Positions 1 through 64,000 of a DNA stretch of 64,000 nt are shown piece by piece. Position 1 is the stretch's first letter, and every line of letters begins with the position of its first letter. Source of the stretch: Gossypium raimondii. Taxonomy: Eukaryota > Streptophyta > Magnoliopsida > Malvales > Malvaceae. The stretch is taken from NCBI RefSeq assembly GCF_025698545.1, contig NC_068565.1:6510001-6574000 (forward strand), written 5' to 3'. The translations under genes and the position numbers were made by a program. The notes under the pieces were generated by a model, which saw nothing but the letters and a program-made list of their open reading frames with translations, searched no databases and was not told the DNA's origin.

Positions 1-290
1 TTGAGCAATTTATGACGGTTTTATTATGGCATAAGATGCTAAATGGAGAGATGTCGTTGTTGAAACGGATTATGTACTTGCTATTAAAGGGATCAATGGC
101 GATTCAAGAGGTATTTACATAGAGATTTGGTTCTAAGAATTCAAAAGTTATGTAGTCAAGATTGGAGCAGATCTCAAGCTAGATGAATTTTGTCGCTCAC
201 TTGCTGGCTGGAATGACGAAGGATTTCCCAGTTGGCGCCCAAATATTCCATAGGGCTCCCTCTTTAATCCGTCACTAGTTAAGGATAGAT
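1..290 (+). pseudogene. LINE-type RNase H domain remnant
   Basis: Conceptual translation in two frames gives pieces of the RNase H-like domain found at the end of plant non-LTR reverse transcriptases. About 46-138 reads WRDVVVETDYVLAIKGING, with the acidic ETD that normally supplies a metal ligand. About 209-290 reads MNFVAHLLAGMTKDFPVGAQ, matching the usual 'N..A..LA' tail of this domain. Stops near 136, 181 and 288 and a frame change separate the pieces, so it is a dead fragment. The rest of the element would lie left of the window. Confidence 0.6.
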
Positions 291-647
291 AATATGTCTA
301 TATTTTCTACTACCGCTACATCCTGTTAATTTAATAATCCATTTTCTTGTTAAAAACAAAAAAAACTTTTCTACCCATTTGTTTAGAAATTTTGAAATTG
401 AAATGAATGAACAAAGTTTATAAAATAAGAAACGTAAACGACTTGTTGATTATAAAATCAAGTATTCAACATCATACATGACAAGTGACAACTGGTTTAA
501 TCTATTATTAGAAAGTTGGAAGCAAATTGAATTACTCCACTATAAAGTATAAAACCGCATTAATGAACAAAAACCACATGTGTTAAAATATTTGGGTGAA
601 ATTGGAATATTCCAAGAATATGAAAGCAAAACTTGACTATATAATAA
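291..647. other. AT-rich intergenic stretch
   Basis: No coding, RNA or repeat signal could be recognised between the LINE remnant and the following foldback element. Confidence 0.5.
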
Positions 648-799
648 GGGTAAATTACACTACTAGTCACTAAACTATTAGTAAACTTACGTTTTAGTCG
701 TTCAACTTCAAAAAGTTACAAAATAGTCACTAAACTATTGTTAAGTTTTTATTTAAGTCACTGAAATATTTAATTTTTTTTATTTAAGTTACGGGACAC

Positions 800-2565
800 T
801 AGAAGTAGTTTCTCGAAGCAATGTTCTTTATGTCTCGAGACTAGGTCTCGAGACCAATCTCCCTTATTTCCTTAATTTCGCTTCGATGTTGGAATGTCTC
901 GAGACTTGGAATAGGGCAAAACTAATTTAGCTTCAAAGTTTACTTGTCTCGAGACAAAGGCCACTTATCTCGAGACTAGTTTGCCAAGTCTCGAGACACT
1001 AAACATGTAGGTCATAATATAAGGTAAATTTTGTTCTCATGGTCTCGAGACATGATCATGCTGTCTCGAGACTCAATGGTAAAATGACCCTAAATGCAAA
1101 TTTTCAAGCGTCCAAACTATACCAAATGACCCCTTAAGTATACATAAACTTTACATCATAGTAAAACCATCAATCTAGCACATATAAACACAATCAAACA
1201 TCATCAAATCATAACCATCAATGTATCGTCATTTAACCAACTATTTCTCAAAATCAAACTTGTATAAACTAGCATAATTATCCACTAATTAAAGGTTAAA
1301 GTTCATTTTATAAAACCTTATATGCCAAATACCAAATATACCAAAATGACCACTTAAACAACATGCTCAAAACAACTTAGGTACATATCATTCCAACTCA
1401 AACGCATATATGCATACAAAAGAGGTAGCAAAATGATTCCCAAGCTAAGTTGTTGAGAATGGATGCTTTGACACTTTCAACCTATGAAAATCTTTGTCCG
1501 AGACCTGCATACGAAAATAGCAAACTATACTCTAAGTATTTTAAACTCACTAGTGCTAATATAATTCAAATACATTTCATTAAGAATAAAATAAAATAAA
1601 GTAAATATATACATATAATAAATATCAATCACATTCCAATATCAATTTCTATAATTATTCGTTTTGGCCCCTATTATCCTTTGACGATAAACATTAAAAC
1701 GGATACTCGGATCTATATATATCGAGGAAGTCCACACCCTGTAGAAACTAGGACTATTTTATTTTGTCATCTCGGGTTGCTCAACAATGATGACTTTAAG
1801 TATTTGTTTATTTTACCATCTCGGGTTGCCCGATATCGATAGCTAGGAAATCACTATATCGATAACCCTATGACATTCTAGCTATACCCGAACCCCATCT
1901 AATATAATTTAATGGGGCATTAACATCATAATCACCATTGTAACATATATCATTGTAATATCAATGTCCAAATTTTCATATTTACATCCAAAACAATTTT
2001 AAACATTTATCACATAATTCAAGTATCATCAACTCCATTACTCAAAGTTTTTAGGGGAAAGATACCATTACTTCTATGCATAGTCACACTAATTATAATG
2101 ACTAATTAATTTACAAAAATAAATTGAAATTGAATTATAGAAGTACAAACCAAAAGCGACTATTCGTTAATGACTTTATCTTTTCTTTTGTCACGAGAGT
2201 CGAGACGATCCTATGTCATCTTTAGCTATAAAAGTTAAATCCAAATATAGAAACTCGTTATTTATACAATTCAAATAATTTACAATAATTTAAATATGAA
2301 TGCATTTTTACAATTTATTAAATTATTGTATAGCTCTTAACTTAATTTATAACTAGGTCTCTTTTCTTTTTAAATTAAAAATTCAATAGCGATTCTATTT
2401 TATAATTTAATCCCTAACTATAATTATTAATCAATTCATGCTAATTCTACTAAATAATTTAATCTATCACTATCGCAGACGGCATGTAAATATTTACTTT
2501 TCAAACTTAATCATCACATTTTAACAATTCAACTTCAAAATCGGGTTTTTCTGACACCATTGAAA
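800..2565. mobile_element. LTR-like insertion with palindromic decamers
   Basis: This block has no counterpart in the two shorter copies of the surrounding element, so it is an insertion. Its left part holds a cluster of the palindrome GTCTCGAGAC. Later parts contain 'catctcgggttgc' twice (1770, 1820) near 'atatcgat', a texture common in plant Gypsy LTRs. No gag/pol coding is present, which would fit a solo LTR. The exact ends, a TG..CA boundary and a target duplication were not resolved. Confidence 0.4.
832..1072. repeat. Cluster of GTCTCGAGAC palindromes
   Basis: Seven perfect copies start at 832, 845, 896, 946, 988, 1042 and 1063, with one near-copy (ATCTCGAGAC) at 967, all within 241 bp. 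Spacing is irregular (13-54 bp), so this is a dispersed palindrome cluster rather than a simple tandem array. Confidence 0.9.
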
Positions 2566-2902
2566 ATTAGATCTTTACAGTGGATCAGTACTCATCTACG
2601 AGTAGAAGAATATACCTTAGAACCATGTCGATCTGACAGTTAGTGCTAAAGATTGAAGAAGAAAATTGTTTAGATTATGGTTTATAGATTCGTGACATTC
2701 AAAGTTGTTTTATGAAAAAATTAAATAGTAGAAAAGAAGGGTAATGAGAGCTTTCGATCAGCATACGACAACAACTTTAACAACCCAATGACCCAAATAA
2801 AAATTTATAATTAGTTCAATAATCATTTTATAACTTTTTAAAACTAAATGACTAAAACGTAAACTTACATAATAATATAATGAGCTGAGGTATATTTTAC
2901 CC

Positions 2903-3509
2903 TAAACTCAGTAATGAACAAACACACAAAAAGTCGACAAGACAAGACAAATAACAAGTGAGGAGTGACAAGCGCACATGAAAATCCAGTGATAATTGAG
3001 CTGTCATGATCCGTACGTTTCACCATGTGACATAAAAGTACACATATGTAACAACGACGAATACGATAAGACCTATATCTTTTTGTTTTCAAAATAAAAC
3101 TGATAGGAAAAGCATATTATTAGATTTTTATATAGTTTTAAATTAGATACAATCTGTATAAAAAGTAATATATTTGATAAAATTAGAGATTATGAAATGT
3201 GAACATACCCTTTTTTTCAAACAATGTTCGGATTATACGGTTTTTTGTACTTTGTATTTGCTGAGAAAATTCAACATTTTCTGCGGGCAAAATTGATAGA
3301 AGCCTTATACCCACTTTCTCTTTTATTTTATATATTCACACATATATATATTTCCTTGATGCATCATGGGGAATCTCAACGACCATACATGAATATAACA
3401 AGTGATCAATCATTTATTATTGATTACTATAAACAATATCGATTAACTTTTGGTTATATGTTAGATTTTAATTTTAACAATATATTCTAAGTAAATATAT
3501 TAAGTGTAA
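2903..3509. other. AT-rich intergenic stretch
   Basis: Open frames occur here but resemble no protein family and have AT-driven composition. Nothing else was recognised. Confidence 0.5.
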
Positions 3510-3518
3510 TAAAAATTA

Positions 3519-4274
3519 GGATAAACTATTAAAATAGCCGCTTTCGTTTATTTTATATTACATTATAGTTAATTATGTTTGAAATATTACGTTTTAGTCA
3601 CTTATGTTAACGTCTTATAACATTTTAGTCCCTGAGTCGTTAATTGCTGTCAACGGTGTAACGGTAAGCTGACGTGTGACGTTAAATCATCATTTCAAAT
3701 AAAGATTTTAGGTTAAATTATGCAATTAGTCCCTATATTTTTTGTTTTGAGCAATTTAATTTTTCTTTTTTGTTCTTTTAACTTCCTTTATTTTTCTTTA
3801 TTTTCTATTCTTTTTTGCTTTTCTTTTTGTTTTTCTCCTTTCTCCGTCTCTTGTAACGTAGTTTTTCTTTATTTTCCTTTTCTTCTTCCCCTTTAGTTTT
3901 AACAAATGTAAAACATAGAACAATTATATTAAAAGAGATGGAGAAAGGAAGATAACAGAGAGAGAAGCAGAAGAGAGTGAAAACAAATTAATGAAAAAAA
4001 AAGGAAAGTTGAAATAACATAAAAGAAAAAATTAAATTGTTCAAAATGAAAAAAACATGGAGGTCAATTGTATAATTTAACCTAAAGTTTTTGTTTGAAA
4101 TGGTGATTTAACGTGTCACGTCAGTTTACCATTATACCATTAATAACAATTAACGACTCAATGACTAAGCTGTTACAACACGTTTACATAAGTGACTAAA
4201 ATATAATATTTCAAACATAAATGACTGAAATATAACTTGAGATAAACAAAAATAACTATTTTAATATTTTACTC
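3519..4274. mobile_element. Long-TIR foldback MITE with 9-bp flanking repeat
   Basis: Two arms of roughly 250 bp are inverted copies. The left runs from GGATAAACTATTAAAATAG through 'ttagtcacttatgttaacg', 'gtgacgttaaatcatcatttcaaa' and 'taaattatgcaattagtccct'. The right arm repeats these in reverse order. The loop is pyrimidine- then purine-rich and has no coding. The 9-mer TAAAAATTA flanks both sides (3510-3518 and 4275-4283), the length expected of Mutator-like elements. AT-richness makes the flank match less decisive. Confidence 0.7.
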
Positions 4275-4635
4275 TAAAAATTACAATTATAATTAATATA
4301 TCAAATAACAATAACTATGCAGCCCTCCTATGAATTAGGGGTGCTCGAATAACTATAACCGTACCAACCATTATAAATTATAATTAATTGAAATGAAAAT
4401 ATATTAAAATCTGGATTAGAAATAAAATAAAATTTAAACTAAGATTTTATATATAATTTATACGAATAAACTAGAATTTAAAATTTTAAATTTTGAAAGT
4501 TTTAATTTTGTTACTAATTTACTTTTTATGATAATTTTGTTATACGCATAATCACCTATATTTAGTTCACTGATTCAACATGTGAGAATGCTCAAAAATA
4601 AAGTGAGCACGTAATTATAGTATTTAATACTTATC

Positions 4636-4735
4636 TATTGAGTCTTAGTTCGATTGGTATGAATATTATTGTCAATACAAGAATATGTGAGTTTGAGTGT
4701 ATTGAGCGTGTTATTTTCCTATATCTATTAAATTA
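4636..4735 (+). repeat. SINE-like sequence, copy 1
   Basis: About 95 bp aligns by eye with 36753-36850: 'ttgagtcttagttcgattggtatg' here against 'ttgattcttaactcggttagtatg' there, followed by parallel gtgagttt/gtgggttg box-B-like segments. Spacing of the box A-like and box B-like pieces suggests a tRNA-derived SINE. No A-tail is obvious in this copy. Confidence 0.4.
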
Positions 4736-6340
4736 CATGGCTGTATTTTGTGTGGATTTTATGTTTTCAAATAGAATCTCGAATTTTCTTGGTAAGTTAA
4801 TTTGTTTCTTCATTTACTTATAATTTTATTAGGTATTTGGTAAAGCCCGATTGGTATTATTGAATACTAGTTTAACTTGTGGGCTTTTATATACTTTATT
4901 TTAATTATCTTTGATTGTGTTTATATCACCTATTAATTAGGTTTTAATTTAGTTGTAAAATAAAAAATATTATTTTAAAAATAAAATATATTATTTTGAG
5001 AGTATTTTATCGTTTTATATCTTTTACATAAAAATAACAATATATATACATAGTAAAATTTGAATCTATACCTTTATAATTTTTAACAAAGTTATTTTCA
5101 GTTCAACGAAGTTTCATTTATTATTTATATAATTTTTATAAATATATTTGTTTCATAATTTTATTTTTACTCATAAGTATGCTATAATAATAATTATTAT
5201 TCAATTTGTAATTTGTATGTCTTTTGTTTGTATGAATATACTCTCAACAAATGAACATGATCATCTTGTTTTGTACCCCATGCTTGCAACTAGAAATCTT
5301 ACAATTTATTATAAAAGTATTGTATTTGAAAAAATATTTAGAAAAATATAATGGTTTTTATTTATTTAAAAAATATAATAATTTTTTCTCTCTAAAAACT
5401 AATCACGTCATGTCAAATGATGGGTTCACTATGCATGTGACATGTGTCACACTTTACATAGTTTTTTTATACAAATGGTCAAATTTTCACGTGATAACAT
5501 TGCTTTTAAAGTTTAAAGTGCGACGTGTGTTACATGTATAATGAACCTGCTATCTAGCATAGTGAAATCACTTTTTGAGGAGACATATTTTTTAAAATAA
5601 TTTAAAACCCACGTTATTATTCTAAATATATTTTTATAATACAATATTTTTATAAACTACTCAAAACCTTAAGATGTTATTGCACTTAAAATCTCGGTTG
5701 TCGGATTCTATCATGAAGAAAAGTGTCTTAGAATAATCTAGTTACTTTACGTTTGGCTGTAGGACTATGCATTTGGTTATTGTTTGACTATTGATTCATC
5801 TGCTTTGTTTATGTACACTTTTATGTGTTTAGATTTTTTTTTATCGTAATTAGGGTATTCATCATTGGTAATAGTGATTAATCTTTTTGTCGTGAGTGTT
5901 TTCTAAAGAAGTAAATGTCGACTGCCCATGAAATAAACTCCATTCCTATGAGTGGAGATTAAACACTCTGTTATATGACTGAAGGATTGGGTGAGTAACC
6001 AGGACAAGTTTTTTGTTATGTTATGTTGCAAATTGTTTTGCTTTACCTGCTTTAGATATGCATAAGAATTGAAGTCTTCAAACTTGATTATGGCATAAAA
6101 GTAGGAACTTTATATGAAATTCATGCATGGATTAAAAATGGATACTCGTAAAACATGACAAATGTTGTTAAGTATGAAAATGAGTTTACTCGTAAAGGCT
6201 AAAGGTTTCAAAGCATGAAAAATGTTTATACATTATGATGAACACGAGATTTCCATGCAAGGTATTTGAGTTTAATTTCTTTATTTCATGAATTTAGTTG
6301 GTGGGTATTTTGTGGAATGATTAATCAATGTTTTTTTATC
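4736..6340. other. AT-rich intergenic stretch
   Basis: Strongly AT-rich. Small open frames here have biased composition and no recognisable domain. No RNA gene or repeat with clear ends was found. Confidence 0.5.
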
Positions 6341-7036
6341 TAGACCTGATCATGGGTCGGGTCACCTAGCCCGGCTCGAAGGCCCGCCCGAAATGTGGGA
6401 GGATTTGAATAAAAATATAGGCTCGAAAAATGAGTTTGGACAAAAAAATAAAGCCCGTTTAAAAAACGGGTCGGGCCTCGAGTAAGACATTTTTGGCCTT
6501 GGCCCAACCCGGCTCGAATTCACTTAAGGACAAAAAAATCTATTCTTTTTTTTTTTTTGAATGTTATTTTCTTATTGTTTTCTCCCTATTTTGCTACCAT
6601 TTTACTATTATGTTGCTACTATTTTGTTGTTATTGTTTGGATATTGTATAAAACTTATTTTATTGTTAATTTTGTTATTATTTTAAAGGCATTTGTTAAT
6701 TTTGTTATTATTTTAGAGACATTTTCTTTTTAAGTTGCATTTATCTTAGTGTTATTTAAGTCTACATATTTTTTAAAATTTATTTTCAATTTGTTGGGAA
6801 ATATTTATTTTGATGTTTTTAGTATTTTTGATGTATTATATATATATATATAAATTATATAAAAATAATATAAAAAATTAATACGGGCGGGCCAAGTTGG
6901 GCCCGGATTTTAACATTTTTATCTGGTTCGGGCTTGAACAAAATTTTAGGCCCATTTTTTGGGCCAGGCTGAGTCTAGGCCTAATAAATAGGCCTAAATT
7001 TTTAGTTGAGCCCCGCCCGGCCCATGAGCACCTCTA
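6341..7036. mobile_element. hAT-like non-autonomous element, copy 1
   Basis: Termini are inverted: TAGACCTGATCATGGGTCGGG on the left, and the right end reads in reverse TAGAGGTGCTCATGGGCCGGG. Direct 8-bp flanks are TTTTTATC (6333-6340) and ATTTTATC (7037-7044), 7 of 8 matching, as expected of hAT transposition. The interior includes an AT-rich core with a TA microsatellite near 6836-6852 and GC-rich subterminal 'gggcccg' tracts. It has no transposase frame. Confidence 0.8.
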
Positions 7037-7317
7037 ATTTTATCAATTTAGTTGTTGTCTTCAACACATGTATATATCTGTGTGTGAATATGTGCATGAG
7101 TATGTATAATTATGGTTATGTGGTGTGTATGTTGTACATAATTATATGTATTTGTTTTGAACTTGTATTGTGTTTTTATGTGCATGAGTATGCGTGCGAG
7201 GAGAAATTATTTTATAAAATTTTCTCATTACATTATTTATAGTTTATTTTTAATTATTTAATGATATTTTAGTAATTTTTTTATATTATTGTCATATAAT
7301 TTTGATAATTTTTTACC

Positions 7318-7452
7318 TTTAATTCTAAATCTTAAACCTTAAACCTCGAACTTCGAATCTTGAACCCAAACCTTAAACTTCGAACTTGAACTCTAAATCC
7401 TAAACTTTAAATTCTGAACTTGAATCTCAAATCTAAAACCTTAAACCCCAAA
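7318..7452. repeat. Degenerate telomere-like heptamer tract
   Basis: About 130 bp of imperfect heptamers on the theme CCTTAAA/CCCTAAA: 'aaatcttaaaccttaaacc', 'gaacttcgaatcttgaac', 'aaatcctaaactttaaa', 'aaaaccttaaaccccaaacc'. It resembles a decayed interstitial (CCCTAAA)n tract, though low-complexity drift is possible. Confidence 0.5.
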
Positions 7453-8903
7453 CCGAACCAGGTTCAAGTTTAGGATTTAGGATTTTAGCATTAGGGAGAT
7501 TGTTGAGATCATTGCCTAACGTACTAGAATAATATCTCATTTATTGTTCATGATGTTCTCCACTTCAATTGACATCAATAACAATAACAATAATAATTGT
7601 GTTTAGAATATTTTGCACTTTAAAATTAAATTCACTCAATTAATAAAATTTGTGTTCATAATTTAATTTTATGAGATTATAATTAAATATTAAAATTTTT
7701 GAACGTTGTAAGAGTGCTATAAATTTTTCTCTGTATAATGACTCTTAAATTTATTTATTATTTGAATTTTAACGTAGACCAAAATTTTAAAATTAAAATT
7801 AAAAGAAATTCAATAAATATTTTTAAAAGAAAATTTATAAGTGATCGATCATCTGTTATTTTAAAATTAAAATTTTCATATATACTCACTCATCAAGCTA
7901 ATTTTATTTAAAAATGATTTCAACCTCATAAAAAAAGTACGCAAAAATTGATATGACTTTTAGTCGAAAAGTAAAATTAAGATATTGGGATTTTGAAGTA
8001 TTCAATATTCAAAATATACAATTTATTTAGAATTTTAAATTGTTAAGTTTGATTATATTGAAGGTTTTATCTATTTCCTATTTATTGACTTGTTGTACCA
8101 AACATGATATTGGACCTTTAATAGGTTTTGCAATGAAATTAAATTGCGAGATTTCGTTATTATTGGAGATATATATATTGGTAATATTTAAGAAATGACT
8201 AATATCATAGAAATCCTTAAACTAATATACATTATTCAATTAAGTCTTTCAGCTGTTTTTAATTAAATAAGCCTTTATTGATAAAAGTCCTGATTTTATT
8301 TAAGAGTATCTATTGAAACATGAAAGTGTCTATATTATATTTAAGTATTTGTATTGTTTTAATCACATTATTAATAATTCATTATATTTTTATTACCAAT
8401 AAATTTGTGAAATGTCTTGAACTAAAATAATAATAATAATATCTTGATGTGTTGGTCCAAATCACAAAAAAAAAAAACTATTTTCCTCAACATACCTATT
8501 TTACCATTTTATTTATGGCAATAGACCTATTTATTCCTATCTATTTAAAGGAATAAAAGTATAAAGGTTTTATTTATATTATTATTATTAGTATTATTAT
8601 TAGAGTTTTCCATTGAAATAATGGTACAAGTTAACTGATGGTATCAATTGAGAAATAATTAACATTCATGCCAGAGGCAGAAAATTTGGTTGGGAGCTAA
8701 AATTAAATTGTATATTTTATGATAGTAAAAATGTAATTTCACCATTTTAATAATCTATATCTTTATAATTTTAAAAGAACTAAATTAAATTTTGATCATT
8801 TTTGGGGCCAAAGCACAATTTTATTATTACTAATTTAAAATTTTATAAATTATAAAGAGTATAAATGGTTAAGGGGGTCCACCCTCTGCCAACCCCCTGG
8901 CTT
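7453..8903. other. AT-rich intergenic stretch
   Basis: Contains short poly-ATT runs near 8430 and 8575-8600. No gene, RNA or bounded repeat was recognised. Confidence 0.5.
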
Positions 8904-9307
8904 TAGGGGTGTTTAAACTTCGGTTAAAATTGAATCAACCTACTCAATCAATCTAATTCGATTAATTGATCGGTTAACCGATCTAGTTTGGTCGGAGATC
9001 GGTTAAAGGTTTTTTGGAATTTCAATTAATGGTTAATTTGGTTTGAAATCAGGTATTTAACCAAATTAACTGAACTTAATAAATCTAGTCAAATGAACAT
9101 TATAATTTTTTTATATGTTTTATACTTGTTTTAACAAAAAAAAAACATATTTATTCAATTAATCGATCGAATTAATCAAAATATTTTGGTTCAGTTAATT
9201 TTTTAAATTTCAATTTAATTAACGGTTAAAAATTAAAAATTCGGTTAATTTGATTAGTACTAGTTTGATTCAGATTAACCGATTAATTAACCGTTTGAAC
9301 ACCCCTA
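8904..9307. mobile_element. TIR element, probably hAT-like MITE
   Basis: The left end TAGGGGTGTTTAAACTTCGG is an inverted match of the right end, which reads in reverse TAGGGGTGTTCAAACGGTTAA. The interior is full of 'cggttaaccgat'/'ttaattcggttaa' motifs on both strands. Possible 8-bp flanks CCTGGCTT and CCTGATTC match at only 5 of 8, the rest being transitions, so the class is tentative. Confidence 0.6.
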
Positions 9308-11110
9308 CCTGATTCCACGACTGAATAAGGAGTATAAATATCATTAAAAAAATTAAATATTTTTAATTATATTTTAAAATATAATTATTTTATTTATAAA
9401 AAGCCACCCACTTCATATAAACAAATCTCTTTAACCTAAAATTTTATGAAAAAAGAAACTAAGATTGGGCCCAAACATATGTCTCTCCCATGAACCTTGC
9501 TTTAGTACATGTTTTGAACAAAGCTTAAAAAAAGCCCAACAATGGTTCTCCAAAACTCGATGGCCTTATTATTATCCTTTCAAAAATAGAGGCCCATGTT
9601 TTATTATTGGACTATTTTTTACGTCGTTATAATCCCCAACCAATGGGATTAAAGACCACAAAGACGCAGCAAATGGTGACAGGCAAATGGATGATGTCGT
9701 TTCCACTGTCAAGTCATTCCTTGGACTTTTCAAAGTTACCCAACGTTTTAGTTAGCTTGTTCAAAGGTGTCATTCAGGGGAGGTTCATTCCCATCTAATT
9801 TAATCTGGATTATTATTTAACAATAAATTATTAATTAGATTTTAGATATATACATAAATGTTGGGTTTTTTTTTCATAATTTAATATTTTTTAAATAGTT
9901 GAATTGTTGATGGAAAATTGATTTATTCTCTGAGTCGAGAGTCGGAAAAATAGGAGAATAGTGTAGAGGAGAATGGAAGCTTAGTATGTTAGGGTTTTGA
10001 GAGGGGAGAAGAGTCTCCTTTCTATGTTGTATCTTGGAGGCATTTCAGTGGCTTTTAGGTGGTCCTCTCTCCAGAAGAATGCATATATTAATAGTGGGTG
10101 GCCTAATCAAGTAGTTAAGGATGGGTGGTTCCCCCTCCCCCCTTCCAATTAGTGATGCAAGGCATGCTAGTAGTCGATTATTGAGTGATCGTCATGACTA
10201 TTTAAGGTGGAGGGTCATTCGCGGTTGCCTCTCCGTCTGTTTTTCATGGTGCTACATGTCTCAATCAGATAACAATTTTCCTCCCAATTGAGATATGGGT
10301 TATAAAGTGACCAGCTTGGAAGAGCCATCAATGGTAGAGTTTTAATTTGATTTTGAATTAAGTAATTTGAAAATTAATGATAGTTAAAATAATATATTTT
10401 TCTAAATTCATCTACTTAAAAAATTTAAGTATGATCATCAAGATTTCAAAATTAAATCGATGATCGAACCGATCATACCACCATTTTCTAGTTTAATCAG
10501 TCCGATAAATTTAATTAAATAAATTATTAAAATAAAAAGATAAAAAAATAGTCCGATAAAATTAATTAAATAAATCATTAGAAATGAGTACCCACAGGGT
10601 GTAAAAAGAAAAAGAAAAGAGATAAGGTTTATTGTTTTTTCCCCAGAACTAAACCAATGAAAGAAAGTGAAATACAGTGTGCCATTAATGGTTAATCCAC
10701 AGATCACTATCAATAAATAAATTTCTTTTTCCTAGCTGCAACATCAGGTTTTACCAAACCATGTCCTACTTTTCCCAATAGTTTAACATTTTAATACATT
10801 AAATCTTGAAATTCATTGAGTTTGAGCTCATCCACTTAAGGTGTTATTTTGCTTCTGGAAAATCAACAAAAAAATCTCAATAACCTCAACTACTAGTCAA
10901 ATTAGATAGAAAAGGACAAAAGAAGCCCTCAATGATAGCAGCTAGGAAAAGAAAGCAGCAGTTTTCCACATTCAGACAAAATATAATAATTGTTGTCAGT
11001 AAAATAACTAAAACTAAAGAAATTTCAGAACAAGATAAGAATACATTGGGGTCCGAGAATCCTTATCCATCACCAGTTTAACTTTTACTACTTCCATTTA
11101 ATGATTCACA
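9308..11110. other. Intergenic and upstream region of the AILP-like gene
   Basis: About 9920-10290 is less AT-rich ('gagaggggagaagagtctcc', 'ggtgctacatgtctcaatcag') and looks like part of an old transposon, but no domain or terminus could be found. The last ~300 bp are presumably promoter of the gene starting at 11187. Confidence 0.4.
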
Positions 11111-11111
11111 G

Positions 11112-11118
11112 TATAAAT
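11112..11118 (+). promoter_or_regulatory. Putative TATA box of the AILP-like gene
   Basis: TATAAAT lies 69 bp upstream of the ATG at 11187, leaving room for a short 5' UTR of about 40 nt. No other close TATA candidate precedes this start. Confidence 0.5.
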
Positions 11119-11186
11119 GGTGATTCAACCCTTCAAACTCCCATCTCTACTTCCATTTCATCTGCCATCAATTTGCTCTGAAGATC

Positions 11187-12124
11187 ATGTTGGCTATTTT
11201 TCACAAGGCATTTGCCAATCCACCAGAGGAGCTGAATAGTCCAGCTTCTCATAAATCTACCAAGAAGCCTAAACAGCCTGAAGAAACCCTAAATGATTTC
11301 CTATCTCATCACCCTCACAACACTTTCTCCATGAGCTTTGGCAACGCTGCTGTTTTGGCTTATGTCCGCCATGAACGTGCTGCTTCAGTTCACCAGAGGT
11401 AAAGTTTTGTATGGAAAATTAATTGCTGGTATTATTATGAAAGAAAAGATATCAATAGTTTACAGTTCTGTTTGCAGGTTGTTTTGTGGGTTTGATGACA
11501 TATACTGCCTCTTCTTAGGGAGCTTGAACAATCTATTTATGCTGAATAGACAATATGGTCTTTCCAAAGGGAGCAATGAGGCGATGTTTGTGATTGAAGC
11601 ATATAGGACGCTGAGGGATAGGGGTCCATACCCTGCTGATCAGGTTGTTAAGGATCTTGAAGGAAGCTTTGCCTTTGTGATCTATGACAGCAAGACTGGA
11701 ACCGTGTTTGCTGCACTGGGGTCTGATGGTGGGGTGAAGCTGTATTGGGGAATTGCAGCTGATGGCTCTGTGGTCATATCTGATGATTTAGATGTCATTA
11801 AAGAAGGGTGTGCCAAATCCTTTGCTCCTTTCCCGACTGGTACTTAACAGGCTCTTTTTTTTTTTGTTTTTTTGGTTGAATTTAGTTAACCTAAGAAAGG
11901 ATTGATTGGGGATGTTTGTGTGGGTTGCAGGATTCATGTTCCACAGTGAAGGGGGGCTGATGAGCTTTGAGCATCCAATGAACAAAATCAGGGCAATGCC
12001 AAGGGTAGACAGTGAAGGAGTGATTTGTGGTGCTAATTTCAAGGTTGATGTTTACACTAGAGTTAATAGCATTCCACGAGTGGGCAGTGCAACCAATTGG
12101 ACTGATCACTGGGATTCCCATTAA
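11187..12124 (+). CDS. Aluminium-induced / stem-specific TSJT1-like protein (DUF3700)
   Basis: Three exons, 11187-11398, 11478-11839 and 11931-12124, join with GT..AG sites and preserved frame to give about 255 aa. The product matches the plant AILP/TSJT1 family, a glutamine-amidotransferase class II-like fold. The start MLAIFHKAF, the diagnostic YGL (in QYGLSKGSNEA) and LRDR (in LRDRGPY) motifs, and the FEHPMNKIRAMPRVDSEG segment are all visible. The N-terminus lacks the Cys2 nucleophile of true amidotransferases, as is normal for this family, so no amidotransferase reaction should be assumed. Family members are induced by metal, wounding or darkness; the exact role is unclear. Length is normal and no lesion was seen. 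Nearest neighbour downstream is SAM50, same strand, 1.2 kb away. Confidence 0.93.
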
Positions 12125-12720
12125 AGAGAGGGAGAAGCAAAATTAAACATAAGAAAGATGCCATGATTATGTTGTTCCAAAGCTCTAGACAAACACTAGG
12201 GTTTCTTCTGTTTTTCATCCTAGTTGTTGGTTTTCATTTGGGTACTTTTCTATGTTATATGTTGGTCGTGTTGGTTTAATTTCTTTGGGATTGTAAATAA
12301 TGAGCAAATAACATACTTAAACTTATTATAATTTCAATCTTAATTCCAATTTATAAATGTTGTACCCAAATATCCAAATCAATGCGTTTGTGATCCAAAC
12401 TGACCTTTGGTCCCAATAGATATTATGATTTTCCAATTTAAACATTCTCATTATTTCACATCCCAATCAATTCCAATTAATCATGATCACACTTCCGGAA
12501 AACATCATCATCATTCCACATTACAATCCGTTCCAATTAATCATGATCACATTTCCGATTTTAATTTATGTACTTACCTTTAACTTAGTGTGGTGGTTGT
12601 TCAACTCATTCTTTAATAATGAGATTAAGGGTTTAATTTTTGCCCATATAATAGAATATATTTCATGACTAGTTAATTGTAAAAGATATGTGATTTAATT
12701 GTAAATGTATTAAAAAATTT
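12125..12720. other. 3' flank of the AILP-like gene
   Basis: Presumed 3' UTR to about 12300 (T-rich, with 'taaataatgagcaaataa'), then AT-rich DNA that includes the 60-bp tandem duplication listed separately. Confidence 0.5.
12441..12560. repeat. 60-bp tandem duplication
   Basis: Two units with exactly 60-bp offset. TTCCAATTAATCATGATCAC occurs at 12471 and 12531, followed by ACTTCCG and ATTTCCG. Upstream, 'ttatttcacatcccaatcaa' (12451) pairs with 'tcattccacattacaatccg' (12511). Confidence 0.8.
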
Positions 12721-12721
12721 A

Positions 12722-13172
12722 GAGTAAACTATGTTTTTAGTCACAAAATTACATGAAAATTTTTAGTTAAATCACTTGGTTGTTAAGTTTTTATTTTTTC
12801 TTTTTAAAGTTCCGCAAGTGAACTCCTATAGATGTTCGATGATCAGGGTGGATCAGAATCCATCAACGAGTAGAACGTATCTTATATCTAAGTCGATCTA
12901 ACAGTTAGTGTCGAAAATTAGAGAAAAAAGTTATTTAAATTTTAGTTCGTGATGCCTAAGCCGTTTCATAGAAAAGAGACTAAATTGTAGAAAAGATTTG
13001 GTGTTTAGAATATAAACATAGAAAGTTATATATATCATCAAATTTAACAATTCAATAACTTAACTGAAAACTTTTGAATAGTTCGATAATTAAATTATAA
13101 CTCCTTTAAATAAATGATCAAAATAAAAATTTATTCATAATTTAGTATTTAATAATATTTTAATTCATCCAA
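12722..13172. mobile_element. Mutator-like MITE, short copy
   Basis: Same family as 648-2902 and 48375-48871. It begins GAGTAAACTATG..TTTTTAGTCAC and contains 'gatcag..ccatcaacgagtagaacgtat' and 'gtcgatctaacagttagtgtcgaa'. The reverse-complementary right end is degenerate. Flanks AAAAATTTA at 12713-12721 and 13173-13181 match 9 of 9, although the A-run allows the right end to slide by a base or two. Confidence 0.65.
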
Positions 13173-13350
13173 AAAAATTTATGTAAAAATCTTTTTAAAA
13201 TTTAGAAATATATATAAAATAAAAGTGAATCTTAAAAAGAAAATAAAAAAGAAGAAGAAAAAACGCATGATTGGCAATGGGCCAGTAATACTCTCTTTCA
13301 GCCCCCAATTCCTCACTCGCGCTTCGTTTCGCTTCTTGTAATTTCCACCA

Positions 13351-16300
13351 ATGCCCGGGAGTGACCCGATACCCGACCCGGAAACCCTACAACCCGGCAA
13401 TGCCATTGATCTCGACGGTGAAGATTACGATGACGATGAAGACGACGCTATTGAAGAAGACGATGAAGATGAAGACGAAGACGAAGAAGACGAAGATGAA
13501 AACGACGACGTCTTGTTTGAACCCGCCACTCCCCGCGCGGTGAAGCTGAAAATGGACACACTAGTCCGACGTATGTTGACCGGCCCCGTTCCGATTCACG
13601 TTCACAACGTGATCATCACAGGGAACACGAAGACCAAAGGCTACATAATCGAATCCCAGGCGTCAGAGGCTTTGAAGAAAGCCACCACGATGCAGGACCT
13701 GTTGCGAGCATCGGACGCTGTGAATTCGCGGCTGAAATCCCTCGGTCTCTTCGATTCGGTTGCGATCACGCTCGATTCAGGTCCGGCGGAGATTCCCGGG
13801 AGCGTCAACGTTATTATTAAGGTCGAGGAAGCGAGGAATCGGGTATCTGGAGAGATTGGAGCTTATACGAATGCTGAGGTACATTTGCTTAGCTTTTCTT
13901 TTGCTGGTGATTGAGTTATTCTGAATATATTAATGTAATTGGGTAGAATTTTAGATAGAAAAGGCGATAAAAATTATTAAAATTGTTTCTTTCCTTAGAA
14001 AAAAAAATGCTTGCCGTTGCATTTTAATTGGGATAAAAGAGCCAAATTTTGGTCTAAACTAAGGTAGAAGTAAGCTTAAGCTCTTAAATCTTAAAATTTA
14101 GGTCTTCTGAGTTTGGTGTTGAGATGTGTTACAGAGATTGAATGAGTGTTGCTGCGCCTTAGTATTACTCAACAAAAACACCTCAGACTTATCCAGGGGA
14201 GGCCCTTTCAATCAGGCGTGCGCCTAGGTGCGCTTTTTTGTAAGGCGATAGGCGTGTAATAAAGGCCCGGCTGATTGAATTCCTCTTTAAATCCTTTCAT
14301 TTTTCACTGTTTTCATTTCATATTCCGTTTACCAGTAAGAAAGGGATCATATCGAACTCTATACTTCTCAATGTATGAGCATTCAACAACAGACACTGAC
14401 CAAAAGGATATCATGTATAGTGACCAATAGAAAAACTGCATGTTTCATAGATAAACTAAACCACACTTTAGAGTTTACTATATATCTTAAGCTTTGTATA
14501 TTATATACACACACAGACTTGTAAAAAGTTAACTCATGCATATATGTATTGCGCTCTACTTCACTCGGGCTAGCACTTTTTGTTGCACCTTGTGTCTGAG
14601 GCAATGTTAGAGTTCTGCTGCCTAGTGCGCTTTGTGCCCTTGACAACACTGTTCAACAACAAACATTGACCATAAGGAAATCATGCATATTGACCTATAA
14701 AAAAATTGCATGTTTCATGGATAAACTAGATAACATTTTAGAGTTTACCATATATCTTAAGTTTTATATATATACACGCACAGACTTGCAAAAACTCATA
14801 CATATACGTATTGTGCTTTGCTCCACTCAGGCTAGCGCTTTTTTTTTTTTTTTTTGTCTTGCACCTGAGGCAATATAAGGATTCTAGCACCTTGTGTGCG
14901 CCTTGTGCTGTTGACAACACTTGAATCTGGATTTCTGATTTAGTCTTATTGTAAAATTCTTACTTTGTGATATGCTCACTCTTTAGCATTTTCTTAACCA
15001 TTCTAGTTTGGGAATTCTTAGCTAATTTACATTTGCAGAAGGTTACAAATAAAAGAAACATATGTTATGGAATATGTATATATTGCTGTATTTCTGTTTT
15101 GTTGAATTATAATTGTCTGATCTTTTTGTAGGCTAAATCTTCCTCAGTTGAAGGATCCATCAAGTACAAGAATTTGTTAGGGTTTGGGGATCTATGGGAT
15201 AGTTCAATTGCTTACGGGTTTGACCGCACAGCAGAGGTAAGTGCTGGTGTATATTTGCCCAGATTGAAAACGTTGGTAGCTCCTGTGACTGTTCGTGCAT
15301 ACTTGTTGACCCAAGATTTGCTGACCTTTTCTTCTTACAAAGAGCGTTCCGTTGGACTTTCTGTTGGCTTATTTTCGAATAGATTTCACAACTTGGAGTA
15401 CCACCTTGCATGGCGTCACTTGATAGATCCATCTCAAATGACCTCATCTGTAAAGATGCAGCTTGGACATGATTATCTTTCATCCTTGAAGTATACATTA
15501 AAAATTGACAAGAGAAACTCTCCTGTGAGGCCAACTAAAGGATATGCTTTTATTGCTAAAACTCATATTGGTGGCCTTGCACCTGATAGTCAAAGCTTAA
15601 GATTCCTGCGCCAGGTTTGATACTAAGCATGGACTTCTTATTGCAGGTTAAGTTGAATGTATTTTGTCATACTGTTATCAGTTTGGAGTTTAGGCTTTGA
15701 TGTAGAATAGCTTTTGTGTGCTATGTTTTCATGTGAAGTAGACGGAAGAGTGTTAGGCTTAGGAATTATTATCTATCCTTGTATATGCATGTTCTTTTAT
15801 TTGTGTTCATGAACTCCATATTTTTATTCGAAACCTTCAGGAAGCTTATTTCTAGAAGTGTGAGCATTAATGGTGCAATTGACTGCTAGATGGAAGTTTA
15901 GTGCAATTGACTGCCGGATGGAAGTTTTGGTATTGTGGGGCTTTTCTTCTTTAATGTGCTAAGTTAGTTTATTTTTATGAGGAAATAATGTCTTATTTTG
16001 TTTCCCTTGATGTGGAATACTGGCTTTGCCATTTAATTACTGGCATAAAAGCATCTTATCTAGACTCAGCTTATCTTTCTGGGTTTCTAGTATCTGAATT
16101 TTGTGTATGAATACAAATGACCATGTGAATTTGCCACTGTTTTTCATGATTATATTTGGTTTCTTTTTGTTGTAGACCTTTCATGTGATCATTGTTGTTA
16201 TATACACTAGCTGTTAGCTATTGTACTATTTTGCTGTCAATTTACTTTTACAACTCACCTGATTTTCTAACAGGAGTTTGATCTTCGATGTGCTATCCCT

Positions 16301-17040
16301 CTTGGATTTTATCATGCAGCTCTTAATTTTGGGATTTGTAGTGGTGTTATTTTTCCATGGGGGAGTGGGTTCTTAAACAGGACTACATCCATACCAGAAA
16401 GATTCTTCTTAGGTGGCAATCTATCTCCAGTTTGTGCTTTAGGAGGGCCAAAAGCATCATGGGGATTTAAGACAAGGGCAACGAGTCCCTATGAACCTAA
16501 AAGACAGATTGATGATGAGAACGCTGATGTGGCTAGTAGGGATTCTCTTGGAGGAAACTTTACTGTTACTGCTCTAGCAGACCTTTCATTTGACCTTCCA
16601 ACTAGGTGGTTTAGAGAAAGGGGAATCCATGCACATGTCTTTGCTTATGCTGGAAATGTTGCCATGTTAACAGAGAACGAGTTCCGAAGTTTCTCCATGC
16701 AGAAGTTCATAGGCTCATTCAGAAGTTCAGCTGGAATTGGCGTTGTCATTCCTACAAACCGATTTCGCATGGAGGTTAATTTCTTTGGCCCTTCTATTTA
16801 AAATTTTAAACCTAAGCAGCAGAGAATTGGATATAAAGAAAACGAATGGCTTAGAATTCAAAATGTGTACATTTCTATTAGCTAACTCTTTTAGGTTTTT
16901 GATTGTCATTTTTGACATGGTATATGTGCCGCTGACATCCTTGATTCATTTGCCAGCTTAATTATTGCTACATACTGAAGAAATTTGCTAATGACCATGC
17001 TAAGGCTGGCTTTTGGCTAACCTTTTCTCGGCCATCGTAG
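13351..17040 (+). CDS. SAM50: SAM50-like outer-membrane assembly protein (Omp85/BamA family)
   Basis: Four exons, 13351-13878, 15132-15614, 16274-16774 and 16957-17040, all phase 0 with GT..AG ends, give about 531 aa, normal for plant SAM50. SAM50 is the channel core of the sorting and assembly machinery that inserts beta-barrel proteins into the mitochondrial outer membrane. Residues about 22-55 are almost all Asp/Glu, a disordered acidic N-terminus. A single POTRA-like region follows (about 75-165, IHVHNVIITGNTKTKGY). The Omp85 barrel occupies exons 2-4, including FFLGGN and GFKTRA, which sits where the loop-6 motif falls. The C-terminal strand is NYCYILKKFANDHAKAG, ending FSRPS. Intron 1 (1.25 kb) contains a tandem duplication. 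No lesion is seen; a plastid OEP80-type relative is less likely because of the length and single POTRA-like region. Confidence 0.93.
14379..14922. repeat. ~272-bp tandem duplication inside SAM50 intron 1
   Basis: Two units (14379-14650 and 14651-14922) run in parallel: 'ttcaacaac.acactgacc', 'ctgcatgtttcat.gataaacta', 'tttagagtttac.atatatctta', 'cacagacttg.aaaa', 'gaggcaat' and 'cttgacaacact' recur in order. The second unit carries a T-run at 14840-14855. Lengths are nearly equal and divergence is around 15% by eye. Confidence 0.85.
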
Positions 17041-20000
17041 AACGTTACTTTTCTGCTAGGTTGGCATCTAGTAACATTGGTTTCGCACGGTATTACACTG
17101 AAGCCTGCCATTTGAAGCAGTTAAGTTATTTGGAGACCTGGGCAGTTCTGCTTCTTCAACAGTTACTCGTGTTTCCCCTTTTTACCTCAATAATGGGAGG
17201 GATTATAACTGCATTTCGGTGATAGAACTGATAGGTTTGCTTTGGTTACTAATGACATGGTTTTCTTTTGGGAGCATTACTCTTTCTTTCCTCATTTGTC
17301 CAGATATCTTGTTTATCATTGTGTTATGTAACGTTTCGATGGCCGGTTTGTACGGCTTTGGATAATGATTTTATGTTGTTGAGCTGAAAACAAAGGAATA
17401 AATAGAAAGAATCCCTATTGTTTTTGCTGTAAAGGTTTTTTTTTTTTTGGAATGCCATAATTTGATATTTATGCTGAAAATTGAAATGAAGTGAATCCAT
17501 GTGAAGGTTCTTCAATAATAAACACACCACCATTTATACCATACAATTCACAATCATTAGATTAGATGAATTAACTGCTATTTAATAAATTGAAAATTTT
17601 ACTTAAGACTTTTCTTTTTCTTTTTGACTTAAATTTAACTCCTCAAAAGAATCGTATTTGATCATTAATCTTTTAGAAAGAGTTGAGTTATTATTTTTAA
17701 TAAAAATATCGATTAAAACATTAATTTTAAACATAGTAACTTGAATGGTAATTCATGTTAATTTTATAAGACAAATAGTATTATGCCATTATGAAGTGCA
17801 TGTGAGTGTCATGAAAATTAATGTTTTAGTTAGCATTTCGTTAAGAAAATGATTTGACACTTTTGAAAAGTTAAATGATTAAATTTAATTAAAAGAAAGA
17901 AAAGAATAAAGTCTAAATTGACAAAAATGTAAACATCAAGGGTTAAGTTTACCATTATACTATTATTTTATTTGGTATAGTTTTGAATAAAAGTTAAATA
18001 TAAAAATTTGAATATCTAATAATTTAACAAATAAAGAAGAGATAATTGATTTCAAATATATTGTTTTAAATAAAATTAACTTTAACATTTTCGGCCTACT
18101 TATTTTATTCAATATATGGATTTTGAGATTTTTAATCTCTATTTTATAATTTAAGGGATTGATTGAATTATTATCCTCAGTTCAAATTCTGTTGTGAAAT
18201 TATCCCATACTCTTTACCATTTCCATTAAACTTCCTATTAACTGTGTATATTTTTATTTTACATTGTAAATCATGGAATTTTGATTTAATCAAACTATAT
18301 CATTTATTTTAATTATTAACAACTTAACTCACTTACAACAAATAATATTAAATTATTTTAATGAAATAACTAAATCCGCATTCCTATTTTGTATGCTTTT
18401 AACATGTCAATAAATTAACCTAATTGAAATTTTAAATAAAAAATTTAGATTTATTTTTCGAAGTTCGTTTAGATAACAAGATATAGAGTTTTATCTTTTC
18501 TTCTAGTGCCCATAATAATATTAGGATAATTATTAGATGAATATTAGATATTAATGTTACTTTAAAATTAAGAGAAAATATTTGGTACAATCGCTAATTA
18601 AATTTTTAGATTCCGTGGATTAACAAGTTTTTAGAAAAGGAGAAGAAATGTTTTAAAATGGGATTTCAGCAACTAAATTTGTTGGATGAATTTCATTTGT
18701 TTTTTACTTATACAAGTTGTGACAAATCAAATCGACTTATGACTCATTACAACGTGTTTAGGTGAAAATTTATATTTGAATATAAAGTTTATAGCAAAAC
18801 CCAAAACCCTTAAATGTAAATCATAAACCTTACCCTAAATCGTATAACCTAAATTTCTTTAACTTCCATCTTAAACAAGTAATCCAAACCTTTAAATTAG
18901 GAAAAAAGAAGACTCCAAAACACAAAACAAGAATCACGAACCAACTTTTTAAATTTTAATATTTATATAAATTTATTGATAACAAAATTAATTACAAAAT
19001 ATGATTCAATTTAATTATGGCTCCCTACCGGATTTTTGGTCTAACTTTTGATCCCATTGAAGACATTGATACTAGGTGTGGTCTACATTTTGGTTGACTG
19101 TCCCTGAGGTCTATTTCATTGTATATTCTAATTGGTTGAGATCGACTTTTTGAATCTTCACATCGTTTTAATTTTGACACAATTTGTAAATCTTATGTTG
19201 CTCTCAACACTCCTCATCATGGAGTGATTAAAACTCATATCAAATTCTATAGACATTATCAACATATATATTTTGTGCAATAGATGTGAACCTTATTTCG
19301 TGCATCAACAATGTATGGACATGGGTATTGTAGCACTTACAAGTGCCTAGCTACATTCACATCGCTCCTCATTTAGATTAACTTTAAATGACCTTGGTGG
19401 TATTTATCGTATTGGATCAATTAATTCTTCAACCATATATGTGTTATTTAAATGAGAGAATTCAATGTCAAGAAGGTATTGGTAGTGTTCATAAAATATT
19501 AAGGTCTTAAAATTTAAGGATCGAAGTTCAAGCCCCATCTATTATTATTTTAATAATTAATTATTTAGACTAGGAAATTTGTCCGTATATAGTTTTCTTT
19601 TTCTTTTTTTGTTTTGAATTAAATTAGAATTCGACCATTGGTTTTATTATTATTTTAATATAAAATATTTCTTTTATAATTGATTAATTATATTTTATAA
19701 TTAAATATGCAAGACTAAATTCTTTAAAGCAAGAACATGATTAAATCATATCAAGAAAGGAAAACCGTGTGAATGTTATATATGAACTTTAATTTTGTAT
19801 AATTTTATATATAAAATTTTGTTTTAATTCAATTTTCACAATTTACTCACATAATTATTGATATAATATCATTTTAAGTTTATATATTATATAACAAATA
19901 CTTATATTTACCCAATATAATGAAGTATATATTTTTAAAATATGCATAATTGAATCAAAATCAAAGTTCTTATATATATATATATATATTAATCACAATT

Positions 20001-20146
20001 AAATTTAATGTGTATCATTAAATCAAATTAAAATTAATGTATCCAATTGTAAATTAAATTATACATGATAGGGCAAAATTTTCGAAAACAATGAAAATTC
20101 AACCCTCCATCACCATCAGTCTGTTAATTAAACTGATATTATAATC
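17041..20146. other. SAM50 3' flank and intergenic region
   Basis: Presumed SAM50 3' UTR extends to about 17400. From about 17280 the sequence starts to match 24290 onward, strongest at 17450-17557 against 24394-24503, where over 100 bp are almost identical. This marks the left edge of the duplicated block that carries the Bet v 1-like gene. About 17.6-20.1 kb is AT-rich, with a TA microsatellite near 19973-19990, and holds no recognised gene. Confidence 0.6.
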
Positions 20147-20773
20147 TTAAGCATCATTTTTTGAACTTTCTAGAAATCTTTTAGTAATTTGTGCAGCAGC
20201 TGCTAAGGGTTGGATATTAGGCTTTGGATCATTAGCTTCAAACTCTTCCTTCACAGCATAACCGATGTCTGATCTGATAATGCATGAATCACTGGTTTTC
20301 TCAATGATGTCAAGTCGAACAATTTGAACCGAGCAACCAATTGCTAGACACCCTCCTTCCAATCCCTTTGCCACTTTCACCTTCTTTTCATCATCAATCT
20401 TAATGAATCTTTCAGTATAGCTTGAGTTGCCTGGTTAGATTGATATAAAAAATGGGTTTTAAAAAGACTTGATCATATACTAACTTAGGGAAAAAAGAAG
20501 GGAATTGGTAGAATATAGAGTACCTGGAACAAAAGTGAGTTTGAGGATAGTTCCAACACCACCATCACCTTTCAAAACTTGAACACTTTGGATCACAGTT
20601 TTGAGCTCTCGAGCAGTAAGCATGGAAATCCCAAGGTGCCTATAAAGCTCCCAAACCCTACTTGCTGCCACATTTACTTCAAGTTCATTGGTAAGATGCT
20701 TCAATTCTTTGAACTCAATTCCCATATAGCAAGAGAAAATAAGAAAGCAAATCAAAGAAACTTGCTTCAACAT
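20147..20773 (-). CDS. Bet v 1 / S-norcoclaurine synthase-like protein, copy 1
   Basis: Two exons on the minus strand, 20773-20524 and 20430-20147, separated by a 93-bp GT..AG intron, encode about 177 aa. A hydrophobic N-terminus (MLKQVSLICFLIFSCYMG) could be a signal peptide. A Bet v 1 fold follows, with the glycine-rich loop GDGGVGT and the helical tail PLAAAAQITKRFLE. The YTERF segment places Tyr and Glu where norcoclaurine synthases have catalytic residues. Homologues bind small hydrophobic ligands and many are called norcoclaurine-synthase-like without making that alkaloid, so the substrate cannot be given. It is one of two tandem copies; the other is 5.8 kb downstream on the same strand. 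Its TATA position reads ATTTAAA, weaker than in the second copy. Confidence 0.9.
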
Positions 20774-21260
20774 TTCTGCAATTCTGTGTTTACTTTTTAT
20801 GGACTTTGGCTTGCCTTTCGAACCTTGGGTTAATAAGTTGTTAACCCTGTAAGAATGATATTCAATGGGTGCAAGTAACGGGGTTTAAATGGAGATGAGG
20901 ATGGGCCAAGCTAAATGCATTAAATGTGCATGGTTTGATTGACAAGTTGAAGTCATTGATGATAACATTAATGCAAACCCAATAAGGTCAGGTCTGAAGT
21001 AGAACAGGTCTTGGCCAATAATAACGGCTGCTGTCTGCCTATTAAGTAAGCGGATAGAATTCATGAACCTTACGTTGTACAAGATCTCTCTTTTTGGGTT
21101 CATCAAAGGGATTATGAGATTCAAAACCCAGCTTTTTGACTAATTAATTCAAATGTTTGTTCGCATTTAGCTGAAGTTATTTAGATGTTACGAAACACCA
21201 AAATGAAATGATTGATATTTGATTATAATATTCTGCGTGTAATTTGTTGACACCCGAAGG
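20774..21260. other. Promoter side of copy 1 and end of duplicated block
   Basis: This sequence parallels 26561-27506 in copy 2: 'gaatgatattcaat.ggtgca', 'gcatggtttgattgac', 'tcttggccaataat' and, further out, 'gactaattaattc.aatgttt' and 'gtgtaa.ttgttgac'. The match ends near 21255, which sets the right edge of the duplication. Confidence 0.7.
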
Positions 21261-21681
21261 AGTTTGATAAGAAAATTCAAAAGTTGTAATTTATTGAAAA
21301 GGTAAGAAGAATCTTAACTTAAGGCTTAATTAATTAATTAAACAAAGGTAAAAAATCCATTAATTTTTAAATTGATATATGATTGAATTGGATTAAGAAA
21401 ATGATTAAATTAATTTTTATAATTTTTTAATAATTTATTTGTTTTGAACAAATGGACAAGTTAAACCGGTCAAATCAGTAATCAGTGATCTAACCAATTT
21501 GACTATCAATTCGATCCCAAAACATTGAGTTTACCCCAAATGGATACATTTATTAGATTTAAGTTTTTTAAATGATTAAAATTTTAATTAAAGAACTCAA
21601 TATCTATAGGTGTGAAGGTCTTTTTGTATTTATTTATTTATTTTTAGTACATGGTCTTTTTGTCTTTAGTAGGGTTAAAAT
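21261..21681. other. AT-rich spacer between duplicated block and hAT-like element
   Basis: No feature was recognised apart from the 8-bp target-site sequence GTTAAAAT at 21674-21681 that belongs to the adjacent element. Confidence 0.5.
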
Positions 21682-22050
21682 TAGAGGTGATCATGGGTTG
21701 GGCGGCCCGGCCCGACGGCCCGCTCGAAAAATGAGAGGGTTCAGATAAAAATATAGGCCCAAAATATGGGTTTGGGCAAAAAATGAGGCCCGTTTAGAAA
21801 ATGGGCTGAGCTCGGGTAAAACTTTTTTGGCTTGGGCCCAACCCGAATTATATATTAAATATATATAATTTTTTTTATGTTTAATCAAATATACTTTTTA
21901 ATCAACTATATATTAAATATATACTTTTTTGGTGTTGTAAAATTTAATATGGGTCGGGCCAGGCCGGGTTTGGGCTTAGCAATTTTGTTTCGGGCCAGGC
22001 TTGGACAAATTTTTAGGCCCATATTTCAGCCCGACCCATGATCACCTCTA
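21682..22050. mobile_element. hAT-like non-autonomous element, copy 2
   Basis: Terminal inverted repeats are perfect for 17 bp: TAGAGGTGATCATGGGT at the left and its reverse complement at the right. The flanking 8-mer GTTAAAAT is identical on both sides (21674-21681 and 22051-22058), the hallmark of hAT insertion. The interior has 'ataaaaatataggcccaaa', 'gaggcccgtttagaaaatggg' and 'gggcccaacccg' blocks shared with the other copies. At 369 bp it is the shortest and best-preserved copy. Confidence 0.9.
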
Positions 22051-22110
22051 GTTAAAATCCTCAACAATGAAAATTAAATGCAAATAATCATATTAAATAT
22101 GAGTACCAAG

Positions 22111-22708
22111 TAGACCTGATCATGAGTCGAGTCGGGTTTGGGTTGAGCCGATGCAAAATTTTAGGCCTATTTTCTCGGCATGGGCTTGGGTTGACCCAAA
22201 AAATGGGCTTAAAATTTTGTTCAAGTCCGACCCAAATTAAAAATGCTAAACTTGAGCCCAAACAGCTCGTATTAATTTTTTATATAAAAATAAATTTTAA
22301 AAAAATAACATATCAAATACACTAAAAATATTAAAATAAGTGTTCCTCAACAAATTGAAAATACATTAAAAAATTCTTTATACTTAAAATAACACTAAGA
22401 TAATCTTAACTTAGTAAATAAATACCTCTAAAATAGTAACGAAATTAACAATAAAAAAAGAGTCATACAATATCAAAACAATAACAACAAAATAGTAGTA
22501 ATCTAATAGCAAAACAACAACAAAATTTTTAGGCTAATTCGGGTAGGCTCGTGCCAAGAAAATCTTACTCGACGCTCAGCCAGTTTAAAAAACGAACCTT
22601 ATTTTTTGTCCAAACCCATTTTTTGGACCTATATTTTTACCCAAACCCTCCCATTTTTTAGGTGAGCCTTTGGGCTTAAACAAGTGACCCGACCCATAAT
22701 TAGGTCTA
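22111..22708. mobile_element. hAT-like non-autonomous element, copy 3 (opposite orientation)
   Basis: It starts TAGACCTGATCATGAGTCG; the right end in reverse reads TAGACCTAATTATGGGTCGGG. Flanks GTACCAAG (22103-22110) and GTATCAAG (22709-22716) match 7 of 8. Interior blocks such as 'ggacctatatttttacccaaaccctccc' are the reverse complement of those in copy 2, so it lies in the opposite orientation only 60 bp away. Confidence 0.85.
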
Positions 22709-22819
22709 GTATCAAGGTCCTCTTACATTAGTTACAATTTACACTATTAATTGTTTTATTTTAAAAAACCTAGCAGCAAACTTGACATTACAAGATGCAC
22801 TTTTTGTACTTATCAATAA

Positions 22820-23001
22820 TCTCTGGTCTATAGCGGCGTTTTTTGGAAAAGCGTCGCTAAAGGTTATGGTCTTTACCGGCGTTTGTAGGTAAAGCGTCGC
22901 TAAAGGTCACGACTTTTAGCGTCGATTATTTCTAAAAACGCCACAAAAGTTAGCGACGCGTTCAAACAAAAGCGCCGCTAAAGGCCTGTTTTGGTGTAGT
23001 G
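22820..23001. mobile_element. CACTA transposon terminus fragment
   Basis: The sequence ends GGCCTGTTTTGGTGTAGTG; its reverse complement starts CACTACACCAAAACAGGCC, a classic CACTA-type end. The adjoining 180 bp contain repeated subterminal motifs such as TAGCGGCGTTTTTTGG, AAAGCGTCGCTAAAGG (twice), TAGCGACGCG and AGCGCCGCTAAAGG on both strands. The opposite terminus and any transposase gene are absent, so only one end remains. Confidence 0.75.
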
Positions 23002-23159
23002 CAACTATATTACTAATAATAGAACCTTGACATTTATGGTATTGAGATGTTCTTCTAAAAAAACGTATTTTGATAAATAAATTTTAAAGATATTTATTTT
23101 GATAATTAATTAAAAGTTTCACTAGATTGAAAATAAAAGGAGCTCGTTTGTATGTATAT

Positions 23160-23760
23160 ATAAAATATATTTTATTAAGAAGGGTTGAGGGGAGCTGGGT
23201 CTTGAATACTCAGCGGAAGGTATTGCTCCTCTCAAGGGGTTGTCCCTTACGCTCTAAGGAAAGCCCAATCAAGTTCACGGAGTTTAGGCAGTGCCTCAGT
23301 TAATGTTGGTATGACTTGCAAGCTCGCGGGAGAGATGTCAACTTTGTTAGAAATTAATTACACTAGGCTAGAAATGCTAAGATAAGGCATATGAGTGTAC
23401 TTGCAAGGGATAAAACCTTCCAAGTGGGACAATACCTTTCGTTGAGGTTTCAAGACTTAACTCCCCTTAACATAAAATGCGCATATTGTTAGAAATTAAT
23501 TATGTAAAGTGCACATGTGGGGGATCAAATCATCAACCAAGGCCTTATATGCCTTACCTGGTTCCATAATTAATTTCTAATAATATTGACACTTCTCTTG
23601 TGAGCTTGTAGATCGTACCTACATCAATCGAAGCGCTCCCTAAACTTCATGACCTGGTTGAGCTCTCCTTGGAATGCGGGAGACAACTCCCCGAGTGGGA
23701 CAATACTTTTCGTTAAGGGTCTGAGACTCAACTCCCTTCAACAAGAAGCTTGAAATCAAT
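23160..23760. repeat. Unclassified repeat with internal direct repeats
   Basis: GC is higher than in the flanks. 'agtgggacaatacctttcgttgagg.tt..agacttaactcccctt' at about 23415-23475 recurs diverged at 23693-23752. 'gttagaaattaatta' occurs at 23345 and 23489, with a reverse-complement 'taattaatttctaat' near 23568. This looks like fragments of an LTR or other transposon, but no class could be assigned. Confidence 0.45.
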
Positions 23761-23913
23761 TATTATATTAAAAATATTATTAAAAAATATCGATAAACGA
23801 AACATCAAAATTAACCCATACCATAAATGTCGATATCAAAATTTTAAATTTATTTTTATAAATATATATTCATCTGTGATATTAACAATTTTAATTGTAA
23901 ATATATTTTTTGG

Positions 23914-24075
23914 GGGTTAGTGACATAAATGACTCCTATACTTTAGGCTTTTTCTGATGTGGTACGAAATGATAAATAAAATTAAACTACAAGTACTTAA
24001 TTGAACATTTTAAAAGTGTAGGTATCACCTACAAACAACACCCTAAAGTATAGGAGTCATTTATATCATTAACCC
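23914..24075. mobile_element. Short foldback MITE
   Basis: It begins GGGTTAGTGACATAAATGAC and ends with the inverted counterpart; reading the right end in reverse gives GGGTTAATGATATAAATGAC and continues TCCTATACTTTAGG. Arms of about 35 bp flank a 90-bp non-coding core. A precise target duplication could not be defined because both flanks are T/A runs. Confidence 0.75.
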
Positions 24076-25927
24076 AATTTTTTCATGGTCTTTTTAAAAT
24101 GAATGAAGTGGCATATTCTAGTATTATTAATAATTAATGAAATTGTAGAATGATTGGTGGTTGACTCATTAAGCATTTGAAACAATAGCTTGAATTGGTC
24201 CTTCAGAAACAAAATTAAAAAAAAAAGTTGACCACAATACTAGATAGCTTATTATTACATCATTTTTATTCTTGAGAAATACTTTTCTTTCTTCATTTTC
24301 CAGATATCTTATTGATCATGATGTTATTTGTTACATCCATGTTTAACTTGGGTGCCTTATTATTACATAATCATTTTATGTTCTGGAATTGTTTGAATGC
24401 CATAAATTTGATATTTATGCTGAAAATTGAAATGAAGTGAATCCATGTGAAGGTTCTTCAATAATAAACACACCACCATTTATACCATACAATTCACAAT
24501 CAATAATAATGTTTCATCTATATTTGAGCAAGATTAAAATGAAAGTCATTTTAGAAAGGGAAAAATAATATCATTAAATAAAAGCAAAAGGTATAAAAGC
24601 TCATGATAAAAATAAAAATTAATTGAGCTCTTATAGAAAAAGTGTATCTAATACGAAAAAAAAAAAATTAATTAGATTTTTCTATTAATAGAAATCATTA
24701 GTTAACTTTATATTTATATTTTAAGGTTCATGTTCAAAGTTTTTCATATTAGTTGGATCGTTAATTAACTAATTTGACCATTAACGACACTGACGTGATT
24801 AATGGGGCTGACAGATAACATGCCATGTGGGCAAATTACCTATGGGATGAATGAAAATCCTTTGCCCCTTTATTGTTACCTTTTGTGCCCCACCTATAAT
24901 ATTTTAACACGTGTCTTTTTATTTATAAAATAACCGGTTAACATCTAAACTTGTGTGTTGACTTGATGGCAGATGATCACTGTTTCATATGTGGTTTGGA
25001 TTTGAGTCGTGCTAGTCATGCTATTGTTAGAATTTTGTTCTCCTCTTTTAATTCAAAAAAAAAAAAATTATGTGTATATTCTCTTTCCTAAAAACCTATC
25101 AGATTCTCTATTCATCTTCTTCCTCATGAATACTTCTTTTTATTTGTAATCCATTATTATTGTCGGTAGTGTATGCAAATCCCAAAATTAAATGTAGACA
25201 GTTTGGAAGAAGGTGACTTTTTATATAGTTTTGAATAAATCTAAAGATTTACTACTGAATTAAGGTATCAAAAAATTTCTTTAAATAAATAAATAAAAAG
25301 AGTGTGAGTTGTCTATGAAGGATCAAAATAGAAGATTATTTTTATCTTTAAACAATCAATCAAACATTATTTTTCACTGTTATGGAAAATAAGAGTGATG
25401 AATGCAGAGCTAAAGAAGTCATGTGCAGCATATCTTTAAGGGATTTCAGGGTTAACAACTTGGAAGAAAACCAGAGTTTCCTTGGCCAATTTCAAAAAGG
25501 TTTTGGCTGTGGAAGATTGGAAGATGTACGACAGAGGGCTTTTTACATCCATTTACCTGGCTTAAATAGACATTTTAATTAAAATCATCTCCTTTGATAA
25601 GCTTCCAATGAGCATCTTCTTCGAAATGCCAGATCAAGTAACTGTTTTATAGGGTTGGATTTGATATTGTAAAGATATTCAACATGAATTTGATTATATT
25701 ATACATAAGATTCCAAACTTTGTCAAAGTCATAAATAACAAGGAGAGAGATATATATATATATATATATATATTTATGTATTAAAAACTCGTAAAGCTCT
25801 TATCTCAGTCTACTTTTCAAATTATACAAAGGTGAAGGCAATCTTTTCCAACACAAGAAAAGATTAAAGAGAGAAAATTCAACTCTCCATCCCCATCAGT
25901 CTGTTAAATTAAACTGATATTATAATC
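24076..25927. other. Intergenic region, left part of second duplicated block
   Basis: About 24290-24503 matches the SAM50 3' flank at 17280-17557, so the duplicated unit restarts here. The rest is AT-rich, with a (TA)n tract near 25750-25772. A small frame at 25382-25582 has no recognisable domain. Confidence 0.55.
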
Positions 25928-26560
25928 TTAAGCATCATTTTTTGAACTTTCTAGAAATCTTTTAGCAATTTGTGCAGCAGCTGCTAAGAGTTGGATATTA
26001 GGCTTTGGGTCATTAGCTTCAAACTCTTCCTTCACAGCGTAAGCAATGTCTGATTTAATAATGCATGAATCACTGGTTTTTTCAACGATATCAAATCGAA
26101 CAATTTGAACTGAGCAACCAATTGCTAGACATCCTCCTTCCAATCCCTTCGCCACTTTCACCTTCTTTTCATCATTAACCTCAATGAATCTTTCAGTATA
26201 GCTTAAATTGCCTGGTTCAATTGATATCAAAAATGGGTTTTAAAAGACTTGATTATATACTAAATTTAGAAGAAAAAAAAAGGAATTAGTGGAATATATA
26301 TATATAGTACCTGGAGCAAAAGTGAGTTTGAGCATAGTTCCAACACCACCATCACCTTCCAAAACTTGAGCATTTTGGATCACATTTTTGAGTTGTTGAG
26401 CAGTAAGCATTGAAATCCCAAGGTGCCTATAAAGCTCCCAAACCCTACTAGCTGCCACATTCACTTCAAGCTCATTGGTAAGATGCTTCAAATCTTGGGA
26501 CTCAGCTCTCATATAAGAAGAGAAAATAAGAAAGAAAATAAAAGAAACTTGCTTCAACAT
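25928..26560 (-). CDS. Bet v 1 / S-norcoclaurine synthase-like protein, copy 2
   Basis: The architecture equals copy 1: exon 1 at 26560-26311 (250 nt) and exon 2 at 26211-25928 (284 nt), a ~100-bp intron, and about 177 aa. The N-terminus MLKQVSFIFFLIFSSYMRAE is hydrophobic. GDGGVGT forms the glycine loop, YTERF is kept, and the tail is LLAAAAQIAKRFLESSKNDA. Differences from copy 1 are scattered substitutions and both frames are open, so both copies could be functional. The intron carries a short TA microsatellite. A canonical TATA sequence lies about 110 bp upstream of the ATG, so this copy may be the better transcribed one. The ligand or reaction is unknown. Confidence 0.9.
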
Positions 26561-26669
26561 TTCTGCAAATCTGGGTTTCTTTTTTATGAACTTTTGCTTG
26601 CCCCTTAAACCTTGGTTTATTAAGTTTTAACCCTCTAAGAATGATATTCAATAGGTGCAGTTGTCAGGG

Positions 26670-26677
26670 TTTATATA
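26670..26677 (-). promoter_or_regulatory. Putative TATA box of Bet v 1-like copy 2
   Basis: The minus strand reads TATATAAA about 110 bp upstream of the ATG at 26560. The homologous position upstream of copy 1 reads ATTTAAA. Confidence 0.55.
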
Positions 26678-26699
26678 GAACTGGAGAGGAGGATGACAC

Positions 26700-27552
26700 A
26701 AGATACCTGCATTAAATGCGCATGGTTTGATTGACGGTTTAAAGTCATAGATGACATTAATGCAACCCCCCAGAAAGGTTATCTTTGAAGTTGAACAAGT
26801 CTTGGCCAATAATCAACAGCTGCGATAACGACGTACTTAAACCTTTTTTTAATCAAAATTATACCTAAATTATACTTAATTATCCAAAATGGCACTTAAA
26901 CTATATTCTGTTACCTAATTACCCTAATTATTATTGGGTACTTGAAAATATTTCTTAACGGATCATTTTGTGACACATGATAATTTTTAACTAAAAGAAG
27001 TTAAATATTTCCTTAAGCATTTTTTTTAAAAAAACGTATAAAATATATTCATTTCTTTTGATTTTCACCCAAGAATTCTGGTGAAGGAAAATTCAACAAC
27101 CCGTAGAAAAACTCACCTAAACCTAGATTCTGGTCTTTCTCACTGTGACTCAGAAGTCATGTATTATTTTTTTCCTTAAAAATAACTTCTTTTTTCGTTT
27201 TTTTTCTATATACTTTATATAAAATAGTTAATATTGAGTGATCCTCTATAATAAAAAGAAAACCTAATTAAATAATGAAATCTAAATATAATTTAAATAT
27301 CATTATGTGATTTAAGTTTTTTTTAATATTTTCTTATAATCCATTTTACCGTCGGAATCATTCTAGGATTACGGGATTGAAAATCCGTATTTTTTAGACT
27401 AATTAATTCCAATGTTTACAGTTGTTTAGATGTTAGGAAAGAAAAGAAAAGAAAATGATAAGGATAGATGTTTGCCAATATCTTAACTTATGTGTGTAAA
27501 TTGTTGACCCCAACATAACTTTTACCCTCTCTTAGCTGTTAATATGTGTAAT
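26700..27552. other. Right part of second duplicated block
   Basis: It matches 20900-21255 in segments, but about 26840-27350 has no counterpart in copy 1. That part contains 'attatacctaaattatacttaattatcc'-type AT-rich sequence and is probably a later insertion. Homology resumes at 'gactaattaattccaatgttt' (~27398) and stops just before the R repeat. Confidence 0.55.
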
Positions 27553-28556
27553 ACATTCCCCTTTTCAAGAAAAAGAGATCTACAAAGAATTATTTTTACC
27601 GGCATTTATAATAGCCGATGTTAACTCTCCTGGCTAGGCGGATGCCAGTGAAAAGTTTCGGACGGGCTGACTATAGGTGCCTGTAAAGTGTGAACATTTC
27701 TCGGTTGAAGTTTTTCCGGCACTTTCAACCCCATTACAAGATACTTTTCAAGGGAGTTTAAAGGGTGGACAAAAGTCATGGTTAATTTAATTTTTTTGCC
27801 GGTGAAATTCATCCTCTTTAAAAATTCAAAACAATTATTAATTGCTTTAGCCCAAATTCATAAAACGAAAAAACTTTCATCCTTATTTGCCCGTATGAAC
27901 CCATTTGAACTTGATGCATCTGAAACCTGCGTAAAGAAAACATCAAGCAAGCCCATTTAAAATTAGACGAACTACACAGTACAGTAAAACATTTGCTACA
28001 TGCAAGATGACTACTGTAACAACTTGATTTTCGTCTGTGTCGGAGAACCCGATTCAAACCCGATTTTCACCGTTGCCCTAGCTTGAATAAGGAATTTGGC
28101 AAGTTTTCTTTATAAAATTTTGATGAATTATTAGTTAAGGTTATATCTTTTAAGCCCATTTGTTGGTTTGTAGAATTAATGAAAATATGACTCAATTTCC
28201 ATTGTAGAAAGTTTAAGAATTTTAGATGTTTAGAGTTTAAATTTATGCATGTTTAATATTAGATAAAATCATGGCAATAATAGATTAAAAATGTGATAAA
28301 ATGAATTGATTCAAGTTTGAATTGTGTTGAGAACTTTAGCTAATTATGTGTTAAGGGGGACCTAATTGTAATGAATAAGAATTTTGAGGTTGAATAGTGA
28401 ATAATGGTAGAACAAGGTTCCTATAATATATTTATGTAGTCGAAATTAGATTTGATCGGATAAATAATGAGATACGAGCATTATGGACATTAGGGATTCG
28501 AGGGATCAAATTGAAATAAACATATTCATGTTTAAATTGTTGTAACCTATGTTCAA
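27553..28556. repeat. Direct repeat R, left copy
   Basis: About 1 kb, nearly identical to 33430-34515 in the same orientation. It runs from 'cattccccttttcaagaaaaagagat' through 'ggcggatgccagtgaaaag' to 'tatgttcaaaatgtttaattaa'. From about 28017 it resembles a Gypsy LTR (TGTAACAACTTG, 'gggacctaattgtaatgaataag'). It has no coding. By hand count there are about 17 substitutions in roughly 900 alignable bases, plus several indels, against the right copy. Confidence 0.9.
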
Positions 28557-28674
28557 AATGTTTAATTAATTTTAACCAAAGCGAGGGAAAGGATTGTATT
28601 GACACATTATCACATTCCCCCCTCCCCAACCCCCAACCCTTTGATGCTACCTACCATTTTCTTTTTTTGGTTCA

Positions 28675-31600
28675 TCAAATTCGAACCGGCAATCCAAAAT
28701 TTTGGTAAGTTCTGATCTCACCTCGTAGGCCAGCAGTCACAATCACCATACCCCAGGCTGAAATGTTTGGATTAACCCCTGAGGTATAGTCCAAACTGAT
28801 CCGGGAGCTCCTGGTCCGAGTTGCCAAAAGAAGTTTTTCCTCTGGCCATGTAGCTGAGATTCTGTCAAAGAAGTAGCTATTGGTTGCACTAGAAATGGTT
28901 CCGTGGAGAGGGCTATTGGTGCACCCGGATGCTGATAATGAACCCTCGTTTCCACTGTACTCCTCATCGGGTGTAGGAGGATGATTGGCTGTTGAAACTT
29001 CATCGATAGTGTCATCAAAACAATTTTGATCATTCAATTGCGTATCTCTTACTCCCCATGTGTCAGACATGCCCGGCCAAGGGATGGCCACTGATACATC
29101 TTTACAGTGGAAATGCTCATAAGAGTATGTTACAGTGACTCCTTTGTTTCTGCTAGGCCGCGATTCTGCTTCTGGTTTCCACACGTAAACATAGGAGTCC
29201 TCACTGGCAGAGACGACATATTTTCCATTTCTCGTAACAGAAGCTGAGATTTGGCTGTTTGTGTTCCGAAATCCTGTCAAAATTACCAATAGCAACTTCA
29301 GCTGAATCAGCACAACTCTAGAATTTTATATCGAGAGATACTAAACGACAACTCTGCAACTTTTTTCAATCAACCAGTAAATTTAGGATCCAAATCTAAA
29401 ACCAGAACACCAACTTTAAGAGTTGAAACTCGGACCATGATACACCAGTACATACCATCACTTAGTTGAGGTAAGTGGAATATGAAGAAGAGTCAGCTTC
29501 AGTCTCCCTTACTTCCTAACTCTCAGCAAAAATCACTATCATCTATGGTCAATCCTTTCAAAATCCAACCAACCCTGTATTTTATGTTTATATCATGCAA
29601 ATATGAAGAATTACCTTTAAACTTGTGAATTAAATCAGACTCATCAACAAGCCGAATTCGTGAATCTGCAGATGTGATGAGTACTTCTGATGAACTACCA
29701 GGTGCAAACTGTTTTAAGAAAGCAACCAACGGGGGAAGAATAAAGTGAATACATGGCAGGCAAGAAATATGCAATAGGTTCCAAGTAAGGAATATCTAAT
29801 TCAACTAGAACAAGGATTTATGCTTTCCTTTCCACATGGATTACCTGGAAACCTGTAATTTTCTTTTGATGAGCTTTCTTCTTTTTATTCTGCAAATTGA
29901 TTTGACTTTTCGGTTGTAACTTGTTCTCTGGAGAAAGTGTAAAATGCAAAAGTTTAACAAAAATTTCTGTGGCAAATAAATTATATAATATAGCATGAAT
30001 ATGCAGACACAAGGTAGAGAGAGAATGAGTAAACTTGTACCAGAAGTATCGTATAAATGGCAGCTTCCTTTGTAAGAGCCAACCAGTGCACCCTTCAAAA
30101 CAATCAAAACTTCCATGAGCTAGAAAGACTTCATATATTATATAGGATGAACTCGAAATTGACCATTGCCTAACCTGGCCATCAGGTGTATAACAAGCAG
30201 CAGTGACCATTTCATGCAGATCATTCCAATCGACAACTTTACGATCAGGAATGCTCCATATGCGAACTTTAGCATCTAGGGACCCACTAATAAAGTATTT
30301 ATCATCAACTGGATTAAACTGGATGCAAGTTACTGTGTCAAGGCAGATCCACAAGAATAATGCATGATTAGCAATACGTAAACCTATTTCAAGAAACAAA
30401 AAATTATATATATAAATATATTACTTTTATGTTGGATCTTTGAATTAGCAATCCCATTGAATCTAAACCAAGCACACTTGAACAGACTTTAATGTTATTT
30501 TAACTGACATGCAGCTTATTACGACTATGAAGACAGAAGGAAATTTCATAACATTCACCAATTCCAGAGAGAAGGGTTACTATTTTTTTTTAAAAAATGA
30601 AGACATGAAATTTACGATTTACTTACCATAATCAATGTGTGAAAATATTCTCAAACAAGTCTTGCTAATCAAGTCCCAAAGCCTCACTGTTTTGTCCATT
30701 GAAGATGACAGCAATTGCTGAAAAGAACAAATAGAAAAATCTTACCAAACTATCCTCCAGCAATTTATGGGTTCATGATTCTAAAAGAGGCTAAGCAGTG
30801 AAGCTGGAAATGAACATTCATATCAAAGTTCTAACAATAACATTCATGAGCGCCTTGAAAAAACTTGTGGTGGCAGAAAAAAAAAACATTTCTAATCTTT
30901 TAACTCAATGTGCACACTCAAAGTTGGTCCTATGATGATCTGAAAGAGTATCATCAGGAACAGTAACATGAACGAGCGCTTTATATAAGGTACATTAAGG
31001 GCATCATCGGGAACCTTGACCAAAATCCCTGGCAAGGAAGAAGGCGTCAAAGAAACATCAAAGACAATAACAAAACCATCGAAAGGGAACAAAGACACAT
31101 CCAATAGAAAGATCAAGCCTCTCACCCGATAACTCACTCTTTGAACAAATAGAAAGCTATATGTAAGTTAACAATAATGTGAAAGTACTTTTCACTAATA
31201 CTCATGTTGCACGTGGCAAAATAAATGCAGGTTGAACTTGTTAGATCATTTCCTTCATGAGCCAAGATACAGCCTACTCAAATTGATTATGTTTACTTGA
31301 TTTTCTAAGGCCTTGCAAAATTCCTTTACTGCTTTGCTGTCCTGTTGCATCAGAATGCATGCAGGTCATTTAGCAGCTGTCTCTACACCTAAATAGGCAA
31401 TGCCAAATTAAAGAACCGGCAATAAATCACTTACAGTTTCGGAAATCAAACCTAAACATATTTAAAATTTCACCACTAAGATCCACCAATTTCTACTTCT
31501 TGTTTGCCAACAATTTAGAAGAAAATTTACTTCATTTTTGCATTTCATAGATCCTTTGCAGCTCAAGATGACAAATATACAATTTTGCCAAGCGTGGAGA

Positions 31601-33432
31601 CAAGTGCATTGCATGCTGCGATGACAATGGTTATTATATTTTGATTAATTTTGATTTACTTGTATCAATTATGCCTGCATTTCGTTGAGTGCATTGCAGG
31701 CAGGCACCCTCTCTTCATTCTCTTCAAGTGAAACATAGTTCCATAACAAAATTCAGTTCTTACAAAAATCAATAAAATGTTACACAACTCTGAACTTCAT
31801 CTTGCCACCAAAACTTGATTAAAAAAGCATCTCATAGAGCACAATTTAGAAGAGTAGAAATAAAATGCATTCCTTTGCCTACTTTGGGCTAGCAGAAAAT
31901 ATAACATAAACCCTCGGTATATGAAAATCAACAGATCAATTTAACAGTTCAACTAAATGAAAGCACATAGACAACAACAATATGTCTGGAGATTATGTGT
32001 TAAAAGTATTCTAATGGTTAAGAAAAGAAAAAATGGAACACTCAATGATGATCAAACTAATAACTCTATATTTTTACATAATTCTCAAATACCTGAGAGG
32101 ATTGAAGAATTAAGACTAACCTGAGATTTGGACCATGAGAGGTCAAGCACATCATCCGAATGTCCTTGAAAAGAACAAAAGGTTTATCTGAAAGTGCAAA
32201 ACAGTATCTGGCACCACAATAGGGTCCAGGCTCAATGACTTGCGGCTTAGAGAAGACCTTCCTCTTCTCTTCTTCTCAGGATGGTGATCTGCAATTGGGG
32301 ACAACATAGTTGTTTCTGGAGATCCATTAGCGACAAGCAAGAAGTTCAAATTCCCATCATCAACCTTTTCCATCAACTCCCCTCTCTTCTCCGATGCAAC
32401 TACCTTCCATACATGAATTTCACAATCCTCACCTGCACTAGCAAGGTACTTTCCATCCAAACTGAACTTAATACTCCAAATGGACCCATTGTGCGCTTGA
32501 ATCTCTTGGCTCTTGTAAAGAGCAGTGAGTTCTTTACAAGATTTTCCATACTGCTTCACCCTCACACGCTCCGGCCCATGAAAAGAAACATCCTGGCTAT
32601 CATCCGTGGCAGAACTCGATCTCCTTCCACCCTTCTCAGATGAGGTATCCCTTTCTTCGCTACTTCGCCTTTCCTTATGGCCCTTTACAGTGACACTACT
32701 CGCAACGCTCTTTATGCTCTTAAACCAACTCCCTTTCTTCTTAAACTTGGAAACATCACCACCACCACCACTGCCATTGGCATCCAAATCTGCACTATCC
32801 TTATTACCCTCTTCCACATTCTGTCTCCTCATCAGTTCGTGAACAATCGGAGAATGCCCAACCCACATCTCGAACTCCTCCATGGTCAACTGCCTCCCAG
32901 TCCCAACTTCCTTCAACTTGTTCCACATCCCATCTTCTCTAATCTCTTTTACTACAAACTCTTTCCCATTATCAAGGTTCTTAATGGTACATACCTGTTC
33001 ACTAGAATCCACCTCATTCCCCGCCGCATCGTCTCCACCATCAAATGATTTAGACCCAAGTTCCCCATTCACACTCTTGCTACTCCGCCCAGTGGGCGGC
33101 TTATTACAAGTAGACCCATTGCTTTCGCAGGTTCTTAAGTTAGGAGCCGCAACATTAATACGATCGCATTCGGTATTATTATTGTTATTTACAAAAGATA
33201 AACCAACAGAAAGAATCGAAGAGGAATTGGGACAGACAGATAAACAAGGAGAAGAAGAAACAGCAAGCTCATTACAATCACCGTTTGATTTCGATCGTAC
33301 AATTCCACAGGAACTACTTCCCTTTTCAACTCCACGATCTTGCTCCTCTGACTCTTTTTTTACCAACCGATCCGAAGAAACTGATCTTCTCTCAAGCTGC
33401 ACTCCTCTTCCTCCAGCAGCACCGGCACCCAT
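28675..33432 (-). pseudogene. WD40-repeat protein (WDR44-like), 5'-truncated duplicate copy
   Basis: Seven exons correspond one-to-one with the copy at 41614-46811: 33432-32121, 30332-30175, 30092-30041, 29927-29845, 29708-29615, 29273-28675, plus a 91-nt exon at about 30627-30717. All introns are kept, so it is a DNA-level copy. It lacks the first ~145 codons and the promoter; the homology stops one codon outside an internal Met (MGAGAAGG). Two single-A deletions, near 32175-32181 and 32197-32204, shift the frame at the end of exon 1, just before WD repeat 2. These may be consensus errors. Exons 2-7 remain open and C-terminal residues (SAWGMVIV) look more conventional than in the other copy. 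As written it can encode only a truncated protein. Confidence 0.8.
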
Positions 33433-34515
33433 TCCCCCTTTTGAAGAAAAAGAGATGCGAGGATAGGGTAATTACCCCAAATATCTTAACTTATTAAAGT
33501 GTGATACTTACAACGTTTTCATTATTCACGTTCTAAAAAGAATTATTTTTACCGATGTTAACTCTCCTGGTAGTCAATGAATTGCCGGTTGACTGCCGGC
33601 TAGGCGGATGCCAGTGAAAAGTTTCGGACGGGCTGACTATAGGTGCCTGTAAAGTGTGAACATTTCTCGGTTGAAGTTTTTCCGGCACTTTCAACCCCAT
33701 TACAAGATACTTTTCAAGGGTGGACAAAAGTCATGGTTAATTTAATTTTTTTGAAGTGAAATTCATTGTATTTAAAAATTCAAAACAATTATTAATTGCT
33801 TTAGCCCAAATTCATAAAACGAACAAACTTTCATCCTTATTTGCCCGTATGAACCCATTTGAACTTGATGCATCTGAAACCTGCGTAAAGAAAACATCAA
33901 GCAAGCCCATTTAAAATTAGACGAACTACACTGTAGAGTAAAACATTTGCTACATGCAAGATGACTCTTGTAACAACTTGATTTTAAATCGTGTCGGAAA
34001 ACCCGATTCAAACCCGATTTTCACCGTTGCCTAGCTTGAATAAGGAATTTGGCAAGTTTTCTTTGTAAAATTTTGATGAATTATTAGTTAAGGTTATATC
34101 TTTTAAGCCCATTTGTTGGTTTGTAGAATTAATGAAAATATGACTCAATTTCCATTGTAGAAAGTTTAAGAATTTTAGATGTTTAGAGTTTAAATTTATG
34201 CATGTTTAATATTAGATAAAATCATGGCAATAATAGATTAAAAATGTGATAAAATGAGTTGATTCAAGTTTGAATTGTGTTGAGAAGTTTAGCTAATTAT
34301 GTGTTAATGGGGACCTAATTGTAATGAATAAGAATTTTGAGGTTGAATAGTGAATAATGGTAGAACAAGGTTCCTATAATATATTTATGTAGTCGAAATT
34401 AGATTTGATTGGATAAATAATGAGATACGAGCATTACGGACATTAGGGATTCGAGGGATCAAATTGAAATAAACATATTCATGTTTAAATTGTTGTGACC
34501 TATGTTCAAAATGTT
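33430..34515. repeat. Direct repeat R, right copy
   Basis: This copy starts 'cattcccccttttgaagaaaaagagat', directly fused to the truncated 5' end of the WD40 copy. It carries about 80 bp absent from the left copy ('gcgaggatagggtaattacccc..'). It then follows the left copy to 'caaaatgtttaattaatt' and continues into unique sequence ('agtttttcataattg'). Confidence 0.9.
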
Positions 34516-35757
34516 TAATTAATTAGTTTTTCATAATTGAATTTACTTTACATAGCTAAAAACGACATAGGGTATAGGGACAACCCATTGAAGTCAATAC
34601 CACCACCGCAATTGTAAGATAATAATGTAGTCATTTATTTCAATATTCCCCACATTACATATCTTGTAGGCATACCCAAACGACAAACCCCTAACTATAT
34701 GTTCCAACTATTTTGAAATTATTTAACAATGGGAGATGCATTGTATGAACTAAATTGCTAGATTTTTTTTACATCAAGGTACCTCCAACAAACTAAAGTA
34801 TATGAGCTCTAGCACTACGTTGAATATCTTCATGTGTGGCATTCCATAGAAGATGCTCGATTTACCTCTTCAACCATTCGAACTTAACATGAAACCATTT
34901 GAGATTAGGTGAATAGCCGAACCTATTTAAAAAGATACAACAAGGATTTGCATTAGACTAAACTTAGAATTTCTAGTTACTATACGCCCATCCATTGAAA
35001 GGTCTGTCTATAGTGCTACATCTATTATTATTGTCGATTTGGTACATGTGAGATGAAACATATGAAGTTCAAGTCTCCATTGTTCAACTATAGCAAAGGT
35101 GAAGGACAAAACAAAAGTAAAATTTTCAATTTCGTTGGCATGATAGAAATTGACAATAATCCTATCGTTATGAAAATTAATTTTCATATTATTGCGAGCT
35201 TAAGCAACTAGATAAGACTCCTTTATTACATGTCCTTCTACAAACCCCCAATTAAGGGGGGTAGCCACTATAGAGAAAAATCGAGAACTTAAGTAGTATG
35301 TAGGATGGTATATAATGTAAATGAGGAATGTTTGCGATTTTATGATTTAAAGGTGTTAAGGTTAGGTTGTAGTAGTGTTTTTCCATGAAACTCAACAATA
35401 ATAGGTATCCACCTTAATTTAAATAATTGTTTGAGTCTTCAAACTCAAATAGATCTCCACACCTATAAATGTTTAACTATTATCCAAACCATTACAAAAT
35501 TTAAATAATTTACTACAAACTCCACATGCTTTAATCATTTAATCATAATTGTTCTGATTTGAATAGGGTGCAAAAATTTGGTGTTACAATCAATACTTAT
35601 TCTTAAAAATAATTTTTATTCAAAAAACTTTTAAAGAAACTATTATAATAAATAATAAATAATTTTACAATAACGAAGTAAAAGAAATGTCTATAACATT
35701 TAGTAATTAGATCTTTACCCAAAACTATAATAATTAAGGGTATTAAATGTTATTGAC
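34516..35757. other. Intergenic region right of R
   Basis: Moderately AT-rich, with no open coding region and no bounded repeat recognised. The sequence immediately after R is probably the original right flank of R before the duplication. Confidence 0.5.
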
Positions 35758-35760
35758 TAA

Positions 35761-35882
35761 GGGTGGGTTTGAATGGGCGATTGGGTGCGGTGCGGTGCGC
35801 TTGGCTTACTTTTTGTCTCACGCTACAGTATCTAATCTCACCGCCACCGCTGTTTTTACACTAACCGCAGGTAAACTCACCC
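35761..35882. mobile_element. PIF/Harbinger-like (Tourist) MITE, copy 1
   Basis: The element runs GGGTGGGTTTGAATGGGCG to 'gtaaactcaccc'. Termini are inverted (GGGTGGGTTT / reverse of right end GGGTGAGTTT). TAA lies immediately outside both ends (35758-35760 and 35883-35885), the 3-bp target expected of PIF/Harbinger. 'gggtgcggtgcggtgc' and 'accgctgtttttaca.taaccgcaggtaaac' are shared with 53972-54108. Confidence 0.85.
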
Positions 35883-36024
35883 TAAAGCTTTCTAGATGAA
35901 GGTATTATTAATAATTAATTTGACTTTTCCTTCAGGGAAAAAAAAGTTGACCCCAAGAATAGAACCCATAAATTTGAAATAGACTTTTTTTTAATTAATT
36001 TATTTGACCCAATCAAATTGAAAG

Positions 36025-36575
36025 TAGAACTCTTCCTGGTCGGGCTTCTGGCCCTGCTCGAAGATCCCAAAAAATGAGAGGGTTTGAGTAAAAATATAAA
36101 CCCAAAAAATATGCTTGGACAAAAAAAAAGATCCGTTTAGAAAATGGGTTGGACCTTAGATAAGACTTTTTCGGCCCAACCCGAATATGTTAAAATAGGA
36201 TTGTTTAAAAAAGCAGGCTTTTTTTTTTGCTGTTTTTTACTCTCTTTTTTCTATTTTCTTGTTGTTGTTGTTTTTTTTATTACTATTTTGCTATTATTTC
36301 ACTTATCTTAATGTTATTTAAGTATACATATTTTTTTTATTTTTTTTCAATTTGTTGGGAAACATTTAATTTAATATTTTTAGTATTTTTTATGCATTAT
36401 ATTTTTTAAAAAATTGTATAAAAAATAATATAAAAAATTAATACAGGTTGGCTCGAATTTTAACATTTTTATTCGAATCGGGTAAAAGTTTAGGCCCATT
36501 TTTTGGGCTAGACCCAAACGTAACAAATGGACCTAAAACTTTAGTTGAGTCTGACCCGACCTATGATCACATCTA
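36025..36575. mobile_element. hAT-like non-autonomous element, copy 4
   Basis: A degenerate member of the family at 6341, 21682 and 22111. The left end is TAGAACTCTTCCTGGTCGGGC; the right end in reverse is TAGATGTGATCATAGGTCGGG. Flanks ATTGAAAG (36017-36024) and ATTGAAAC (36576-36583) agree at 7 of 8. Interior blocks 'gagggtttgagtaaaaatata' and 'ccgtttagaaaatgggttgg' identify the family. Confidence 0.8.
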
Positions 36576-36752
36576 ATTGAAACCTTAATCTAGCATGCAA
36601 AACGAAAACAAACTTCTAAACAAAGCTACAATTAAGGTTTTAAGACATGCATAGGTTGGAAAATTAAATTATATAATTTAGTTTAGTATTATATCATTTA
36701 CTTTGGGATCTCAAAATTTTTATCAATAAATTTATGCAAAAGGTGTTGATTG

Positions 36753-36856
36753 ATTCTTAACTCGGTTAGTATGGGCGTTGTTACTAATGCAGGAGGACGT
36801 GGGTTGGATTGCGTTGAAGCGAATTATCCTCCTAGACATTGTGTTAAAAAAAAAAA
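36753..36856 (+). repeat. SINE-like sequence, copy 2, with A-tail
   Basis: It starts 'ttgattcttaactcggttagtatggg', carries the box-B-like 'gtgggttggattgcg', and ends in an A11 run at about 36846-36856. It aligns with 4636-4735. The A-tail and paired internal motifs favour a tRNA-derived SINE; target duplications were not found. Confidence 0.45.
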
Positions 36857-38645
36857 CAAATATAACCAGAACTTATATTGAGATTGTGCAAAAGAATAAA
36901 GTTACCTGCCCAATTTAATAAATTTGAACTATCTAGATTAAATCTTGTACAAGCTTTTTAATAATTTTGATTGACTGAAATAATTGGATTAAGCATAATC
37001 ACAAAATATATAAAATATATATATATATATATATATAATTCATGAATATATGAGTTATGGAATTTGGGATAGATTTTTGGGCTGCAACTCAATTAAACCT
37101 ATAATCACATACTTAATCATTTCAAAGATTATACAAGTATTCTTTAACAGCCACAGGCAATTGTAATTAATTAGCTTGATTTTTTTTGGAAAAAGAAAGT
37201 TGAAGCAGTCACAAGTAGCTTCATCAATCAGACTGAAACCTTATCCAAAACTAGAAAAACAAAATCAAGTCTGACATAATGCAAATTACTCACTCTCACA
37301 ATTAAATCATGTATTTTCATTTTATGGCTTCATCTGTACATGTTGTTTTCATCAAAGAGATAACAAAGGTAGGAAGGTAGAGCAATTTAGTCTGAAGAAA
37401 TTTATTGAGATATATTTTAGTAGGATTAAAGCATAGTTAATGGCTTAAGAATCATAATATTTGTGATTAATGATCAAAAGGTAGACTTCCACAAAACTCA
37501 AGAAATATAATCACTTCAACACTCCCTTTCTCAACTCAACTCAATGATTATTTTATATCTTCAATTCCCTTATTATCGCTATCTTTTCAAAAATTACAAT
37601 AAATTTCTTAAATAATTTCCATAAAACCCTTTAACCGCGATAATTTTGCTTATTCAAGTCTCAAAGGCATCACTAAATTCTTTTCAATTTTCAAAGTATC
37701 GGAACAAAACTTTGAGAATGTGCTGCTCTTAAATCATAAATTTTCAATACGATAACACTTAAAGAAAACAACTCTTAGCTTGTATGATGTTTTACACATC
37801 AAACAATCACTAAACGACTCTCGACACTTTATGTGAACCACTTTTAATCATTTGTCTTTTATAATACTAAAGTGTAGTGATATTAATGTTTTTTTATGTT
37901 AATTTTTATTAGTGTTTTAACTCATAATTAATTTTCAATTCATGTGCGTTGGAAATTTATTAAATAATTTTTAGTAAAAAGTTAGATTTTGCAACCAATT
38001 AGTAATATTGAGATAAGCATGGTAAATTTTGTAACACATGAGAAAAAATATCATTGATAAAACAATAATGAAATATATAACATAAAAATAATTGGTAACA
38101 AAAATAATATTAAATTTTATAATTAAAATGTAAAATTTTATATTAACGTAGTCATTAAATAAAAGTTATATTTTTTATAAACTATAATGATTATTATATT
38201 GAAAAATATATTTATAACTTTAAAACTTAACTTATAATTAAATTATCATTAAATTAGTAATTTATTTTAAATATTCTAATTTTTATGCAAATATAGTTAA
38301 AATAATTAAATATTATATAATTAAGTTTTGTTGATATTATGCTTAAATTGCAGAGGAAAATAGTGTTCTTCAATTATTTTATCATTTTATAAGAATTATT
38401 AAATTAATTCAGTATATTATAATTTGATATAAATATGAAATTTGATAATTATAAAAAAAAGATTATTTAAAATTATCAAAGATGTATGGGAAAATGGCAT
38501 TTTGATTCAGGTGGATTTTTAAACGACACTTGTATTTGGAACCTGCTCGAAAGGTTCTTTCTTGCTCTTACTTTTATATTATTCCTGGGAATTCAGTGAA
38601 ACAGGTTTTATTCACAAAGACGAAGCTTGCAAGACAGGAAAAGAA
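36857..38645. other. AT-rich intergenic and GCR2 promoter side
   Basis: Contains a TA microsatellite at about 37013-37036 and long AT-rich stretches. No gene is recognised until the GCR2 start. The ~130 bp before 38646 are open in frame with GCR2 but are probably 5' UTR. Confidence 0.5.
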
Positions 38646-41010
38646 ATGGCTGATCGTTTCTTTCCAAATGAAATGCCTACTTTTGTGGCGGAATCAACTG
38701 TCTCTACAGGAGCTGCCGGCGGTGACTCACTCACCAACCTCCTTTCTTTACCTTACAAATCTCTCTCTGATCACCTCAAATCCGCTGCTTTGGCCCTCAA
38801 AGAAACCGTATTCTCTCTTCAAAACTCTGTTTTTGGGTTATTCAATTTTCATTTTTAGCTTCATTTCATGCATAAATCTGTGGGATTCTGCATAGAGAAA
38901 TAAATTTGGTAACTTTGCTGTATTTTTATGTTCTGGGTTTGTTGAGATTTTCTAATTTAACACCCCCCCCCCTTTTTGCTTCATTGATATATTCGCATGT
39001 TAATTATGCGTATAGGCATTGCAATTGGTGACTTTAATGTATATTCTGTTCTGGGTTTGTTGAGATTTTATGAAATAACCAACTTTTACTTTAAGAAAAA
39101 GGGGGAAAATTGTTTTTTTTTTCTTTCGTTTCCTAAGTTTGGGAATTGTTTGGTTTGGAGTCAGGTGGTGAGGGAGACTTGGGGTTTGAGTGGAAAGAGA
39201 GTGCAAGATTATACTTTGTACACAGGAGCACTTGGGACTGCTTATTTGGTCTTTAAAGCATACCAAGTTACCAAGAATGACAATGATCTTAAATTATGCT
39301 CTGATATTGTTAAAGCTTGTGATTCTGCGTCTAAAGATTCTGGGTAATCTCTCTTTCTTTATCTCTACAACAAGTACTGTCATATGCGTTTATGTGTTTA
39401 ATTTTGGACTCGATAAGTTGCTAGGTTTATCTGTGAGATTGTTTCAATTTGATGGATGGACTGCATAAACTTTGTTGGAGTTTGTAGATGAATATGTTTA
39501 GCTTAAAATTCAAGTAATTTAGTTATTTGATTCTTGCAATAGCTGAAAAGTTTAGTTCTTGAATGCTTATGTTATTCTTAATGATAGTCTATTGCTAAAA
39601 CAATCAAGGTTTTGGAATCATTGATCTGAGGTTTGTTAATGAGAATTTTAACTTGATTAGTTTTCTGTTTTCTACTCCAAAGTGACCAACCATGTCGGAA
39701 TGGTAGCTTTCACTCCGATGGGAACTCGTGAATCAGTATGGTGGACATAAGATTGCATTGGAAGTGAGTATTTCAAACTTGACCCGACCTCATATGTGAT
39801 GAGATTGCATGGGTGCAGGCGTGTGACGTTCATTTGTGGACGGGCTGGTGTTTATGCTCTTGGTGCTGTCATAGCAAAGCATTCCGGTGATACAAGTTTA
39901 CAACAGCGCTACTTGGAAAAATTCAAAGAGGTGGTTCATTTTTGCTTTTCGTCTTTTAACTTTTAATTATCTTCCTTTTCTTTTCTGCGTTCACTGTTCC
40001 AGTGGGTTATGTTCTGATAATAGTTTGGCTCTGAGAGCAGATCAGATTCCCTAGTGACTTGCCGCATGAATTATTATATGGGAGAGCAGGGTTCTTGTGG
40101 GCCTGTTCATTCTTAAATAAGCATATCGGCAAAGACACGATATCTACCGCTCGCATAGTAAGACTTGTTTTTCATCTTCTCAGCCTGAATTTTCTTGTTT
40201 AAGAGAATAAAACACAATCAATTGTATTTATTTGTGCTTGGACTTGGAAATTGCGCAGCGAGCAGTTGTAGATGAAATTATTGAGTCCGGTAAACGGCTG
40301 GCGGGCAAGGGAAGATGTCCGTTGATGTATGAATGGCATGGGAAGAAGTACTGGGGAGCTGCACATGGACTGGCAGGAATTATTCATGTTTTGATGGACA
40401 CAGAATTGAAGCCGGATGAGGCGGAGTATGTCAAGGGTACTCTTCGCTACATTATCAAAAACCGTTTCCCCAGTGGGAATTATCCATCAAGTGAGGGAAG
40501 TGAATCCGATCGTCTTGTACATTGGTGCCATGGTGCTCCTGGCATCACACTCACCCTTGTAAAAGCAGCCGAGGTACTCCACGTCACCCTACTTTTTTTC
40601 CCTTGCAAATTGTTTGGAAAAGAATTGCTGTATCTGAAAACCCTTATTTGTACAATGCTGTAAATCAACAGGTTTTTGGGGACAAGGAATTTCTACAAGC
40701 AGCATTGGATGCCGGAGAGGTAGTTTGGAAGCGAGGTCTGCTTAAGCGAGTCGGAATCTGTCATGGTATAAGCGGGAATGCGTATGTATTCCTTTCACTG
40801 TACCGATTGACTGGCAATGTGGAGTACTTATATAGAGCTAAAGCATTTACTTCCTTCTTGTCCGATAGAGCAGAGAAACTTATATCGCAAGGAAAGATGC
40901 ATGGAGGTGATCGTCCGTATTCCCTCTTTGAAGGTATCGGGGGAATGGCGCATCTCTTTCTGGACATGGTCAAAGCGTCTGAGGCCAGATTCCCTGCTTA
41001 TGAAATTTAA
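38646..41010 (+). CDS. GCR2: LanC-like protein GCR2
   Basis: Six exons: 38646-38807, 39165-39343, 39819-39930, 40041-40157, 40259-40573 and 40672-41010. All have GT..AG ends and a continuous frame, giving about 407 aa. The start MADRFFPNEMP matches the N-terminus of plant GCR2; an in-frame upstream Met at 38562 begins with non-conserved sequence. The (alpha/alpha) barrel carries the LanC zinc ligands, Cys in HWCHGAPG and Cys-His in GICHGISGN. CGRAGVYALG, GRAGFLWAC, WGAAHGLAGI and YSLFEGIGGMAHLFLD are the repeating glycine motifs. Arabidopsis GCR2 was once proposed as an abscisic-acid receptor, a claim since disputed; animal LanCL proteins add glutathione to dehydroamino acids. No lesion is seen. 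It converges on the WD40 gene, 0.6 kb away. Confidence 0.95.
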
Positions 41011-41613
41011 CAAGTTATGTGATAAACTTAGAATGTTATATGACATTAGCAAGTGGACCTTATGAAATCCATTCAGCATGATTGGTGGTGAGTTTGTGGC
41101 TCCCAGCTTAAGCAAATGAGTGGTTTATATTTATTTATTTTACGTAAAATTGAATCTAAACCTTACGAAAGAGCTAAAAAACCATAACATCCATATGATG
41201 ATATGCTCAAGAACGTAAGAAACGAGTGAAGAAAACGAATAGTAAAAGAATTTCATTTTCAATTCAATAGGCTTTTCGCCCTATCATCTTAACTCTACAA
41301 TTTCCGACATCAGAAAATACATCGGTATCTAAATTCATGGTGTAGTTCTTTTTTCTTTTTTCTTTTTCTCTGAACAAATCTATACTTTCCTCAATGCTCA
41401 AATGGAGTGGCTTTCCATTGCCCCCCACATCCAATGGGCAGAGGAACAAAGAAAGAAATGAAAGTCAGCTAATATTACAAATCTCAACCAATATCTCACT
41501 CTCTGTACACAATTTTAACCAAAGGGAGGGAAAGGATTGTATTGACACATTATCAACTCATTCCCCCCTCCCCAACCCTTTGATGCTACCTACCATTTTC
41601 TTTTTTTGGTTCA
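41011..41613. other. Convergent 3' flank between GCR2 and the WD40 gene
   Basis: Presumed 3' UTRs of both genes. The left edge of the segment copied to 28.5-33.4 kb falls at about 41515 ('cacaattttaaccaaag'), within the WD40 3' flank. Confidence 0.7.
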
Positions 41614-44600
41614 TCAAATTCGAACCGGCAATCCAAAATTTTGGTAAGTTCTGATCTCACCTCGTAGGCCAGCAGTCACAATCACCATACGCCAGGCTGG
41701 AATGTTTGGATTAACCCATGAGGTATAGTCCAAACTGATCCGGCGGCTCCTGGTCCGAGTTGCCGAAAGAAGTTTTTCCTCTGGCCATGTAGCTGAGATT
41801 CTGTCAAAGAAGTAGCTATTGGTTGCACTGGAAATGGTTCCGTGGAGAGGGCTATTGGTGCACCCGGATGCTGATAATGAACCCTCGTTTCCACTGTACT
41901 CCTCATCGGGTGTAGGAGGATGATTGGCTGTAGAAACTTCATCGATAGTGTCATCAAAACAATTTTGATCATTCAATTGCGCATCTCTTACTCCCCATGT
42001 GTCAGACATGCCCGGCCAAGGGATGGCCACTGATACATCTTTACAGTGGAAATGCTCATAAGAGTATGTTACAGTGACTCCTTTGTTTCTGCTAGGCCGC
42101 GATTCTGCTTCTTGTTTCCACACGTAAACATAGGAGTCCTCACTGGCAGAGACGACATATTTTCCATTTGTCGTAACAGAAGCTGAGATTTGGCTGTTTG
42201 TGTTCCGAAATCCTGTCAAAATTACCAATAGCAACTTCAGCTGAATCAGCACAACTCCAGAATTTTATATCGAGAGATACTAAACGACAACTCTGCAACT
42301 TTTTTCAAGCAACCAGTAAATTTAGGATCCAAATCTAAAACCAGAACACCAACTTTAAGAGTTGAAACTCGGACCATGATACACCAGTACATACCATCAC
42401 TTAGTTGAGGTAAGTGAACTATGAAGAAGAGTCAGCTTCAGTCTCCCTTACTTCCTAACTCTCAGCAAAAATCACTATCATCTATGGTCAATCCTTTCAA
42501 AATCCAACCAACCCTGTATTTTATGTTTATATCATGCAAATATGAAGAATTACCTTTAAACTTGTGAATTAAATCAGACTCATCAACAAGCCGAATTCGT
42601 GAATCTGCAGATGTGATGAGTACTTCTGATGAACTTCCAGGTGCAAACTGTTTTAAGAAAGCAACCAACGGGGGAAGAATAAAGTGAATACATGGCAGGC
42701 AAGAAATATGCAATAGGTTCCAAGTAAGGAATATCTAATTCAACTAGAACAAGGATTTATGCTTTCCTTTCCACATGGATTACCTGGAAACCTGTAATTT
42801 TCTTTTGATGAGCTTTCTTCTTTTTATTCTGCAAATTGATTTGACTTTTCGGTTGTAACTTGTTCTCTGGAGAAAGTGTAAAAATGCAAAAGTTTAACAA
42901 AAATTTCTGTGGCAAATAAATTATATAATATAGCATGAATATGCAGACACAAGGTAGAGAGAGAATGAGTAAACTTGTACCAGAAGTATCGTATAAATGG
43001 CAGCTTCCTTTGTAAGAGCCAACCAATGCACCCTTCAAAACAATCAAAACTTCCATGAGCTAGAAAGACTTCATATATTATATAGGATGAACTCGAAATT
43101 GACCATTGCCTAACCTGGCCATCAGGTGTATAACAAGCAGCAGTGACCATTTCATGCAGATCATTCCAATCGACAACTTTACGATCAGGAATGCTCCATA
43201 TGCGAACTTTAGCATCTAGGGACCCACTAATAAAGTATTTATCATCAACTGGATTAAACTGGATGCAAGTTACTGTGTTAAGGCAGATCCACAAGAATAA
43301 TGCATGATTAGCAATACGTAAACCTATCTCAAGAAACAAAAAATTATATATATAAATATATTACTTTTATGTTGGATCTTTGAATTAGCAATCCCATTGA
43401 ATCTAAACCAAGCACACTTGAACAGACTTTAATGTTATTTTAACTGACATGCAGCTTATTACGACTATGAAGACAGAAGGAAATTTCATAACATTCACCA
43501 ATTCCAGAGAGAAGGGTTACTATTTTTTTTTAAAAAATGAAGACATGAAATTTACGATTTACTTACCATAATCAATGTGTGAAAATATTCTCAAACAAGT
43601 CTTGCTAATCAAGTCCCAAAGCCTCACTGTTTTGTCCATTGAAGATGACAGCAATTGCTGAAAAGAACAAATAGAAAAATCTTACCAAACTATCCTCCAG
43701 CAATTTATGGGTTCATGATTCTAAAAGAGGCTAAGCAGTGAAGCTGGAAATGAACATTCATATCAAAGTTCTAACAATAACATTCATGGCGCCTTGAAAA
43801 ACTTGTGGTGGCAGAAAAAAAACATTTCTAATCTTTTAACTCAATGTGCACACTCAAAGTTGGTCCTATGATGATCTGAAAGAGTATCATCAGGAACAGT
43901 AACATGAACGAGCGCTTTATATAAGGTACATTAAGGGCATCATCGGGAACCTTGACCAAAATCCCTGGCAAGGAAGAAGGCGTCAAAGAAACATCAAAGA
44001 CAATAACAAAACCATCGAAAGGGAACAAAGACACATCCAATAGAAAGATCAAGCCTCTCACCCGATAACTCACTCTTTGAACAAATAGAAAGCTATATGT
44101 AAGTTAACAATAATGTGAAAGTACTTTTCACTAATACTCATGTTGCACGTGGCAAAATAAATGCAGGTTGAACTTGTTAGATCATTTCCTTCATGAGCCA
44201 AGATACAGCCTACTCAAATTGATTATGTTTACTTGATTTTCTAAGGCCTTGCAAAATTCCTTTACTGCTTTGCTGTCCTGTTGCATCAGAATGCATGCAG
44301 GTCATTTAGCAGCTGTCTCTACACCTAAATAGGCAATGCCAAATTAAAGAACCGGCAATAAATCACTTACAGTTTCGGAAATCAAACCTAAACATATTTA
44401 AAATTTCACCACTAAGATCCACCAATTTCTACTTCTTGTTTGCCAACAATTTAGAAGAAAATTTACTTCATTTTTGCATTTCATAGATCCTTTGCAGCTC
44501 AAGATGACAAATATACAATTTTGCCAAGCGTGGAGACAAGTGCATTGCATGCTGCGATGACAATGGTTATTATATTTTGATTAATTTTTGATTTACTTGT

Positions 44601-46811
44601 ATCAATTATGCCTGCATTTCGTTGAGTGCATTGCAGGCAGGCACCCTCTCTCTTCATTCTCTTCGAAGTGAAACATAGTTCCATAACAAAATTCAGTTCT
44701 TACAAAAAATCAATAAAATGTTACACAACTCTGAACTTCATCTTGCCACCAAAAACTTGATTAAAAAAAGCATCTCATAGAGCACAATTTAGAAGAGTAG
44801 AAATAAAAATGCATTCCTTTGCCTACTTTGGGCTAGCAGAAAAATATAACATAAACCCTCGGTATATGAAAAATCAACAGATCAATTTAACAGTTCAACT
44901 AAATGAAAGCACATAGACAACAACAATATGTCTGGAGATTATGTGTTAAAAGTATTCTAATGGTTAAGAAAAGAAAAAATGGAACACTCAATGATGATCA
45001 AACTAATAACTCTATATTTTTACATAATTCTCAAATACCTGAGAGGATTGAAGAATTAAGACTAACCTGAGATTTGGACCATGAGAGGTCAAGCACATCA
45101 TCCGAATGTCCTTGAAAAGAACAAAAAGGTTTATCTGAAAGTGCAAAAACAGTATCTGGCACCACAATAGGGTCCAGGCTCAATGACTTGCGGCTTAGAG
45201 AAGACCTTCCTCTTCTCTTCTTCTCAGGATGGTGATCTGCAATTGGGGACAACATAGTTGTTTCTGGAGATCCATTAGCGACAAGCAAGAAGTTCAAATT
45301 CCCATCATCAACCTTTTCCATCAACTCCCCTCTCTTCTCCGATGCAACTACCTTCCATACATGAATTTCACAATCCTCACCTGCACTAGCAAGGTACTTT
45401 CCATCCAAACTGAACTTAATACTCCAAATGGACCCATTGTGCGCTTGAATCTCTTGGCTCTTGTAAAGAGCAGTGAGTTCTTTACAAGATTTTCCATACT
45501 GCTTCACCCTCACACGCTCCGGCCCATGAAAAGAAACATCCTGGCTATCATCCGTGGCAGAACTCGATCTCCTTCCACCCTTCTCAGATGAGGTATCCCT
45601 TTCTTCGCTACTTCGCCTTTCCTTATGGCCCTTTACAGTGACACTACTCGCAACGCTCTTTATGCTCTTAAACCAACTCCCTTTCTTCTTAAACTTGGAA
45701 ACATCACCACCACCACCACTGCCATTGGCATCCAAATCTGCACTATCCTTATTACCCTCTTCCACATTCTGTCTCCTCATCAGTTCGTGAACAATCGGAG
45801 AATGCCCAACCCACATCTCGAACTCCTCCATGGTCAACTGCCTCCCAGTCCCAACTTCCTTCAACTTGTTCCACATCCCATCTTCTCTAATCTCTTTTAC
45901 TACAAACTCTTTCCCATTATCAAGGTTCTTAATGGTACATACCTGTTCACTAGAATCCACCTCATTCCCCGCCGCATCGTCTCCACCATCAAATGATTTA
46001 GACCCAAGTTCCCCATTCACACTCTTGCTACTCCGCCCAGTGGGCGGCTTACCTAAGTAGACCCATTGCTTTCGCAGGTTCTTAAGTTAGGAGCCGCAAC
46101 ATTAATACGATCGCATTCGGTATTATTATTGTTATTTACAAAAGATAAACCAACAGAAAGAATCGAAGAGGAATTGGGACAGACAGATAAACAAGGAGAA
46201 GAAGAAACAGCAAGCTCATTACAATCACCGTTTGATTTCGATCGTACAATTCCACAGGAACTACTTCCCTTTTCAACTCCACGATCTTGCTCCTCTGACA
46301 CTTTTTTTACCAACCGATCCGAAGAAACTGATCTTCTCTCAAGCTGCACTCCTCTTCCTCCAGCATCACCGGCACCCATTGCCCGTCCCAGACCCAGTTC
46401 CGTTTCTGAGCCGGGTCTTGACCGGGAAAGACCGGAGTCGCGGCTAAGACCCATTTCACGGAGCAGCCAAGTTCTTCTCTCGGAAATGGAGGCGGGTTCT
46501 GAGATCCAGATGTCGAACTTGGAAACGGCCATGGGGAATTTCGGGACGGGAAATGGGTGGCGGGCATTGCTGGAACGGGTAACTTGGTCGGAATCTGAGT
46601 CAGACGAAGGAGTAGTTGAGTTGGAACAAGAACAAGAATTAGAAGAAGCAATGCGATCAAGGGATTCGTAAAAATACTCTTCTTCTTCTTCTTCTTCGAC
46701 TACTTGAACAACTACTTGCCCTTGACCTTTGTTTCCTTCTGTCCCCTCTTCTCCTTGGGTGGAATCCTTGTCTTTCTGGTTGTTGCTTCTATCAATGGGG
46801 TTTTTGCTCAT
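41614..46811 (-). CDS. WD40-repeat protein (WDR44-like), source copy with one frame break
   Basis: Seven exons on the minus strand: 46811-45067, 43657-43567, 43272-43115, 43032-42981, 42866-42784, 42647-42554 and 42212-41614. They describe a protein of about 940 aa. The N-terminal half is low-complexity and charged, with a Glu run at about 39-46 and Ser-rich stretches. The C-terminal half (about 455-930) holds about seven WD repeats, e.g. [20 protein letters not shown] and [10 protein letters not shown]. This fits the plant WDR44-like family, probable protein-interaction scaffolds; partners are unknown. At about 46053-46055 exon 1 has an in-frame TAG and is one base short relative to the other copy (CTTAGGTAAG versus CTTGTAATAAG), breaking the frame near residue 252. 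C-terminal AWRM differs from AWGM in the other copy. It may be a recent pseudogene or contain a sequence error. Confidence 0.8.
46678..46698. repeat. Trinucleotide (CTT)n tract in WD40 exon 1
   Basis: A run of CTT units encodes the poly-Glu stretch on the minus strand. Such tracts vary in length easily. Confidence 0.8.
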
Positions 46812-47170
46812 GCTTTCTTTATGAGCATTCCCATTTCAAATTGGACAAATGAACCATCAAAACCAAGCCAAACAAAATCTGGGTTTGGATTGGATCAAAG
46901 GATGGGAAGGGGGAAAACAGTGTTTGGAGGGATGGAAAGGGAGAGAAAATCAGATCCAAAGGAAAGAAAAAGAAGGCATGGGTTAGGGGGAGGAAGGAAA
47001 GAGAGTTGGGGTTTGGTGATGTCTTTGTGTGGGAGAAGTGAAGGGGAAAATTGATATGGTTTTGTTGGTTTTTGGTTTTTTGGGGGATGGGGCTCTATTG
47101 AAATGTGAACTGTGAAAGGTGAAAGGTGAATGGATCATTTCTCTCTTTCCAAATAAAATATTCCTACTAA
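46812..47170 (-). promoter_or_regulatory. 5' UTR and promoter region of the source WD40 gene
   Basis: Not present in the 28.7-33.4 kb copy. On the plus strand it is purine-rich to about 47000 ('gggaaggggg', 'ggaaagggagag'), i.e. a pyrimidine-rich 5' leader on the gene strand. No clear TATA box could be fixed. Confidence 0.4.
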
Positions 47171-48374
47171 TCAAACAAATGGAAACATTTTGAGAGCTTA
47201 AAGAAAAGTATTTTATATATATACATTTACTTTCTTTAATGAAATTCCATTTTCATTCTCTCTTTTTTTTTTTGCACTTTCCTTCCTCATAAAACATCCC
47301 AATCTTTTTTTTCAATTATTCTCAGTAAATACAATTGAACTCAGACTACACTTAAAATGATGAACACTTTTAATCATCAAGTCATCATATAAAATTTTTT
47401 ATTTTTAATTATTATTACATCGAAATTAATAAATTTAAATAAAACTCGTGTATGAAATATTTATTTTATATCCATAAATTAAATAGACAAAAGTCTATTC
47501 TATAACATGCCTTGGTCAATTCAGAAGTTGGAAAAAGAAAAAAATAAAGGTGTATCACTATCAACTATGAAGCAAAAGTTGATATATTTATTTTATTATA
47601 AAATATTATTTTCATAACTAAGACATAATTTAGTATTTAACAAATCAAATCAAATTAGAAGACAAAAAATTTTATATACCAATTCAAGAATCATGTAAAT
47701 TTTTTTATATATGTTGATGTATTTTTAAAATATTTATTTGATCTATTTTGATATCATAACATATTTTTAGTTGAAAGAAGAAAGGAAATTGGGCCTAAAG
47801 CTAAAACTGGCATTTGTTGACTTGTTAGAAAAAGAAGAGCTAAATGTAAGCAACTACCAACTGTTGGTACATGGTACCCAGCCCATTACTATTAAGTCAA
47901 GATGACATCCCATAGCTTAAATTTCAACCACTTTTTGGGACCATTTTTATTAATATTTCTCTCTCTTTTCTTTTGGGGTTTCAAAATTTCACCTTTTTTG
48001 CTTTTATAGTAAGCTTAGATGATGATGTTTTTTTCAACATGTAGGTGGATTTTTTTTCTTTCTTTATTTCTGCTAGATTTCATGTGGTAGAAACATTAAT
48101 AAGTATGAAGGGTCATTATCTATGCTTTGATAACCCCAAAACAAAACATATATATGTACTAACAATCTTTTGATTATGTGGTCGGAGTTTGATGTCCGCT
48201 CATGAGAATGAAACACATTTCATGATCAATTGTTTATCTTTTCGGAGAGCTTCCATGGTGAAGGGATTAATAACTATGACGACAATGAGTATCACAATTT
48301 CGATAAAAGAAAATTTTCTATTATATGATACTGTTAGGTTACATTTTACTATATTTTAATTCACTATAAAATTT
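47171..48374. other. AT-rich intergenic stretch
   Basis: No coding, RNA or bounded repeat recognised. Confidence 0.5.
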
Positions 48375-48871
48375 GGGTAAACTACACCATTAGTCATGAA
48401 ATTATTAGTAAAATTTTATTTTAGTCAACTAAAAAAATTGTAATTTCATCATTGAACTATTCAAAAGTTTTTTATTTGAATTACTGGGTTGTTAAGTTTT
48501 TTTTTTAAATTCTGCCAAGGAGCTCCAAGTAACGATTTGACAATCGATACAATTGATCAGTACCCATCGATGAGTAGAAGAATATACCTTGACCCAAGTC
48601 GATTTGACGGTCAATGTCAAGATCGAAGAAAATAGTTGTTTGAATTATGGTTTACAAATTCGTGACATCCAAAGTTGTTTCACGAAAAAAACTGAATTAT
48701 TAAAGAGAAAAAGAGAAAGAGAGCTTTCAATTGGTGCATACAGGATAAACAGAGAAATCCATATAACATTGATTTTAATACTCCAATAACTTAAATGAAA
48801 ATTTTTGAATAGTTCAATGACCAAAACAAAAATTTACCTGTAATTTAATAACTATCTGTGTAAGTCCACCT
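48375..48871. mobile_element. Mutator-like MITE, best-preserved copy
   Basis: About 497 bp. The left end GGGTAAACTACACCATTAGTC is an inverted match of the right end, which reads in reverse AGGTGGACTTACACAGATAG. The arms continue for over 100 bp ('ttttagtcaactaa', 'ttgaactattcaaaagtttt.tattt'). Flanks ATAAAATTT (48366-48374) and TTAAAATTT (48872-48880) match 8 of 9, as expected of Mutator-like insertion. Internal 'gatcagtacccatcgatgag' and 'gtcgatttgacggtcaatgtc' link it to 648-2902 and 12722-13172. Confidence 0.8.
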
Positions 48872-48880
48872 TTAAAATTT

Positions 48881-49434
48881 TAAAACTATCTAGTAAGGTA
48901 GCATTGTGTTTTGGCCATTTAGCCATGAGAGAATGAATGGCAAATGCTAAAGAGAAGAGGTTTGCTATAATTTGAGCATACGAGTGTTTTAGGTATACAT
49001 AAAATTGAGGGTGTTAATGGGGGTGGTGGAGTAGTCTTAGAGACATAAGCCTTAGGGTGTGGGGATGATGTTTGTCAACACAACACATTGAATAAAAAAG
49101 ACGGGGCAAGTCAAAGACAGAAAAAGGTTTCCTTTTCTTGATTTTAATCATCATATAATACCTTTAATCACGTGTTACTTGTAAATGCCTTTGGTTTCCA
49201 CTCCAACCCCAACCATGCCTATATTGCTAGACTTATTCAATATATACATGAATTTTGAAATGCAAATTTAAAGTTTATAATCCTTATTTTATCTTCCAAG
49301 TTGGAAGTAGTTAATGTTTTGGATAATGTCAATTATGAATATGAAGTTGAGTTATCTTAAAAGCAGAATAACTTTAACCATTTAATCTCGATATTAATAA
49401 TATTTTCTATATTTGAAAAATGAGGTGTTGTTTG
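48881..49434. other. Intergenic stretch
   Basis: Nothing recognised. Confidence 0.5.
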
Positions 49435-49443
49435 TAAAAGAAA

Positions 49444-49734
49444 GGGTTAATGTAATTTTTGGTCCCTAAATTTGATACCTTAACTTAAGCGAGGTTCATT
49501 TTGATTTGAAAAAAATATAAATATTTAATGACCTAACGCTCTAATATTGTGCTACATCATCACGTAAAAAGTTGGCCTAATGACGTGGTACAATCCGAGG
49601 ATATAAAATTATCAAACTTAATATATTTTTCAAGTTCGGGCATTAAAGATTTAGGTACTGAAGTGGATAAAAGAAATATAAATATCAAAGTAAACCAAAT
49701 TGTAAAATTTAAGAATAAAAATTTGTATTAACCC
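49444..49734. mobile_element. Foldback MITE with 9-bp imperfect flanks
   Basis: The left end GGGTTAATGTAATTTTTGG pairs with the right end, in reverse GGGTTAATACAAATTTTTATTC. Flanks TAAAAGAAA (49435-49443) and TAAAAAATA (49735-49743) match 7 of 9. There is no coding; its TIR sequence differs from the 48375 family. Confidence 0.65.
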
Positions 49735-49743
49735 TAAAAAATA

Positions 49744-51634
49744 AATTTCTAAATTACAAAAATCAATTTAGTATTGTGTATTTATTTTTGAATTATTAGA
49801 TGTAAATATAGAGTTTTAAAATATTGTTTCCATGAAAAATGGGGTGACTTTTGAAACCTAATTAACAACTTGCAAAACAAAATTAAAGAAATGATTCATT
49901 AACAAAACAATAATAGAGGACTACATATATATATATATATACACATATGACCTTGAAAAATGAACCCCAGGACACATACAAACATGCTTAGGACTAATAT
50001 TGTTTTTAAACCTACATAACATAGCTATCAAAATCCCATTTTTTTTTAAAAACCCTATAAAGAAGAAATGTCTTTTCTTTTACCCCTTTCAAATCTGCAG
50101 CAAAAAGGGTACAATTACAACTCATTGTTGAACATTAAGCATGAGGAGCTCGTGCATGAATTTTTATAATATAATTATTAGCCAAATGAGAAGAACCCAA
50201 GAAGCTAAACCCTAAAAAGCCTTTAGATCATCAGTCGGTGGATTTAGCCTATATCCACCTAATTAACTATTAAATAATTGTCTGAAAATTAATCTCACAA
50301 GGAAACCATCAATGGGGGGTGGTATTTAAGAATGATATAATTGCATATGGTAAACAACATAAAAGGAGTCAAGTATGGCAGGTGAGTTCAAAATGAAAAT
50401 TATATGCATCCATTTCCACGAGTTTTACAGTTTCTTTTTTTAACATATATGTGACAATTTTGTTTATATTGTAACAACAAAAGCACTAAAAATATATTAT
50501 ATGGGTCGAGAAAGAACTATGAATAGTTCTAATTGAATCAAGAAAAATGAATATAATCAACAAAAATATAACTTCCTCCCTCAAATATGTTTAAAGTCCT
50601 TATAATTAAAAAATATATATGTTTTACATGCAAATTAAAAAGTTTCAATAAAAAACAATAACATGAGACAATAAAAAAATAAAAAGAAATTTCAAGAAAA
50701 ATGAAGAATGAAACATAGGATAGTGGGAAAAGTGTAAGAAAAAAATAAAGAAGAAGAAGAAAGTGGAAGCCAACTAAGCCTATAAGGGAATGGAATGGAT
50801 GGTCCAAAATACAAAGGCAAGTGGGGGGTGACATAGATTGCAGCTAAGGCTTCGCCAACTAACTTAACCAAAGTCATATCATTGACTTTCATTTTGCCGT
50901 TATTTATTTTATATTTCTACCCTAACGAAATTGTCAGCCTCAGACAACCAATCACCGTCACTCAGTCCTAAGGCAATGCAACAAACCAAACTACACTTAG
51001 TCTTGTCAAACTATCTACTCTTTTGCAGCTAAAAGCAATGTCTTTTGATAGCTACATCTATTATACGGATTTTATCATATTACTTTTTTTTATTAATTTA
51101 GTTAATTTAATTTATATATTAATGTCAAATTACATTGAAGTTAATATTTATTACTTTAAAATTATGATTTACTATTTAACAAAATTAATATTTTTAAAGT
51201 TTTATAGTTTCGTAAATATAATATTTTATTTGAAATTAAATTACAATTGAACAATAATTTTCAAGACATCTTTTTATACAATAAATGTTTATTTCAATCT
51301 CGACTTGATTCTTTTTAGTAGTATAAGGATAAAATTAATACATTTAATAATAGAAAGACTGATTTAATCCAATTCCTATAATACAGGACCTCTTAATTAT
51401 TTTAACTAAAACAAAAAATTAAAATAAATTTTCCATAAACTTGATTCAAATGGTATACATTTTCTAATAAGGATTCAAATGGTATTAATTAATAAAATAC
51501 ATATTTGGTTTAATTGTTGAATTTTAATAATGATTAAAGGTTAAAAGTCTTTATCATGTTCACTTGTTTTAAATTCATTCAATTTTTTTGTTGGTTTATT
51601 ATTGGTTGAATTGAATTTTTGTGCTTAAAATTTG
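49744..51634. other. Intergenic stretch
   Basis: Includes a TA microsatellite near 49927-49942 and a less AT-rich part at about 50040-50300 that could be a transcribed leader or non-coding RNA. Its only frames are tiny and match nothing I recognise. The rest is AT-rich with nothing found. Confidence 0.45.
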
Positions 51635-51945
51635 CAAACTTTTTGTATTTTTCGATTCAGTTCATGTATTTTTATTTTAAGAATTTAATCTCTTTATTTT
51701 TAGATTTTAAAATTAAGGTTCAATTGTTATTATTAATATTGTTTTGTTAAATTCAAGTTCATCACAACATCATTTTTTAGGTACATTGCTACCAAGTGAA
51801 TTTTTTCAAAATTTCACACCAACAAATTTAACCCTAAAAGTGTTAACGATTGAATCAATTTTAAAATCTAAAAAGTAAAATGACTAAATTTCTAAAACAA
51901 AAATACGAAAACTAAATTTTAAATTTATAAAAATACAATAACCTG
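51635..51945. repeat. Foldback (inverted) repeat
   Basis: The arm at about 51640-51720 ('tttttgtatttttcgattcag..', 'tttttagattttaaaatt') is the inverted counterpart of about 51855-51945 ('aattttaaaatctaaaaag', 'caaaaatacgaaaactaaattt'). The loop between is non-coding. It looks like a MITE or old inverted repeat; termini and target duplication were not fixed. Confidence 0.6.
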
Positions 51946-53968
51946 TGACATTTTTAAACTATTTTATCCATTCATTGGATTTCTAATCTTTTAGATATAT
52001 ATATATATATATTATTTTATAATAGCTATAATCATACTAATAGATAATTAGAAATATTGTATATCATAATTATTAAAGAGATGTTAATCATTACAAAGCA
52101 CAAATCGAACCTACTCTAAATTAATATAACTCAGACAAGATCTCAAAATATGACGAAACTGAAGTCAAAAATAAATCTAGACAAAGCGCATAAATACTTT
52201 ACATAAAATGTAAGGTTTTTAAAATAAATTATTAAAAATTATAGAAATGATAAATATATATTAAAATAGAAAACAAGTTTAATCATCGCTTCAATCAATC
52301 TTTTAAATAAACGATTTATGAATTAATTAATCTAACAATTAATATCCCAAACAATTCTCAATTCGCAGAAATGAAAGTTTAAAAAGTTGTGAAGAGGCAG
52401 TCTAATCTAATTATCTCAACATAGCTTAGTAAGAAAAATAAAAGAAAAAACCCAAAAGAAAACAAAAAAATCCTCCCCCAAAAAGAAGTGAAAAAGTAAA
52501 AATCCTAAAATAGGTGATGCACCCATTTCTTTGCACAGCACATTCTTCGAGTTTTGAGGAAATCAAAGATGGTAATGAGTTTTCAATTCTGATCAAAAAA
52601 GCTTTTGGGGTTAAGAATTGTCATCTCAGAATCAGCATCTTCCAGTGTTTAGGGTGGTGCATTGCAATGCTTTCGCCTTCCCCTACTGCCCAGCCTTTCA
52701 CAAATGTATATATATAGGTGTAAATTTTTCATTTCTATATATCTAATAATTTTATGTATATATAAAAAAAAAGTCTTTGCTGCTGGTATAGCAGTGCTTA
52801 TGTCATTTTTTATTTTATAATATATTTTTAAATAGAGTGCTCATATTTAAATTTTAAAAATAATATTGTTAAAAACAATAATTATATATTTCGAAAAGAT
52901 TAATTTTAAGAATTGTAAAACGAACATGAAGGGCACATTAGTTACACAAAAAGTTACAATAATATTTGGAGTTGATTTAACATCGCTTTGGAAATCTGTT
53001 GTGAAAAATGTTTTGAAAATTTTCATTTAAAATTTAAATGTTGTGAAAGAAACAATTTTGAAAAGATAAATGGTTAATTTTAGATATTTTTGTAAAATAA
53101 AAATATATGTTTAAATGATAATCAATTTAGTTAATGTTATCATATTTCAATAAAAATACTTTAAGCAGTTAATATAAATTATTTACGGAATTTAAGTTGA
53201 ATATATAAACAATATTTTAGATGTTAAAATATAATATTACAAAATTAAATATATAATGTCATATATATTTGAAATAAATTTTAATATTGAAAATTGTATA
53301 CTCAATACAAATATTATATAAAATATATTGGATAACATTAATTGACTTCAGAAACTATATGTTTAATATTATTTATGCTGTAAAAAGCATTTTTGAAAGG
53401 AATGAAAAAATAAATCCAAATGTGTTTGGGAAAAAGGAAAATTTAAAGTTAGGGAGATAAAACAAAAAGAAATAAAAGAAGTAATTGATGCCAAGTCCAA
53501 CTTCAGATAAAATTTCTAAATTAAGAAAATTCAAATTCTGTCAAGATATTGAGAAGTTTTGAAAATTTTGCACCCCACAACGGAGGACACTAGTAAATGG
53601 CTTGTCATACGATTTGACAAGAACAAGAGTTCAATTTTATTCTCAAATCAAATCTTGGAGATGGTGCATTTAATCTTCCATTCCTACCTCTTGATGGACC
53701 ATTTGCCCACCCATAATTTAAATAAATAAATAAAACACTTTTTTCTCATCACTGCTCGAATTAGAATTGAAGCAAGGATCTTTTGTATTTTGTGTCGGAA
53801 TTGGTTATTCGAGAGGTTTTTGAGAATGGGTATTGAGTTGGGTGATCATTGGAAATTAACATTAAATTGGTTAGTGTTAAGAAAATTAGAATTTGAGAGA
53901 TGGACTATTTTGCAAGAAAAATAAAATCGGTGAGGCAAATGTCATAAAGGTAGAAACTTGGATTAGTA
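51946..53968. other. Intergenic stretch
   Basis: Very AT-rich except about 52510-52700, which has balanced composition and a 67-codon frame without recognisable domain. No gene could be supported. Confidence 0.5.
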
Positions 53969-53971
53969 TTA

Positions 53972-54108
53972 GGGTGGGTTTGGATGGGTGATTGGGTGCG
54001 GTGCGGTGCATTTAACTTACTTTTTGTCTTTTGCTACAGTATCGCTATAGTATCTAATCTCACCGTCACCGCTGTTTTTACATTAACCGCAGGTAAACGC
54101 ACTCACCC
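53972..54108. mobile_element. PIF/Harbinger-like (Tourist) MITE, copy 2
   Basis: The same element as 35761-35882, 137 bp. It begins GGGTGGGTTTGGATGGGTG and ends 'gcactcaccc'. TTA flanks both ends (53969-53971 and 54109-54111). It has an extra 'tcgctatagta' relative to copy 1. Confidence 0.85.
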
Positions 54109-54304
54109 TTAGTAGGAGGCTTTAAGAGGAAAATAGCCCAAGGGCATTAGAGCAAATAGACCATGAGGCAACTTTTAGTTGGAGGGAACAATTTGCACAC
54201 TAAAATCTATTACACAAAATTCTCTTGATTGCCTCTCAAATTCTCTCCAATCCAGTTCCGTCAACTTCAATTTGGTAAGTAAATTTCTCCATTGATTTTT
54301 CCAT

Positions 54305-54517
54305 TGTCTCTATTAAAGAATATCTAATATTTGTATAGAAGATTTATAAAAGATTACGTAGCAGATTTGTAGGAATTTATATTTGATTAGATTTTATTTC
54401 TTTCCTTGGAGAACAAGCACTAGCATGTATATATGTAATCTTTGATACAGTAAAGCACACAATAATTCTATTCTCTCCTTTCTTTCATTTCTTCTTTCAC
54501 TATGTAATTTCATTTCA
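54305..54517 (+). repeat. Left LTR of outer copia element
   Basis: From 'tgtctctattaaagaatatc' to 'tttcatttca'. It matches the two halves of the right LTR on either side of the nested element. Confidence 0.65.
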
Positions 54518-54879
54518 TGTATCAGGTTTTTTGCCTCAACTTAGTGAGTTCGTGTTTCATTATTTCGAACGTGGAATGTTTGGATGTTTTGTGGGTTTCG
54601 CTTCCACTGTTGACCTCAGATTTCGATCTATCCTATAGGTTCAGGTGTTTGATAGGCAACGACTTCAAATTTCATTTGGTGTTTTTGGACGATTCGGGTA
54701 CTGTTCACGACACTTTTTTTTTTTTGTCTGTCTTTTGGGTTGTTTGACTTGATTTGGCTACTGTAGTATTGGTTTTCGATTTCTTTAATTTGTGCGATAT
54801 TTGGTATTATTTGATTCAAATATGATGATTGACACGAAAGTAGTTGTGAGTGAGATGATCCAAGTGATGTCTAAAATTA

Positions 54880-55545
54880 CGAAACACAAAACTCAATGGA
54901 TCTAATTATCTTGATTGGAGTAAGACGGTCTGGATTTACTTAAGAAATATTGACAAGGATGGTCCCTTGGTCAACACCCAACTGATGAGACCCAGTAGGC
55001 TTTGCTGAAAAACGATGCATTATTATTTTTGTAGATCAAAAACTCTACTGACAGTAAGGTAATTGCCTTGATTAATCATTGTGAATGCATTAAGGAATTG
55101 ATGGATGATTTAGATTTCTGTATTATGGGAAAGGAAATATTTCTCGTATGCATGAGGTGTGTCGAGCGTTTTATCGTCCAAAACTGAAGACAGGCCTCTC
55201 ACAACTAATTTTATGGACTTTTAAGAGAATGTACAAAGAACTCAATGTTCTATTACCATTTAGTTCGAATGTGAAAGTACAACAAACCCAACAGGAACAA
55301 ATGGCTATTATGAGTTTCATCATTACAAGATGCCTTTCATGAGAATATTGCGGACCGAAAACTCATATTCTATTCAAACTCATAGTAAAGCACTGGTGAG
55401 CCATGGTAATAAGACACAAGGACCAACCGGTTGTGATAAGGGAAGTGCTAGTCATAGCTAGGAGACAACGGTAAGTGTCTGCTATTATTGTCATAAGTCT
55501 ACCCATACAAACGTTATTGCCAAAAGCTTCAATACAAAACGAGAA
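54880..55545 (+). pseudogene. Copia gag remnant
   Basis: Frame-broken gag. A region near 55020-55150 translates to 'alinhcecikelmddldf'-type helical gag sequence. A zinc-knuckle-like CYYCHKSTH lies near 55480-55510, with the final cysteine missing. Several stops and shifts occur, so it is not functional. Confidence 0.65.
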
Positions 55546-55664
55546 TATGACAATCAACAGATGTTGCAACAACAAGTACCAAGACCATTCCACCATTTGA
55601 AAAAACCACTCCTATTACTGCTATTTCTAAGTTAGGTAACTCCACTAAGTGCCTCATTTTTTCA

Positions 55665-56403
55665 TCATCCAACTGAGTAATTGACTCTGGTGCTACAAAT
55701 CACATAGTAGGTAATCCAAATCTCTTCTCTACTTTTAAACAAGATACGAGTACTCCTAAAGTTATTTTAATAGATGGGTCAAACTCTTATGCCCTTGGAT
55801 CTGGAATCGTTAGCCTTGCATCATCTATTACTCTAAACTTTGTTTTAAGCCTCCCTGATTTCTCCTTTTACCTATTGTCTATTAGTAAGCTAACTCGTGC
55901 TCTAAACTAATCTATCTCATTCTTTTCCAAGCATTGTCTCTTTCTAGATCTTATGATGAAGTACATTATCGGTAGGGGTAACAAAATTGGAGGTCTTTAT
56001 GTTCTTGATACACAAGTATCGAGATATGTTACTTACTCTAGTATGCAATCACCTTTTAAGGTACATTGTTGGTTGAGTCATCCTTCCTTACCTTTCTTGA
56101 AGAAATTGTGTTCTCATTTTCAAAATTTGTCATCATTGGATTGTGGGCCGTGTCAATTTGCTAAGCATCATCCTCTTTCTTCAGTTCTTAGAGCCAATAA
56201 AAGAGTTGAGTTTCCATTTGAGTTAGTTCATTATGATGTTTGGGGTCAGTGTCCTATTATTTCAAAGTTTGGGTTTCATTATTTTGTTACTTTTATGAAA
56301 GATTATTCACATGTGACTTGGTTATATTTAATGAAAAACCGTTTTGAGTTATTTTCTATCTATTTTTCCTTTTGTGTTGAAATAAAAAATCTGTTTACTA
56401 TTT
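55665..56403 (+). pseudogene. Copia protease and integrase remnant
   Basis: VIDSGATNHIVG near 55680-55715 is the protease active-site motif (Asp-Ser-Gly). From 55953 an open stretch covers the pre-integrase zinc region (HCWLSHPS, CGPCQFAKHH) and the start of the integrase core (ELVHYDVWGQCP, with one catalytic Asp, then FHYFVTFMKDYSH with the next). The frame ends at 56403; the rest of the integrase and nearly all of reverse transcriptase are deleted. Confidence 0.8.
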
Positions 56404-56579
56404 AAGTTCGTATTTTATGAAGTGATAATGCAAAAAAAAAAAAAATTGATGCCTTCAGAACTTATAAGACTCAAAATGATATTATTTATCAATCTTCATG
56501 TGTCGATACTCTTCAAAACGGTAGGGGTAAACGAAAGAATTAGTCACATTCTCAAAATAGCTAGATCCCTGCTTTTTCA

Positions 56580-57235
56580 ATTGAATGGAGATAATGATCT
56601 ATTTGATGACCTTGAGAAGTATAGAATACTAATTAGGAAACTAAATTATCTCATGATTACTCATCCTAACGTTGCATATTCTGTAAGTGTTGTGAGTCAG
56701 TTTTTGTCTTCATCAACAAGTAAACATTGGGAAGCATTAGAGCAAATATTGTGCTATTTAAAATGAGCTTCAGAACATGGTCTTTTATATAAGAATTATA
56801 AGAACACAAACATTGAGTTCTTTACAGATGTAGATTTGGTAGGATCTAAGATGGATAACAGGTTTACTACAAGATACTGTGTCTTTTTTGGAAGGAATCT
56901 AATCTCTTGGAAAAGCAAGAAGCAAAATGTAGTATCGTGATCAAGCGCAGAATCAGAATACGGAGCTAAGACACAATCTGTGTGTGAGATTATGTGGTTA
57001 CAACAATTATTGAATGAACTAGGCTTCTGAGCGTCATTGCCAACAAAGCTATGGTATGATAACCAAGCTGCTCTTCATATATCTTCCAATCCAGTGTTTT
57101 ATGAATGAACCAAGCATATTGAAGTTGATTATCATTTTATTTGCGAGAAGATTCAACAAAAACTTGTATCAACAAGTTATGTCAAAACATGAGATCAATT
57201 GGGAGATATATTTGCAAAAGCATTAAATGGACCGT
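56580..57235 (+). pseudogene. Copia reverse-transcriptase tail and RNase H remnant
   Basis: The end of the RT connection domain (YRILIRKLNYLMITHPNVAY) continues into copia RNase H across stops: 'ffTDVDLVGSK', 'cvffgrnliSWKSKKQN', 'SSAESEYGAKTQSVCEIMW' and 'kHIEVDYHF' are readable. In-frame stops interrupt it at about 56764, 56938 and 57028. Confidence 0.8.
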
Positions 57236-57381
57236 GAATCATTATATTTATAACAAGCTAGGCATAATCAATCGATTATATGTGGTTAAAGAATATCAAA
57301 TATTTATAGAAGATTACGTAGTAGATTTGTAAGGATTTAAATTTGATTAGATTTTTTTTAGAGAACTAACACTAACATGTA

Positions 57382-57797
57382 TGTTGGGGATAAACCCGAT
57401 TAAGCAACGAATAAGTAAAATAACAAAAAAATTAAAAAGATCGAACACAAACATTTTACGTGGAAAAATCCCTCCGAAAAGGATAAAAAATCACAAGTAA
57501 AGAAATTTCACTAAAACAACAAAAAATGAAGAGTACAAAAGATGGAGATAAAACTAAACCTCGAAACCCAAAATACGAACCCTCAAAACGTAAACACAAA
57601 ACTCTCTGAAAACTTGTAAAAGTTAATACCTAAATGTGTAATTGATTGTTTTTCTAGGGTGGAAGAGTATTTATAGGTTAAATTCATAGGTCAAATAATA
57701 TTAAAATAACCTACACTAATAAGAGTTTAAGTGTGAAACTAAAAATAGAGTTTAAGTGGGAGAAGAAAAGCCAAAAAATACAATGCATAACTCCACA
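57382..57797 (-). repeat. 3' LTR of nested element
   Basis: TG..CA ended; downstream LTR in the element's minus-strand orientation, next to the polypurine tract at 57798-57814. Confidence 0.85.
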
Positions 57798-58094
57798 AAT
57801 CTCCACCTTGACTCATATTTCCACAACGCCTTCTTTGCAAAGTTCACCACGGGATTATCTCGAATTATGCACGATATTAACTGAGTCGAAGTTGTGTTTA
57901 GAAGCTAGAAGTCTTCTAGTCTTCGACTTGTGCACTGCCAAATCAAAACTGACCCGGGTCTAATTTCCACGAATGTAATACCCTATCTTTTCAAAACCTG
58001 CATCCAAAAGAGAACCTCTCTTATACGAAACAATCATATATTTTTCCCTCTTATGACCAAGTTGTCTCCGTTTCAAATGAGTTGGCTTCAACTT

Positions 58095-59274
58095 CTAGAC
58101 AAACAAGGGACGTTTTGTTTCATTGGTCACCGTTGATCCTTTTAGAACATAAAGACTGCCTATCTTTTTACCTTTCATCAAAATGAGAGCTCTACGGGAT
58201 ACATTAATGTTGTTTGACTCGATGTTAATTCTACAACCCTTCGAGTCCAAAATTCCCAAGGAGATGATATTTTTCTTTAACTCAAGTACATGCTTGACAT
58301 ATGACAGTGTCCTAATTGTCTCATTGCGCATCTTGATTTGAACAATACCAATATCAATTACATTACTGGGTAAACCATTCCTAATGTGCACAACTGCACA
58401 TTCAACTGAACTGTATGTGGAGAATCAGTCCCTGTTGGGACACATATGAATAGAACACTTCGGATCCAGAATCCACTTGGATGTAAGCTCATAGCTTTCA
58501 CTTGTTGACACTAATAAGAAATCATCACCCTTGTCATTGGCCAAATTAGCACCAACTAAATCTTCCTTGTTGCTCTCAACAACCCTTTTATTTCGTAGTT
58601 TGTAACAATCTACTTTAACGTGACCTAACTTCTTACAATAGCGACATCTCTTGTTTCGCTTCCTTGATGCTACCAAAATCGAGGCTTGCCTATCTGACTT
58701 GCTATCTGAACCAAACTCATTGTCAAGTTTGTCTTTACTCAACAAATGATTCTTTACATCCTCGAATGAGAGATTATCTATGCCATAAATCAAGGTTTCC
58801 ATGAAAGACTTGTATGAAGAGGGTAAAGAGCACAATAATAGTATAGTCTGATCTTCATCATTAATCTAAACTTCAACATTCTTTAAATCATTCAAAAGAG
58901 TAATAAATTGACTAATGTGATCTCTAAAGTGCTCACATTCGTTCATGCGGAATGTGTACAACTGTTGTTTTAGCACTGATAAGTTAGCTAAAGACTTTTG
59001 TCGTGTAAAGGATTTCTAGCCTTTTCCATAAGGTGAATGTCATTTTCTCCATCAAAACCTTCTACAGCACATTATTTGTTAAACATAATTGAATTGTGGA
59101 TAGAGCCTTTTTATCTAACCTATCTCATTCTGATTTATCTATGTCTGCAGGCTTCTTCTCTGTAAGGACCTTCTCAAGATCGTCCTGAATCAAAATTGTC
59201 GTCATCTGAACTTGCCACAAATTGAAATTTGTGATGCCATCGAACTTATCAATATCAAACATTGTTGTTGCCAT
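58095..59274 (-). pseudogene. gag-protease remnant of nested element
   Basis: Minus strand. The gag start at 59274 reads MATTMFDIDKFDGITNFNLW, followed by breaks. A later open part (58835-58425) contains a full CCHC knuckle, C-RY-C-KKLG-H-VKVD-C. It then reaches the protease region WILDPKCSIHMCP, where the catalytic Asp-Ser-Gly has become Asp-Pro-Lys. 58391-58095 covers the rest of protease and the pre-integrase segment (IGSLYVLKGST). No polymerase region follows before the LTR. Confidence 0.8.
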
Positions 59275-59331
59275 ATCTGAACAGGTTGATTGCGAAAATT
59301 GAACTAGCTCTAATATCAGTTTGTTGCAATT

Positions 59332-59750
59332 TGTTGGGGATAAACCCGGTTAAGCAACAAATAAGTAAAATAACAAAGAAATTGAAAAGATCAAACACAA
59401 ATATTTTATGTGAAAAACACCCTTCGAAGAGGATAAAAAACAATAGGCAAATATAATTTCACTAAAACGAAAAAAATGAATAGTACAAAAGATGAAGATA
59501 AAACTAAACCCCGAAACCTGAAATAAGAACCCTCAAAATGTAAACACAAAATTATCTGAAAGCTTGTAAAAGCTAATACCTAAATGTGTAATGAGTTATT
59601 TTTCTAGGGTGAAAAATGACATTTTTATAGGCTAAATTCGTAGGTAAAATAATATTAAAATAACCTACACTAATCAAAGTTTAAGTGTGAAACTAAAAAT
59701 AGAGTTTAAGTGCGAGAAGAAAAGCCAAAAATACGAGGCATAACTCCACA
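59332..59750 (-). repeat. 5' LTR of nested element
   Basis: Upstream LTR in the minus-strand orientation, with a PBS-like sequence at 59307-59318, 13 nt inside the LTR edge. Confidence 0.85.
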
Positions 59751-59879
59751 ATGTATATAAATATATGTATGTATTCTTTGTTAGAATAAAACACATAATA
59801 ATTCTATTCTCTCCTTCTTTCTTCCATTTCTTCTTTCACTATAAATTTATTTCAATCTTATTAAGTATGACTTCTATTT

Positions 59880-60291
59880 CAGTCAAATTTGAGAAATAAT
59901 TTTCTAGTTAAACTTTGTTTATTTGTTTCAATCAAACACTGATTAGTTTAGATTATTTTATTATTATTTGACATATGAATTTAGTCTATAAATAGGCTTT
60001 TTTCCAACCTTAGAAAATACACCCATTAGATATTAGAACTCATAACACATTTAGAGAATTTTGTGTTTACGTTTTGAGGGTTCTTTGTTTTTCAGGTTTT
60101 TGGGATTTAGTTTTTATCTCCATCTTTTTGTACTCTTCGTTTCTTTTGTCATTATAGTAAAATTATTTTTGCCCGTCGTTTTTTATCCTCTTTGGAGGAG
60201 TTTTTCCACGTTAAATTTGTGTGTTCAATTTCTCAATTTCTTCTGCTATTTTTACTTGTTCCTTGCTTAATCAGGTCAACCTCTAACAAAT
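59880..60291 (+). repeat. Lone LTR related to the nested element, opposite orientation
   Basis: Read in reverse it begins TGTTAGAGGTTGACCTGATT and follows the nested LTRs: 'aagcaa.gaa.aagtaaaa', 'cgtggaaaaactcctcc.aagaggataaaaaac', 'gaagagtacaaaa.gatggagata', 'gaaccctcaaaacgtaaacacaaaa'. No internal region accompanies it, so it is a solo LTR or fragment. The left edge near 59880 is approximate. Confidence 0.75.
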
Positions 60292-61860
60292 CTCAATCTT
60301 TGTAGTTTTGATTTCACCATTTTTTTCTCTACCACTCTTGCACGTCAAATTCACCATGGTAGGGGTGTCTGAGTTTTGAGTTTTCTTTTAGATTTCTTAG
60401 TGATGATTAAGTGTTTTTAAGTTTAGGATGCCGTTCGAGCAAAGAAATTTCAGAATTTATAATTTTTATAAACTTATATATTTTAATTTTTTAGATTATA
60501 TATATTTTAAATCTCAAAATAATAATAACTTGATATTTTATTAGAAAATAAAATTATATAAAATTACTAAAAAGCAAGTTCAAAATGAATTTGGACAAAC
60601 AAATGTTTAGGTTTGTTTGAATATGGACAGCCATTTATCATGATCTGAAGTTACCACATATTATCATAATATTGATTTCTAGTGCCATATCATTAAATTC
60701 TAACAGAGATAATGTAGAAATATCAATATGTGTGATGAAATTTAAGTTCAAATTCAGTTAAATTCAAAAAAATTAAATATTAATTAAGTACAATTAAACA
60801 AATTTATAGGATTATATATATATATATATATATCAATATTTCTTTAATTGTGATTTCATGAGCTCGATTTAAGTAAAAATACTATGCGTTTTGTGATAAA
60901 AGCGAAATTTCTAACTAAAATTAAATTTGTTAAACAATATTTAAAAGAAAATGTATGGATGTATTAAGAATTAATGTTTTGTGGTTGTGAATATCAAAAT
61001 TTCATTTTAGCTTAATCATGATGTGTTTTCTATGTTACATGCCAATCCAAGAATAGTTATTAGAAATTAAGTGCACAAACTCTTTATCTTTGATTTTATT
61101 CATAAAATTTGTGAACAGACATTTTTTTTAATTAATATGGAAAGAGAGGTATGCATATTAAGAAGCTGAATTAAATATTAATACAAATTATGCAGACAAA
61201 GCACATGCTTTGATTCCAACTACACCCTGTTTAAGCATGAACATGGTTTTCCTTTTCCTCTCTTCCCTAAAATAAACATAGGCAAAAAAGGAAGAAATTT
61301 CAAAATTTTAACACTAGTATAACATGCTTTTGCACCAAATTATTTAACTATTGATTTTTGTTAATTTCTTGTGTACAATTCGGGTTAGAAAATTCATAAC
61401 AAAGTTTACAGTATTATCCAATTGAATTGACTTCTCAATTTTTATGAAATACGAGTACAATAAAAAAATTAATGGATAGTTTCACAATTATACCCAATAT
61501 TATCTGTTGGTAGAGGAGGATTAGCAGCTTATAGAAATTATTAAATCAATTAATTGGATGGGTTTTAAAGACTTTCAAATGTTTGCACTTCAACTTATAT
61601 GGAATTCAAGTTTTAGATTTTACATTTGTTTTGTTGTATCTTAATAAATACTAACAACAATATAATTTTTTTGTTATCAACTATAATTCAAATATTGAAT
61701 AAGTTAATAAAATTAACAAACTATGAAATTAAGATATGAAAAATTTTCAAATAATTAAAATATATGTCACAACAAAGTAGCATAAAATAAATATATAAAC
61801 ATATCAAAATTCATGTAACATGGATTATTAATGTATAAAGAATTATATAAATTTGTTGTA
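60292..61860. other. AT-rich intergenic stretch
   Basis: Contains a TA microsatellite at about 60816-60834. No gene or bounded repeat was recognised. Confidence 0.5.
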
Positions 61861-62734
61861 ACCTCCTTAACTTGGCCTAAACGTTAGACCCGAATTTGAA
61901 ATATTACACTAGCCACCGAAGTGGCCTAGTAAGCTATCGGAGTTTCTGAAAACAATCATTTTAAAATATTTGTTACCTTTGGAAGAAAACTTAGTTAATT
62001 ACTGATTTATTTACAACTCAATTTTTTAGTTTTACTTTAGCAATGGAAAAGTGGTATTTACATATGTATTAAGTAGAAAATAGGATTCACGCATAACTAA
62101 TTATTAATCATATTTCAATATCCTAAAACAGCATAAATGTCATGCAAGCTATGTATATATAGAAAAACCCAAAACTATGTCCCATGCCATAGTTCAGAAT
62201 TTAATAAAACAGTCTCTGAATAATAAATAAAAAAACTAAGTATTAAATATGAATATTTTAATAATTAAGCCGAGCCAAGACCCTCTAAATGCCGCGTCTG
62301 CATCTTAACCTGATGGATTTTCTATAATGATGAAAATTAATGGGGGTGAGCGTTCAGTGTGAATTCAATCACAAGAAAATCAGTGCAAACAGTTGGTAAG
62401 ACATATGAAATAATAACACACAGAATAGTCGCAGTCCAATAGCAGTTCAAAGTATCGATTTTTTAAATTAACCATCATAATATCATAGAACTTACAATTT
62501 AAATTTCAAAATATCAATTTCACATGATACTCATCCAAATATATATGTATATGTATCATCTCAGAAATTTCCAAGTTTGTATGCACATGCTTCCATAAAT
62601 GTTATACAGTTTCAATTTTATAAGAAAGATCCTATCCCACCGCTACACACCACAATGGGAGTTCCCCAGAATTCCAATCACTAACACCTCGAATTATGGA
62701 TTAACCAACAATGATTTGCAAATTAACTGTCAAT

Positions 62735-63000
62735 GGCTATGGACACACAACAAAATGTCGTAGATGGAATTTGCCTATGGTTGTGGGTACACAACAAAAA
62801 TAATGTAGGTAAAATCTGTCAATGATAGTGGATGCACAACATGTTTGCAGGTAATAGTTGCCAAAAGGTTGTGGATGCACAACAAAAACATCGCAGGTGG
62901 ATATGCCTATGGCTGTGGGTACACAACAAGATCGTCACAGATGGAATCTGCCAGTGGTTGTGGGTACACAATAAAATAGATGCAAATAAACTGCCAATAC
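62735..63000. repeat. Short diverged tandem repeats
   Basis: About five units of roughly 45-60 bp share the core 'ggttgtgggtacacaacaaaa..gtagatggaatctgcc': 'ggctatggacacacaacaaaa', 'ggttgtgggtacacaacaaaa', 'gatagtggatgcacaac', 'ggttgtggatgcacaacaaaaa', 'ggctgtgggtacacaacaaga', 'ggttgtgggtacacaataaaa'. Unit length varies. Confidence 0.8.
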
Positions 63001-63386
63001 TTCCTCCGTTCACAACGTCCCACCCCATGCAATGGAATATGGCATGCTCAACAGATCAATACACTAGCATTTAATATGGTTTTAGCAGAACAATACAGTA
63101 GCAAACAATATGCTCATAATGATTCGATTCAGTAGCAATTAATATGCTTGTGACAAGAAAAAATCATGCTTTTTATGTGTTTGGTTTAACGGTGACATAA
63201 GGCATACTATACATACAATACAAACTCCGAAACAATAAACCTATGTATTGTTCACAATTCATGCGAATATATATTTCATATTAAATCAGTCCATTAAATC
63301 ATGGTTTCTAACATAATTCATATTATTAGGGGCTCAATTGAATAAATTAAAGCGCTAAAAATAGTTCAGAAATCACTTAGGGACTA

Positions 63387-64000
63387 AATTGATCAAATCC
63401 TAAAATTTCTGGGTAAAACTGTAAAATCTAAAAAAGGGACACGTAGTCATGTGATTGGACCGTGTGGAAAGCTCTAGACTGTGTGGAAGGGATACACGGC
63501 CATGTCACAAACTGTGGCCATGTGGTATTTGCAAAATCAACCTACCGTGTGGCAGGTCGTGTGAGAATTGAAATAACCTAGGGTTTCAAGGGGACATGGA
63601 TGTGTAATGGGTTGTGTGGTCCACACGCCTATGTGGAAGATTGTGTGGCCCTATCTTAGGCATAGTTTTACCTCGATTAACTTGTAAAAGAACACACACC
63701 TGTCATTGGGATCTCCAGCGACGTTCCTCACGTTCAAATCTGGTCTGAGGTACTTAAACGGGTCATTCAAACGACATTTACTCAATAATTGATCAAATCC
63801 TAAAATTTTTGGGCAAAACTGTAAAATCTAAAAAAAAGGGACACATAGTAATGTGATTGGACCATGTGGAAAGCCCTAGACTGTGTAGAAGGGATACACG
63901 GCCATGTCACAAACTGTGGCCATGTGGTATTTGCAAAATCAACCTACCGTGTGGCAGGTCGTGTGAGAATTGAAATAACCTAGGGTTTCAAGGGGACATG
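63387..64000. repeat. ~402-bp direct tandem repeat, second unit cut by the window end
   Basis: 'gatcaaatcctaaaattt' occurs at 63391 and 63791. The following 210 bp ('tgggcaaaactgtaaaatc', 'acacggccatgtcacaaac', 'gtggcaggtcgtgtgagaat') repeat almost exactly through to 64000. The offset grows from 400 to 402 bp after an A-run difference. Confidence 0.9.

Follow-up and report, generated by a model that had tools for sequence, protein, structure and literature searches.

The window analysed here, a 64,000-nucleotide stretch of the Gossypium raimondii genome, carries a WD40 gene (gene B) and, to its left, a partial copy of the same gene (copy A) placed between two direct copies, R1 and R2, of a repeat R of about 1 kb. 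Gene B was modelled by hand with GT-AG introns (Table 1), and its exon 1 piece matches the WD40 family PF00400 in Pfam (1.4e-11). R2 and gene B are separated by an interval, X, near the right end of which lies a LANC-like gene (Pfam PF05147, 6.9e-31). A search of prokaryote contigs with the exon 7 protein and one of viral contigs with the exon 1 protein found no relative, as expected for a plant gene, and Rfam searches of the sequence returned nothing at gathering thresholds.

Further repeats occur elsewhere in the window. Self-comparison reveals a second pair of direct repeats just upstream (20093-21031 and 25873-26823), about 950 bp long and 87% identical. Both copies contain minus-strand open frames (20483-20884 and 26243-26626) with translations that look alike by eye, and these similar frames suggest that the pair is probably an older gene pair rather than LTRs; neither frame has a Pfam match at 0.01. 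On the right side of the window, the segments 55911-56402 and 57382-60291 hold a GAG-pre-integrase domain (Pfam PF13976) and, close to it, direct and inverted repeats, likely a degraded Copia-type element.

Table 1 Features of the duplicated WD40 locus, in window coordinates.
Feature	Coordinates	Strand	Remarks
R1, left copy of the ~1-kb repeat	27554..28571		96.2% identical to R2 across the main piece, 27632-28571
Junction 1 microhomology AATT (R1 end / WD40 3' flank)	28568..28571		common to 34521, 28568 and 41511
WD40 copy A	28568..33433	-	3' flank, exons 7-2, partial exon 1; introns present; 5' end of gene absent
Substitution-free tract of copy A, 14 indel events	30389..33103	-	paired with 43329-46051
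Two one-base frame breaks in copy A	32177..32198	-	each at an A run one base shorter than that of B
Junction 2 microhomology CATT (WD40 exon 1 / R start)	33430..33433		common to 46377, 33430 and 27554
R2, right copy of the repeat	33430..34524		adjoins the right flank
X, interval without a second copy in the window	34525..41510		self-comparison
Block B, donor copy of the WD40 segment	41511..46380	-
WD40 gene B (parent), seven exons	41614..46811	-	hand-made model; ATG 46811, stop 41614

The order of the segments in the assembly, as read from the self-comparison of the window, is L-R1-WD40A-R2-X-WD40B, and the whole structure spans about 19 kb. Self-comparison with blastn aligns 28568-33437 with 41511-46384 on the same strand at 98.9% identity with 26 mismatches, and 27632-28571 with 33598-34524, again on the same strand, at 96.2% with 23 mismatches. 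Leftward of this main piece the R copies continue, as three short collinear stretches split by indels, as far as 27554 and 33430. The two copies differ by 23 substitutions in 927 sites and by indels of about 76, 16, 29 and 11 bp (sizes taken from coordinates), of which the 11-bp indel lies inside the main piece and the other three separate the leftward pieces. Copy A occupies the whole space from the end of R1 to the start of R2, with nothing left over. Thus R and the WD40 segment are each duplicated and X is single-copy in the window, the layout of the DUP-NML-DUP class of rearrangement; the only repeats that X contains are short, diverged and common to other places. The first-pass annotation had described the WD40 match in the same orientation with its introns, the bracketing direct repeats, and shared AATT and CATT at the left and right joins, all of which hold; it had ended R at 34515, whereas the shared sequence continues to 34524. 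In the assembly the R1-WD40A-R2-X-WD40B structure is genuine, and the rearrangement is probably present in the plant itself.

Searched with the exon 7 protein, the plant's own genome (750,779,957 bases in 281 contigs) yields 16 matches, comprising B, A (96%), a paralog on chromosome 13 (84%) and 13 others at 36-56%. The chromosome 13 region matches B over 41240-47128, past both ends of the block, and matches A within 28679-33390 only. This asymmetry identifies B as the parental location and A as the derived copy. At the DNA level, nothing matching the LANC-like gene is present in the 30 kb beyond the 3' end of the paralog or in the other stretches compared. Nineteen sites with A-B substitutions at 28640-30388 were polarised with the paralog, which places eight changes in B and five in A and leaves six uninformative; the polarisation covers substitutions of that stretch only. 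Many indel rows there face a gap in the paralog, and their labels carry no meaning. Because eight changes are assigned to B, the parent is not a pristine reference. Constraint on the changes that separate the copies seems weak: in exons 3-7, 8 of the 12 changed codons are nonsynonymous, where random changes would give 78%. The frame of copy A departs from the conserved frame at the two sites given in Table 1, and in the assembly gene B is itself frame-broken at 46052-46054, by a small complex difference from A. Exon 1 of the paralog is open through the break sites of both copies, though it is shorter by three codons at the 46052-46054 site.

Several familiar routes to such a structure were considered and set aside. 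A processed (retro) gene copy is ruled out by the introns kept within the block. LTR retrotransposons are characterised by a target-site duplication and by TG...CA ends. R starts with CATTCCCC and ends with TTTAATTAATT; the ends do not match, and no target-site duplication is present, so the R copies are not LTRs. The five bases abutting the structure differ on its two sides (TAATA versus AGTTT), and the 60 bp on either side of the whole structure share no word of 6 bp or longer. A TIR transposon with a captured gene was likewise rejected: no inverted repeat joins the ends of the structure, and 60-bp ends of the whole structure and of its parts align as inverted repeats no better than sequences paired at random, the fractions of 500 random pairs that were at least as good being 0.72 for R1 to R2, 0.74 for R1, 0.43 for R2 and 0.51 for block A. 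R is also not a mobile repeat inserted twice, as R1 shares 96% identity with R2 and none of the other listed matches is close; 39 of the 41 own-genome matches listed are at 66-88% identity, and no third copy near 96% occurs among these 41, for which the best candidates were scored. Parts of R, for the most part in its second half (28070-28557), belong to an old dispersed repeat family: at least 37 of the 41 listed own-genome matches fall in this half, at 66-80% identity, and are located elsewhere. Insertion of the WD40 segment between two pre-existing R copies has compatible dates and is disfavoured because the insert would have had to land exactly on the R/R boundary.

Both novel joins carry a microhomology of exactly 4 bp. 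Among 50,000 random breakpoint pairs drawn from this window, 2.6% share at least 4 bp, and the chance of finding both is 0.0007 if the junctions are independent (about 0.026 each); at that per-junction rate the pair is suggestive rather than overwhelming. Microhomeology was found at neither junction, identities over 40 bp being 0.35 and 0.375 (P of 0.23 and 0.15). The best reading of the locus, held with about as much confidence as doubt, is a duplication of the DUP-NML-DUP type that arose through two microhomology-mediated template switches. In this scenario a strand engaged in replication or repair would first have copied R and then jumped, at AATT, to the WD40 gene's 3' flank some 7 kb onward (13 kb as the locus now stands). 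After 4.87 kb of the WD40 locus, a second jump at CATT would have taken it back to the beginning of R, which was then copied again. Both switches may have taken place in one event. The first-pass annotation had proposed one such replication event, and the proposed path fits the segment order, the exact abutment of the segments and the origin of A from B; that explanation is not the only one, as the same sequence would result from a tandem duplication and a subsequent deletion, a route that the annotation had not considered.

In that two-step scheme, a tandem duplication of about 12.95 kb (R, X and a truncated WD40 segment, joined at CATT) would have been followed by a deletion of about 7.0 kb that removed the first X and left the AATT join. 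It is possible, if rather unlikely. The scheme predicts the same order and orientation, both microhomology joins and equal ages, and also that A should be cut short at the unit's distal end; sequence by itself does not separate it from a single event. Its cost is a second event, and no trace of X is seen between R1 and A. A considerably less probable origin is patch repair of a staggered break, in which R would be a filled-in overhang of about 1 kb, duplicated on both sides, and the WD40 segment filler copied in between. Vaughn and Bennetzen reportedly described in 2014 such patch-mediated insertions at double-strand breaks in rice, with tandem duplication and with direct copies of the target on either side of the insert, so that the class is known for plants. 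The cotton locus resembles them in its insert flanked by a direct target duplication exactly at the boundary; it would differ from them in its flanking duplication of about 1 kb, which would be long for an overhang, and in its 4.87-kb genic insert from nearby. Nothing in the sequence sets patch repair apart from the preferred template switching.

The WD40 pair is mosaic in its divergence. Over 28640-30388 the copies differ by 19 substitutions in 1749 sites with one indel event, whereas over 30389-33103 they show 14 indel events and not a single substitution in 2711 sites. Fisher tests of this contrast give 1.8e-8 for substitutions and 1.1e-8 for the balance of substitutions and indels. The run of 2711 substitution-free sites exceeds the longest run, 2132, in 20,000 shuffles. 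After a small complex difference at 33104-33107, a further 245 sites are also free of substitutions, and the final 81 WD40 sites before the junction contain two. Slow evolution of the tract is ruled out by the divergence of B from the paralog, which is 20.5% inside the tract and 14.9% and 23.2% outside. Ten of the 14 tract indels are a single base in an A or T run, and two of the tract indels cause the frame breaks of copy A listed in Table 1. We read the tract as truly identical or collapsed sequence that retains uncorrected long-read errors, the one-base indels presumably being such errors left by incomplete polishing. Ectopic gene conversion between direct gene duplicates is a known class, and later conversion may have produced the substitution-free 2.7 kb. 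Identity in the tract is significantly above that of its flanks (p=1.8e-8), as in gene conversion, and an assembly patch would look identical. The tract shares with ectopic conversion its sharp bounds within otherwise diverged copies; unlike plain conversion, its one-base indels indicate additional sequencing or assembly error.

The same observations bear on whether copy A, or its 2.7-kb middle, is an assembly artefact, that is, a false duplication, a gap patched with reads from B, or an alternative haplotype placed in series. The many indels of a tract with no substitutions would fit this explanation, as would the scarcity of A/T runs of exactly five bases in A at 31640-32210 (two, versus eight in B) and the frame break of B just past the tract edge. 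Set against these are the substitutions and the single indel at 28640-30388, with their nonsynonymous codons, by which A is distinct from B and more than a duplicate of B reads. Both joins, moreover, fall at 4-bp microhomologies, unlike repeat-mediated misjoins, and several indels distinguish R1 from R2. An artefact is accordingly judged improbable, slightly more so than patch repair.

The mosaic also governs how the ages of the two pairs are read. The first-pass annotation had counted 11 substitutions in the 599 bp of exon 7, which is exact, and about 17 in some 900 bp of R, which is too low against the 23 noted above and their accompanying indels. The single age that it drew from these counts was based on one exon, and exon 7 is unrepresentative of a block in which 30389-33103 is without substitutions. 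It had also named beforehand, as evidence against a single event, a clear difference between the R and WD40 pairs when compared over full length. Such a difference is found: R has 23 substitutions in 927 sites and the WD40 pair 34 in 4858 (p=8.6e-6), where the 34 include eight apparent substitutions at 28613-28630 that come from placement around an indel and are absent from the 26 counted by blastn. The difference is attributed to the homogenised or mis-assembled WD40 tract and is not evidently one of two insertion ages. Comparison with 28640-30388, a stretch that excludes the eight shifted sites, still gives R the higher rate by raw substitutions (p=0.008); with neighbouring changes merged, R has 15 events in 927 sites and the WD40 stretch 17 in 1749 (p=0.19), and for R versus exon 7 the substitutions give p=0.48. 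R contains four indels of 11-76 bp, and the WD40 block none that long. The greater number of raw substitutions and the long indels suggest that the R pair could be somewhat older. One age for both pairs is allowed by these counts, not shown.

The rearrangement belongs to a known kind. In PMC6902434, DUP-NML-DUP accounts for 9 of 50 cases at the human PLP1 locus, and nonrecurrent PLP1 rearrangements are attributed to template switching (FoSTeS/MMBIR) with microhomology of 2-9 bp, a range that includes AATT and CATT at 4 bp each. The PLP1 cases share with the present locus two duplicated segments, a copy-neutral interval between them and microhomology joins. The cotton locus differs in being from a plant, in its total of about 19 kb, in being known from a genome assembly, in the lack of microhomeology at its joins, and in having been partly homogenised later or mis-assembled. 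A more elaborate history is a long shot: a single replicative repair event in the germ line, with two template switches, would have added about 5.9 kb (the extra R and the WD40 segment), conversion would then have preserved the truncated A as the parent's frame was lost at 46052-46054, and the N-terminally shortened A, with R2 as its new upstream region, would be replacing the parent.

The locus offers a compact, base-resolved example of a plant genome gaining a partial gene beside a duplicated non-coding segment. It also illustrates that dating from one exon can mislead where a duplicate is partly homogenised or poorly polished. The DUP-NML-DUP class is known mainly from human genomic disorders, and if one event were proven here, the locus would provide a natural plant case for that class.
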